A stretch of DNA of 48,472 nucleotides from Chitinophagaceae bacterium. Lineage in GTDB: Bacteria; Bacteroidota; Bacteroidia; Chitinophagales; Chitinophagaceae. The notes beneath the pieces are model-generated. The model was not told the origin of the DNA. It was given only the letters and a program-made list of their open reading frames with translations, and did not search any database. The first letter of the stretch is position 1, and each line of letters begins with the position of its first letter. The DNA lies in contig CANCVE010000022.1 in NCBI GenBank assembly GCA_947381435.1, positions 1 to 48,472 of the forward strand, in the 5' to 3' direction. Shown here one piece after another: positions 1 through 48,472 of this stretch. The translations under genes were made by a program, and so were the position numbers.

Positions 1-1
1 G

Positions 2-955
2 AAAGAATGTGTTCATAGTATCCTCAATCAAACGCTTGGTGCTTTTAATTTTGTTGTTTTAGATAACAATAGTAAGGATGGAACACCCGAATGGATAGAA
101 TCTTTAAAGGACAATAGGATAAGTGTTCATCGCTCTACAAAAGACTTAACCATTGAAGAAAACTGGGCTAGGGCCGTTCAAGTACCTAAGAATGAATTTG
201 TAACCTTGATAGGTCATGATGATATTCTGATGCCTAACTTTTTGGAAGTGATGAATGGGTTAATATTAAAACATCCTTCCGCAAGTTTATACCATACCCA
301 CTTTACTTATATCGATGCAAAGGGCAACTTAATAAGGAAGTGTAAACCAATGGATGAAACCCAACAAGCGCATGAGTTTCTGGGGCATTTTCTTTGTTCG
401 TTGGTAGATACAATGGGGACAGGTTTTGTTATGCGCTCTAAGGATTATGATAGAATAGGAGGGATACCACCACGCTATCCTAACCTGTTGCTTGCCGACT
501 TTGAACTTTGGATAAATCTTACCAAGTTGTCATATAAGGCAACTGCTTTTGAAACTTGTTTTTCCTTTAGGTTACACCAAAGTATGACCACAAGCTCGGC
601 AGATAATAATTTTCATCAGTCCCTTAAAATCTTTGTTGAATTTCTGATGGGATTAAAAACGGAGACTCCACTCTTAAAGGAATCTATTGAACGTTATGGA
701 CTAGCGTTTATAGATTATTATTGTCAAGGATTAATACATAGGTTACTAAGAACCCCATTGACTGAAAGAAATAACCTTTCTGTAAATACCTTTTTAAATA
801 CCTGTAAAGGATACGCTGCAGCTTTAGTGCCTCATGAACCGTATAATCCAGAAAATAAGCTGCCTATTAAATTAGCCTTGCTAATTGATAAGTATATGCT
901 TACTCGTTCACTGTTTATATTATTTAAAAAGCTTTATAAAAAGCCAATTTATTAA
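2..955 (+). CDS. GT2 family glycosyltransferase, 5' truncated by window edge
   Basis: The reading frame is open from base 2 (AAA GAA TGT...) to the stop at 953-955, so the gene starts before the window. The first visible residues contain VVLDNNSKDGT, the nucleotide-binding strand of GT-A family 2 enzymes, followed by GHDDILMP, which carries the DxD-like metal site. Only the first strand and start are missing; about 317 residues are visible. It probably transfers a sugar from a nucleotide-sugar donor at the cytoplasmic face during surface-polysaccharide assembly. A second GT2 gene begins 3 bases after its stop, so the two are surely co-transcribed. Internal ATG codons such as 206 are not the true start because the catalytic N-terminal motif lies upstream. 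Donor and acceptor cannot be read from sequence. Confidence 0.88.
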   Translation, partial: KECVHSILNQTLGAFNFVVLDNNSKDGTPEWIESLKDNRISVHRSTKDLTIEENWARAVQVPKNEFVTLIGHDDILMPNFLEVMNGLILKHPSASLYHTHFTYIDAKGNLIRKCKPMDETQQAHEFLGHFLCSLVDTMGTGFVMRSKDYDRIGGIPPRYPNLLLADFELWINLTKLSYKATAFETCFSFRLHQSMTTSSADNNFHQSLKIFVEFLMGLKTETPLLKESIERYGLAFIDYYCQGLIHRLLRTPLTERNNLSVNTFLNTCKGYAAALVPHEPYNPENKLPIKLALLIDKYMLTRSLFILFKKLYKKPIY

Positions 956-958
956 AGT

Positions 959-1846
959 TTGAAGGTCTCCATCATCATCATCAATTACAACACTTTTCAG
1001 TTAACAAGTAACTGTATAGAGAGCGTATTGCGATACACCAAGTCGGTTGATTATGAAGTAATATTAGTAGATAATGACTCGAAGGAATGTGATGCTAAGT
1101 TGTTTTTACAAAGATTTCCTCAAATTACATTGATTGAAAACAAAGTAAACAATGGCTTCGCTAAAGGAAATAACTTGGGCATTGCTTCTGCTACTGGCGA
1201 TTATATTCTGTTATTAAACAGTGATACTTATTTGACGGAAGATAGCATTTCTGTTGCAGCTAAATTTTTTGAGAATGCCAATAATAAGATTGGGGCATTG
1301 GGTGTACGAATGGTTTTTCAAAACAACAATTTGCAATATTCTGCGCGCAACTTTAGAACAATCACTTGGGAATTGTTAGACTTGCTTCGGTTTATCCCTA
1401 AATCAATGCCTTATAAACAAAGGGCTAAACTAATGATGGCTAGGTACTTTAAAACAGATTTTAATACTCATTGCGATTGGGTGAATGGTGCATTCTTTAT
1501 GTTTCCCAAAGCATTGTTGAATAAACTGCCTGAGCACAAATTAGATGAACGTTTCTTTATGTATGGGGAAGATCAGTTATGGTGTTATCAGTTTACCAAA
1601 CTTGGTTACCCTTCTTATTTTCTAGCAGATACTACCATTGTCCATATACATAGTGCAAGTACCAAGTCTGATAAACAGTTGCAATTAATTTTAAAGCTAA
1701 TTAAGAGTGAATTGGAGATAATGAGAATCCGAAAAGGGAAGGGGCTTTATTATTTTTTGTTCTGCCTTGTTTATTTGAGTAAAGAATATAGCCGTTTTGT
1801 TATCAAATGGCTGATTCTGAGATTTAGTGGCAAGCTAGAGTGGTAA
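959..1846 (+). CDS. GT2 family glycosyltransferase, rhamnosyltransferase (WbbL)-like
   Basis: A 295-residue GT-A family 2 enzyme. VSIIIINYNT opens the Rossmann-like fold, VDNDSKE follows, then NNGFAKGNNLGI, the LLLNSDTYL metal-binding segment and the acceptor-side motif FMYGEDQLWCYQFTKLG. This order is typical of WbbL-like rhamnosyl/deoxysugar transferases. The start is a TTG at 959 directly before KVSIIII; no ATG lies close enough to keep the first strand, so a TTG start is well supported. It follows the preceding GT2 stop by 3 bases. Its last 12 bases overlap, tail to tail, the end of the oppositely transcribed glycosyltransferase. Probable role: sugar transfer in O-antigen or exopolysaccharide synthesis. 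Substrate unknown. Confidence 0.9.
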   Translation: MKVSIIIINYNTFQLTSNCIESVLRYTKSVDYEVILVDNDSKECDAKLFLQRFPQITLIENKVNNGFAKGNNLGIASATGDYILLLNSDTYLTEDSISVAAKFFENANNKIGALGVRMVFQNNNLQYSARNFRTITWELLDLLRFIPKSMPYKQRAKLMMARYFKTDFNTHCDWVNGAFFMFPKALLNKLPEHKLDERFFMYGEDQLWCYQFTKLGYPSYFLADTTIVHIHSASTKSDKQLQLILKLIKSELEIMRIRKGKGLYYFLFCLVYLSKEYSRFVIKWLILRFSGKLEW

Positions 1847-2950
1847 ACAATCCAATGCTTTCTTGGTAATATTACCCCAATAATACTTTGCATAAAAAGA
1901 ATCGGGTGTAGTAATGGGTTGGTTAAGCTTTTCAATAATTGCCTTTGTAAAAGCAGCCCAATCATTGTCCTTAATAACTACCAATTTATCTCCACTTGCT
2001 TCTCTATCACAACCTATTGCTCCTGTGGCGGCAGAAATTACCGTTGTATTATAACCCAAAGCTTCTACTAGTTTTGTTTTAATGCCACCACCACTCAGTA
2101 CCGGGTTTATAAATATATCAGCTGCTTTAAAGTACAACTCAATATCGGGTACCATCCCCGCATAGATGATGTTTTTATTGGCATAATCTTTTAAACCATT
2201 CAATTCTTCAGGTAGGAACTTTCCACAGATAATTATCTTGTAGGCTAATCCGCTCTTCAATAACAGTGGATTTATATGGTTCAATATATCATTTACAGCA
2301 TTGAGATTAGGACCATAGTTCAACTGACCATTAAATAAGATAATAGCTTCTTTTGTATCAATGTTATGTAGCTTTCTAACAGTATCTGAACATACCTGTT
2401 TATCATTTGGGATGGAAGGAATAGGTAAGCCAAATGTAATAACGTGGCATTTGCTTTCTTTTACTGAAAGTTCTTTAATCATGAATTGCTTATCTTCTTC
2501 TGAGATACAAAACACTATATCTGCCATATTCAGCACCCACTTCTCGTACCCCATCAATATTGGCCACCAAAGTTTACCTACGGACTTAAAACGTAGGTAT
2601 TCGATATTATGTGTGTGAACGACTAACGGAATATTGCAAGATTTCTTTATCAACCATCCAAGCCAACCCATATAAGGATGTTCTATAATCAGGTACTTTA
2701 TCTGATTGGTCTTTATAAAGGAAGATATTTTAAAGAATAAGGACAACTGAAAGAACTTCAATTTGCCACTTTTCATCCAAGGGAGTAGCGTATAGTTTTT
2801 GGCTAATGAACAATCATTGTTGCTGGTACTAAACACCGTTAAATCGCTTTGGGTACCAAGAAATTCATTGAACTGCGCAATAGACTTCTGCCCGCCCGAA
2901 AAGTAGGGGAGTATTTGATAGGAAACTATGGAGGCAATTTTCTTTTTCAA
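1835..2950 (-). CDS. GT-B glycosyltransferase (GT1/GT4-like)
   Basis: A 371-residue protein with GT-B architecture. The N-terminal domain has SYQILPYFSGGQKS, a glycine-rich acceptor-side loop usual in GT4 enzymes. The C-terminal domain has IILFNGQLNYGPN and INPVLSGGGIKTKLVEALG, the latter matching the donor-binding GxxKxxEAL segment, where a glutamate contacts the sugar nucleotide. No signal peptide is visible, as expected for a cytoplasmic or peripheral enzyme. It starts 6 bases after the end of the methyltransferase gene upstream on the same strand, so the two form an operon. Its 3' end overlaps the neighbouring GT2 gene by 12 bases. Likely part of the same polysaccharide locus; donor and acceptor unknown. 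Confidence 0.88.
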   Translation of the reverse strand: MKKKIASIVSYQILPYFSGGQKSIAQFNEFLGTQSDLTVFSTSNNDCSLAKNYTLLPWMKSGKLKFFQLSLFFKISSFIKTNQIKYLIIEHPYMGWLGWLIKKSCNIPLVVHTHNIEYLRFKSVGKLWWPILMGYEKWVLNMADIVFCISEEDKQFMIKELSVKESKCHVITFGLPIPSIPNDKQVCSDTVRKLHNIDTKEAIILFNGQLNYGPNLNAVNDILNHINPLLLKSGLAYKIIICGKFLPEELNGLKDYANKNIIYAGMVPDIELYFKAADIFINPVLSGGGIKTKLVEALGYNTTVISAATGAIGCDREASGDKLVVIKDNDWAAFTKAIIEKLNQPITTPDSFYAKYYWGNITKKALDCLPL

Positions 2951-2956
2951 TGAATA

Positions 2957-3991
2957 CTATTTATCTGTTTTGGGCAAAGCAATAATGTAAATGAAGGGGG
3001 CTAAAAGAAAGCAAATACTCTTATTAGATGCAATGATAGAGTTGAAGATATTCCCCATCTTATTCTTCCATGTTTTAGAATAGTGTGTATCCCAAAAGCC
3101 TGGCTCAATAATACATTTTCTTCCACTAACTTCTACCATCGCCTCGTGAATACTGAATGGTATTAGATTCTCTGCCCATACGCCATAATTCATGTCGCAA
3201 GTATTGGTATAGTGATAGTTCTTGGCAGGTAGTTTACCACTTTTAATGAACTCATTTACAGCCACTATCAATTCACTTTTCTCGTAGCCTCTAGTGCCAA
3301 TGGCTATTTTAGTTAACTTGTCTTCTGAAAGCTGAGTAAAGTTCTTTTTAATAAAGTCTATCCGTTGTTGTAGATATACCTTTTCTGTCTTTTTATGATG
3401 GATGATGTGCTGCAAATTCATTGCAGGATTATTAAAGTTGGCAGTGGTAGATGAATATACAATTGCCTTGGGTTGGAATTGGTCTATGATGGAATAAAAC
3501 GCATCCAACTTATATATATGCTCAATTACATTGCGGGAAGTAATAATGTCGCAAACAATACCTTTTTCCTTTAGTACCACCAATGTTTCATCTATGTTTC
3601 CTACTATATATTCATCTACATCTTGGTGTATCGCTTCGGCAATAAGCAAAGCATTCTGTTTCCATTCTTCCAAGATGTCATTGTAAACGACCTTCTTACA
3701 ACCAATCATTTTTGCAAGAATGTACAAGCTGCCAATACCCGCACCATAATCCATTATAACAACATCTTCTACTTTCTTTTTACTAAGTTTAATACTATTG
3801 TACAATAGGTGAGCACTTGTTTGAATAGAAAAGAATATGCGTTTATAATGGCTACCTACAAAGTACAATACCCCATGCTCGGACAAGCCCAATGCTTCTA
3901 CATTGATAGTTTGCATCAATGAATAAAGCTTCTCAGATTCAGCTTGAAGCAGTTCACCTAATTCATCCTTATGTGGCAGAAATCGATCCAT
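2957..3991 (-). CDS. class I SAM-dependent methyltransferase
   Basis: A 344-residue protein. Around residues 90-125 it has DVVIMDYGAGIGSLYILAK, a class I motif I (E/DxGxGxG-like), then KKVVYNDILEEW, whose aspartate after the second strand fits the ribose-binding position. IITSRNVIEHIY resembles the motif following strand 4. A hydrophobic stretch near the C-terminus (SICFLLAPFIYIIALP) may associate with the membrane. It sits first in a two-gene operon with a GT-B glycosyltransferase (6-base gap), so a role in methylating a glycan or lipid-linked sugar is plausible but inferred. The ATG at 3991 is preceded by the intergenic inverted repeat rather than by a recognisable promoter. Confidence 0.8.
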   Translation of the reverse strand: MDRFLPHKDELGELLQAESEKLYSLMQTINVEALGLSEHGVLYFVGSHYKRIFFSIQTSAHLLYNSIKLSKKKVEDVVIMDYGAGIGSLYILAKMIGCKKVVYNDILEEWKQNALLIAEAIHQDVDEYIVGNIDETLVVLKEKGIVCDIITSRNVIEHIYKLDAFYSIIDQFQPKAIVYSSTTANFNNPAMNLQHIIHHKKTEKVYLQQRIDFIKKNFTQLSEDKLTKIAIGTRGYEKSELIVAVNEFIKSGKLPAKNYHYTNTCDMNYGVWAENLIPFSIHEAMVEVSGRKCIIEPGFWDTHYSKTWKNKMGNIFNSIIASNKSICFLLAPFIYIIALPKTDK

Positions 3992-3996
3992 GTCTT

Positions 3997-4097
3997 TAGT
4001 TATGAGATATTAGATAGTAGATACGAGATATTAGTTATGAGATAGTAGTGATTTAGAATTACCACTAATATCTACTATCTCATATCTCATATCTAGT
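3997..4097. repeat. Degenerate intergenic inverted repeat, GAGATAT-type arms
   Basis: The left arm (about 3997-4047) is built from words such as ATGAGATAT, AGATAGTAG and GATATTAG. The right arm (about 4065-4097) is their complement (CTAATATCTACTATCTC and so on). About 17 bases of unique DNA separate them. The right arm supplies the TAG stop codon of the YfhO-family gene. The same design, with different words, recurs near 8062-8221, 35671-35783, 43217-43317 and 44709-44827. Confidence 0.75.
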
Positions 4098-6645
4098 TCT
4101 TCCTTTTCTTCCATTCAAAAAATCCAAATAACAATATTAGCAATACGCCAAGGTAAGCTGAGTATTTAGATAACTGTTCGCCTAGGTTTACTAGTTTAGG
4201 CTCAAACTTAAACTCTATGGTGTGCTTGCCCGCAGGTATTGGCATACCACGCAATACATAGTTTACCTTGCAATAATCAGTTTGTTTGCCATCTATGTAG
4301 GCATTCCATCCTGCACTGTAATATATCTCGCTAAATACTGCAAATTGGTTACTTGCAGCATTGCTTTCATACTTTATGTAGTCATTATTATTCTGAATGA
4401 ACTTGATAGAAGCTGTAGTATCAAATGCCGGTTGATTACCTACAATTGCCTTAAAACTTTCATTGGCAAAAGCGGTATTAGCAGGATTAAAGCTATTCAA
4501 TGCTAACATTTCCTCATCTGCATTCTTCGTAAACTTCACTTCCTTTACAAACCAACAGTTGCCCATTGCAAAAGGGTTTGGAATAATGGTTGTTTGTTTA
4601 GGGTCTTTCTGGTCGGGCACAATTACATACCTCATGTTTAGCATGTTCAGCACAGGGAAACTATCTTTTGCACCCGAATTACCTCCCCAAGCTTGTATGT
4701 TTTTATAAATCTGAAACTCTATCAAATCATTATAAATAGACATTTTAGCCGGGTGATATCCGCCAATGGTATTATGGTGATACGATGGCATCGCATCATT
4801 AAAAGAGTTACCGGCATCAGGACTAAAGCCACTACCATTAAATGCCGCAAGGTTCAATACCCTATAAAAACTAGTGTCTTTATCAAGCAATAAATCTGCA
4901 TTATACTTCTGATAAGATTGATCGTAAGCATCTGCTTCTACAAAATTCTCTTCCGTAAAATATCTTTTACCTATTGGCAATAAATCTATCACAGCTAGTA
5001 AAATGAACACGGCAATAACGATGGGTTGCTTAATGAACCCTTTGGCAAAAGCAAACATAGCAGCCACAGCAGCAGCAATAATGCCCAACGAACGCAACAT
5101 GTCCTTAAAGTATAAAGCCTTTCTATCCTCCATCCAAGCATTCATATAGCTCTTTACAAAGGCATCGTTTCCTTTAAAGGCATTCTCTAAGTTCTTTTTT
5201 AAAGCAAGAGAATTAGCATTGCTAAAACTAGCAAATAGATAGAAAGCAATCAGTACACCTGCTGTAGCAGCAGCTACAATCAAGAAGTTCTTTAATAGTT
5301 TTGCCTGTGCTTCTTTACCTTCTTTAGCTGCATCCAAAAATTCTCCAGCAAAAAGTACTGCCATCAACGAAACAGAGAACTGTGGCATTACCAACGACAT
5401 AGAAGGTGCCCTAAACTTCTTGTAGAGAGGCAAATGATCGAATAAGAAATAGTTTACTGCTTCGAAGTTTTTACCCCAAGCCAATACAATACCTAGAATG
5501 GTTATGGCCAATAGCCACCATTTGTTTTTGTTTTTAGATAAACTAAAACCAGCAATACCTAGTAAACATATAAATGAACCTAAATAAACTGGGCCTGATG
5601 TACCCGGTTGATCTCCCCAATAGGCAGATGCCGCTTGATATAATTGTTGAATGGCACCTTGTGGTATATCGGGACTATTTTGCAATAAGTTTGATATTTT
5701 AGAGTCTTCTCCTAAGCTTGTAGAACTACCTCCTCCGTACGCATTTGGCACTATCAATGTCATCGTTTCGCCAATGCCATAACTCCATCTAAAGGCATAA
5801 TCCTTATCTAGGCCTCCTTCTGTTTTATTCTTTTTATCGGTAGTTCCCAAAGTGAGTCCACTACCACCACCACGCATGGTTTCCTTAGAATATTCGTAGG
5901 TTGGGAAGTAACTATTTGCCACTTGAAGAATGGATACAATAGAGCATACAAGAGCTATTAAAATGGAGATTCCTAAGTGTTTAAAGTCTTTTTCTTTAAT
6001 AGTTTGAATTACAAAAGGCACAAACATAATGAGCCCCATTAATAAAGTATAATAAGCAATTTGTTGGTGACTCTGGCAGAACAATCCTGTAGCCGAAATG
6101 ATAAAAGCAATGCCTCCCCACCAATAATTCTTCTTAAATATTAATAACAAACTAGCCAAAACTGCCGGTGCATAAGCTATTGACAATAGTTTGGTATCGT
6201 GGCCTGCTGCAATAATAATAGGATCGTAAGAACAATATCCGTAGGCAATACCTCCTGCAATACTTAGCCAAGGATTTACGCCTAGCACCACAGCAAAGAA
6301 GTATAAACCAAGGCAACACAAAAACAAATAATAGGCAGGTTTTGGTAAGCCCAAAGTAAGCGCTACATTAAAATAATAAGGGCTCACAAAGGCAGGATCT
6401 TTACTATCCATAGCAATCTGATAAGCAGGCATACCCGAAAACATACTATTACTCCACAACGGAAAGTGCCCTGTTTTCTCCTTGTATTTATACGATTGTT
6501 GTGCCATAGCTTTCCATTGCACCACATCGTGCTGTTCCAGCACTTTACCTTCCATAGCTGGTTTACAGTAAATAATAGACAGTATCAAAAACGTTAATAC
6601 GGCAACAATATGCGGCAATAACGGCTTCCAATTAAATTTCTTCAT
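4093..6645 (-). CDS. YfhO-family polytopic membrane protein
   Basis: An 850-residue membrane protein. The N-terminus (KKFNWKPLLPHIVAVLTFLI) starts the first membrane helix, and a conserved periplasmic loop follows (YCKPAMEGKVLEQHDVVQWK, then SNSMFSGMPAYQIA). About a dozen hydrophobic helices alternate with loops, and a soluble C-terminal domain ends in one last helix and a basic tail (FFEWKKRKN). This layout matches the YfhO family, distantly related to GT-C enzymes and implicated in glycosylation of envelope polymers in Gram-positives; in Bacteroidota the function is not established. An upstream ATG at 6681 would add 12 residues. I prefer 6645 because a promoter-like pair (TTG, 21 bases, TTAATTTG) overlaps the longer start. 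Confidence 0.88.
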   Translation of the reverse strand: MKKFNWKPLLPHIVAVLTFLILSIIYCKPAMEGKVLEQHDVVQWKAMAQQSYKYKEKTGHFPLWSNSMFSGMPAYQIAMDSKDPAFVSPYYFNVALTLGLPKPAYYLFLCCLGLYFFAVVLGVNPWLSIAGGIAYGYCSYDPIIIAAGHDTKLLSIAYAPAVLASLLLIFKKNYWWGGIAFIISATGLFCQSHQQIAYYTLLMGLIMFVPFVIQTIKEKDFKHLGISILIALVCSIVSILQVANSYFPTYEYSKETMRGGGSGLTLGTTDKKNKTEGGLDKDYAFRWSYGIGETMTLIVPNAYGGGSSTSLGEDSKISNLLQNSPDIPQGAIQQLYQAASAYWGDQPGTSGPVYLGSFICLLGIAGFSLSKNKNKWWLLAITILGIVLAWGKNFEAVNYFLFDHLPLYKKFRAPSMSLVMPQFSVSLMAVLFAGEFLDAAKEGKEAQAKLLKNFLIVAAATAGVLIAFYLFASFSNANSLALKKNLENAFKGNDAFVKSYMNAWMEDRKALYFKDMLRSLGIIAAAVAAMFAFAKGFIKQPIVIAVFILLAVIDLLPIGKRYFTEENFVEADAYDQSYQKYNADLLLDKDTSFYRVLNLAAFNGSGFSPDAGNSFNDAMPSYHHNTIGGYHPAKMSIYNDLIEFQIYKNIQAWGGNSGAKDSFPVLNMLNMRYVIVPDQKDPKQTTIIPNPFAMGNCWFVKEVKFTKNADEEMLALNSFNPANTAFANESFKAIVGNQPAFDTTASIKFIQNNNDYIKYESNAASNQFAVFSEIYYSAGWNAYIDGKQTDYCKVNYVLRGMPIPAGKHTIEFKFEPKLVNLGEQLSKYSAYLGVLLILLFGFFEWKKRKN

Positions 6646-6667
6646 TATCATTGTTTTATAATCGCGG

Positions 6668-6699
6668 CAAATTAATGTCATTTTTCAATCTTAATACAA
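6668..6699 (-). promoter_or_regulatory. Candidate -33/-7 promoter for the YfhO-family gene
   Basis: On the minus strand a TTG (6697-6699) is followed after 21 bases by TTAATTTG (6668-6675), one mismatch from the Bacteroidota -7 element TAnnTTTG. Transcription would begin near 6661, about 15 bases before the ATG at 6645. This supports the shorter start of that gene. It sits within the short divergent interval shared with the small membrane protein gene at 6704. Confidence 0.45.
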
Positions 6700-6703
6700 T
6701 TTT

Positions 6704-6994
6704 ATGCCTCCGCATTTACATTTATTTATCAGTAGGATAGGGGTTATTTGCAATGCCCTGTTCGTTTATTGTTTTGTGGTAAGGCATACCAAAGACTTTA
6801 TTGGCAATCAGGACATCAACTCCATTATCATTACATTAGGTTGGGGTGCATCATTTATTTTAAACATAATCCTTAACCTTTCGTGGCTTTTACTGTTTAG
6901 CTTCAAGAAAAATATTACGGTCCCAATGTGGATATTACTCCTTAATCTTGTGATGTTAATATTTCAGCTGATGCTTTTGTTTAAACTATTTTAA
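6704..6994 (+). CDS. Small membrane protein of unknown function
   Basis: A 96-residue, strongly hydrophobic protein. It shows three likely membrane helices: about residues 8-25, about 40-64 and about 72-95, the last running to the C-terminus (LLNLVMLIFQLMLLFKLF). A basic segment (FSFKKN) between helices 2 and 3 suggests cytoplasmic loops. It does not match a family I recognise. It is divergent from the YfhO-family gene, with 58 bases between the start codons. The ATG at 6704 lies just upstream of the first helix. The continuous hydrophobic pattern with charged turns argues for a real gene, although it is short and its 3' neighbour is repeat DNA. Confidence 0.6.
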   Translation: MPPHLHLFISRIGVICNALFVYCFVVRHTKDFIGNQDINSIIITLGWGASFILNIILNLSWLLLFSFKKNITVPMWILLLNLVMLIFQLMLLFKLF

Positions 6995-7048
6995 CGGTTT
7001 AGAACAGGCTGAACCGTCATTCCTCCCATTGGAGAAATGACGTGCATT

Positions 7049-7128
7049 TGTAGAGACGGATGATAATCCGTCTTATTTGCAAGGCAAATTCATTTTGCAG
7101 TTTAGACGGATTATCATCCGTCTCTACA
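7049..7128. repeat. Nested palindromic element (25-bp perfect inverted repeat, REP/MITE-like)
   Basis: Arms 7049-7073 and 7104-7128 are perfect reverse complements over 25 bases (outer end TGTAGAGACGGATG), separated by 30 bases. Each arm is itself a hairpin: GACGGAT, GATA, ATCCGTC. The spacer contains a further small hairpin (TTTGC, AAG, GCAAA). The whole 80-bp unit can fold as one long stem or as a multi-hairpin cruciform. The rest of 6995-7272 holds no gene that I can support, only a short TCTGG/CCAGA hairpin near 7178-7191 and a single arm-like run of ATAACT words at 7232-7266. Confidence 0.9.
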
Positions 7129-7272
7129 GCGATTTGGGATAGTATGCTTTATGAAGGGTAATGTAATTCCCATTTTTTCTGGTGCGCCAGATGAGACATT
7201 CGAAAGGACGGGGAGATTTTGGAGGACATCACAATTCATAACTAATAATTTATAACTCATAACTAAACAAGC

Positions 7273-8061
7273 ATGATAACAAACATTCTACGAGACAAAC
7301 CCGCAAAGCTTTTTATAGCCATTACTGCCTTCTTTGTTGCCAATGCACTCATAGCAGAATGTATTGGGGGAAAGATATTTTCGTTCGAGAAACTTATTGG
7401 CATACAGCCATCCAATTTTACCATCTTTGGGCAGAGTGGAATGGCTTTCAATCTTACTTGTGGGGTATTGTTATGGCCCCTAGAGTTTATTATTACCGAT
7501 ATTGTTAATGAGTTCTACGGACCAAAAGCTGTTCGTCAGATTAGTTATATTGCTGTGGGACTAATTTCTTATGCCTTCCTCATGTTTTATGTGGCCATAC
7601 ACGTACCCGGTGCCGACTTTTGGTTTGGTAGTGGTAAAGAGAGTGGTATTGCCAATATGCAAGATGCTTTTAATGGCATATTCGGACAAGGCATGTGGAT
7701 TATAGTGGGCAGCCTTGCCGCCTTCTTGGTGAGTCAGTTTGTGGACGTTTATATCTTCCATAAAATAAAAAAGATTACGGGCGATAAATGGGTATGGTTA
7801 CGCAGTACAGGTTCTACAGTTGTTTCTCAGTTGGTAGATAGTTTTGTGGTGTTGTTCATTGCTTTTAAGGTAGGCAAGGGATGGTCATGGCAATTGGTGT
7901 TGGCCATTTGTTTGGTTAATTATATATATAAGTTTACAACTGCCATTGTGTTAACGCCTGTTATATATTTTGTAGAAAATAGAATGACAGCCTATCTAGG
8001 AGTGGATGTAGCCCGCAAGATGAAGCACGCGGCAATGGGAAAGGAGAATGAGATAGAATAA
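7273..8061 (+). CDS. yhhQ: Queuosine precursor transporter (QPTR/YhhQ family)
   Basis: A 262-residue polytopic membrane protein with about six to seven helices. Family features include FFVANALIAECIGGKIFSF at the first helix, GVLLWPLEFIITDIVNEFYG (the conserved acidic D-x-x-N-E segment in helix 3) and the late helix region GSTVVSQLVDSFVVLFIAF. These match the Vut_1/QPTR family, energy-coupled importers of the queuosine precursors preQ0 or preQ1 used to modify tRNA wobble guanosines. Length is normal. It is a single gene bounded upstream by the nested palindrome and downstream by a bidirectional terminator. No preQ1 riboswitch is visible in the leader. Specificity for preQ0 or preQ1 cannot be told from sequence. 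Confidence 0.9.
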   Translation: MITNILRDKPAKLFIAITAFFVANALIAECIGGKIFSFEKLIGIQPSNFTIFGQSGMAFNLTCGVLLWPLEFIITDIVNEFYGPKAVRQISYIAVGLISYAFLMFYVAIHVPGADFWFGSGKESGIANMQDAFNGIFGQGMWIIVGSLAAFLVSQFVDVYIFHKIKKITGDKWVWLRSTGSTVVSQLVDSFVVLFIAFKVGKGWSWQLVLAICLVNYIYKFTTAIVLTPVIYFVENRMTAYLGVDVARKMKHAAMGKENEIE

Positions 8062-8221
8062 GTTTTTAGTTGTTAGTGGTTAGTTATAAGTGGTTAGTTA
8101 TAAGTGGTTAGTCGTAATTCAATAGAAAAGAGGCAGTAAAGAAGTTTTATCTTCTCAACTGCCTCTTTTTTATACTCCCAAACTATCGACTAATCACTAA
8201 CAACTAACAACTAACAACTAT
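8062..8221. repeat. Intergenic inverted repeat with TTAGTTGTTAG-type arms
   Basis: The left arm (about 8062-8114) consists of reiterated GTTAGTGGTTAGTTATAA words. The right arm (about 8181-8221) carries the complement (CTAATCACTAACAACTAAC). They enclose a strong bidirectional terminator between the convergent transporter gene and the minus-strand gene ending at 8222. It is the same architecture as the elements at 3997 and 35671. Confidence 0.75.
8126..8171. terminator. Bidirectional intrinsic terminator
   Basis: AAAAGAGGCAGT (8126-8137) pairs perfectly with ACTGCCTCTTTT (8158-8169). An inner AGAAG/CTTCT pair extends the stem, and runs of A before and T after serve both strands. It lies between convergent genes ending at 8061 and 8222. 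Confidence 0.9.
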
Positions 8222-8917
8222 CTACGCACTAGTAACTACCGATACACCGGCACTTATAAGCCCAACTGTGTTACCAAAAGTTAGTACATAATAGATAAAG
8301 TACTCAGTGCAGGGTGCAAGACCTGTAAAAGTTTTTTTACGATCTTTTAAAAAGTTGATAAAAACTTTTTTACTGCCTGGATTGCTTATTTGTCCTAATT
8401 TATTTACAGTAAAACCTGCGGGTAGTTCTCCTTCACTCAATATTGCAATATAGCCTGTCCCCATACCAAAGGAATCGCAATTGGTAATTATTTCCCTAGG
8501 CAATTTTCCTTGTTTAGCCTTAATATTTGCCACAACTCCGCCTGCAGCTATCAATGCGGGTACATCAATTTCATCTTCAAGTGTTTCTAAGGTGCTCAAC
8601 TTCAAAATAACGGTATCTCCCTTTGCCACACCGTCTATATAGGGTGCAAAAGCCAAGATACAAGCATAGATTGCTTTTTTTGCATCCAGAAAAGCCATTT
8701 TCTTCATGCTGCCACCTACTTTGTAAGCTGATTGAGTAGATAAAAATGTTGCTACAATTACAGCAATAGCGGCTGCATTAAAGGGTTGTATACCAGTAAA
8801 AACATCGGTGTCAACATTTACAACATCGCTCATGGTTTTAATTCTTGCTGCAATATCGCGCAGTAAAATTCTTCTGGTTAATCGTGTGCTTATTTTATTA
8901 TTATTTACTGATCTCAT
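8222..8917 (-). CDS. Unrecognised protein with C-terminal FnIII-like strand pattern
   Basis: A 231-residue protein. The N-terminal part is basic and helical (TRLTRRILLRDIAARIKTM), then come about 90 residues resembling the helical domain of a common Bacteroidota protein type (DAKKAIYACILAFAPYIDGV). The C-terminal part ends FTGLAPCTEYFIYYVLTFGN..., which looks like the last strands of a fibronectin type III fold. No signal peptide is evident. A later start at the MSDVV methionine is possible but would remove the basic helix. The gene is alone, closed at its 3' end by a terminator. The 21-bp palindrome array begins about 30-45 bases upstream of its start codon, so the array lies in its promoter region. 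Function unknown. Confidence 0.65.
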   Translation of the reverse strand: MRSVNNNKISTRLTRRILLRDIAARIKTMSDVVNVDTDVFTGIQPFNAAAIAVIVATFLSTQSAYKVGGSMKKMAFLDAKKAIYACILAFAPYIDGVAKGDTVILKLSTLETLEDEIDVPALIAAGGVVANIKAKQGKLPREIITNCDSFGMGTGYIAILSEGELPAGFTVNKLGQISNPGSKKVFINFLKDRKKTFTGLAPCTEYFIYYVLTFGNTVGLISAGVSVVTSA

Positions 8918-8947
8918 TTTATTTAATTTTAACTTAATTGTTTAAAA

Positions 8948-9194
8948 ATTCGTACAAAACCCATTTGTACATGTACAAACATCATTTGTACTGGTACAAA
9001 TGCCATTTGTACGTGACAAAATCCTATTTGTACGTGTACAAATCCTATTTGTACACGTACAAAATTCTATTTGTACGGGTACAAATGCCATTTGTACGTG
9101 ACAAAATCCCATTTGTACGTGTACAAACCTCATTTGTATACGTACAAATCGTATTTGTACGTGTACAAACCTCATTTGTACGTGACAAACGACT
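8948..9194. repeat. Tandem array of 11 palindromic 21-bp units (ATTTGTACnnGTACAAA)
   Basis: Eleven units start at 8963, 8984, 9005, 9026, 9047, 9069, 9090, 9111, 9132, 9153 and 9174. Every spacing is 21 bp except one of 22. A truncated unit precedes them at 8948. Each is a dyad: ATTTGTAC, two variable bases, then GTACAAA, then 4-5 variable bases. Units 3, 7 and 11 share a shortened right half (GTGACAAA) yet keep the 21-bp length. Units 2-5 resemble units 6-9 one for one, a higher-order duplication of four units. There are no spacers of CRISPR size. Because 21 is divisible by 3, both strands stay open through the array, but the predicted peptides are only repeat translations. Confidence 0.95.
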
Positions 9195-9819
9195 TAAACA
9201 GCTATAAACTACAATGGAGGATGTGCCGAAGCTTGGGCAGGATACATGGTGCCATTTGGAAGAACAATAAGTGGACGATAGGTAGAAATAGATAGAAGCA
9301 TTGATATCTTTTTATTTAGAAATCAAAGTTGGCATCACAGACAGCAATAGTTATTATACAATTAATGTGTTTCATTATAGGATTTACTGTTTTTGGGGTA
9401 AATGAAAGATTAATAGTGCTTTAGAATGCTTATGTTCTCTTTTTAGGTTGGCGAATAATTCGGATGCTGCTCGATTAACATTCATGAATAACCTCGAAGA
9501 TGTTGTCTAGCTAGATTAGGATTTTTTTGATAAAAGGAAGGCGAGGATTGCTTTTCAAAATTAGGCGTTCCTAAACAGATATAGCAGATATAAAATACAT
9601 AATAAAATAAAGAATTTGCAACTTTTAGTCAAGAGGTATTAATTAATTACAAATGGAAAATAATGTTTAATAAATACATTTACAATCGTATATTTTCCTA
9701 TACTTTTATGCTGTTTAATTAATTAAGCTAGGTTTTGTGAGGCTATTTATATTGTTATAAATTCTTTTTGTGTTTAATTTAAAAATGCTTTTTTTTGGTT
9801 TGGCTCATACCTTTTTGTA
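9195..9819. other. Gene-free interval
   Basis: AT-rich DNA between the palindrome array and the AraC-type regulator gene. I see no convincing reading frame, RNA gene or repeat. The last 200 bases, rich in TTTAATT runs, presumably hold the regulator's promoter, but no clear TAnnTTTG box stands out. Confidence 0.5.
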
Positions 9820-11052
9820 ATGAATTCGCCCATAATATATTTTTGTTTATTTGCTATGTTTGTTTCAATCCTCGTATTGGTTTTTAATAGGGGATATGAA
9901 AAAGCAAATCGGTTTCTGTCAGGATTTCTGTTCTTTTCATCAATTTTTTCAATTGTATTGTATGCATTTTTGTTTAGTAACTCCACAAAATGGGTCACCA
10001 TATTTGTAACCTCTATTCCTTCTACCTACTATTTGATTGGTCCATTCTCCTATTTTTACGTACGCAGTATTGTTAGAGATGAAGCTAGTCTCTCAAGGCT
10101 CGACTATTTACATTTTGCAATATTTGTTTATTGCTTTATAGGTACGCTTCCTTTTCTATTCAGCAGTTGGGATCATAAATTATATGTTGGTTCTTTAATA
10201 AAAGAAGATGTTAACAATTTTGCAAAGATTAAAATAAATGTCTTATTCCCATACAAACTCAATCAAGGTACAAGAGTAATTCAGATTATTTACTACATGG
10301 TTGTACAATGGAAACTTTTGAGAGGCTTTTTTAAAAAGCCGATACAATATAAAATATTAACCAAACAAAGTTTAGTAATGAAAAAATGGTTGATTATATA
10401 TTGTTCTATTTTCACTTTGCTTTGTGTAGGCTATTCTTCCGGTATTTTTTGTACGTTATTTAGTCGTAATAAAATAGAGTTTTTGTCTATTGGACATAGA
10501 ATGATAATACTTACACTTATAGGGTATGTTACATTGATATTTACTTTGTTTTTATTTCCACAGGTCATCTATGGGTTACCAATACCACAAGAACATTCAC
10601 TTTCAACAAATTCTGAAAATGAGACGGTCACTATTATTTCATTGGGTAATACAAAGGATGAAACACTAGAACAAAATATAGCTAATAAACCACTCTTGTT
10701 CTTTACAGATGACTATATGATGGAGATAGAAAAAGCTGTACAACAATGTAATGATGAGAAGAAATTTCTTGATAATGAATTTTCTATCAATCAGCTTTCT
10801 GTTATTACTAATTTCCCAGTGCATCATCTATCTTATTATTTTAATAATATTCTGCAACTAAAATTTACAGATTGGAGAACGAACCTTAGAATTAACCATT
10901 CAATTACTCTTATCGAACAAGGTGTAATGGAAAATATCACCTTTCCTGCATTAGCAAAACAGCTTGGATTCTCGAGTTACAATACTTTTATTAAGGCATT
11001 CAAGACAAAAACGAATTATACACCTAGTGAATATTTAGCTAGTAAGCATTAA
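9820..11052 (+). CDS. Membrane-anchored AraC-family transcriptional regulator
   Basis: A 410-residue protein. Residues about 5-250 contain seven likely membrane helices (first: IIYFCLFAMFVSILVLVF). A polar linker follows, then from about 310 an AraC/XylS DNA-binding domain with two helix-turn-helix units: FSINQLSVITNFPVHHLSYY and ITFPALAKQLGFSSYNTFIK, ending in the usual FKTKTNYTPSEYLASKH. This 7TM-AraC layout is common in Bacteroidota, where the membrane part is thought to sense a ligand or envelope state. The ATG at 9820 directly precedes the first helix. The gene stands alone between long intergenic stretches, so its targets are not obvious; a 16-bp stem-loop follows 48 bases after its stop. 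Confidence 0.92.
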   Translation: MNSPIIYFCLFAMFVSILVLVFNRGYEKANRFLSGFLFFSSIFSIVLYAFLFSNSTKWVTIFVTSIPSTYYLIGPFSYFYVRSIVRDEASLSRLDYLHFAIFVYCFIGTLPFLFSSWDHKLYVGSLIKEDVNNFAKIKINVLFPYKLNQGTRVIQIIYYMVVQWKLLRGFFKKPIQYKILTKQSLVMKKWLIIYCSIFTLLCVGYSSGIFCTLFSRNKIEFLSIGHRMIILTLIGYVTLIFTLFLFPQVIYGLPIPQEHSLSTNSENETVTIISLGNTKDETLEQNIANKPLLFFTDDYMMEIEKAVQQCNDEKKFLDNEFSINQLSVITNFPVHHLSYYFNNILQLKFTDWRTNLRINHSITLIEQGVMENITFPALAKQLGFSSYNTFIKAFKTKTNYTPSEYLASKH

Positions 11053-11100
11053 ATAATCCTCATTATTTTAAAATAATCTACTTCATCAGTACTTCAGCCC

Positions 11101-11140
11101 CTTTAATCATGTCAATTTCGCAAGATTGACATGATTAAAG
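11101..11140. terminator. Perfect 16-bp stem-loop after the AraC-type gene
   Basis: CTTTAATCATGTCAAT (11101-11116) pairs perfectly with ATTGACATGATTAAAG (11125-11140) around an 8-base loop. It lies 48 bases after the regulator's stop. The T-run that follows is short and displaced, so it may be an RNA-stabilising hairpin or a dyad binding site rather than a classical terminator. Confidence 0.5.
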
Positions 11141-11408
11141 CTTGCAATTTTTGACTTATCTCATCTAAATCAACATTTTTGTATCTGTTTTTAATGTGCC
11201 TGAATTTTGGGAACACATACTTATCTATCTAGTTAAATAAAACATTTCCCTATTTCTGCTTTGAAGGGAATAAATATATTGAGATGCAAAAATTGCAAAT
11301 GAAACTTTATGAAGCTAGAACACTCTATTTCTAAACGAATAATAGTATCTGGGATTTAATGAATCTTGCATCTAAACTTACGCCTTCTTATAGTTGCCTT
11401 AACATGTA

Positions 11409-11461
11409 AATAACATCGTTGCATTATTCTTCATAAAATTCGCAACGATTGTTATTTTTTT
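11409..11461 (+). terminator. Terminator-like hairpin in a gene-free stretch
   Basis: AATAACATCGTTGC (11409-11422) pairs, with one bulge, with GCAACGATTGTTATT (11442-11456) and runs into a seven-T tract. No gene ends nearby on the plus strand: the AraC-type gene stops 360 bases earlier. It could end a long 3' UTR or a small RNA. The rest of 11053-11952 shows no gene that I can support; a 66-codon hydrophobic frame at 11642-11842 looks like a chance product of T-rich DNA. Confidence 0.5.
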
Positions 11462-11848
11462 AAATCACAATTAGATCCTAGAAATACAATTTTATCCAAT
11501 TCTTCAAAATGTGTATATTGATATATTGCTGAAGTTGAATCTAACAATTGTGTCTTGCATATCAGCAAAGAAAAAATAATGGTTAAAGTATTTTTATCTA
11601 GATATAGATAGCTTTAACTTAATTTTTCAGTTAAGATAAGCTTGTCGATAATTGGTTTTTGTCTTAAACAAAACGGCATTTCTTGGTTAAAAATTAGATT
11701 TCCGAAAAATATTTTAATTTTATTTTTTCAAAGTTTCTTACCCTCCACTTCCTCCTTTTTTTATTTTTTCGTCATACTGCTTTCTTCATTAGGCAAAAAG
11801 TTGGCTATTTTGAATTCAAGTCAAGCTTTTCATTTTTTATAGTTATAG

Positions 11849-11895
11849 TACGACATTTATGTCGTATTTTATTTAAAGCCAAATATTTACCTTCG
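11849..11895 (+). promoter_or_regulatory. Palindrome plus -7-like box upstream of the XRE regulator
   Basis: TACGACAT (11849-11856) and ATGTCGTA (11859-11866) form a perfect dyad with a 2-base spacer. TACCTTCG (11888-11895) is one mismatch from the -7 element TAnnTTTG. If it is used, transcription starts near 11902 and the palindrome lies just upstream of the -33 region. This is a plausible autoregulatory operator for the XRE protein at 11953; no experimental support. Confidence 0.4.
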
Positions 11896-11952
11896 AAGAA
11901 TCAAAGGAGAATCTTAGGCGTAATTTTCCCCTCCTACCTAATTATATTTAAA

Positions 11953-12234
11953 GTGAGTTTTACAAAAGAAGAATTGCAAATTAGAATTGGCAAGACACTT
12001 CGACAAATTAGACAATTATCGGGCTTTTCGATTGAAAGTGTTGCTTTTGAGGCTGATATGGAATACAATCAGCTTAGCAGAATAGAACGTGGCAAAGTGT
12101 CAACTTCAGTTTTCTGCGTGGAGAAGGTATGCAAAGCATTAAAGGTGTCTACAAGTGACTTTTTTTTGATGGTAGAAAGTGGAGTGATTACTCCGTATAT
12201 TACTAAAGAAAAAACGTCATTGAAAAATAATTAA
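11953..12234 (+). CDS. XRE-family helix-turn-helix regulator
   Basis: A 93-residue protein made almost entirely of one Cro/cI-type domain. It has IGKTLRQIRQLSGFSIESVA for helices 1-2, then EADMEYNQLSRIERGK, the recognition helix with the hallmark S-x-I-E-R/N-G-K ending, then VSTSVFCVEKVCKALKVS for helices 4-5. A short polar tail follows. The start is a GTG at 11953; no ATG lies at the right place and the frame before it has no domain content. It is probably a small dimeric repressor. A palindrome about 87 bases upstream is a candidate operator. Next downstream, after 134 bases, is the receiver-domain gene, which may be co-transcribed. Confidence 0.87.
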   Translation: MSFTKEELQIRIGKTLRQIRQLSGFSIESVAFEADMEYNQLSRIERGKVSTSVFCVEKVCKALKVSTSDFFLMVESGVITPYITKEKTSLKNN

Positions 12235-12250
12235 CCTACCGCTGAAATCT

Positions 12251-12308
12251 CTATTATTAAAAGAAGTGTACTTAAATAAATTGACTTGTTCAGTTTTTTT
12301 AATAATAG
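12251..12308. repeat. 12-bp perfect inverted repeat between the XRE and receiver genes
   Basis: CTATTATTAAAA (12251-12262) and TTTTAATAATAG (12297-12308) are perfect complements 34 bases apart. It is AT-rich, so a weak RNA hairpin is possible, either an attenuator or partial terminator between the two genes, or a protein-binding dyad. Confidence 0.45.
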
Positions 12309-12368
12309 AACAATTTGGTTCTACAATTAAAAGTCTGTTGGTATTATCTAATAAAAGAAGCGTTAATC

Positions 12369-13013
12369 ATGGAAAATGAAAGAATCAATATTTTGTTGAT
12401 TGATGATAATGTGATGTTATCTTTTCTTTTGAAGAAGATACTAGAGTATCATGATTTTAATGTTCAGTTGTTTAATTGTAGTGTATCAGCACTGGAACAT
12501 GCGAAAAAAAACAAGGCTGACATAGTGATATGCGATGTTTATATGCCCAAAATGAATGGATTCGAGTTTTGTACAGCATTTAAAGAATTTAATTATTGGG
12601 AAGTACCTTTTATTTTTCTTTCGGCAACCAAACTTGATGAAGACGTTAGAAAAGGGATGAATCTGGGTGCTGATGATTTTTTGTTAAAGCCCATTAAAAC
12701 AAAAGATTTGTTAGAAACCATTCATAGCCAATTGAAAAAAAAGGAAAAAGTTGTGCAAAAGTTCAGACTGATGGAAAGAAGTTTAAAAACGGAGATTGCT
12801 CAAAAGGATGAATCTCTCAAAAGGGAGGCATCAATACTTTCTCATTCAATCAGAGGACCCTTGTCTACATTGATGTCGGTGGTAAATGTATTGGAAGATG
12901 ATGACTTTCAAGATAATAAGGAGGAGCTTATAAAAGAGATAAAGCCATTGGCAGAGAAATTGGACCAGGCAATAAGAGATAATGTACAGCAACTTAATGA
13001 AGCAACTTATTAA
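12369..13013 (+). CDS. Receiver-domain protein with C-terminal DHp-like helix pair, no kinase domain
   Basis: A 214-residue protein. Residues 5-122 are a complete CheY-like receiver: acidic pair D12-D13, phospho-acceptor D56 in ICDVYMPKMNGFEF, S85 at the Thr/Ser position, and K107 in LKPIK. A charged coiled-coil linker (about 123-152) leads to an H-box-like segment ILSHSIRGPLSTLMSV with H159, as in the dimerisation/histidine-phosphotransfer domain of sensor kinases, then a second helix to the end. There is no ATPase domain and no DNA-binding domain. It may be a phosphotransfer intermediate or a decoy dimer partner for an unlinked kinase. The ATG at 12369 is chosen over an earlier TTG because it directly precedes the first receiver strand. 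Confidence 0.85.
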   Translation: MENERINILLIDDNVMLSFLLKKILEYHDFNVQLFNCSVSALEHAKKNKADIVICDVYMPKMNGFEFCTAFKEFNYWEVPFIFLSATKLDEDVRKGMNLGADDFLLKPIKTKDLLETIHSQLKKKEKVVQKFRLMERSLKTEIAQKDESLKREASILSHSIRGPLSTLMSVVNVLEDDDFQDNKEELIKEIKPLAEKLDQAIRDNVQQLNEATY

Positions 13014-13202
13014 TTGAGCCGACGAACTAAAAGCTAGCTGGTAACAAGCCAATAAGTAAGCAGTTGTGCTAGCTAAAATCAATAAACAATTACAGTAATT
13101 AAAATAAAAAAAGGCTTGTTCATGGCAATGTTATTAAATAATTGTTATGAACGTTTTGCGTTTTAATCATCAAGATCATTAAAAGAAAAATATTAATTGA
13201 AC

Positions 13203-13568
13203 ATGAGCTGTTTTTATTGTAAAACTGAAAAAGAAAATGAATACCCATTTATGGTTGAGATAGCAACGGTGGAAGGCGCTGTTAAGCACAAAGATTCAAT
13301 TAATATAAATCGCTGTGAAAAATGCTACATCTATCATGAAATGGATATAGTGTTTTCATCTGTTTTTGGAATGATCATTTCGGGGATTGTTGTATTCTTT
13401 TCTGAGAATCCTTTAGCAATAATCCTTTCCTTTCTTGTATCGATGTGTTTAGGGTTTCCTATTTACAATATCATACTAAATAAATGTGGGATTCGTTCGC
13501 AGACTGATGTTGAAAGTTCTCCCACAGTACAAAAATTTATTAAGCAAGGTGGTTATGTAGTAAAATAA
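13203..13568 (+). CDS. Small membrane protein with N-terminal CxxC pairs
   Basis: A 121-residue protein. Its N-terminal 45 residues carry two CxxC knuckles (C3/C6 in CFYC and C38/C41 in CEKC), which suggests a small zinc ribbon. Two hydrophobic helices follow (about 50-67 and 71-92), then a polar tail. I do not recognise the family. The ATG at 13203 is preferred to a TTG two codons earlier because it starts right at the first knuckle. The gene is 183 bases after the receiver gene and 20 bases before the first GT2-like gene, so it probably belongs to the same transcript as the two GT2-like genes and the small membrane protein that follow. Confidence 0.68.
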   Translation: MSCFYCKTEKENEYPFMVEIATVEGAVKHKDSININRCEKCYIYHEMDIVFSSVFGMIISGIVVFFSENPLAIILSFLVSMCLGFPIYNIILNKCGIRSQTDVESSPTVQKFIKQGGYVVK

Positions 13569-13588
13569 GTAGGTACTAAAATGAAAAA

Positions 13589-14860
13589 TTGAAATTTATG
13601 ACGTATAAAACTACACATCTTGATTTGAATATGTTATCTCAAGAAAAAGTTCCTTCAATAGAAAAACTTATTTATTTATGGTTTAATGGAAAAATGCTTG
13701 GTCACTTTTTCTATGAACCCAAAAAAAGGAATGATGCCTATTCAAATTATTTGCAACAGATTATTATGGCTATCGAGCCAACAATAAAACATTTACTAGA
13801 AAATAAAAGCGACAGGATAATAGACTCCTCAAATTGGCAAGACCTTATTAGGAAGGCTGACTTTACTAGTTTTCAATCCTTGCTTACCCAGTTGTTTTTA
13901 GAAACGGAGATTTCAAAATCAAAACAGCCTATTACAATTATTATATGCTCAAACAATAAAGAAATACAGGGTTTAAGAAGCGCCATTGATGCGTTGTTGT
14001 GGAGTATTTCAAGAAAGGATGAAATTATAGTAGTAGATTATTCAACTTCACTAAACAAAATAAAAGAAGAAACGAAGTACTATCCCGAAACGGTTTATTG
14101 TAGGGAAAAGAGTGGAAAATTAGCAAATGCACGAAATTTAGGTATTCAACAGGCAAAGAATTCAATTGTGGCTTTTACAGATGAAAGCGTTTGTGTTTCG
14201 AAGGCTTGGGTTGAGGAAATAAGACACGCGTTTACAGATAAAGAAATAATGGCAATGACAGGTTTAAAAATACCCGTAGAAATTGATTCGAATACAAAAC
14301 CATTTTTCAACAGGCATTGGGGTTATAATTTAAGTCATGTTACTCAAGTTATAAATAAAAGGATTTGTACTGGATTTTTTAAAGAAGATACTCAGTTACC
14401 TTATTGGGGTATAGCTGTAACAGGGAACATGGCTTTCAGAAAATCATTATTTTGTTCAGGCATTCAATTCGACAATTCAATGAAAAATAATTTATCGGAT
14501 ACAATGTTATTCTTTAAGATATTTTCTAAAGAGATTAAGTACATCTATCATCCTAATGCTTATGTATATGACCAAAATATTATCATCGAAAAAGCATGGA
14601 GAAAAGAGTTATTCCATTTCACTCAATCGCATTCGTTTTGGTTGTTATCTGATGAAAAGAGAGAGAGCTCGGTTAGTAAACGTTTCTTGAGTAATTACAA
14701 GAGATTTAGAAATTATAGAAATATTTCTGAGGCTGAGAATAGAAAAACTTTCAAGTCTGAAAGAAGTGGGGTGATAGCAGGCTTAATTAGCTACATAATG
14801 CACAATAAAGAAAAAGACAATATTGTATGCTTAGATAGCGCTTTAGAATTAAATAATTAA
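13589..14860 (+). CDS. GT2-like glycosyltransferase with N-terminal extension, eroded metal site (paralogue 1)
   Basis: A 423-residue protein. Residues about 1-105 form an N-terminal domain (KLIYLWFNGKMLGHFFY) seen in a subgroup of GT2 proteins. The GT-A domain starts at about 113 with PITIIICSNN, then DEIIVVDYS, KLANARNLGIQQAKNSIVAF, and TGNMAFRK (278-285). Where the subgroup normally has FTDDD, this protein has FTDES (197-200), and the later GGED-type acidic motif reads NLSDT, so metal binding and catalysis may be weakened. It is a tandem paralogue of the next gene, which begins on the base after its stop. Start: TTG 13589 gives the best match to the paralogue's N-terminus; ATG 13598 is the alternative. 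Substrate unknown. Confidence 0.8.
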   Translation: MKFMTYKTTHLDLNMLSQEKVPSIEKLIYLWFNGKMLGHFFYEPKKRNDAYSNYLQQIIMAIEPTIKHLLENKSDRIIDSSNWQDLIRKADFTSFQSLLTQLFLETEISKSKQPITIIICSNNKEIQGLRSAIDALLWSISRKDEIIVVDYSTSLNKIKEETKYYPETVYCREKSGKLANARNLGIQQAKNSIVAFTDESVCVSKAWVEEIRHAFTDKEIMAMTGLKIPVEIDSNTKPFFNRHWGYNLSHVTQVINKRICTGFFKEDTQLPYWGIAVTGNMAFRKSLFCSGIQFDNSMKNNLSDTMLFFKIFSKEIKYIYHPNAYVYDQNIIIEKAWRKELFHFTQSHSFWLLSDEKRESSVSKRFLSNYKRFRNYRNISEAENRKTFKSERSGVIAGLISYIMHNKEKDNIVCLDSALELNN

Positions 14861-16138
14861 ATGATGAAAGAATTTGTAATTTTTAAAACCGTAAATCTTA
14901 AGGTTGAAGATTTATCTCAGTTTCAAATACCTACCAAAAAATGTCTCGTTTATGTTTGGTTGGGAAATCGTGTACTTGGACACTTCTTTTTTAAACCAAA
15001 AGCAGATGAAAATATTAGAATAGGTTTTTTAGCTAAATTAACATTTGCACTTACAAAAACAATCGAAACTGAGTTAGAATTAAATTCAGTTGGTATAGAT
15101 AAAATAAATTGGAAGACCTTAATTTTAAGTGAAGATTTTAATGACTTTCTGTTCTTTTTAAACAAGCTCTTTCCCTGCAAAATTGAAACAAACGAAAGAT
15201 TGTCAGTCATTGTTTGTACTAATGAGAATGTTGAAGGGTTAAGAAATTGTTTGGCAGCATTAAAACATAATATAACAGAAAAAGATGAAATAATCGTAGT
15301 CGATTATTCCAAAGAGCATAAATATGCGGAATTGATGTTGAAGAACTATCCTGAGATTACTTACATTAAGGAAGACAAATTAAGGCTCGGAAAAGCTAGA
15401 AATGCGGGTATAAAGTTCGCTAAGAATTCAATTGTTGCTTTTACAGTTGATGAAGTGATGGTTTCCAAAATCTGGGCTGATGAAATAAAAAGTTCATTTT
15501 TAAATAAAAATGTAATGGCTGTATCAGGCTTATTAATTCCTGTAGAGATAAATTCGGCCACAGAACATTTATTTAATCGTTATTGGGCTTACAATCGTGG
15601 TTATTCAGAACTGACTTTTGATTACACCCATTTTAATAAACATGTAGAAAATAAAGAACCATTTTGTGGTATTGCGGTTAGTGGAAACATGGCTTTTAGA
15701 AAGTCAATATTTGAAAAGGTTTCGCTTTTTGATGAAGACATGGAGAATGAAATCATAGATGAAGTAATGGTCTATAATATTTTATCAAAAGGCTGGGAAT
15801 GCGTATATCAACCAACGGTATATGTGTATGAACAAGCTACTGTTACTTCAAAAAAAATAAAAAAGCAATTTTTTGATCACATGAAAGCGCAGACATTTTG
15901 GTTGCTCCAGAATAAAAGGTGTAATCCTATTTGTAAAAATCTTCCTTTTCATTATTATAGGATTTCAAAATATTATAATCAAAGAGGTCGATTGGAACCA
16001 ATTCCGGGTATTAAGGCGGAAATCTGGGGCATATTGGCTGGCATATTTGCAAATTATGCATTTAGGCTTAATCGAATTGGAAAGAATAATAAAGAAATAA
16101 TCTACAATAATAATATTCCTCAGTTCATCGCAAAATGA
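14861..16138 (+). CDS. GT2-like glycosyltransferase with N-terminal extension, eroded metal site (paralogue 2)
   Basis: A 425-residue paralogue of the preceding gene, aligning along its full length. The N-terminal domain has CLVYVWLGNRVLGHFFF; the GT-A domain has RLSVIVCTNE (about 113-122), EIIVVDYS, LGKARNAGIKFAKNSIVAF and SGNMAFRKS. The DDD metal motif is replaced by VDE (196-198), a different change from that in paralogue 1, and the downstream acidic motif reads IIDEV. Start is ATG 14861, immediately after the previous stop. Its stop overlaps the next start as ATGA, implying translational coupling. Two paralogues with different motif losses suggest a heteromeric or non-canonical enzyme, but this is inference. 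Confidence 0.8.
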   Translation: MMKEFVIFKTVNLKVEDLSQFQIPTKKCLVYVWLGNRVLGHFFFKPKADENIRIGFLAKLTFALTKTIETELELNSVGIDKINWKTLILSEDFNDFLFFLNKLFPCKIETNERLSVIVCTNENVEGLRNCLAALKHNITEKDEIIVVDYSKEHKYAELMLKNYPEITYIKEDKLRLGKARNAGIKFAKNSIVAFTVDEVMVSKIWADEIKSSFLNKNVMAVSGLLIPVEINSATEHLFNRYWAYNRGYSELTFDYTHFNKHVENKEPFCGIAVSGNMAFRKSIFEKVSLFDEDMENEIIDEVMVYNILSKGWECVYQPTVYVYEQATVTSKKIKKQFFDHMKAQTFWLLQNKRCNPICKNLPFHYYRISKYYNQRGRLEPIPGIKAEIWGILAGIFANYAFRLNRIGKNNKEIIYNNNIPQFIAK

Positions 16139-16434
16139 TAATAGATACAATAGTTCTCTTTTTTAATGCTTTTGGCATTCATTTGATTTTTGTTTTTTTA
16201 ATTATCAGACTTATATTATTGCATTACTTAAAGCCAAAGAAATTAAATAGCCGCTCAAAATCTAAATTAAGCTGGTATTTTATGTCAAGTACATCTAGAA
16301 ATAAATACATTTCTCAAAATGAATACAATCGCTTTCTAAACAATCAGAAAACTTTAAAATTTTTAAGTATTCTATATTATTGCTCCATTATACTTACAGT
16401 TGTTATAAAGTTTTTATTATACAAGTTGAATTGA
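16135..16434 (+). CDS. Small two-helix membrane protein coupled to the GT2-like pair
   Basis: A 99-residue protein. A first hydrophobic helix (about 5-30: IVLFFNAFGIHLIFVFLIIR) is followed by a strongly basic, polar middle (LKPKKLNSRSKSK) and a second helix near the C-terminus (about 75-96). By the positive-inside rule the middle should face the cytoplasm. I do not recognise the family. The ATGA overlap with the preceding glycosyltransferase gene indicates translational coupling and is the main reason to accept the gene. It could anchor or assist the two GT2-like proteins at the membrane. Confidence 0.65.
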   Translation: MIIDTIVLFFNAFGIHLIFVFLIIRLILLHYLKPKKLNSRSKSKLSWYFMSSTSRNKYISQNEYNRFLNNQKTLKFLSILYYCSIILTVVIKFLLYKLN

Positions 16435-16864
16435 TACTCTATTCTGGCGCATGAAGGTAAAATCAATAAAGTATTGCTCTGAAACCGGGTAACTCCTGAA
16501 AATGCATTCTTATCAAAGAACGCTTATTAAGTAACAAGAACTTCTGATTAGTGCATTTATAAAGGCGGACAAAGAAAAAAACAAATTGAGAACAATCGGT
16601 AAACCAAAAGAGCCTAAAACAATAAAAGAGTTTGACCATGCTTAACCAAATGCACTACAAAAGTGTTTAAGAAAGTGCTTGCTTGCGGAATAAATTCAGC
16701 AATAGTGCTTTCTCTTAGCAGTATTTTTTTTAATCAAAACCATTTAGCAAATGCTGCTACATCCCAAAGCTGAAATAGATGTGATCTTATGTTACAAAAG
16801 CAACGATTAATACACCTACAGTATCAAACAGGTCTGTCTTTTAAAATTGTATACAAAGTAAATT
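16435..16864. other. Intergenic stretch before the T9SS genes
   Basis: 430 bases separate the small membrane gene from the first T9SS substrate gene. The only notable content is a 36-codon signal-peptide-like frame at 16663-16773 (listed separately). No clear TAnnTTTG promoter, hairpin or RNA gene is seen. Confidence 0.5.
16663..16773 (+). pseudogene. Short GTG-started frame resembling a signal peptide
   Basis: From GTG 16663 the frame reads a start, FKKVLACG, a hydrophobic core (SAIVLSLSSIFF), then LANAATSQS and a stop at 16771. Basic start, hydrophobic core and a small-residue cleavage-like end are the marks of a Sec signal peptide, but nothing follows the putative cleavage site. It may be the decayed start of a lost secreted-protein gene or a tiny secreted peptide. 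Chance cannot be excluded at this length. Confidence 0.25.
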
Positions 16865-18517
16865 ATGTTGCCAGTTTTTAATAAATGTGTTGTAGTAACA
16901 GCTTCACTATTGTTTTTGTGTGTTTTGGGTAATGCCTCAACTACCTCATTGCGGATTGCGGATACTGCCATCAATCCTCCTCTTATCACATCAAGTTATA
17001 ATGATTCTTTTTACAATTCTGTAATAGAAGCAGCTTCGTGTATTGCACAGCCATACTTATTGCAACAGAATTATTATACCATGCCCGGCGTTACGGTAAG
17101 TGGAAGTTCGCTTAACTATAAGGGTATAAATTATCCTGTTTCCGAAAGCTATTTCAATCCCGGTACAGGTTACTATATAGCATCATCTTTATATGCACAA
17201 TATGGTATTAGTAACTTTAAATCTATATGGCCCAATCAATGTCCTAATGCATTTTATGATTCTGCAACCCATACCTTTTATTCTAAAATAGATTGTGTAG
17301 GTTTTGGTACAAGACTATTATCGGTTGTAGGAGGAACCACTACTAGTACAAATGCTTATCTTAACTTAATAAATAGGATTAAAACTAATAATGTGTCAAA
17401 TATTGCAGCAAAGGGTTTTGTTGCTACTGCTTATCAATTTGCAGTTGATTTCCCAACCCTAAAAACCGCACCCAAACCAGGATGGGCTTATATATCCGGA
17501 AATGTTTGTGATATTAATGTGATAGATGGATACAATAAAGTTCTTCGTAGTGGCGTGGGTACGTATAATGGCGTTCGCAAGGGTGGCTTTGCTCTTTGTT
17601 TGCCGGGTGATGTGCTTGCTTTTGGTTACGATTCATCATCTTCTTCTAATGGTCATTTTATGATATTAGATAAACAACCGCAATTGTTGGATGCTACTAC
17701 TCTTCAGACCTACTATCCTAAAGCTACTGCCACTAAGGTAAAAGCATTTGTAAAAGCTCATAAGGTTTATGCAGTTAGTGTAATAGATGATTCTGGAAAG
17801 GATGCACACTTCAATGATTCAAGAACTAGTTATAGTGGCATTGGTCATGGTACTGTTCTGATAGTAGCTGATACTGCGGATGATGCTCCTGTTGGTTTTA
17901 TTTTTTCGCCCTCTACCAATATTTCCTACACTCCTGTAGATACTTCTCATTGTTATGCAATTTCGGTAGGAAGGTTTGTAAGTGCAGCACAATTGCCTGT
18001 TTCATTAGCTTCTTTTAGTGGGAAAGTAAATAATAAAACTGTACTACTTAATTGGGAATCAGCAACTGAAATAAATGTAGAAAAGTTTGAGATAGAACGC
18101 AGTACCGATGGGAATAATTACAGTGTAGTTGGTAGTGAGAATGCCTTTGGGCAAGGTGGAAATAATTATCAGTTTTCAGATATTGCTCCACCATCGGGTA
18201 TTAGCTATTACAGATTAAGATTAATAGATAAAGATGGAACGCTTAGCTACAGTAAAGTAATAGTTATTCAGCTAGGTAGTAACACTAAGCCAATAGTTGT
18301 ATATCCCAATCCTACCAAGGATAATTTAAATGTTATTGGTGCTGAAATTACAAGGCTAGAAGTGTTTGACAACAGTGGGAGAGAGGTTTGTAATCAATTT
18401 TTCAATCATGCAACTAATCCAACATTAAAAGTAGGGAGTCTCACAAATGGAATATATCACTTAAGAATATTTACAAAGAAAGGTAAAAGTATCTTAGTTG
18501 ATTTTATGAGAGAATAA
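16865..18517 (+). CDS. Secreted NlpC/P60-like cysteine peptidase/amidase with T9SS sorting domain
   Basis: A 550-residue protein. It has a Sec signal peptide (basic start, VVVTASLLFLCVLGNA, cleavage near residue 24). Residues about 40-340 contain KIDCVGFGTRLL with C144 in a DCxGF context, then CLPGDVLAFGYDS and NGHFMILDK with H264. This is the Cys, PGDxxxF, GHxxI order of NlpC/P60-like papain-fold hydrolases. A region about 375-470 (LLNWESATEINVEKFEIERS) is the beta-rich domain often found before T9SS sorting domains. The C-terminus (VVYPNPTKDNLNVIG... ending LVDFMRE) is a type A sorting domain, so the protein is probably exported and surface-attached or released. Likely a peptidoglycan or peptide amidase; substrate unknown. 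Confidence 0.8.
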   Translation: MLPVFNKCVVVTASLLFLCVLGNASTTSLRIADTAINPPLITSSYNDSFYNSVIEAASCIAQPYLLQQNYYTMPGVTVSGSSLNYKGINYPVSESYFNPGTGYYIASSLYAQYGISNFKSIWPNQCPNAFYDSATHTFYSKIDCVGFGTRLLSVVGGTTTSTNAYLNLINRIKTNNVSNIAAKGFVATAYQFAVDFPTLKTAPKPGWAYISGNVCDINVIDGYNKVLRSGVGTYNGVRKGGFALCLPGDVLAFGYDSSSSSNGHFMILDKQPQLLDATTLQTYYPKATATKVKAFVKAHKVYAVSVIDDSGKDAHFNDSRTSYSGIGHGTVLIVADTADDAPVGFIFSPSTNISYTPVDTSHCYAISVGRFVSAAQLPVSLASFSGKVNNKTVLLNWESATEINVEKFEIERSTDGNNYSVVGSENAFGQGGNNYQFSDIAPPSGISYYRLRLIDKDGTLSYSKVIVIQLGSNTKPIVVYPNPTKDNLNVIGAEITRLEVFDNSGREVCNQFFNHATNPTLKVGSLTNGIYHLRIFTKKGKSILVDFMRE

Positions 18518-18675
18518 TTTTCATTTTGTATAAAATAGATTCGTTTTAAATAAGTTCTAAATGTGTCTTTTTTTGAAATATTTGATTAATTATTATAAAA
18601 TTGTGTTGATATAGTAAAAGGATTGTTAAACTATAATGACTATTAAGCCTGTTAATGTTTTTGTTTACCGAATTA

Positions 18676-18708
18676 TTTTGAAATTAAACTTACAATAGGT
18701 AACATTTG
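18676..18708 (+). promoter_or_regulatory. Candidate -33/-7 promoter for the giant adhesin gene
   Basis: TTTTG (18676-18680) is followed after 20 bases by AACATTTG (18701-18708), one mismatch from TAnnTTTG. Spacing fits the Bacteroidota housekeeping sigma factor. Transcription would start near 18715, leaving a leader of about 90 bases before ATG 18806. Confidence 0.45.
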
Positions 18709-18805
18709 CCAAAAATTATTAAAAATATATTAAACGAATTTAATAATCGGCTGTCAGTAGGCAGCATTTCATTAACATAATTCATCTAACGTTAAACTTG
18801 AAGAT

Positions 18806-21800
18806 ATGAAGCTCAGATTTTTACTTGCATTTGTTATCAATTCCATTTGTTTTTTTAGTTATGGTCAAACAAAGCCATTGTATTTTGTAAATGGTGCAAA
18901 CCAAAAGTTTAGTGTTTGTCAGAATTCGTCTGGTTTCGACTTTTCTAGTTACCTGACAACTTATGAGGCCACAATAGGAAAGTTCCTTTCATATACACCT
19001 CTAAGTGAAACTCAAAATGGAAGTTTTACGAATATTCCCAAGACTTACAAAAACGGAACGCAGATACTCACTCCAAGTAACACAGTATATGCTCCCCCTA
19101 CAGACTTTTCAGGAACAGATATATTTGTTATTCAGGTAAGCGATGGTACAAATACTGCTACCACTACTTTTACGGTAACCATTAATCCTTTACCAACTGT
19201 ATCTGCTATAATAGGCAACACAATTTCTTGCGGTACGGGTTCTAATAATTTATATAATACTACAGGAAATGGAGTCTGGACTAGCGATAACACACAGGTA
19301 AGTACTGTTGATACAAATGGTAGGGTGACGCCAATTACAGCTGGTTCTGCCAATATTGGGTATACCATTACCGATAGCAAAACGGGTTGTGTTAATACAG
19401 CTACTGTTGCATTTGTAGTAAGTGGTCCGCCTAACTTAAACGGTAGTTCTGGCACAGCAAATACTTGTGTTGGTTCTACTACTCAATATTTTAATGCAAC
19501 ACCCCTACAAACAGGATACACAACATATTGGACAAGCAACAATAAGGCTGTTGCTACTGTTGATAGTTCCACAGGGATAATTACAGGTGTAAGTGCTGGT
19601 GTAGCTGGAATAACCTATACTGTTGTAAATAATTATGGATGTTCTGCTGGAACAAGAAGGAATGTAACTATAGCAACCTCTCCTGTTGCTGATACTATTG
19701 GATACACTACCAAAAGCGTTTGTGTTGGTTCTACAATAGTTCTGACTAATGCTACTAGAGTAGGTTTCGGTGTTACACGTACTTGGTCTTCGTCTAATAA
19801 TAATGCTATTATTTCTAATGGTGTTGGAGCAGGTGGCGCTTCAGCTGAAAATGTGTTGGGTGCTATTCCAGGAACAGATTCAATTTTCTTTAAATTAACA
19901 AGTGGTGGATGTACTTCAAGTTCAAGTATTGTAGTTACAATTAATCCTAAACCAGTAATTGGTGCAATTAGTGGTACTGCTAACATCTGTACAAACAATA
20001 CCGTACAATTTAGCGATACAACAACAGGAGGTAAATGGACTAGTAACAAAACAACCGTTGCAACAATTGATAGTATTAATGGGTTACTAACAGCTTTATC
20101 TGCAGGTAACTCTACTATTAGATACACCGTTAAAAATAGTTATGGTTGTTCTGATTCTGTTCCTTTTGCTGTAACAGTTAGTGGAACATCTGCACTATCG
20201 CCAATAACAGGGAGTAGTACTATATGTATTGGTTCTTCTACAACATTCTCTAATGGTACTTTTGGAGGTACTTGGTCTAGTAGTAATCCAAAAATAGCAA
20301 CGATAGATAACACTGGCTTGGTAAGTGGTAAGTCTACCGGTGCTGATACAATTTATTATACTTATGCTAGTGGTGGATGTACACAAGTAGCATCATTCCC
20401 AATAAATGTTGCTTCTAGTGTAGCGGTAGCTCCAATTCAAGGTGCAGCGAGTGTTTGTATGAATGGCAACGTTACGCTGACTAATGCTACTGCCGATCCT
20501 ACTTCTTCTTGGTCAAGTAGTAACCAAAATGTTGCATTGGTAGATAACAATGGTAACATTACTACCATTAGTCCTGGTGTAGTAACAATACAATATACTA
20601 TCGGTAGTGGAAGTTGTATGGGAACGGCTAGTAAAAACTTTATTGTTTATGACTTACCTGCACTTAGTGACAATAGTATAAGTGATACTGCTCTTTGCGT
20701 GGGTTCATTTGTAAGGTTGAAGAATGATAGTATTGGTGGGGTTTGGAATACAACTAGTGCAAGTGCTACTGTAGATTCTACAGGTTTGGTTACAGCTGTT
20801 ACAAGTACTGGTCAGAGCTCAGTTATTAGCTATAGTATCACCGACAAACATGGCTGTTACAATGCTGCAGTTACTACAATAGGTGTTAACCCTGTTCCTA
20901 ATAAGTTTACTATTACAGGTTCAAATTCAACTTGCTATAGTACTTCAGGCAGTAGTATTACCTATACTACTAACCTTCCAGCGGGGCAATCGGCTAAATG
21001 GAGCAGTAGTAATAGTGCAGTTATAAAAGTAATTAATACTGGTACCGTTACAAACAATACAAATACTGTAAAGGCTGTAGGTATTGGTACTGCCAACCTT
21101 TATTGTGTTGCTTCAAACGGATATTGTACAAGAATAGACACATTACCTGTAACAATTTTGGCTAAACTACAAGCTTCTGAGATTGTAGGTTTAGACAATC
21201 TTTGTATGGGTACAAATGCCACATTTACTGATTCTACTTCAAGTGGTATTCCAACATGGACTCTTACACCGGTAACTGGCGGTACAGCAAATTTAGTAGC
21301 TTCTGGTGCTTCTGTAGTACTTACTCCTGTCACTACAGGTACTGCAACCATTAGATACGTATTAAATGGTGGTAGTAACGCATGTTCTGATACTGTTTAC
21401 AAGTCTATAACTATTAATGATACAACTGCCATTAAGCCAATTACAATCACGCCTACGCCTACAAACTATTGTTCAGGGTCTACTTATCAATTTACAAATG
21501 CAACAACTGGAGGAAAGGGGATTTGGACAAGTGGTACACCTGCTGTAGCTATTATTGATTCTACAAGTGGATTGTTAACTGCTATTTCTAACCCAAGTAG
21601 AAATGGTCAGCCTACAACAGATATTATTTCATATACTTTTTTAGATAATAAAGGATGTACCTCTAGAACAAGATATTCTGTACCTGTTTCTAGTGGAGGT
21701 AATCTTGGCACTATTACACTGGTAGGTGCAGTTAGTCCTATTTGTGCAAATAATACCTATAATTTATTAATGACTTTAACAAATCCGAACAGAACTGGTA

Positions 21801-24800
21801 GCTGGTCTAGTACTAAACCTTTAGTAGCTTCAGTGGATTCTATTAGTACTACTTCTGCTAAAGTTTCTGGTTTAACGTCGGGCTCAACTGTTATACAATA
21901 CCAATCTCCTGCGAGAGGTGGTTTTTGTCCTGCGCTTACAAATTTTAACCTTAATGTTTCCGCTGTACCTATTATTGTTCCGAACACTGGTGGTGATACA
22001 GTACTTTGTGTAGGACAGGCTACACAACTTTACAATGCATCTCCTACTCCTTCTGGTGCAAAGGCTGGTGTTTGGAGTTCTTCTGATAGTAAAGTTGTAA
22101 CTGTAAATGCTTATGGACTTGTTTCTGCAGTAGGTGCAGGATCTGCATCAATATATTACACTGAAACTAATGTATCCGCTGGTTTGTGTAGTAATTATAC
22201 CTCTACAAACTTTAAAGTTAATGCGGTGCCAACTGTTGCTAATATTACTAGTGCTAGTTCAGACATCTGTGTAGGAAGCTCAATAAAACTAAGTGATTTG
22301 ACATCAGGTGGTGTTTGGGGAATAAACGATTCAACGATTGCAACTATCAATGCCCAAACTGGTGATGTTACTGGTATTTCAGCAGGAAGTGTAATTGTAA
22401 CTTATTCTGTTACTGACCCAAATACAAATTGTACTTCAACTGTGTTTGGAAATGGAAATGTTATTGCATTACCTAATATTGAAGCAATAACAGGGCCTAC
22501 CAATGCATGTTTTGGAAGTACAACACAGTTATTTGATGCAACACCTCAAGGTACTTGGTCTAGCTCCGATAATAGTATAGCAACTGTTAGTAGCGCCGGT
22601 CTTGTTACTCCTAAAGGATCAGGGAAGGTTGTTATTTCTTATTCATACACAAACCCAACTTATGGTTGTTCAAATTTAGTAACTGATTCAATTGCTGTAG
22701 GTATTCCACCAACGGTTGCACCAATTACTGGTAACAATGTTATCTGTTCTAGTGGAATGAGCATTCTTTCGAATGCAACAACTGGTGGTACTTGGTCTAG
22801 CACAAACAATGCAGTTGCAACAGTAGATGCAAATGGAGTTGTTTCTCCAGTTTCTTTTGGAACAGATTCTATTAAATATACATTAGTTGATTCAGCTTCA
22901 AATTGTAGTACTTCTTCTGTATTAGTAGTTACAGTCAATCCAACACCAGTAGCTTCTTTTTCAGTCAACAATGCATCACAATGTTTAAGTGGTAATTATT
23001 TTGTGTTTAATAATACTAGTACTATTAGTTCAGGATCATTAAACTATTCTTGGACAATTGATGGTAAAACTGTTTCATCATTTAGCCCTACTTACACTTT
23101 CACAACCCCAGGAACTTACACAGTTAAACTTGTTGTAACTAGTCTGACTGGATGTTCTGATAGTGCAACACAAACAGTAACGGTTTATCCTCAATCTAAT
23201 CTTGAATTTTCTGTTAATAATAATAGTCAATGTTTGATTGGAAATAGTTTTATATTCAGTAATACATCGTCAATCAGCTCTGGGACCTCCACTTACAACT
23301 GGAATTTTGGTGATAATAGTTCAATTGTTACTTCTGCAAGTTCATCTTACACATATGGTAAAGCAGGTACATTTAATGTAATTCTTACATCCTCAACTGA
23401 TTTTGGTTGTATTGATAGTATATCTCAAGCTGTTTCTATTGCAGCAAATGTTATTCCAACTGTATCAATTAAGGCTTCTTCTTCTAATATTTGCACAGGT
23501 GCTTCTGTAGTATTTACTGCTTCCTCTGTAAATGGTGGTTCAACCCCTAGCTATGAATGGCATAAAAATGGTTCGGTTGTTGGTACAGGTATTACTTACA
23601 CTGATACTGCTTTAGTTAATGGAGATTCTGTTTATACCATATTAACTACTAGTACTGCATGTTATACGTCACTTACTGCTCAAAGTAGCAAAATTGGAGT
23701 AGCGGTTACTACATATGTTTTACCACGTGTAAGCATTGCAACTCCATCAACTACCATATGTTCTGAAACAAGTACAACTTTTACGGCTAGTCCAGTAAAT
23801 GGCGGATCTACTCCTTCATATCAATGGTTAGTAAATGGTAATAGTGTAGGCACTGGATTAACTTATACTTCTAGCTCATTTGCAGACAAAGATGTGGTAA
23901 GTGTTATCCTTACAAGTAGTGCAAACTGCGTATTGTCAAGAAGTGTTAATAGTAATTTAATTAATTTAGCTGTTAAAACATCAACAAGTTCTACTACTAA
24001 CTATTCAATTTGTGCTGGTACTTACTTCACTTTCAACGGAATAACTTATGACAGTGCTGGAACTTATGTAGCTCATTTAAAGAATTCAATTGGTTGTGAT
24101 AGTACCGCAACTTTAATATTGGCTGTTAAGTATGCTACTTCATCTACCACTAAAGCAAGTATTTGTAATGGTGACTCTTATTTGTTCAATGGTACAAATT
24201 ATAAAGTAGCAGGTAGTTATACCATTCATTTATTAAACTCACTTGGTTGTGATAGTAGTGCGACTTTAGTATTGACTGTTAATCAACCATCAACTTCTAG
24301 CACTAATATTTCTGCTTGTTCTAGTTACACTTGGAATGGCAGTACTTACACTAAAGGTGGAACATATACTTTCATCACTAAAAATGCAGTTGGATGTGAT
24401 AGTACTGCAAGCTTAATGCTAACAATTAATCAGCCTTCTACTTCTTCCGCAAGTGTTACCGCATGTAGCAGTTATACTTGGAATGGTACTACTTATACCA
24501 AGAGCGGAAATTATACTTATGTAACTAAAAATGCTGTTGGTTGTGATAGTACTGCAACTTTGGTACTTACAATAAATCAACCATCAACTTCATCTACTAG
24601 CATTACCGCTTGTAGTAGTTACACCTGGAATGGTTCTAATTACACAAAGAGTGGTTCGTACAACTTTGTAACTAAGAATGCAGTTGGTTGTGATAGTACG
24701 GCAACATTAATATTAACAATTAATCAGCCATCAACTTCGTCTACTAGCATTGCAGCATGTAGTAGTTATTCTTGGAATGGTTCTACTTACACCAACAGTG

Positions 24801-27800
24801 GAACATATACTTTCATAACTAAGAATGCAGTTGGTTGCGATAGTACAGCTACTTTAAAACTAACTATTAGTCAACCATCTACCTCATCTAATAGCATCAC
24901 CGCTTGTAGTAGTTACTCTTGGAATGGCATTACTTATACAAAGAGTGGTACTTATACTTATGTAACTAAGAATTTTGCTGGATGTGATAGTACTGCCACC
25001 TTGTTATTGACCATAAATTATCCATCAACTTCTTCTACCAGCATTACCGCTTGTAGCAGTTATTCATGGAATGGTACAACTTATACTAAGAGTGGTTCAT
25101 ACAATTATGTAACTAAAAATGCCTTAGGTTGTGATAGTACTGCTACCTTAATTTTAACTATTAATCAACCATCAACTTCATCTACTAGCATTACTGCTTG
25201 TAGCAGTTACGATTGGAATGGCAATACTTACACAAAGAGTGGTAACTACATGTTCGTAACTAAGAATGCTGTAGGTTGTGATAGCACAGCTACTTTGGTA
25301 TTGACAGTAAACTACCCTTCTACTTCTTCTACTAGCATTACCGCTTGTAGCAGTTACACATGGAATGGAACTACCTACACTAAGAGTGGTGCTTATACCT
25401 ATTTAACTAAGAATGCGGTAGGATGTGATAGCACTGCTACATTGATATTAACTGTAAACAATCCTTCTACTTCATCTACAAGTATTACTTCTTGCGATAG
25501 TTATTTTTGGAATGGATTTACTTACACTAAGAGTGGTACATATACTTATGTAACTAAGAACGCTGTAGGTTGTGATAGTACGGCTACCTTATTGTTGACT
25601 GTAAATTATGCATCAACTTCTTCAACCAGTATTACTGCATGTAGCAGTTATACCTGGAATGGCACAACTTACACTAAGAGTGGTAGTTATACTTATGCTA
25701 CTAAGAATGCAGTAGGTTGTGATAGTACTGCTACCTTATTGTTGACAGTAAATTATCCATCAACTTCTACCACAACGGCTAGTATCTGTGCGGGCAATAC
25801 TTATACATTTAATGGTAGTACTTATGACAGCGCTGGTACTTACCTTGCTCATCTAACAAATGCTGTAGGTTGTGATAGTGCTGCTACTCTAGTGTTGTCA
25901 GTACGATACCCTTCTTCGTCAATTACTAAAGCTAGTATTTGTGCTGGGAATACTTACTCATTCAATGGTAAGAGTTATGACGTTGCAGGTACTTATGTTG
26001 CGCATTTAACTAATGCAGTAGGTTGCGATAGTGCTGCTACTTTAATATTAACTGTTAATGCATTAACTTCTTCAACTACTAATTTGAGTATTTGCCCGAG
26101 CGAATTACCATATAAATGGAATGGTTTAAACTTCATTGGTGCTGGTTCACAAACTGCTCATCTGATAAATGGCAATGGTTGTGATAGTGCTGCAACATTA
26201 GTATTGTCAATAAATCAACCAACTAGTTCAAGTACCAAATTAAGTATTTGTTCCAGTGAGTTACCTTATACATGGAATGGCCTAACATTTACAGGTGCTG
26301 GTTCATTGACGGCTCATCTAACAAATGCTGTAGGTTGTGATAGTGCTGCTACTTTAGTATTGACAGTTAATCCTGTTACTACTTCAACCACTAGTATGAG
26401 CATTTGCCCAAGTTCATTACCTTATACCTGGAATGGTCTGACCTTTACAGATGCAGGAACTCAATCTGCACATTTAACAAATAGTAAAGGATGTGATAGT
26501 GTTGCTACGTTGATTTTATCATTAAATCCTACAAGCGCATCTACTATAAACGCTAGTATTTGTGCAGGTGCTTCTTACAGTTTCAATGGTAAAACTTATG
26601 ATAGTGCAGGTACTTATGTTGCGCATTTAACTAATTCATTTGGTTGTGATAGTGCCGCTACTTTGGTTCTTACTGTTAAGTATCCAACGTCATCAACTAC
26701 TTCAAATAGTATTTGTGCAGGTAATGGTTACAACTTCAACGGAACTATTTACGATAGTGCAGGAACTTACACCTTGCATTTAACTAATGCTGTAGGTTGT
26801 GATAGCACTGCTACTTTAGTTCTTTCAGTTAAATATCCTAGCATATCTACAACTAATGCTAGCATCGATTCTGGTAGTACTTATACATTCAATGGTTCAG
26901 TTTACAGTAATCCTGGTACTTATGTCTCTCATCTTACAAATAGTGTAGGTTGCGATAGTACTGCTAAATTGATATTGACAGTTATCAATCCAACTTCATC
27001 TACCACTATTGCAAGTATTTGTGCTGGTAGTAGCTACATGTACAGTGGAGTTGCTTACGATACTGCTGGTACTTTCGTTAATCATTACAAAAATGCAGCA
27101 GGTGGAGATAGTACAGCAACTTTAATATTGACTGTAAACGTTTCAACTTCTTCTACAACAACCGCTAGTATTTGTGCTGGTTCAGGTTATACATTTAATG
27201 GTACTAGCTATGATAGTGCTGGAACTTATACTACTCATTTAACTAATAGTTTTGGTTGTGATAGTATTGCAACTCTTGTATTAAGTGTTAAGTATCCAAC
27301 TTCTTCTATAACAACCGCTAGTATTTGTGTAGCTGGTTCTTACAATTTTAATGGTACTGCATATACTGCCGCTGGAACATACAATGTTCATTTCACCAAT
27401 GCTGCTGGTTGTGATAGTACTGCAACTTTAGTTCTTACTGTTAACAACACAGTATCGTCCATGACTACTGCTAGTATTTGCGCAGGAAGTACTTATACTT
27501 TCAACGGAATAAATTATGATAGTGCAGGAACGTATGTTTCACACCTTACAAGCTCTGTTGGTTGCGATAGTACAGCTACATTAATATTAAGTGTTAAATA
27601 CCCAACTGCATCTACTACAACCGCTAGTATTTGTTCAGGTAGCTCTTACTACTTCAATGGATCAGTTTATGATGTTGCTGGAACTTATACAGCACATTTA
27701 ACTAATTCAGTTGGTTGCGATAGTATTGCAACGCTAGTATTGTCTGTAAAAGATGCAAGTCGGTCTATTGCTAATGCAAGTATATGCTCAGGTAGCACTT

Positions 27801-28909
27801 ACACTTTCAATGGTATTACTTACGATAGTGCTGGAACTTATCAAGCACACTTTGTAAATGCTGTTGGTTGTGATAGTACCGCTACATTAGTATTGACTGT
27901 AAATTATCCAACATCATCAACCACTAATGCAGCTATCTGCTCTGGAAGTAGCTATACATTTAATGGTAGTGTTTATGATAAGGCTGGAACTTTTGTAGCA
28001 CATTTAATAAGTGCTACAGGTTGTGACAGTACTGCTATATTAATATTGACAGTTAATACTTCTGTAACATCAACTACAACTGCTAGCATTTGTGCAGGAA
28101 GTAGTTATACATTTAATGGTTCAACTTATGATAGTGCTGGAACTTATGTTTCTCACTTAACAAGTGCTGCTGGTTGTGATAGTGCTGCAACTTTAGTATT
28201 AGCAGTTAATTATCCTTCTTCTTCAATTACTAATGTTGATATTAAGAAAGGTGATACGTATACTTTCAATGGAGTTGTTTATGATACCGTTGGTACTTAC
28301 AAAGCACACCTTACTAACTCAGTAGGTTGCGATAGTACTGCTACTTTGGTTCTTACTGTTACAGACGTTGTTCCAGTTACTTTAAGATCATTCACTGGTT
28401 ATTACCAATCAGGAGCTACCAATTTAACTTGGTCTACTGCAACTGAATTAAATGTAGCTAACTACACAATTCAACGTAGTTCAAATGGTGTAGATTTCTT
28501 TAGCGTTAAATCAATACCGGCTACCAATAAATTGAGTGGAGCTACTTACAATTATGCTGATGTTATTAGTTCAACTGGTAAACTGTACTATAGATTGAAA
28601 TTGGTTGATAAGAGTGGAGTTTCTACTTACAGTGCAACTGTAGTGGTAACTGTAGGAGCTAATTATAGTTTCTCACTTTATCCTAACCCAGTTAAAAATG
28701 TACTTACATTACACGTAACTAATGATAAATCAGAAAAGGTAACTATTCAAGTTGTAAATATGTTAGGCAAACAAGTTCATCAGCAACAAACTCAATTAAA
28801 TTGGGGTGCTACAGATGTTACTCTTGATGTAGCCAATATTGCACAAGGAAATTACACTGTAATCATTAAGGGTGAACATGTTCAACAAAAACAATTCATT
28901 AAGTTATAG
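18806..28909 (+). CDS. Giant T9SS-exported repeat protein, putative surface adhesin
   Basis: A 3367-residue protein. It has a signal peptide (KLRFLLAFVINSICFFSYGQ) and a short N-terminal beta region. Then come about 15 Ig-like Big_2-type domains of roughly 75-90 residues (typical core GGTWSSSNPKIATIDNTG, each with a late Cys), two PKD-like domains (NYSWTIDG...; STYNWNFGDN...), and two further Ig-like domains (SYEWHKNG, SYQWLVNG). Next are 29 tandem units of 49-52 residues ending GCDSTATL. The protein ends with a linker domain (NLTWSTATELNVANYTIQRS) and a type A T9SS sorting domain (SLYPNPVKN... QFIKL). Probably a long fibrous cell-surface protein for attachment; no enzymatic motif seen. It is followed by a strong terminator. 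Confidence 0.93.
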   Translation: MKLRFLLAFVINSICFFSYGQTKPLYFVNGANQKFSVCQNSSGFDFSSYLTTYEATIGKFLSYTPLSETQNGSFTNIPKTYKNGTQILTPSNTVYAPPTDFSGTDIFVIQVSDGTNTATTTFTVTINPLPTVSAIIGNTISCGTGSNNLYNTTGNGVWTSDNTQVSTVDTNGRVTPITAGSANIGYTITDSKTGCVNTATVAFVVSGPPNLNGSSGTANTCVGSTTQYFNATPLQTGYTTYWTSNNKAVATVDSSTGIITGVSAGVAGITYTVVNNYGCSAGTRRNVTIATSPVADTIGYTTKSVCVGSTIVLTNATRVGFGVTRTWSSSNNNAIISNGVGAGGASAENVLGAIPGTDSIFFKLTSGGCTSSSSIVVTINPKPVIGAISGTANICTNNTVQFSDTTTGGKWTSNKTTVATIDSINGLLTALSAGNSTIRYTVKNSYGCSDSVPFAVTVSGTSALSPITGSSTICIGSSTTFSNGTFGGTWSSSNPKIATIDNTGLVSGKSTGADTIYYTYASGGCTQVASFPINVASSVAVAPIQGAASVCMNGNVTLTNATADPTSSWSSSNQNVALVDNNGNITTISPGVVTIQYTIGSGSCMGTASKNFIVYDLPALSDNSISDTALCVGSFVRLKNDSIGGVWNTTSASATVDSTGLVTAVTSTGQSSVISYSITDKHGCYNAAVTTIGVNPVPNKFTITGSNSTCYSTSGSSITYTTNLPAGQSAKWSSSNSAVIKVINTGTVTNNTNTVKAVGIGTANLYCVASNGYCTRIDTLPVTILAKLQASEIVGLDNLCMGTNATFTDSTSSGIPTWTLTPVTGGTANLVASGASVVLTPVTTGTATIRYVLNGGSNACSDTVYKSITINDTTAIKPITITPTPTNYCSGSTYQFTNATTGGKGIWTSGTPAVAIIDSTSGLLTAISNPSRNGQPTTDIISYTFLDNKGCTSRTRYSVPVSSGGNLGTITLVGAVSPICANNTYNLLMTLTNPNRTGSWSSTKPLVASVDSISTTSAKVSGLTSGSTVIQYQSPARGGFCPALTNFNLNVSAVPIIVPNTGGDTVLCVGQATQLYNASPTPSGAKAGVWSSSDSKVVTVNAYGLVSAVGAGSASIYYTETNVSAGLCSNYTSTNFKVNAVPTVANITSASSDICVGSSIKLSDLTSGGVWGINDSTIATINAQTGDVTGISAGSVIVTYSVTDPNTNCTSTVFGNGNVIALPNIEAITGPTNACFGSTTQLFDATPQGTWSSSDNSIATVSSAGLVTPKGSGKVVISYSYTNPTYGCSNLVTDSIAVGIPPTVAPITGNNVICSSGMSILSNATTGGTWSSTNNAVATVDANGVVSPVSFGTDSIKYTLVDSASNCSTSSVLVVTVNPTPVASFSVNNASQCLSGNYFVFNNTSTISSGSLNYSWTIDGKTVSSFSPTYTFTTPGTYTVKLVVTSLTGCSDSATQTVTVYPQSNLEFSVNNNSQCLIGNSFIFSNTSSISSGTSTYNWNFGDNSSIVTSASSSYTYGKAGTFNVILTSSTDFGCIDSISQAVSIAANVIPTVSIKASSSNICTGASVVFTASSVNGGSTPSYEWHKNGSVVGTGITYTDTALVNGDSVYTILTTSTACYTSLTAQSSKIGVAVTTYVLPRVSIATPSTTICSETSTTFTASPVNGGSTPSYQWLVNGNSVGTGLTYTSSSFADKDVVSVILTSSANCVLSRSVNSNLINLAVKTSTSSTTNYSICAGTYFTFNGITYDSAGTYVAHLKNSIGCDSTATLILAVKYATSSTTKASICNGDSYLFNGTNYKVAGSYTIHLLNSLGCDSSATLVLTVNQPSTSSTNISACSSYTWNGSTYTKGGTYTFITKNAVGCDSTASLMLTINQPSTSSASVTACSSYTWNGTTYTKSGNYTYVTKNAVGCDSTATLVLTINQPSTSSTSITACSSYTWNGSNYTKSGSYNFVTKNAVGCDSTATLILTINQPSTSSTSIAACSSYSWNGSTYTNSGTYTFITKNAVGCDSTATLKLTISQPSTSSNSITACSSYSWNGITYTKSGTYTYVTKNFAGCDSTATLLLTINYPSTSSTSITACSSYSWNGTTYTKSGSYNYVTKNALGCDSTATLILTINQPSTSSTSITACSSYDWNGNTYTKSGNYMFVTKNAVGCDSTATLVLTVNYPSTSSTSITACSSYTWNGTTYTKSGAYTYLTKNAVGCDSTATLILTVNNPSTSSTSITSCDSYFWNGFTYTKSGTYTYVTKNAVGCDSTATLLLTVNYASTSSTSITACSSYTWNGTTYTKSGSYTYATKNAVGCDSTATLLLTVNYPSTSTTTASICAGNTYTFNGSTYDSAGTYLAHLTNAVGCDSAATLVLSVRYPSSSITKASICAGNTYSFNGKSYDVAGTYVAHLTNAVGCDSAATLILTVNALTSSTTNLSICPSELPYKWNGLNFIGAGSQTAHLINGNGCDSAATLVLSINQPTSSSTKLSICSSELPYTWNGLTFTGAGSLTAHLTNAVGCDSAATLVLTVNPVTTSTTSMSICPSSLPYTWNGLTFTDAGTQSAHLTNSKGCDSVATLILSLNPTSASTINASICAGASYSFNGKTYDSAGTYVAHLTNSFGCDSAATLVLTVKYPTSSTTSNSICAGNGYNFNGTIYDSAGTYTLHLTNAVGCDSTATLVLSVKYPSISTTNASIDSGSTYTFNGSVYSNPGTYVSHLTNSVGCDSTAKLILTVINPTSSTTIASICAGSSYMYSGVAYDTAGTFVNHYKNAAGGDSTATLILTVNVSTSSTTTASICAGSGYTFNGTSYDSAGTYTTHLTNSFGCDSIATLVLSVKYPTSSITTASICVAGSYNFNGTAYTAAGTYNVHFTNAAGCDSTATLVLTVNNTVSSMTTASICAGSTYTFNGINYDSAGTYVSHLTSSVGCDSTATLILSVKYPTASTTTASICSGSSYYFNGSVYDVAGTYTAHLTNSVGCDSIATLVLSVKDASRSIANASICSGSTYTFNGITYDSAGTYQAHFVNAVGCDSTATLVLTVNYPTSSTTNAAICSGSSYTFNGSVYDKAGTFVAHLISATGCDSTAILILTVNTSVTSTTTASICAGSSYTFNGSTYDSAGTYVSHLTSAAGCDSAATLVLAVNYPSSSITNVDIKKGDTYTFNGVVYDTVGTYKAHLTNSVGCDSTATLVLTVTDVVPVTLRSFTGYYQSGATNLTWSTATELNVANYTIQRSSNGVDFFSVKSIPATNKLSGATYNYADVISSTGKLYYRLKLVDKSGVSTYSATVVVTVGANYSFSLYPNPVKNVLTLHVTNDKSEKVTIQVVNMLGKQVHQQQTQLNWGATDVTLDVANIAQGNYTVIIKGEHVQQKQFIKL
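23981..28366 (+). repeat. 29 tandem coding repeats (about 147-156 bp each)
   Basis: Each unit encodes an SSTTxASIC or STSITAC start, a Y-T-F/W-N-G core and an AVGCDSTATLVLTV end. Three subfamilies occur in blocks: units 1-2, 13-14 and 18-29 (SICAGSTYTFNG...HLTN), units 3-12 (ACSSYTWNGTTYTKSG...TKNA), and units 15-17 (SICPSELPYTWNG...). Nearly all units have two cysteines. Unit 20 lacks the first (ASIDSG), unit 21 lacks the second (AAGGDS), and unit 29 lacks the first (VDIKKG). Synonymous codons differ between units, so the array is not a very recent DNA duplication. Confidence 0.93.
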
Positions 28910-28929
28910 TCTTACAGATTAATTTGTAT

Positions 28930-28970
28930 AAACCCCTTGCTTCTAATTTGAAGCAAGGGGTTTATTTTTT
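28930..28970 (+). terminator. Intrinsic terminator after the giant adhesin gene
   Basis: AAACCCCTTGCTTC (28930-28943) pairs perfectly with GAAGCAAGGGGTTT (28950-28963) around a 6-base loop, followed by a T tract. It lies 20 bases past the stop codon. The remaining 290 bases up to the carotenoid genes are AT-rich and show nothing I can assign. Confidence 0.93.
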
Positions 28971-29259
28971 GTATCAATTAAAAGTTCTCAAGTTATTTTG
29001 TTCTATGCAATTTAATATTTTAGAAAAGATATGTCTTAACATTTATATCAATAAAGTATTTTATTAGAGTTTTCCTTTTTTATATTTCAGTATGCATGAT
29101 TATCTTTTGAAAAGCTTAACTATTGGAATAAAATTAGAAAACAATGTTTTTCAATATCCCAAGTAATCCATTCAAGTAGTTATTCAATAATTAGGTTTAG
29201 ATGTATTGAATAAACAAAGTAATATTTTTATTGTAATTGAATACTAAAATGGAGTATTG

Positions 29260-30750
29260 ATGACTAATCAAAGCAAGGCAATAATTATAGGCGCAGGAAT
29301 TGGCGGTATTGCCAGTTCTATTCGGCTGGCAGTAATGGGGTTTGAGGTTGTTGTGTTTGAAAAAAACAGTTATCCCGGAGGGAAACTTTCGCACTTTTCT
29401 AAGGAAAGTTATCAATTTGATGCAGGACCTAGCCTGTTTACGCAACCATCATTGATAGAAGAACTTTTTACTTTGGCTAATGAACCAATAGCCGATTATT
29501 TTCAGTATGAAGCCTTGCCTATTTCTTGTAAATACTTTTATGAAGATGGAACTGTACTTAACGCCTTTGCTGACCTAGAACTGTTTGCAAAAGAACTCGA
29601 AGAAAAATTGGGAGAGGATGGTAATAAATTAAAGAGTTATTTAAAACAAGCTGCTACTACTTACAATGAAATTGGAAGTATATTCCTAAATTATTCATTG
29701 CATAAGTTTTCTACCCTCACTAAAGCGCCCATTAGGAAAGCATTAAAAGCAATAAAGACGGGTTTACTATTCAATACATTGAATGGAGTAAATGAGGATT
29801 CCTTTACTAAACCTAAAACTGTACAATTGTTTAATAGGTATGCCACTTTCAATGGAAGCAATCCTTACAAAGCACCTGGCATGCTAAGCCTTATTCCGCA
29901 CCTTGATAATAATATTGGTACTTTCTTTCCTAAAGGGGGGATGATTTCCATTACAAATGCGCTATATCAGTTGGCAAAGAAAAAAGGAGTTAAGTTTCAT
30001 TTTGAGTGCCCTGTTGCATCAATCATTACAGAAAATAACAAGGCGAAGGCCATTAAAGTAAATAGTCATATTGTAGATGCTGATATAATTATAAGTAACA
30101 TGGATGTTTATTTTACTTATAAGGAGTTATTGAAAGATGCTACTAAAGCAAAAAGTATTTTAAAACAAGAACGTAGCAGTAGTGCATTTATTTTTTATTG
30201 GGGAATAAATGCCACATTCCCTGATTTAGAATTACACAATATCTTTTTTGCTGAAGATTATAAAGCAGAATTTGATTCATTATTCAAAACAAAAATTTTG
30301 TATAACGACCCAACAGTTTATGTGAATATTACTTGCAAATGCGAACCAGGTATTCATGCACCAAAAGGAAAAGAAAACTGGTTTGTGATGGTAAATGCCC
30401 CGGCTAATGTTGGTCAGGATTGGAAACAATACCAAGACACCTATCGTAAAGTTATTATTGCTAAGCTTAATAGACTATTGAAAACTGATATTGAACCTTT
30501 AATAGAAGTTGAAGATGTTCTAACCCCAGAAACCATACAAAGTAGAACGGCAAGCTATATGGGGTCTTTGTATGGAACTAGTTCTAATAATAAGATGGCT
30601 GCATTTTTAAGGCACCCAAATTTTACTAGTTATATCCACAATCTTTATTTTGTAGGGGGAAGTGTGCATCCAGGTGGTGGTATACCGTTATGTTTGCAAG
30701 GTGCTAAGATTATGGCAGGACTCGTAAAAGAAGATTATGATAAACCTTAA
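29260..30750 (+). CDS. crtD: CrtI-family carotenoid desaturase, CrtD-type (1-hydroxycarotenoid 3,4-desaturase)
   Basis: A 496-residue FAD enzyme. The N-terminal dinucleotide fold is AIIIGAGIGGIASSIRLA (G11, G13, G16), then VVVFEKNSYPGGK. The C-terminal CrtI signature is FVGGSVHPGGGIPLCLQGAK. The central LFNRYATFNGSNPYKAPGM resembles the RYATYxGGSPY segment of CrtD rather than the corresponding region of phytoene desaturase CrtI. With cruF and crtZ adjacent, the likely reaction is 3',4'-desaturation of a 1'-hydroxylated carotenoid. The start is ATG 29260, one codon after an in-frame TTG. The cruF frame follows closely, so this is the first gene of the crt operon. A phytoene desaturase role is the alternative. 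Confidence 0.8.
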   Translation: MTNQSKAIIIGAGIGGIASSIRLAVMGFEVVVFEKNSYPGGKLSHFSKESYQFDAGPSLFTQPSLIEELFTLANEPIADYFQYEALPISCKYFYEDGTVLNAFADLELFAKELEEKLGEDGNKLKSYLKQAATTYNEIGSIFLNYSLHKFSTLTKAPIRKALKAIKTGLLFNTLNGVNEDSFTKPKTVQLFNRYATFNGSNPYKAPGMLSLIPHLDNNIGTFFPKGGMISITNALYQLAKKKGVKFHFECPVASIITENNKAKAIKVNSHIVDADIIISNMDVYFTYKELLKDATKAKSILKQERSSSAFIFYWGINATFPDLELHNIFFAEDYKAEFDSLFKTKILYNDPTVYVNITCKCEPGIHAPKGKENWFVMVNAPANVGQDWKQYQDTYRKVIIAKLNRLLKTDIEPLIEVEDVLTPETIQSRTASYMGSLYGTSSNNKMAAFLRHPNFTSYIHNLYFVGGSVHPGGGIPLCLQGAKIMAGLVKEDYDKP

Positions 30751-30847
30751 ACGGAGCATAAATCTAAATTCTTTGTTCCTTACTTGTAACTACTTATCGG
30801 TTTTAAAGTCCTGTCATTGTTTGAATCTTCTAAAAAGTTATTTGTTT

Positions 30848-31546
30848 ATGCAAAAGGTATCCCTGCCTGTTAAAAAAAATATAGCCATCTTTATAGCCAT
30901 CTTGTTTCATGTATGCGGCGCAATTGGTATATTATTTACACCTTATAAAGATTGGTTTATTGCAAACACACCATTCAATTTGCTTCTTATGACCGCCTTA
31001 TTGTTTTGGGTACAGCAAAGAAAGAATATTGGCTTTTTCTTGTTTTTTAGTATCTGCTTTTTAGTGGGAATGGGCACAGAAATGATTGGCGTTAATACCG
31101 GAAGATTGTTTGGAAATTATCATTATGGAACGATACTAGGTAAAAAGCTAAATGGAGTACCTTTCTTAATTGGCATAAACTGGTTCATGGTTGTCTTTAG
31201 TGCAGGTATACTTATGAGCAAAGTAACTAATTGGGTAGAAGATAAATATGATTCATTGGGAGTTAGGCTTAAACCTAGTCTAAAAACATTCTCCTTAATA
31301 TTTGATGGGGCCATTTTGGCAACTTTGTTTGATTATCATTTGGAACCTGTTGCCATTAAATTAACTTTCTGGCAGTGGAAAGAGGGTACACCTCCTGTGT
31401 TCAATTTTATCTGTTGGTTTGCCATAAGTGCGAATTTATTATGGCTCTTCAAAATATTACATTTCGATAAAGACAACCAATTTGCTGTACACCTGTTAAT
31501 CATTCAGGCACTTTTCTTTATCACTTTGCAAGTTTATTTACCATGA
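30848..31546 (+). CDS. cruF: CruF-type carotenoid 1',2'-hydratase (carotenoid biosynthesis membrane protein)
   Basis: A 232-residue polytopic membrane protein. GVNTGRLFGNYHYGTILG, KLNGVPFLIGINWFMVV, FDGAILATLFDYHLEPVAIK and FWQWKEGTPP are typical of the CruF/PF04240 family. That family adds water across the end double bond of gamma-carotene-like intermediates to give a 1'-hydroxyl. The frame is open back to ATG 30737, inside crtD, but the family region begins at ATG 30848, just before the first membrane helix (NIAIFIAILFHVCGAIGILF). Its stop overlaps the crtZ start as ATGA, showing coupling. Partners: crtD upstream, crtZ downstream. Confidence 0.85.
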   Translation: MQKVSLPVKKNIAIFIAILFHVCGAIGILFTPYKDWFIANTPFNLLLMTALLFWVQQRKNIGFFLFFSICFLVGMGTEMIGVNTGRLFGNYHYGTILGKKLNGVPFLIGINWFMVVFSAGILMSKVTNWVEDKYDSLGVRLKPSLKTFSLIFDGAILATLFDYHLEPVAIKLTFWQWKEGTPPVFNFICWFAISANLLWLFKILHFDKDNQFAVHLLIIQALFFITLQVYLP

Positions 31547-32019
31547 TTTTTTATTTAGCAATTACTCTTCTCGTTTTCTTCTTCATGGAATTGGTTACTT
31601 GGTTAACCCATAAATATGTGATGCATGGTTTTTTATGGTATCTGCACGAAGATCACCACCAAAAAGGTAAAGGATTCTTCGAAAAAAATGATGCTTTCTT
31701 TCTCATCTTCGCTATCCCAAGTTGGTTATGTATTATGCTAGGAAGTATGCACCAGAACTATGTTTCGGTAAGTATTGGTTCGGGTATTGCCATGTATGGG
31801 GCAGCTTATTTTATTGTGCACGAGGTTATTATTCATCAACGGTTTAAATGGTTTACTCGAAGTAATAATAAGTATATAAAAGTGATAAGATGGGCGCATA
31901 AAATGCACCACAAACACATAAATAAGGAAGATGGGGAAAGTTTTGGAATGCTATGGGTAGCAGGAAAGTACTGGGAAAAGGTGAAACGAGATGAGGAATT
32001 GAAGAAGGGAATAGTATAG
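31543..32019 (+). CDS. crtZ: Beta-carotene 3-hydroxylase, CrtZ type
   Basis: A 158-residue membrane di-iron hydroxylase with all four histidine clusters: H23/H28 (HKYVMH), H35/H38/H39 (HEDHH), H93/H98 (HEVIIH) and H119/H122/H123 (HKMHH). There are about four hydrophobic helices. Length is usual for bacterial CrtZ. It puts a 3-hydroxyl on beta-ionone rings at the membrane, using O2 and an electron carrier. The ATG overlaps the stop of cruF by four bases. In this cluster its probable substrate is the single ring of a monocyclic carotenoid. Confidence 0.92.
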   Translation: MIFYLAITLLVFFFMELVTWLTHKYVMHGFLWYLHEDHHQKGKGFFEKNDAFFLIFAIPSWLCIMLGSMHQNYVSVSIGSGIAMYGAAYFIVHEVIIHQRFKWFTRSNNKYIKVIRWAHKMHHKHINKEDGESFGMLWVAGKYWEKVKRDEELKKGIV

Positions 32020-32208
32020 CTATTCCTTTTTAGTTTATATCACCTTGCCTCCATTCTGAAAATTGTTTTTATTGTACAGTAATACAATTGAATATTTCCA
32101 TCAGCCTGTAATTGAGTCTATATACGATTAAATTATAATTAAATTACCGTAATCACCTCCTACTAATTAGCTATTCTAACTGCCATACTATTTACTTTTA
32201 CGAAACAA

Positions 32209-33432
32209 ATGACTGACTTGCTGGCTAACACTCAAAATATAGTGGAGAATAAACTAACTACAGATTATGATTATATCATTTCTGGGGCTGGTTGTGCTGG
32301 AATTAGTTTGCTACTAAGAATTTTGAAAGAACCACAACTTCGCAATAAGACAATTCTTATTATAGATAGCGATTTAAAACAATCTAATGACCATACTTGG
32401 TGCTTCTGGGAACAGGGAACTGGCTTTTTGGAGCATTTGGTTTATCATAGCTGGACAACACTAAATTTCTATACAGATGAGCATAAACTTCCATTAAACA
32501 TAGATCCCTTTTCTTATAAGATGATTCGTAGTGTAGATTTTTATAATTATGCAAAGAATCTTTCCTGCAAGAGAACAAAAATTCATTGGAAGCAAGCCAC
32601 TATTACTGAAATTGGAAGTGTTGAAGATTACGCGTTTGTTGTGGCAGACGGCAACAGATATACGGCACATTATGTTTTTAATAGCCTGCTGATAAATGAA
32701 GACAAGGCATCTTATGAAGCGGATAATTGCTACAAGCTTTTACAGCATTTTAAAGGATGGGCAATAGAAACAAAAGAACCTTCGTTTAATCCAGACGAAG
32801 CTACTTTTATGGACTTTAGGGTTGGTCAGGACCTTGGGGCTACGTTTGTATATGTGTTGCCAACCACCACCACGAGTGCTTTGGTAGAATATACTTTCTT
32901 TAATGATGAAGTATTAACTACTGAAAAGTATGACTCATTGCTAAGTAATTATCTTGAAAGGTATTGTAAATTAACGAGTGCCGATTATACCATTACTGAA
33001 ACTGAAATAGGGGTAATTCCCATGACAAACCACCAGTTTAGAAGCCATCAGGATAACCTTATAAATATTGGTACTGCAGGCGGATGGACAAAGGCTACTA
33101 GTGGTTTTACTTATCAGTTTATTCAAAAATATACTGCCGAAATAGTGACTTTTCTTATTGCCGATAAGCCACCAATAGTGGAAAAAGGGTTTAATAAAGC
33201 CAAGTTTAATCTTTACGATTCAACTCTTTTGAATGTATTGATTAATAAAAAAATGGATGCTAAGGACATTTTCTACAGACTGTTTTCTAAACAAAAACCT
33301 CAAACAATCCTTAAGTTTTTAGATAATGATACTACCCTAAAAGAGGATATCAGTATATTGATGAGTGTTCCTACCTCTATATTTCTCCCTGCGGCCATTC
33401 ATGAACTGTTTTCACGGCCTCACAAAAAGTAG
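32209..33432 (+). CDS. crtY: Lycopene beta-cyclase, CrtY/CrtL family
   Basis: A 407-residue flavoprotein. The N-terminal fold is DYDYIISGAGCAGISLLLRI, with ILIIDSDLK as the second strand. DHTWCFWEQG is the lycopene-cyclase motif following it. EIGVIPMTNH and NIGTAGGWTKATSGFTYQFI match the conserved C-terminal FAD-contact regions. It closes one or both ends of lycopene to beta-ionone rings. It lies 190 bases after crtZ, so it may have its own promoter; a TACTTTTA at 32193-32200 is a weak -7 candidate. No phytoene synthase gene is present in the window, so lycopene must be supplied from another locus. Confidence 0.9.
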   Translation: MTDLLANTQNIVENKLTTDYDYIISGAGCAGISLLLRILKEPQLRNKTILIIDSDLKQSNDHTWCFWEQGTGFLEHLVYHSWTTLNFYTDEHKLPLNIDPFSYKMIRSVDFYNYAKNLSCKRTKIHWKQATITEIGSVEDYAFVVADGNRYTAHYVFNSLLINEDKASYEADNCYKLLQHFKGWAIETKEPSFNPDEATFMDFRVGQDLGATFVYVLPTTTTSALVEYTFFNDEVLTTEKYDSLLSNYLERYCKLTSADYTITETEIGVIPMTNHQFRSHQDNLINIGTAGGWTKATSGFTYQFIQKYTAEIVTFLIADKPPIVEKGFNKAKFNLYDSTLLNVLINKKMDAKDIFYRLFSKQKPQTILKFLDNDTTLKEDISILMSVPTSIFLPAAIHELFSRPHKK

Positions 33433-33494
33433 CAGTATTACATCTAGTTCAGCATCTCTTTTTTTATTGTTATGGAAGCAATGATTGTTTCTTT

Positions 33495-33502
33495 TACATT
33501 TG
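33495..33502 (+). promoter_or_regulatory. -7 promoter box of tRNA-Arg
   Basis: TACATTTG is a perfect match to the Bacteroidota -7 consensus TAnnTTTG and ends 7 bases before the tRNA's first base. The nearest upstream TTG (33467-33469) is 25 bases away, slightly longer than usual spacing. Confidence 0.6.
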
Positions 33503-33509
33503 CGCCCAT

Positions 33510-33581
33510 GGCTTTGTAGTACAATGGATAGTATAAGAGTTTCCGAAGCTCCAGATCCAAGTTCGATTCTTGGCAAAGCCA
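33510..33581 (+). tRNA. tRNA-Arg(CCG)
   Basis: A 72-base cloverleaf. Acceptor stem GGCTTTG/CAAAGCC is fully paired, with discriminator A at 33581. The D-arm is GTAC...GTAT with GG in the loop. The anticodon loop TTCCGAA puts CCG at 33543-33545, decoding CGG. The T-arm is CCAAG-TTCGATT-CTTGG. The anticodon stem has an A-C pair at its outer end (33536/33552). CCA is not encoded; the sequence after the discriminator runs into a short T tract that may end transcription. Confidence 0.93.
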
Positions 33582-33589
33582 CATTTTTC

Positions 33590-35647
33590 CTAATTAACAA
33601 AGTTCCACCAAATGCCAAACCTAATCCACATGCCTGCATTGGCATAATTGGCTAGCTTATAGTTGTAATGACTAAAAGAAAACCCATCTTTCGGGTTAAC
33701 TGTATTTAGGTTTTCTATCCGGGCAAAGGCTTTAAAGCTCTTAATTCTAAAATGAAAAAAGAAATTTACATCAGGACGATTACTCAATGTGGTACTGTTA
33801 TCATATAAAAACTGTCCGGTAAAAGGGGAATAGTTGGGCGCTTTATAATTGCTTGTATAACGTACTTCAAGGCCAGTAGACAAGAATAAGTTGGTGAAGA
33901 AATTACCCTCAAAAGCCAAGCGCTGACGAGTTAGAAACTGTGGAATATTGATAGGGGCATTGCCTGTGGCTTGTTGTATATGAAGCTCTAAATAATAATT
34001 CCAATGTTTACTTAGCCTGAATACTTTTTCGCCATAAATATGCAAAACATTAAACAAGGAAGCTTCTTGTGCAGCATGAAAAAAACTATCACTGTAGGTA
34101 TAGTTGTTAAGCAAATAATAATCGCCATTAAGTTTAAAACCTACTTTGGCGTTGTCGTAAATGGCAAATAAATGCGTGGTATTTTCTTTATTAAAAGAAC
34201 CGTGTGCCTGCATCGGGAAGCCCGTTGGGGCATTTAGCAAAAACGAAGGCGACCTATTTACATTCTGAAAGCCTATTTGTAAGCTTCCTAAACTATTGCT
34301 CAGCTTTCTTTTTAAACTAATATACGTCTGAAAGTCTCCTGCATTCAATCCATTTAAATAGAGTTGTCCGTTGGCAATAACATCCCAAAGCTTATTGCGC
34401 GTTCTGTTTCTATACTCACCAATTATGGAGATGTTATAAAAACTATGCGACAAATTATCATTAATTGTTTGCTTTAGGTTTTGAATAATTCCTCCCAACT
34501 TAAAGTATTGACTCTGGTTATTCTTATCTGGAAATGAAATAAAGCTCAACTCATTGTTTATACGAGTCCATTTGTCTTTAAAAGAAATAGTATCCTGTGT
34601 GATAGCGTTTTTGGTAAATTTATAGTTATAATAGGTAGCATATTGAAGACTGTCGCCATTATAATCAATAAATTTATATTCATTTGAACCTACTTGTAAC
34701 GTATGTTGAACCCTGAACCTTGGATGAAATAAGTGAATTGTTATGGAGTCTGTAACAATAGAATCCTTTGTACCCAAATCGTATTGATGGCGGTATAAAA
34801 AGTTTGATTCTTTATAAATATTTCCAGTAGTAACAGTTGTATTAAACGGGTTGGGACTGTAAACAAATGAACTGCCTAAGCGTGTGCCAAGTTGAAAAGG
34901 ATCGTTTAAGGTACCTCCTAAAGTATCTAATGAAGCTCTGCTAATTAGTCCCCCATTTTCAGAACTAGCATGCTTATTAGATAATAAAATTAAGAATGAT
35001 TCGTATCGTTTATTTGGTGATTGGTAATGAGTAGTAAAGCGAATGTTGTTGTGACTGCTATTCTGGTTACGAAAGGTGCCAGGTGCATTGATAAATTTAT
35101 ATTCTAAAGAAAAATTGAAGTTCGATTTTCTATTCTGTGTATGTAAAACATCAATAGTCTGTTCACTTTTGCTGCCAAGCAAATAGCCAAGTTCGGTATA
35201 AGGTCTTGTAGTTTGAAAAAACCTGGTGTTTTCTACGGTGTAATTATAAATGTCATACTGATGAAAGCCTGCATCCCAACCGGCTTTCAGTATTGGATTG
35301 AATAATAATGATCTTGCTGCCGTACCTAGATTTCCTAAATGATCGTAGGTATAGGGAACGGAGAAACGGTTGTTGAAATCATTAATGGCCGAGTCGATGG
35401 TGCGTGTTCTGGTAGAGTCATAATACCTAAAATAGATGGTGATAGAATCTGCGTATCTATCTCTGTGTTGCAAAGAATCTTTTCTATTATTTGATTGACC
35501 AGCGGAACCGTTTGAGCCAGATTGAGAATAATTATTTACCCTGGAGGATAGGTCACTAAATTGAGAACGTACTACCAAATGAATGAATGTCAGAAGTAGT
35601 GTGATGGATAAAAACCTAAATATTCTCCCCGATAACCTAATTGTCAT
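33590..35647 (-). CDS. Putative outer-membrane porin (Porin_10-like)
   Basis: A 685-residue protein. It has a signal peptide (RIFRFLSITLLLTFIHLVVRSQ), then a low-complexity Ser/Asn/Gly stretch. Next comes the conserved segment ITIYFRYYDSTRTRTID, and LGYLLGSKSEQTIDVLHTQN as in Bacteroidota putative porins. The remainder alternates aromatic and polar residues in a beta-barrel pattern and ends MWIRFGIWWNFVN, a terminal aromatic strand suited to BAM recognition. It is an outer-membrane protein of unknown cargo. It converges on tRNA-Arg (8 bases between ends). A low-complexity inverted repeat separates it from ribD upstream. Confidence 0.85.
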   Translation of the reverse strand: MTIRLSGRIFRFLSITLLLTFIHLVVRSQFSDLSSRVNNYSQSGSNGSAGQSNNRKDSLQHRDRYADSITIYFRYYDSTRTRTIDSAINDFNNRFSVPYTYDHLGNLGTAARSLLFNPILKAGWDAGFHQYDIYNYTVENTRFFQTTRPYTELGYLLGSKSEQTIDVLHTQNRKSNFNFSLEYKFINAPGTFRNQNSSHNNIRFTTHYQSPNKRYESFLILLSNKHASSENGGLISRASLDTLGGTLNDPFQLGTRLGSSFVYSPNPFNTTVTTGNIYKESNFLYRHQYDLGTKDSIVTDSITIHLFHPRFRVQHTLQVGSNEYKFIDYNGDSLQYATYYNYKFTKNAITQDTISFKDKWTRINNELSFISFPDKNNQSQYFKLGGIIQNLKQTINDNLSHSFYNISIIGEYRNRTRNKLWDVIANGQLYLNGLNAGDFQTYISLKRKLSNSLGSLQIGFQNVNRSPSFLLNAPTGFPMQAHGSFNKENTTHLFAIYDNAKVGFKLNGDYYLLNNYTYSDSFFHAAQEASLFNVLHIYGEKVFRLSKHWNYYLELHIQQATGNAPINIPQFLTRQRLAFEGNFFTNLFLSTGLEVRYTSNYKAPNYSPFTGQFLYDNSTTLSNRPDVNFFFHFRIKSFKAFARIENLNTVNPKDGFSFSHYNYKLANYANAGMWIRFGIWWNFVN

Positions 35648-35670
35648 AATTGCTGCAAAGTAAGTAGATA

Positions 35671-35783
35671 TTGAGTTATGAGTTATGAATTATGAGTTAT
35701 AAGTTATTAAAGCGAGTGACGTAAATTGTTAAAATGAGCAATTTAATCTGTACTAATAACTCATGATTCATAACTCATAACTA
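35671..35783. repeat. Intergenic inverted repeat, GAGTTATGAATTATGAG-type arms
   Basis: The left arm 35671-35710 repeats words such as GAGTTATGA and GTTATAAG. The right arm (about 35753-35783) is the near-complement (AATAACTCATGATTCATAAC). About 42 bases of unique DNA lie between. The right arm overlaps the end of ribD and encodes its last residues and stop. Of the long intergenic inverted repeats here it has one of the best arm matches. Confidence 0.8.
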
Positions 35784-36823
35784 AAATTTTCTATCCTTTC
35801 CTCCCCAATCATCCTACTATAAACTACTCTAGCGTTTTTTAAAGTGGGAGAGGTGATGCCATTTGCAATCGTAAGTTTGGTGTTGGTAATTACACGTGCT
35901 TCATCCCAAAGTTTGCTATCAATAAAGGTTTGCAGCGTTTTACTCCCCCCTTCTACTAATATGCTTTGAATGTTTTGTTTGTAACAAGCATCCATAATTT
36001 GAGGAAGTAATTCTTTTTTATTGTCTAATTGATAGTAATAAAGATTATCCTCTTCCTGATTTTTTAGGTGATTAAACAAAATGGTTGGCTGGCTTTTGCT
36101 GAATATATTCAAACTATCAGCCAATTGCAAAGTGCTGTCAATAATCAATCGAACAGGTTTTTTGCCACTCCATAGCCTATTATTTAGAGACGGATTATCT
36201 AACTTAGCGGTATTAGTTCCTACCAAAATACCCGCTTCCTCGCTGCGCCACTTGTGCACCAATCTATTGGTTGTTTCACTGCTAATTAGCAAGCGCTCCT
36301 CTGTATTTGTTCCAATAAAACGATTAGCAGTTTCTGCCCATTTTAAAATAATATAAGGACGATGTTTTGTATGAAAAGTAAAGAATCGCTTATTTAGTTG
36401 CTTACATTCTGCATCCAGAATACCCAATGTAACATCAATACCTGCCGCTTGTAATTTTTCAATTCCTTTTCCATTTACCTCTTTAAAAGGGTCACGGCAT
36501 CCTACCACCACTTTAGGAATTTTGTGATGAATGATTAAATCCGCACATGGTGGCGTCTTTCCAAAGTGGGCGCACGGTTCTAAGCTTACATATATTGTTG
36601 ATTGATTAATAAGGTGTTTGTCGGCTTCCTGAACACTATTGATGCAGTTTACCTCCGCATGTGGTTTGCCATATTGTTGATGATAGCCTTCTCCAATAAT
36701 TCTATTATTATACACCAAAACACTTCCCACCATTGGATTAGGGGCAACAGCCCCTGCACCCAATTGGGCAAGTTGCAAGCAGCGTTGCATATATAATTTA
36801 TGAATTGCGCTGGTATTACCCAT
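35768..36823 (-). CDS. ribD: Bifunctional riboflavin biosynthesis deaminase/reductase RibD
   Basis: A 351-residue enzyme. The N-terminal deaminase domain has the zinc site H55-A-E57 (GKPHAEVN) and C84...C93 (LEPCAHFGKTPPCAD), preceded by GAGAVAPNPMVGSVLV. The C-terminal reductase domain has EEAGILVGTNTAKLDNPSLN and SILVEGGSKTLQTFID. It deaminates and then reduces the pyrimidine released by GTP cyclohydrolase II, steps 2-3 of riboflavin synthesis. Length is normal. The last residues (SYEL) and the stop come from the arm of an intergenic inverted repeat, so the original C-terminus may have been replaced. No FMN riboswitch lies upstream; a -33/-7 promoter is visible 20 bases before the start. 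Confidence 0.95.
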   Translation of the reverse strand: MGNTSAIHKLYMQRCLQLAQLGAGAVAPNPMVGSVLVYNNRIIGEGYHQQYGKPHAEVNCINSVQEADKHLINQSTIYVSLEPCAHFGKTPPCADLIIHHKIPKVVVGCRDPFKEVNGKGIEKLQAAGIDVTLGILDAECKQLNKRFFTFHTKHRPYIILKWAETANRFIGTNTEERLLISSETTNRLVHKWRSEEAGILVGTNTAKLDNPSLNNRLWSGKKPVRLIIDSTLQLADSLNIFSKSQPTILFNHLKNQEEDNLYYYQLDNKKELLPQIMDACYKQNIQSILVEGGSKTLQTFIDSKLWDEARVITNTKLTIANGITSPTLKNARVVYSRMIGEERIENFSYEL

Positions 36824-36842
36824 AATATTAAATAATTGGGTG

Positions 36843-36876
36843 CAAACTTAGGGCAACTAAAATCTAATCTTAACAA
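36843..36876 (-). promoter_or_regulatory. -33/-7 promoter of ribD
   Basis: On the minus strand TTG (36874-36876) is followed after 23 bases by TAAGTTTG (36843-36850), an exact match to TAnnTTTG. Transcription would start near 36836, giving a leader of about a dozen bases. Confidence 0.6.
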
Positions 36877-36955
36877 CAAACAAATTTTATTGCAATAATA
36901 TATGAGTTTGTCTCTCTATTCCAATATTTTGCCCGCAAGCTTTTATCTTTACCTT

Positions 36956-37429
36956 ATGAAGATTTTACTCTGTAGTATTGGAAAGCCCCATGATGCAACC
37001 TTGAAACAAGCAATTGAAGATTTTACAAAGCGTGTTACTAACTATTTTCCTGTAGAATGGCAGATAATTGCTCCACCAAAAAATGCAGGCGTTCTGAGTG
37101 AGAATGATTTAAAGAAGTCCGAAGCTGCCATCTTTCTGCAACAATTATCCAAGGATGATTATTTAGTGTTATTGGATGAAAGGGGTAAGAATATTAGCTC
37201 TCCTGACCTTGCTACATTCTTTCAGCAGCGTGCAAACGAAAGTACTAAGCGGATTGTTTTCCTTATTGGTGGAGCTTTTGGTGTTGATGAAACAGTGTTT
37301 ACTAGAGCTAATTTTATTTGGAGTCTATCTAAACTTGTTTTCCCTCACATGATTGTTCGTTTAGTTTTGGCAGAACAGGTATACCGAGCTTGTTCCATTA
37401 TCCGAAATGAAAAATACCATCATAGTTAA
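36956..37429 (+). CDS. rlmH: 23S rRNA pseudouridine-1915 N3-methyltransferase RlmH
   Basis: A 157-residue SPOUT methyltransferase. KILLCSIGKPHD starts the fold. The SAM-binding knot has LDERGKNISS, VFLIGGAFGVDE and LSKLVFPHMIVRLVLAEQVY, ending in RACSIIRNEKYHHS, the conserved C-terminal YRA...YH signature. It methylates the pseudouridine of helix 69 at the decoding centre. The ATG at 36956 gives the standard family length; an upstream ATG at 36902 adds 18 hydrophobic residues foreign to the family and is rejected. It is divergent from ribD. Confidence 0.95.
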   Translation: MKILLCSIGKPHDATLKQAIEDFTKRVTNYFPVEWQIIAPPKNAGVLSENDLKKSEAAIFLQQLSKDDYLVLLDERGKNISSPDLATFFQQRANESTKRIVFLIGGAFGVDETVFTRANFIWSLSKLVFPHMIVRLVLAEQVYRACSIIRNEKYHHS

Positions 37430-37503
37430 TACTTGATTAATATGCTTTGTATTTTTAATCTGAGTTAAATCAATCTCTCCTCAATTCTTTATTCTTCTTG
37501 CAC

Positions 37504-37511
37504 TATTTTTG
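37504..37511 (+). promoter_or_regulatory. -7-like box upstream of the LytTR gene
   Basis: TATTTTTG matches TAnnTTTG and lies 28 bases before ATG 37540. No TTG sits at the proper -33 distance, so support is partial. Confidence 0.35.
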
Positions 37512-37539
37512 AATCTAATTTTATTCACTGCCGAAGTTT

Positions 37540-38466
37540 ATGATTAAAATATTAAAACAGCCTTACCCGAGCAATCTTATTCAGTTTGACATCTCTAGCA
37601 ATTCTACTTCATTGGTGGCAGGTATTAGCGTTTTCTTTATCTTATCTCTTCTAAGACCCTTCGGATTAGAAGTTTTTCCAATTGGTATATTGCTAAAAAA
37701 TGCCTTCATATTTGGATTGGTAACTGCAGCAGCAGTGCGTTTAAATCTCATAATGTTTAAATATCTGTTCGATAAAAATGTGTTTAGAGAAGAAGATTGG
37801 ACAGTAGGCAATGAGGCTGCCACTCAGGTTTGGATACTTGTTTTTATAGGCATCCTAAACACACTTGTTCATCATTACTTCTTAAATTGCCCATTAACCC
37901 CTTTAACTTTTTTAGACGTATTCGGAAAAACAATTATAGTGGGTATCTTCCCTAGCTTGTCTTTTGTTTTTATACGTCAATATAGGCTTTTAAAAATGTA
38001 TTCTGCCAACGCAGAAGCCATTGAAGCAAAGCTTTCTATTGATGACGAAGTGGTTATTCTATCTAATGATGCAAATAGAACTAATGAAACATCTAACACC
38101 TCTATCTCATTTTCTGATGAAAACGTGGAGGATGCCTTTATGTTAGACCCTACTTCCATTAGATATATAGTGGCGGCAGATAATTATATTCGAATTCTTT
38201 ATGCTGAAGAGGATATTTTAAAATCAATATTATTAAGAAACACTTTAAAGAACGCTGAAGAAATATTAATTGGCTACAACTATTTTTATCGTTGCCATAG
38301 AAGCTACCTGATAAACCTACATTTTGTGAAACATATTTCTGGAAATGCCCAAGGTTATAAGTTGCATTTGGCTGGGATAGAAGAACTAATTCCAGTATCT
38401 AGAAGCTTAAATGCCGAAATTGGAGAGAAGCTTAGCCATTCTCAAAAAGGAAAGTCCAGTTTTTAG
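37540..38466 (+). CDS. Membrane-anchored LytTR-family transcriptional regulator
   Basis: A 308-residue protein. The N-terminal half has four likely membrane helices (about 26-42, 47-66, 92-112, 128-148), then a polar linker. Residues about 205-300 form a LytTR DNA-binding domain: SIRYIVAADNYIRILYAEED, ILLRNTLKNAEEIL, FYRCHRSYLINLHFVKHI and ELIPVSRSLNAEIGEKL, the family's beta-rich pattern. There is no receiver domain, so signal input is presumably through the membrane part. It precedes a TonB-dependent receptor gene by 237 bases on the same strand, a possible but unproven target. Confidence 0.9.
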   Translation: MIKILKQPYPSNLIQFDISSNSTSLVAGISVFFILSLLRPFGLEVFPIGILLKNAFIFGLVTAAAVRLNLIMFKYLFDKNVFREEDWTVGNEAATQVWILVFIGILNTLVHHYFLNCPLTPLTFLDVFGKTIIVGIFPSLSFVFIRQYRLLKMYSANAEAIEAKLSIDDEVVILSNDANRTNETSNTSISFSDENVEDAFMLDPTSIRYIVAADNYIRILYAEEDILKSILLRNTLKNAEEILIGYNYFYRCHRSYLINLHFVKHISGNAQGYKLHLAGIEELIPVSRSLNAEIGEKLSHSQKGKSSF

Positions 38467-38703
38467 CCTTCCCATTCACCCCAAAGCTTTCCCATATACC
38501 ATTTGCAGTGCAATTTACCCCATCGCACTTGCAGAATATCCCTACTGTTTGTAACTGCTACAAATCGCTTACAATTTTGCATCAGGCAACTTGATAAATT
38601 CATAAAGTAGGCTATTGGTTTAAAATATTTCATAACACCAATCGTCAATCATTATCTAGACGTCTTTAAACAATTTCAATTAAACATTATTAAACAGAAA
38701 TCT

Positions 38704-41094
38704 ATGGTACAAACAATCAAATGGCTATTGCTCGTTTTGCTTTTCGCAACTACTAAAAGCAATGCACAAAACATTACGCAAACCATTAAGGGTGTCATTA
38801 CCGATAAAACATCCGAGAAACCACTCCAAGGGGCGAGCATAAGCTTGGTGGGAAGCAAAATAGCAACTACAACAGATACAAATGGATATTTTACTTTGAT
38901 TAATGTACCCATTGGTCGACAAAAAATTGCTATTCTTTTTACTGGCTATAACACCGTAATTATACCCGAAGTTTTGGTTACTTCTGGTAAGCAAGTGATA
39001 TTGGATATTCCGATGGATCAGAAAATAACTTCTTTGCAAGAGGTTACAGTAATGGGCGGAAAAGTGCGAAAGGGGGCTGCCACCAATGAATATGCAGTAG
39101 GGAGTAACCGATCCTTTAATGTGGATGAGGTAACACGCTTTGCAGGAGGGCGAAACGATCCTTCTAAGTTAGTTAGCAACTTTGCAGGTGTGGTTGCTGG
39201 CAATGATAGCCGCAATGATATTATAGTACGCGGAAATTCTCCCACAGGTGTATTATGGCGTATAGAGGGGTTGCCTTCCATAAATCCCAATCATTACAGT
39301 ACGCCAGGAACTACAGGGGGGCCTGTTTCTGCACTAAATTCTAATGCACTAAAAACCTCCGACTTCCTTACTGGTGCTTTCCCCTCCGAGTTTGGCAATG
39401 CTACTGCTGCGGTTTTCGATATCAATCTTCGCACGGGAAATGCAGATAAACATGAAACTACTGCCCAAGTAAACTTTTTTAGTGGTGCAGAATTAATGAT
39501 GGAAGGTCCATTAAGTAAAAAGAAAAAAGGAAGTTCTTATATGGTTGGCTATAGGTATTCTTTTGCACAAATTGGTCAGTCAATCGGGCTTAATGTAGGC
39601 ACCTCAGCTGTTCCTAAATACCAAGATTGGGTGTACAATATAAATTTTGCTAAAGGCAAAGCAGGTAAGATTAACCTTTACGGAATGGGTGGCTTTAGTA
39701 ATATTGAGTTTAAAGGTAGCAAGATTGATACAACTGATTTCTATGCACGTAAGGATCAAGACAGCAAAGTGGTGAGCAATTTTGCACTCTTTGGTGCCAA
39801 ACACACGTTCGATATTGGCAATAAATCTTATATCCGTACTTCTGTTTCCTATTCTACAGTATTAAATGATTTCAATTCATACCAATATCCTCTTCCTTTT
39901 GTAGGCTATACCAATCGTTATGAAATTACTTCAAGCAAAAACAGACAAAATACATTGCGTTTTGGTAGTTATTTTAATAATAAAGCAAATGCGCAGTTAT
40001 CGTGGAGAGTTGGTTTTTCTGCCGAACAAACACAATTTAAAACCCAAGTATTAGACCGTGAAGGAAAGCTTGCTACAGATCCGTTTAGGTTGGTTAGAAG
40101 TTATGATGATAATTCTTTGTTATGGCAATACTATGCTCAGTTAAAGTATAAACCTACCGATAAAATTACATTCAATGCAGGTTTGCATGGCACACAATTT
40201 ACCTTAAATAATACTAATGCTATAGAACCTAGGGCATCTGTAAGTTACCAAGTTACAAATACGGATCAGGTTTATTTTAGTTTTGGTTTACATTCTCAGG
40301 TGCAACCTTTTCCCGTTTATTTATACCAAGATACTGCAAATGGAGTTTTTAATAAAGGCAACCAAAACCTAGGGTTTACTAAAGCTGCACACTATGTAAT
40401 GGGATATGAAAAGAGATTTGCTACCGATTGGCGTTTTAAAGTAGAAGCTTACTATCAGCAGTTGTATGATGCCCCTGTAGAAACAAAACTCAGTGGATTC
40501 TCTATCTTAAACAGTGGTGCAGGTTTTGTGTTTCCAGAAAAAGCAGGGTTGGTAAATAAGGGTAAGGGCAATAACAAAGGAGTAGAAATAACGCTAGAAA
40601 AGTTTTTGAGCAAGGGGTATTACACCTTATTGACGGCATCTATTTTTGATAGTAAATACAAGGGGAGCGATGGGGTAGAACGTAATAGCTCGTTTAATTA
40701 TAAACAAGTGTTGAATGTATTGGCAGGTAAGGAATGGAAGATAGGAAAAGACAAACGCAATGCCTTTACAATAGATGTAAAAATGACTACAATTGGTGGG
40801 GCTTATACCACGCCGATAGACTTAAATGCGTCAATAGCCGCCAATAAAGAAGTTTTGGACGAAAACAATTATAATGCACAAAGGCTAAGCAGTTATTTTA
40901 GATTGGATACAAAATATGGATTTCGTTTTAACAGTGCCAAACATAAAAGGAGTCAGACACTATATTTAGACTTTCAAAATGTAACTAATCAGAAGAATAT
41001 TTTTCTGAGGAATTATAATCCTGAAAAGCAAAAGATAGGAACTATTTATCAAATAGGCTTCTTTCCAGACATATTGTATAGGCTAACTTTTTAG
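38704..41094 (+). CDS. TonB-dependent outer-membrane receptor with carboxypeptidase-regulatory-like domain
   Basis: A 796-residue protein. It has a signal peptide (WLLLVLLFATTKSNAQ). Residues about 25-112 are a CarboxypepD_reg-like beta domain (KGVITDKTSEKPLQGASISL, DTNGYFTLINVPIG). A plug domain follows (NDIIVRGNSPTGVLWRIEGL, FPSEFGNATAAVFDINLRTG), then a long barrel of aromatic-polar strands ending PDILYRLTF with a terminal Phe. It lacks the full SusC plug signature and there is no SusD partner, so glycan uptake is not implied; siderophore, cofactor or peptide import is possible. It is closed by a strong terminator. Confidence 0.92.
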   Translation: MVQTIKWLLLVLLFATTKSNAQNITQTIKGVITDKTSEKPLQGASISLVGSKIATTTDTNGYFTLINVPIGRQKIAILFTGYNTVIIPEVLVTSGKQVILDIPMDQKITSLQEVTVMGGKVRKGAATNEYAVGSNRSFNVDEVTRFAGGRNDPSKLVSNFAGVVAGNDSRNDIIVRGNSPTGVLWRIEGLPSINPNHYSTPGTTGGPVSALNSNALKTSDFLTGAFPSEFGNATAAVFDINLRTGNADKHETTAQVNFFSGAELMMEGPLSKKKKGSSYMVGYRYSFAQIGQSIGLNVGTSAVPKYQDWVYNINFAKGKAGKINLYGMGGFSNIEFKGSKIDTTDFYARKDQDSKVVSNFALFGAKHTFDIGNKSYIRTSVSYSTVLNDFNSYQYPLPFVGYTNRYEITSSKNRQNTLRFGSYFNNKANAQLSWRVGFSAEQTQFKTQVLDREGKLATDPFRLVRSYDDNSLLWQYYAQLKYKPTDKITFNAGLHGTQFTLNNTNAIEPRASVSYQVTNTDQVYFSFGLHSQVQPFPVYLYQDTANGVFNKGNQNLGFTKAAHYVMGYEKRFATDWRFKVEAYYQQLYDAPVETKLSGFSILNSGAGFVFPEKAGLVNKGKGNNKGVEITLEKFLSKGYYTLLTASIFDSKYKGSDGVERNSSFNYKQVLNVLAGKEWKIGKDKRNAFTIDVKMTTIGGAYTTPIDLNASIAANKEVLDENNYNAQRLSSYFRLDTKYGFRFNSAKHKRSQTLYLDFQNVTNQKNIFLRNYNPEKQKIGTIYQIGFFPDILYRLTF

Positions 41095-41137
41095 GCCTGT
41101 TTAGCTAAGCTCATTTTCAATAATAATTATGTTCGTT

Positions 41138-41182
41138 ACAAAAATGGTTTGCTACTATCAAAGTAGTAAACCATTTTTGTTT
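41138..41182 (+). terminator. Intrinsic terminator after the TonB-dependent receptor
   Basis: ACAAAAATGGTTTGCTAC (41138-41155) pairs with GTAGTAAACCATTTTTGT (41163-41180) through 18 positions with one G-T wobble and a 7-base loop. A-runs and T-runs on the two sides could also serve the opposite strand. Confidence 0.87.
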
Positions 41183-41202
41183 CAAATAATTAATCTAACA
41201 GT

Positions 41203-41661
41203 ATGTATTTCGAAGCAAAAAATGATGATTATACCATTAGCACCAATCCTGCATTGATTAATGTGGTGGCGGTGCATCAATATTTATCCGAAGAATCCTA
41301 TTGGGCAAAGGGTATTTCTTTCTCAATAGTTCAAAAATCTATCAATCATTCACTTTGTTTTGGATTATATAAGCAAGATGTCATGGTAGGATTTGCAAGG
41401 CTTATTACCGATACCGCCACTTTTGCTTATCTGTGCGATGTTTTCATTTTGCCTGCCCATCAAGGAAATGGATTAGGCAAATGGTTAATTCAAACTATTC
41501 AAAATTATCCCGAATTACAAGGACTACGCCGTTGGATGTTGGCTACAAAAGATGCTCACGGTCTGTACACCCAATATGGTTGGGAGCCACTTACAGAAGA
41601 GTTGAGTAAACGGTTTATGCAGGTTTACAATCCTAATGTGTACGTGCAAAACAAAGGATGA
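41203..41661 (+). CDS. GNAT-family N-acetyltransferase
   Basis: A 152-residue protein. It has the GNAT fold: VGFARLITDTATFAYLCDVF for strands 3-4, then ILPAHQGNGLGKWLIQTI, whose Q/R-x-x-G-x-G/A loop binds the acetyl-CoA pyrophosphate. RRWMLATKDAHGLYTQYGWE is the strand-5/helix region with the usual late aromatic turn. It is a single-domain, soluble enzyme whose substrate cannot be told. It lies 20 bases after the receptor's terminator and before a long gene-free stretch with a palindrome array. Confidence 0.9.
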   Translation: MYFEAKNDDYTISTNPALINVVAVHQYLSEESYWAKGISFSIVQKSINHSLCFGLYKQDVMVGFARLITDTATFAYLCDVFILPAHQGNGLGKWLIQTIQNYPELQGLRRWMLATKDAHGLYTQYGWEPLTEELSKRFMQVYNPNVYVQNKG

Positions 41662-41939
41662 TGATAGTTTTAAACCTAAAAATATCCTATTTAAAGGGAA
41701 GGTAACTTCTGTGAAAAAAAGATTCCTGATAAATTAACTCATTGAGTGATGAATATATACTGCTTTCTATACCGATAAACTACATTGTATTGGCGTTGAA
41801 TCTATTAGTTATAGGAAAGAGTTGTGTTGATAGATAAGATAAGTTTACACCAATATAAAACAACTGTCTGAATGCACTACTGTATTTGAGATAGATAAGA
41901 AGTAACTTGTTTTACGGCTTTTGTAAATGCATATACCTA

Positions 41940-42207
41940 TAAACTAGGTGGTTTAGTGTAGTATTAACGTAGCAGGGTGTGTTAACCACGTGGTTAATAC
42001 ACCTTGCTACGTTACGATGTGGTTTAACCACGTGGTTAATATACCTTGCTACGTTACGATGTGGTTTAACCACATGGTTAATATACCTTGCTACGTTACG
42101 AGGTAGTTTAACCACGTGGTTAATACACCTTGTTGCGTTCCGAGGCGGTTTAACCACGTGGTTAATACACCTTTTTACGTTACGAGGCTATCTAACCACT
42201 TAATTTA
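41940..42207. repeat. Array of palindromes TTAACCACGTGGTTAA, 42-bp period on a 21-bp dyad lattice
   Basis: Core palindromes start at 41982, 42024, 42066 (one change), 42108 and 42150. Decayed copies lie at both edges (41940, 42192), exactly 42 bp apart. Midway between them, 21 bp from each centre, lies a weaker dyad centred on ACGT (CCTTGCTACGTTACGAGG type). The copy left of the first core is inverted, so 41965-42014 is a 50-bp dyad with few mismatches. Outside the array, the interval 41662-42593 holds no gene that I can support; a 60-codon frame at 42209-42391 is not convincing. Confidence 0.95.
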
Positions 42208-42520
42208 AATGACATCACAGTTTATTTTATCGTTCAGTAAAGCCTTTTATATCATTGCAAAATGCGAAAGCTTGTTTAAGAAAATGCATTTACCTAAATC
42301 TAAATATTGCAGGAAGTGTCTTAATCTAAAAATAGATGGTTTGTTATCGGACTATTTATGTAATCAACTGCATCTTATTAGTTCCAACTAGAAAATGTTA
42401 GTTAAGCAACAAATTGAATATGTTGGATTGATATACTTGTATTAGTTTATGCTTAATAGCTAGTTTTAAGATCCACTATTTAATTAATCCTGCTCTTAAT
42501 AAATATAAATTTATTAATAA

Positions 42521-42552
42521 TTGGTCACGCTGTCAATTTTATACTACATTTG
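42521..42552 (+). promoter_or_regulatory. -33/-7 promoter of the DUF1398 gene
   Basis: TTG (42521-42523) is followed after 21 bases by TACATTTG (42545-42552), a perfect TAnnTTTG. Transcription would start near 42560, about 34 bases before ATG 42594. Confidence 0.65.
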
Positions 42553-42593
42553 TTGTGGTAAATCTACTAGTATGAATGTAATAAATTAATTAA

Positions 42594-43016
42594 ATGTTCT
42601 CAACAGAAGGATTCAGAATTGCGAAAGCGAAGGTGAAAGACAGGGCAGGATTTCCAGGTTATGTAGCACATCTAAAGGAAATTGGCATCTCGTACTATGA
42701 AAACTTTCTAGAATATGGGGAGGCTCATTACTTTAGCAAGAACGGGTTTAAATCGTCAATTGGTAAAAGATATGTAGGCATAAAAGTGGCAGATACTAGT
42801 GATAGCAAACAATTCTTGATACACCTTAAAGAGTTTGATGAAGCCAAATTCGATTACCTTACCTTTTGTAACCATTGTGCCAATTGCGGCGTAGAAAAGT
42901 GGATAGTCTCTATTGAGGATATGACAATCACTTATTATAATAAAGCAGGCGAAGTAATTTATAAGGAGAATATTCCTGCTACCCCGGATTCAAAGAAGTT
43001 GGAACTAGATATGTAG
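42594..43016 (+). CDS. DUF1398-family protein (YbcV-like)
   Basis: A 140-residue soluble protein. GFPGYVAHLKEIGISYYENF near the N-terminus, then EAHYFSKNGFKS, LTFCNHCANCGVEKWIVSIE and MTITYYNKAGEVIYKENIP match the DUF1398 family (E. coli YbcV and relatives). These are small proteins of unknown role found scattered in many bacteria and in prophage regions. The FCNHCANCG segment has three close cysteines that could bind a metal, but this is inference. Full family length. It stands alone with its own promoter. Confidence 0.85.
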   Translation: MFSTEGFRIAKAKVKDRAGFPGYVAHLKEIGISYYENFLEYGEAHYFSKNGFKSSIGKRYVGIKVADTSDSKQFLIHLKEFDEAKFDYLTFCNHCANCGVEKWIVSIEDMTITYYNKAGEVIYKENIPATPDSKKLELDM

Positions 43017-43216
43017 TTGCTCCATAACTTTCAATATGAATATTACCTTACTATAGTTGTAAAAGTAAATTAAGAAACTCTAAGTAAAATAATGTGTCTT
43101 TTTTAACTTTATAGCTTATGTTACGCATTTTTATTCACATTTAGTAAAATTAAACACTTAGTCAAAAATTAGGGGGCAAATGTTTCCAAGTTATATAACT
43201 TATGGAGAAATAAAGG

Positions 43217-43317
43217 CTTAAACACATAGGGTTCATAGGGACATATCTATGTGACCTTAAAGTGCAACGCTTCTTACCTTATTTTTCTATGTGTCTAATG
43301 TTCCTATGTGTTAAATG
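43217..43317. repeat. Intergenic inverted repeat, ACACATAGG-type arms
   Basis: The left arm (about 43217-43253) reads CTTAAACACATAGGGTTCAT and so on. The right arm (about 43283-43317) is its degenerate complement (CTATGTGTCTAATGTTCC, TATGTGTTAAAT). It lies in the 396-base gap between the DUF1398 gene and the HsdR-N-like gene. The rest of that gap shows no gene. Confidence 0.65.
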
Positions 43318-43412
43318 AAAAGGCTTTGCTATCGTGTTGATAAATATACGTAAGGTGAGTTAATGACTTAATACTTACAACTTGTTACTTTTAGCTTGCT
43401 TGTCAGCGCAGA

Positions 43413-43841
43413 TTATAAAGGAAATTCTTTTATCTCTATAAATGAATGCTGTTTCTTTTCAAATAAATAAACATCTGTTCCATTACTCAAGCACAAATAA
43501 GGCACAGGCAAGGCAAGATGATACCTCAATATTTGTTGTAGGGTAACTTCATTTATTGGCACATTGGGTTCCTTACATTCTATAATCATCCAAGGCAATG
43601 AAGCTTTATAAACTATGATGTCGCAACGCTTTCGCAAGTCGCCAAGTTTTATTTCTTTTTCAATACTAAATAAGGATGCAGGATACTTTGCTGTCTGCAA
43701 AAGAAACTGAATCATGTTTTGACGAACCCACTCTTCTGGTGTCAGTTTAACCCATCTTTTCCTTACTTCATCGAAGATAATTTCCTTATTTTCTTCAACT
43801 TTTATCTTGAAACTAAACGCCGGATAATTAATTTTAATCAT
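43413..43841 (-). CDS. Stand-alone HsdR N-terminal-like protein (PD-(D/E)xK nuclease fold)
   Basis: A 142-residue protein. It matches the N-terminal nuclease domain of type I restriction R subunits (HSDR_N_2): WVKLTPEEWVRQNMIQFLLQ, then E61, D74 in RKRCDIIVY, and E88-x-K90 in MIIECKEP, the PD-(D/E)xK triad, followed by LQQILRYHLALPVPYLCLSN. No helicase domain is attached and no hsdM/hsdS genes are near, so it is not part of a complete type I system. Such orphan proteins are widespread in Bacteroidota with unknown function. ATG at 43841 is preferred to an upstream ATG at 43892, whose extra 17 hydrophobic residues lie over the palindromic divergent region. Confidence 0.83.
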   Translation of the reverse strand: MIKINYPAFSFKIKVEENKEIIFDEVRKRWVKLTPEEWVRQNMIQFLLQTAKYPASLFSIEKEIKLGDLRKRCDIIVYKASLPWMIIECKEPNVPINEVTLQQILRYHLALPVPYLCLSNGTDVYLFEKKQHSFIEIKEFPL

Positions 43842-43866
43842 AAATAAAAGTAAAAGATTATTTTTA

Positions 43867-43898
43867 CGCACAAATATGTGCAAAATTATCATTGTGCG
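43867..43898. promoter_or_regulatory. Nested palindrome in a divergent intergenic region
   Basis: GCACA, AATA, TGTGC (43868-43881) is a perfect small dyad. A wider CGCACAA...TTGTGCG pair spans 43867-43898. It sits between the divergent starts at 43841 and 43926, where a shared operator would be expected. No binding protein can be named. Confidence 0.4.
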
Positions 43899-43925
43899 CC
43901 TTATTAAATTATAAATTTTTTATTA

Positions 43926-44696
43926 ATGAAGACAAAAGAAGAAATAGTAAACAACTGGCTCCCTCGTTATACAGGAGAAGCTTTAGAGAATTTTGGTGAG
44001 TATATTTTGCTTACCAACTTTATAAAATATGTAGAGTTATTTGCTGAATGGAATAAAGTGCCTGTAGTAGGCAGAGACCGTTCTTTTCAGTGTGCAACCG
44101 CAGACGGGATAACTATCATAAACTTTGGTATGGGTAGCCCAGGAGCCGCAACAGTAATGGATTTGTTGAGTGCCATACATCCCAAAGCAGTCCTTTTTTT
44201 AGGTAAATGCGGTGGACTAAAGAAGCGCAATAAGATTGGTGACTTGATATTGCCCATTGCAGCCATCAGAGGTGAAGGTACTAGTAATGACTATTTTCCT
44301 CCGGAAGTGCCCGCAATGCCAGCATTTGCCTTGCAAAAAGCCATATCTACTACTATTAGAGATTATAACATTGATTATTGGACTGGGACTGTTTACACAA
44401 CCAACCGTAGGGTTTGGGAACATGATGATGCATTTAAAGATTATCTTACTAAGGTTCGTGCTTATGCAATAGACATGGAAACGGCAACAATTTTTACCGT
44501 TGGTTTCTATAATAAAATACCTACAGGGGCTTTATTGTTGGTAAGCGATTCGCCCATGATTCCTGATGGAGTAAAAACAGAAGAAAGCGACAAGAAAGTA
44601 ACTACAGAGTTTGTAGAAAGGCATATCCGAATAGGGATGGATTCTTTAAAACAACTGATAAACAACGGCGCCACAGTAAGGCACTTGCAGTTTTAA
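43926..44696 (+). CDS. amn: AMP nucleosidase, short form
   Basis: A 256-residue enzyme of the nucleoside phosphorylase/hydrolase fold. Key segments are INFGMGSPGAATVMDLLSAI, VLFLGKCGGLKKRNKIGDLI (phosphate/ribose loop) and YAIDMETATIFTVGF, the M-E-T ribose-binding motif, followed by LLLVSDSPMIPDG. It lacks the N-terminal domain of the longer E. coli Amn, as usual for the Bacteroidota short form. The reaction is AMP plus water to adenine and ribose 5-phosphate, in purine salvage. Divergent from the HsdR-N-like gene; its 3' end faces tamL across a long inverted repeat. Confidence 0.88.
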   Translation: MKTKEEIVNNWLPRYTGEALENFGEYILLTNFIKYVELFAEWNKVPVVGRDRSFQCATADGITIINFGMGSPGAATVMDLLSAIHPKAVLFLGKCGGLKKRNKIGDLILPIAAIRGEGTSNDYFPPEVPAMPAFALQKAISTTIRDYNIDYWTGTVYTTNRRVWEHDDAFKDYLTKVRAYAIDMETATIFTVGFYNKIPTGALLLVSDSPMIPDGVKTEESDKKVTTEFVERHIRIGMDSLKQLINNGATVRHLQF

Positions 44697-44708
44697 TTGA
44701 GAGGAAAA

Positions 44709-44827
44709 GAGGATATAGGCAAAGAGGCAAATAGTAAAAAGTAGAGGAGGCAAGAAAGTTGGAAGTTTGAATGACAAATATAATGTCGATCTTATTTCTA
44801 ACTCCTTGCCTCTTTACCTATATCCTC
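44709..44827. repeat. Long inverted repeat between convergent amn and tamL
   Basis: 44709-44730 (GAGGATATAGGCAAAGAGG...) and 44806-44827 are complementary over 22 bases with one mismatch. Weaker pairing extends outward through purine-rich words. About 75 bases separate the arms. It may act as a bidirectional transcription barrier, though the spacer is long for an intrinsic terminator. Confidence 0.75.
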
Positions 44828-44839
44828 ATTCCCTCTTCA

Positions 44840-47215
44840 CTAAAACGGCAATCCAATACCAAGTTGGAAGGCGTAGTTCCGGATGTTTACACCATTTTGG
44901 CGGGTGCTTGTCCATTCAAAGTTTCTAATGTTCATCCATCCATCATTCGTTTGTCTAGCAGGGTCTTTTACTTTATAGGCAACATCTATACGGATGAGAA
45001 AATAGGTAAAGTCTACCCGCAACCCAGAACCAATGCCAATGGCAATATCTTTCCCTAATCTGCTCAAAGAAATAGAAGCATTAGGGTCTGAAGCTTGTTT
45101 GTTTAAAGTCCAGATATTACCAACGTCGGCATATAATGCGCTACCTATCTTAACACCTCCAATGGTTCCAATAGGAAAACGATATTCCAGATTGCCTTCT
45201 ATCGATAAATCTCCATATCTGTCCGTATAGCCACTTGTAGAAGTATCAGTTGCTAAAGAAGAACCATTACCCAATTGTCGCAAACCCCATGCTCGCATAC
45301 TATTAGGGCCACCCAAAAAGTATTGTTTAAACACAGGAAGCGATTGCCCGTTGTGTATACCAATGCCCGTATAGAAACGGGAAGCGAACTCAGTTTGAGG
45401 ATATTTCTTAATATATCTATACTCCGCTTCAAGCTTGTTATAATTAAAAATGTTTTCTGATTTTAATAATTGACTTATGATGGCACCACTTTCTTCATAC
45501 GCCAAACGGATATAATGATTCTTTGTAGGATCTCGTCTACTATTAAATGTCTTGGTAAAGGTTAGGCTAGTCCCTACTACATTACCATCTCTAAATGAGT
45601 TTCTTAAGGAGGGAGTTGTTTTAAAAAGCGTATCCAAGCCAATAAGTGTATCTACCTTATATAGCTCTACATTTGGAAGCTTAATAAAGACGGTATTATT
45701 GCCTTTGGTAGCTTCAAAACCTACGCTACCTACAACAGAACGAAGTCCATATAAATTTTTTCTGTCTGTATATGAGCCAGCCACAGAAAACAGGGTACGT
45801 TTATTATCTAATTTTTCTAAATATGACCAATGCTTTATTGGTAATATCAAACGAGGAAAGATGTAGGTATGGCTAAGGTTTACTTGCGTAGTTTGTAGTA
45901 AGGAGTTGTTGCCTGTGTTTTGTAGTTTATGGCTCACATTAAGCTCCACACCAAACCGAAGACTAGTAATTGATTGTACAGCCTGATGCCCAATGTTTCT
46001 GTTTTTGTAGCTGAAGTTGGTAGCAATACCCAACAAGTTACTAGAGGCAATATCTCCCGTGTTTCTACTAAATTCTTGGTCTACCGTAAAGCTTTGTTTC
46101 TTTTCAGGTACCATAAATACATACAAGTCAATGCTATCCTTGTCTCTAATCTGTGTTTTGATGTCTACTTGTTTCCAAGTACCTATTTGCGATAACCGAT
46201 TCAAGGTTTTAAAGTATAAACCCTCATTAAAAAGGTCGCCATTATGCAAGTAAGTGTGTTCTCTCAAAGGTCTGAAATGATATTTATCATCCGCATAAAA
46301 TACGGTAGCTTCCTTGTTTGAGTACGACATAAAATCTTGCCGGGCAATGGTAACTTCAGGGTTATAATAAGCATTCTTTAGGTCGGGATAATAAAATACT
46401 TTACCTACATGAAACTGGTGAAAGGCTAGCGAGTCTCTACCTGGTCTGGAAGCAATGGTAATATTCCAACGTGGGTTTTCTTTTTTCTTCCTATCCGCTT
46501 CTGCTATTAGCTGTGCCTGTTTAAAGGGGTCTAGTGTGATGGTTAAAAACTTAGTATCTAGCGTATCCAAAAGTGCGTAAATGTTTTCCCTAGAAAATTT
46601 ATAATATCCATTTTGATGATACCAGTTCATCATTCGTTCTAGTTCGTTGTTTACGCTTTCTTTAGTGTAGGGTTCTCCCTTAATTAATAAAGAGTTTTTT
46701 GCTTGCAGAAGTGCTAGTTTTTGCAAACTAGAATCAATGGGTTCTTGCAGGCTATCAATCATATTGTAGGCTACAGTGTCTATTCTTATTATTTTTCCTA
46801 GGGCAATAGTTACTTGCACGATAGCCCTTATTTGTTTGCCGGCAGTATCTATATGAAATGAATTGCTGTAGGTAGAATGATAATATCCTTGCGAATTGAG
46901 GTAGGCATTCATGTAGTTTCGGCTATGGGTAAGGTTGTTTGAATCGAAGGCGGGAGGATTGCGAAGCACGAAGAATATACCCACTTGTTGCACCCTGACG
47001 GCACGCATACTGTCGTCCCAACAATTATTCAATGCCTCGGTTAATCTTTTTTTCTCATCTTTGGTGATATTCCCTTTAAGTACAATCTTATTTTGGTAAA
47101 CGAAAGCTTTTCCACGAGGGTAGTCTTTTACACTACTACACGATTGGATAAGGAAAGCAAAACAAAGCGTAAAAAGAAAGGTAAAGAAGAAGTTTGTTTT
47201 GCAGATAAAACGCAT
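44840..47215 (-). CDS. tamL: TamL: lipidated BamA/TamA-family outer-membrane protein
   Basis: A 791-residue protein. It has a lipoprotein signal peptide (FFTFLFTLCFAFLIQSCSS, lipidated C26). POTRA-like domains follow (SRNYMNAYLNSQGYY; KESVNNELERMMNWYHQNGY), then a C-terminal Omp85 barrel. Near position 650-665 the barrel has FLGGPNSMRAWGLRQLG, the conserved L6-loop signature of BamA/TamA, and a final aromatic strand FQLGIGLPF. Lipidated TamA homologues (TamL) are a Bacteroidota variant thought to act with TamB in outer-membrane assembly. The start is certain from the signal peptide. Its ATG is only 5 bases from the divergent trmH-family ATG. Confidence 0.88.
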   Translation of the reverse strand: MRFICKTNFFFTFLFTLCFAFLIQSCSSVKDYPRGKAFVYQNKIVLKGNITKDEKKRLTEALNNCWDDSMRAVRVQQVGIFFVLRNPPAFDSNNLTHSRNYMNAYLNSQGYYHSTYSNSFHIDTAGKQIRAIVQVTIALGKIIRIDTVAYNMIDSLQEPIDSSLQKLALLQAKNSLLIKGEPYTKESVNNELERMMNWYHQNGYYKFSRENIYALLDTLDTKFLTITLDPFKQAQLIAEADRKKKENPRWNITIASRPGRDSLAFHQFHVGKVFYYPDLKNAYYNPEVTIARQDFMSYSNKEATVFYADDKYHFRPLREHTYLHNGDLFNEGLYFKTLNRLSQIGTWKQVDIKTQIRDKDSIDLYVFMVPEKKQSFTVDQEFSRNTGDIASSNLLGIATNFSYKNRNIGHQAVQSITSLRFGVELNVSHKLQNTGNNSLLQTTQVNLSHTYIFPRLILPIKHWSYLEKLDNKRTLFSVAGSYTDRKNLYGLRSVVGSVGFEATKGNNTVFIKLPNVELYKVDTLIGLDTLFKTTPSLRNSFRDGNVVGTSLTFTKTFNSRRDPTKNHYIRLAYEESGAIISQLLKSENIFNYNKLEAEYRYIKKYPQTEFASRFYTGIGIHNGQSLPVFKQYFLGGPNSMRAWGLRQLGNGSSLATDTSTSGYTDRYGDLSIEGNLEYRFPIGTIGGVKIGSALYADVGNIWTLNKQASDPNASISLSRLGKDIAIGIGSGLRVDFTYFLIRIDVAYKVKDPARQTNDGWMNIRNFEWTSTRQNGVNIRNYAFQLGIGLPF

Positions 47216-47220
47216 TATGT

Positions 47221-47955
47221 ATGTATAAGTTAAGTAAAAATGAAGTCAAATTAATTCAATCATTATGCCATAAAAAACACCGACTAGCAGAAGGATTGTT
47301 TATAGCAGAGGGTGTAAAGTTGGTGGAAGAAATCATAAAAAGCAAGTTCGTAATAAAAAAAATATATGCTACCGATAAATGGGCTGCTCCAGTAAAGACC
47401 GATAGTAACCTAGTAATCACCATTTCTCCCGAAGATTTAGAACGGATAAGCCTTCTTCAAACCCCCAATCAGGTGTTGGCATTGGTAGAAATTCCTGTTA
47501 TATTTCCTAAAGTACAGCTAGAAAACCGCCTCTCCATCATGCTTGATGGCATACAAGATCCTGGCAACTTTGGCACCATCATCAGGTTGGCAGATTGGTT
47601 TGGTATAGAGCAGATTATTTGCAGCCACGATACGGTAGAACTGTACAACCCCAAAACAATACAGAGCACCATGGGCAGTGTAGTGCGGGTAAACATTGTG
47701 TACCAAGACCTAAAAGAAGTATTGCAAACCACAAAAGTGCCAGTTTATGGTGCATTGTTAGAAGGACAAAGCATTTATAAAGTAGCCAAACCCTCAGAAG
47801 GAATATTATTAATTGGCAGTGAGGGCAAGGGAATAGGAGAGGAGTTGCTGCCATATATTACAAACCCCATAACGATACCTCGCATTGGTGGTGCCGAAAG
47901 TCTGAATGCCGGCGTAGCAACGGGAATATTGTTATCGCATTTGGTGGGGGGATAA
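47221..47955 (+). CDS. TrmH/SpoU-family RNA 2'-O-methyltransferase
   Basis: A 244-residue SPOUT enzyme. The N-terminal substrate-binding domain begins KLSKNEVKLIQSLCHKKHR and GLFIAEGVKLVEE. The catalytic knot has MLDGIQDPGNFGTIIRLADW, LYNPKTIQSTMGSVVRVNIV and LLIGSEGKGIGEELL, ending IPRIGGAESLNAGVATGILL, the three SpoU motifs. It is most like 23S rRNA guanosine 2'-O-methyltransferases, but the exact RNA target is not readable. ATG 47221 is required to keep the conserved N-terminus. It is head to head with tamL, 5 bases between start codons, so its promoter must lie inside tamL. Confidence 0.92.
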   Translation: MYKLSKNEVKLIQSLCHKKHRLAEGLFIAEGVKLVEEIIKSKFVIKKIYATDKWAAPVKTDSNLVITISPEDLERISLLQTPNQVLALVEIPVIFPKVQLENRLSIMLDGIQDPGNFGTIIRLADWFGIEQIICSHDTVELYNPKTIQSTMGSVVRVNIVYQDLKEVLQTTKVPVYGALLEGQSIYKVAKPSEGILLIGSEGKGIGEELLPYITNPITIPRIGGAESLNAGVATGILLSHLVGG

Positions 47956-48060
47956 AATCAACCGCAGAGGTCGCAGAGTTATTTGCACAGAGAAAAGCAG
48001 AGGGGCTTTACTATTAGGTAAAAATTGTTCAATTTCAGGACGCAAAGGCGAGATAGGGAA
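47956..48060. other. Intergenic stretch with rRNA-methylase 3' flank
   Basis: A short non-coding stretch after the TrmH-family gene. It contains CCGCAGAGGTCGCAGAG, a purine-rich word of a kind often seen as intergenic low-complexity DNA in Bacteroidota. No terminator is evident. Confidence 0.4.
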
Positions 48061-48327
48061 TTAATTGTCAGGGTCTAGTAATTCATCATATTTACTTGGG
48101 TCTTTCAAATCTTTTAACCACAAAGAAAGTGTTGAAGGAAGTTTTTTATGGATAATTTTCTTGTTTGAATGAATCCTTTTGTCATTTTTAGTAATAAACT
48201 CCTCTGTTTCTATAGTCAATGTTTGTTTACTTACTTCATAAATTTGAGTAAGTCTCTTGCTGTAGTCTATTCCTCTTTTTATATAGGAATCTATGTCCGA
48301 GTAAATTATACTTGATAAAAAATATGG
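48061..48327 (-). pseudogene. Uncharacterised open stretch beside a transposase, no start codon
   Basis: On the minus strand the frame is open from the stop at 48061-48063 back to a stop at 48328-48330. It reads with normal composition: YSKRLTQIYEVSKQTLTIE, then KKLPSTLSLWLKDLKDPSKY and DELLDPDN at the end. There is no ATG or GTG; a TTG inside could start about 50 residues. It lies 5 bases beyond the end of the transposase fragment. It may be the remnant of a gene cut by the insertion sequence, or a small passenger gene. No family recognised. Confidence 0.35.
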
Positions 48328-48332
48328 TTATT

Positions 48333-48472
48333 CTAAATCTTGTGTGGGATATTAATTTTCCCATAATAGAACATCACATTAATCCTAAACCGTTCAAAAT
48401 TTACAAATCCTCTTGCCTTTGCTATTAGGGACTGGATGTTTCCATTGATTCTTTCATGTTGTGCACTCGTTG
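48333..48472 (-). mobile_element. C-terminal end of an ISL3-like transposase (runs off the window)
   Basis: On the minus strand the last 46 codons of a reading frame are visible, ending at the stop 48333-48335. They read TSAQHERINGNIQSLIAKAR, then GFVNFERFRINVMFYYGKI. The E-R-I-N...I...A-R-G-F-x-N-F-x-x-F-R pattern matches the end of DDE_Tnp_ISL3 transposases. The glutamate in HERIN is likely the third catalytic acid. The gene starts beyond the window. No terminal inverted repeat can be recognised from this part alone. Confidence 0.7.

Follow-up and report, generated by a model that had tools for sequence, protein, structure and literature searches.

Architecture of the focal array and its surroundings

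The window, that is, the whole 48,472-bp stretch of DNA analyzed here, is contig C22 of G000, a Chitinophagaceae draft genome of 4.88 Mb in 231 contigs. A gene-free interval (41662-42593) lies between a GNAT acetyltransferase gene (41203-41661, + strand; Pfam PF00583), the 3' end of which faces this interval, and a DUF1398 gene (42594-43016, + strand; Pfam PF07166) with its 5' end towards it. Within this interval, we identified an array with a 42-bp period, hereafter the focal array (41977-42199 as the maximum-scoring lag-42 segment), with a score of 71.5 compared to a maximum of 8.0 among 300 shuffles of the 932-bp interval; TRF called 4.9 copies at 41982-42187, and the DUF1398 gene starts 407 bp away. 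The sole listed open reading frame (ORF) of at least 80 codons in the interval (81 aa) crosses the array and was interpreted as a by-product of the 42-bp period; a coding reading was rejected, considering that the periods of other arrays, 41 and 43 bp, break the frame.

The array has the architecture described in the original prediction, including the surrounding 930 or so bases free of genes. Five copies of the core palindrome TTAACCACGTGGTTAA, A1 to A5 (41982-41997, 42024-42039, 42066-42081, 42108-42123, and 42150-42165), recur at a spacing of exactly 42 bp, the third with one mismatch and the center CACATG, and decayed copies follow in phase at the left (TAAACTAGGTGGTTTA, 41940-41955) and right (CTAACCACTTAATTTA, 42192-42207) edges. 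A weaker palindrome, B, approximately CTTGYTACGTTACGAG, accompanies each core at a distance of 21 bp: the first copy (42004-42017) is 21 bp from the center of A1, and further copies are found at steps of 42 bp (42046-42059, 42088-42101, 42130-42143, and 42172-42185), with dyad centers at 42010/42011, 42052/42053, and so on, and one at the left end at 41968/41969. The half-unit to the left of the first core is inverted, producing a 50-bp dyad around this core (41965-42014) with 92% complementary arms. None of these array features is assigned a strand. The dyad of the focal array is 5.2 SD above column shuffles. Direct match is 0.30 at lag 21 versus 0.91 at lag 42, so that B is visible as symmetry only; with a 42-bp period, extended symmetry about the core also produces a dyad at +21, so that the two dyads are not fully independent.

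The first array in the window (8952-9189, no strand assigned) lies on a 21-bp lattice (lag-21 match, 0.71), and its word, GTACAAA-N4/5-TTTGTAC, is unrelated to those of the focal array, as originally noted. A gene on the - strand (8222-8917), the 231-aa product of which matches no known family, starts 35 bp from this array. By eye, the protein has a fibronectin-like end and, in architecture, resembles family B (see below); sequence homology to family B was not found. The window also contains an ORF of 3,367 aa (18806-28909) with many coding repeats of 147-156 bp.

A 21-bp lattice in the genome and the genus

TRF analysis of an 854-kb sample of G000 (about 17.5% of the genome) yielded 91 arrays, of which 59 had periods of 21, 42, 63, or 84 bp and 11 had a period of 14 bp; small numbers were found at periods of 41, 43, 44, 22, 64, 82, 85, and others. 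In the first half of this sample, where 82% of the bases are coding, 37 of 39 arrays were intergenic. The autocorrelation of all intergenic stretches of at least 80 bp in G000 reached z-scores of 12.9, 12.2, 7.0, 8.7, 4.6, and 6.2 at lags 21, 42, 63, 84, 105, and 126, respectively, with further peaks at 7 and 14, compared to 2.8 at lag 22, 2.9 at lag 41, and less than 1.5 at lags 10/11, 20, 31/32, and 52/53. The lattice peaks recurred in G005, in G007, and in the pooled remaining genomes of the genus. Thus, as originally predicted, arrays of different words on one 21-bp lattice are present in the sampled G000 DNA, and further ones in the genus, so that the refuting outcome named with the prediction, an absence of further arrays, did not arise. 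The lattice is weak both in 15 stretches from other genera of the family (z = 2.2 at lag 21) and in 75 AMP nucleosidase loci (z = 4.2). Among the best 80 matches in named genomes, the closest relatives of the G000 AMP nucleosidase are from Chitinophagaceae MAGs.

The G000 arrays with a period within 2 bp of a multiple of 21 (59 of 91) were denoted class II; being selected by period, this class is not itself evidence for the lattice, which comes from the autocorrelation and the raw periods. All class II arrays but one, which abuts an ORF, keep a distance of 29 bp or more from predicted genes. Their flanking genes are divergent in 19 cases, co-directional in 14 + 13, and convergent in 6, with one side missing in 7, showing no strong orientation preference among the 59. 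Gene calls came from simple ORF scoring, and the assemblies are drafts, so errors are possible in both.

A lag-7 signal marks another class, with 21 arrays in G000, which is a separate matter: 12 of the 21 overlap or lie within 5 nt of the predicted 3' end of a gene. Direct heptamer repeats are present in the window at 4004-4095, 8058-8220, and 35672-35782 and in locus L174 at 12979-17092, with inverted heptamers nearby and often starting at a stop codon; such repeats at gene ends resemble long hairpins and are perhaps terminators. Another member of the genus, G012, has long arrays of 9 and 7 bp (L058, 3623-4034, and L188, 13569-13914, respectively), a repeat habit unlike that of G000.

Dyad symmetry of the arrays

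Comparison with column shuffles revealed dyads at p < 0.05 in 29 and at p < 0.01 in 14 of 70 arrays of the genus with periods of 21, 42, 63, or 84 bp; in the other 41, no dyad was detected at p < 0.05. The 29 arrays with a period of 42 bp show a further maximum of the mean dyad score at an offset of exactly 21 bp relative to the best dyad (0.447 against a null value of 0.267), with 12 of them individually reaching 0.5. Dyad columns were also better conserved beyond the selection effect (0.055 versus 0.021, with 0 of 40 shuffles equal; 25 arrays).

Arrays upstream of family-A genes

DNA and pattern searches allowing up to three mismatches located the focal word in arrays at only two places in G000, namely, in C22 and near the end of contig C55. 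The exact core was found in 2 of 59 genomes, G000 and a genome of the same genus with a single copy inside a coding region. The C55 array consists of five cores, one to two mismatched, with decayed edges in phase, and lies upstream, at a distance of 136 bp, of a gene whose 320-aa product belongs to a family of approximately 320-aa proteins that we denoted family A. Three family-A proteins showed no significant match in Pfam, NCBIfam, or PHROGs. Family A is represented in 11 of the 13 genomes of the genus, with 11 matches in G000, and, with at most five candidates scored per genome, in at least 31 of 396 genomes across the order (at least 13 of 165 genera). Neither the window nor the sampled G000 DNA apart from the C55 gene yielded a family-A match; no remnant of such a gene was found beside the focal array, which was accordingly classed as solo.

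We then considered all detected family-A members for which 170 bp or more of upstream sequence was available (n = 59). An array with a period of 41 bp (21 cases) or 42 bp (26 cases) precedes 47 of these 59 genes across the order, 27 of 30 within the genus and 20 of 29 outside it, at a median distance of 151 bp from the start codon (range, 2-450), and 33 of the 47 arrays contain a dyad at p < 0.05. In G000, all nine family-A genes in this sample have such an array compared to 56 of 461 other genes; by the same score, the background in 75 other Chitinophagaceae loci is 4 of 840 genes. In the family-A loci outside the genus, 3 of 11 other genes also pass, a small control in which some genes perhaps face the same array.

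Among the 12 family-A genes without a clear array, six (L309, L303, L339, L316, L325, and L324) retain a best lag of 41 or 42 with a match of 0.47-0.64, one is a broken 189-aa ORF (L302), and two have short upstream DNA (L328 and L335). In L330, a 41-bp array is located downstream instead, the only downstream 41/42-bp array among the 29 members outside the genus, and nothing comparable is present in L331 or L329; TRF found no 41/42-bp array downstream of the 33 family-A members from the genus. Neighboring genes differ among ten family-A loci, so that the unit appears to be the gene plus the array. Two 212-aa family-A ORFs with near-equal scores, L299 (at the end of contig C73 of G000) and L300 (at the start of C60), are possibly parts of a single repeated gene that the assembly has split.

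Structure prediction for family A suggested a hairpin of two helices of about 60 residues followed by a C-terminal beta-sandwich (mean pLDDT 89, pTM 0.61), with no convincing whole-chain match in PDB or the viral library and no recognizable DNA-binding fold. Similar arrays, with periods of 21, 42, or 63 bp, adjoin genes for shorter proteins that we denoted family B and for which the model consists of a three-helix bundle and a fibronectin-III-like C-terminus (pLDDT 78, pTM 0.48). Family B was identified mostly through the flanking arrays; L048, the sole member that was found by homology and has upstream DNA, has an array evident by lag (42, 0.61) and not by TRF. The libraries named no DNA-binding domain in three family-A and eight B-type proteins.

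Word sharing between gene-linked and solo arrays

Comparison of 21 upstream regions of family-A genes from G000, G005, and G007 with 78 sampled arrays showed that, in addition to the match between the C55 and C22 arrays, the array upstream of the L294 gene shares its word with the solo arrays L038 and L040, and the L303 array of G005 shares its word with two solo arrays of G000, L028 and L170. In the G000 class (n = 59), besides the C55 gene array itself, only five arrays share a word with any of the 21 upstream regions. Because most solo arrays match no gene array, the word link is demonstrated for the focal array and not for solo arrays in general. A shared regulon was considered and rejected, as the 30 neighbors scanned around the focal and word-sharing arrays are functionally unrelated. 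A CTAGCTAG-type word is common to L172 (4564), L033 (18182), and L164 (2165), next to genes of unrelated functions, namely, an MFS transporter, PEPCK, and mutL.

Evolution of array words and spacing

Family-A pairs were taken as orthologous on the basis of protein identity, supplemented by aligned upstream DNA in the C55 set and the L263/L258 pair. Between the C55 array and its counterpart in G005, 294 bp can be aligned without an indel. Overall, the array is not more conserved than the flank (222 of 294 positions identical versus 98 of 126), and only the inner part of A (47/56) and site B (88/98) stand out, against the spacers (51/84) and the outer core arms (36/56); in the linked genes, 55% of the synonymous sites differ, and dN/dS is 0.14. 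In the left core arm, TT is replaced by CA in four of the five core units and by AC in the fifth. The gap-free alignment, running from the array as far as the start codon, includes G000, G005, and G001; in the latter, the protein identity is 57%, and the consensus word is changed to TGAATCAGGTAATTCA. The L263 and L258 arrays (protein identity, 89%) also align without gaps, with one half-site kept and the other replaced in successive units without a change in length; the two loci also have the promoter-side end in common, and the linker contains two one-base gaps. Changes of this type could have arisen through parallel selection or through gene conversion among units.

Other pairs diverge more, and the lattice and spacing may also change. 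The words are unrelated, and the periods are 42 and 41 bp, in L292 and L301 (79% protein identity); the arrays share little in L295 and L306 (84%) and are unrelated in L304/L306 and L296/L306 (83-85%). The possibility that the word tracks the protein was dropped, the pattern being seen only for a few close pairs. Upstream of mutL, the words of G005 and G003 are alike by eye and differ in copy number, while in G000 the flanks are conserved but enclose a different word. The G000 mutL ORF itself (L164, 1042-2103; contig C9) encodes 353 aa and is shortened on the 3' side compared to approximately 630-660 aa in those relatives from the genus that were identified. Furthermore, at some orthologous intergenic regions, the array is missing in one species. 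The changed words, missing arrays, and copy-number differences among orthologs indicate that arrays are gained, lost, and rewritten.

Possible mechanism and alternative explanations

From the geometry, the dyads, the gene linkage, and the in-register change of words in indel-free alignments of orthologs, we infer protein binding, cooperativity, and regulation. The element class would consist of tandem palindromic sites that recur every 20.5-21 bp and act in cis on DNA; this spacing corresponds to two helical turns, so that all sites would lie on one face of the helix. A strong site A often alternates with a weaker site B, which yields the 41/42-bp unit; such arrays are common about 150 bp upstream of a family-A gene, with similar ones upstream of some family-B genes. 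A dimeric DNA-binding protein would fill successive sites cooperatively, and the linked gene would thereby be controlled. Judging from sequence, we see about an even chance that phased sites for such a putative protein control family-A genes, with the focal array as a solo instance of them. The half-spacing of 20.5/21 bp and the gap-free link to the start codon in the C55 set fit proteins stacked on one helical face. With respect to an operator array, dyads, phased spacing, and conserved sites are all present, the dyads being significant in part of the arrays only. Given that the focal array carries the C55 word, the same factor should bind both; at the focal array, it might act on the neighboring genes (the likeliest candidate being DUF1398, which starts 407 bp downstream) or be titrated; the role for DUF1398 is a guess from position.

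The alternative that survives best, and that we nevertheless consider unlikely, is self-recognition, whereby the family-A (or family-B) protein would bind its own upstream array in the manner of an autoregulator or an iteron-binding initiator, with solo arrays as further targets. The upstream linkage across the order and the words shared by the C22 solo array with the C55 gene array and by L038 and L040 with the L294 gene array are compatible with such a scheme. However, closely related proteins with unrelated arrays argue against simple self-recognition, as in the two pairs with L306 at 83-85% identity; considering that proteins with 80-90% identity can be linked to unrelated words, the linked protein is hardly a word-specific reader. 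A hypervariable reading patch was sought in the family-A protein and not seen, and, as described above, no DNA-binding fold was recognized.

It is improbable that the array functions at the RNA level, being transcribed into hairpin units similar to those of type III toxin-antitoxin systems, even though it precedes a single protein gene, comprises several near-identical units of 41/42 nt, and contains dyads that could form short stems. In the sense strand, mismatches within the dyads show no excess of G.U over A.C: GT exceeds AC in 13 arrays, AC exceeds GT in 11, and 6 are ties, and the sense-strand totals are 34 G.U versus 45 A.C cells (30 arrays, dyad cutoff 0.75). An apparent antisense signal in raw totals (GT 49, AC 88) was dropped because the per-array counts at the 0.75 cutoff disagree. 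The lack of a G.U excess favors sites at the DNA level over RNA hairpins; moreover, the family-A proteins scanned matched no toxin family, solo arrays lack the linked gene, and the exact 20.5/21 half-spacing is unnecessary for RNA.

A neutral or selfish minisatellite, in which slippage or conversion with a 21-bp quantum seeds functionless intergenic arrays, has a similarly small probability. Fast word turnover, the absence of the array from some orthologous regions of one species, and the abundance of heptamer repeats in these genomes would all be expected of it, but not the indel-free counterpart arrays with sites conserved above synonymous positions, the upstream tie to one gene family across the order, or the intergenic location of 37 of the 39 arrays in the first G000 sample, even though a 21-bp unit keeps the reading frame. 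A nucleoid-organizing lattice, close to the idea behind the original prediction, with one abundant protein reading DNA shape, would agree with one geometry for many words and with apparently A/T-rich positions at ±5 to 8 in 26 even dyads but appears quite improbable because few arrays occur in the family members that were sampled beyond the genus, and their occurrence upstream of one gene family far above the background rate weakens a role for a nucleoid protein.

Returning to phased sites for a dimeric protein, we lean slightly towards an undescribed module of the order in which genes of an unknown family are mostly preceded by tandem-palindrome arrays, the geometry (two-turn lattice, unit length, and, where the alignment is best, the spacing from the gene) would pass to descendants as the word is exchanged in register in one unit after another, the code would consist of spacing and symmetry and not of sequence, and solo arrays such as the focal one would belong to the same network. 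Regulatory DNA is usually known by its sequence; here, the word can vary between relatives, whereas the period and symmetry stay constant, and so does the gene distance where the alignment is best, in arrays associated with a protein family that none of the libraries names. Such arrays make it testable how cis-elements can swap their word and still function, and they direct attention to an unread system of an environmental bacterial order.

Comparison with known systems

According to a published study (PMC4679880), heptamer intergenic tandem repeats are present in Beggiatoaceae, cyanobacteria, and some Bacteroidetes, and an origin by slippage has been proposed for them. The arrays described here are likewise intergenic and tandem, and this genus has heptamer arrays as well; however, the 21-bp lattice class was picked without a lag-7 signal and is enriched in palindromes. 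Among the open-licence papers searched by title and abstract opening, none described such arrays.

REP/BIME elements associated with RAYT Y1 transposases are also dispersed intergenic palindromes, some of them linked to genes, but here, many words occur per genome. Y1_Tnp genes are present in 12 of the 13 genomes of the genus; the identity of family A with RAYT was ruled out, as three proteins do not match Y1_Tnp (PF01797). ParB binds parS, a 16-bp palindrome, and the focal core is a 16-bp palindrome with a CACGTG center as well; unlike parS, these are 21-bp arrays, many other array words lack CACGTG and differ between loci, and three family-A proteins gave no ParB-family match.

In type III toxin-antitoxin systems (ToxIN and its kin), an array of repeat RNA with a similar unit length precedes the toxin gene. 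The location of a repeat array upstream of one protein gene is common to both, but the arrays described here lack the G.U signature, and some are solo. No toxin of the ToxN/CptN/TenpN kind was detected by Pfam in three family-A proteins, and PADLOC gave no hit of this or any other kind for four.

The iterons of plasmid Rep initiators are tandem sites spaced about two helical turns apart, upstream of the gene. No Rep-type match was found for three family-A proteins in Pfam, NCBIfam, or PHROGs, and a tblastn search with the C55 protein gave no hit either among phages or among 72,556 plasmid records, the source genomes being draft contigs. The arrays described here resemble iterons in the 20.5/21-bp half-spacing and the upstream position and differ from them in having many words per genome and in being often palindromic.
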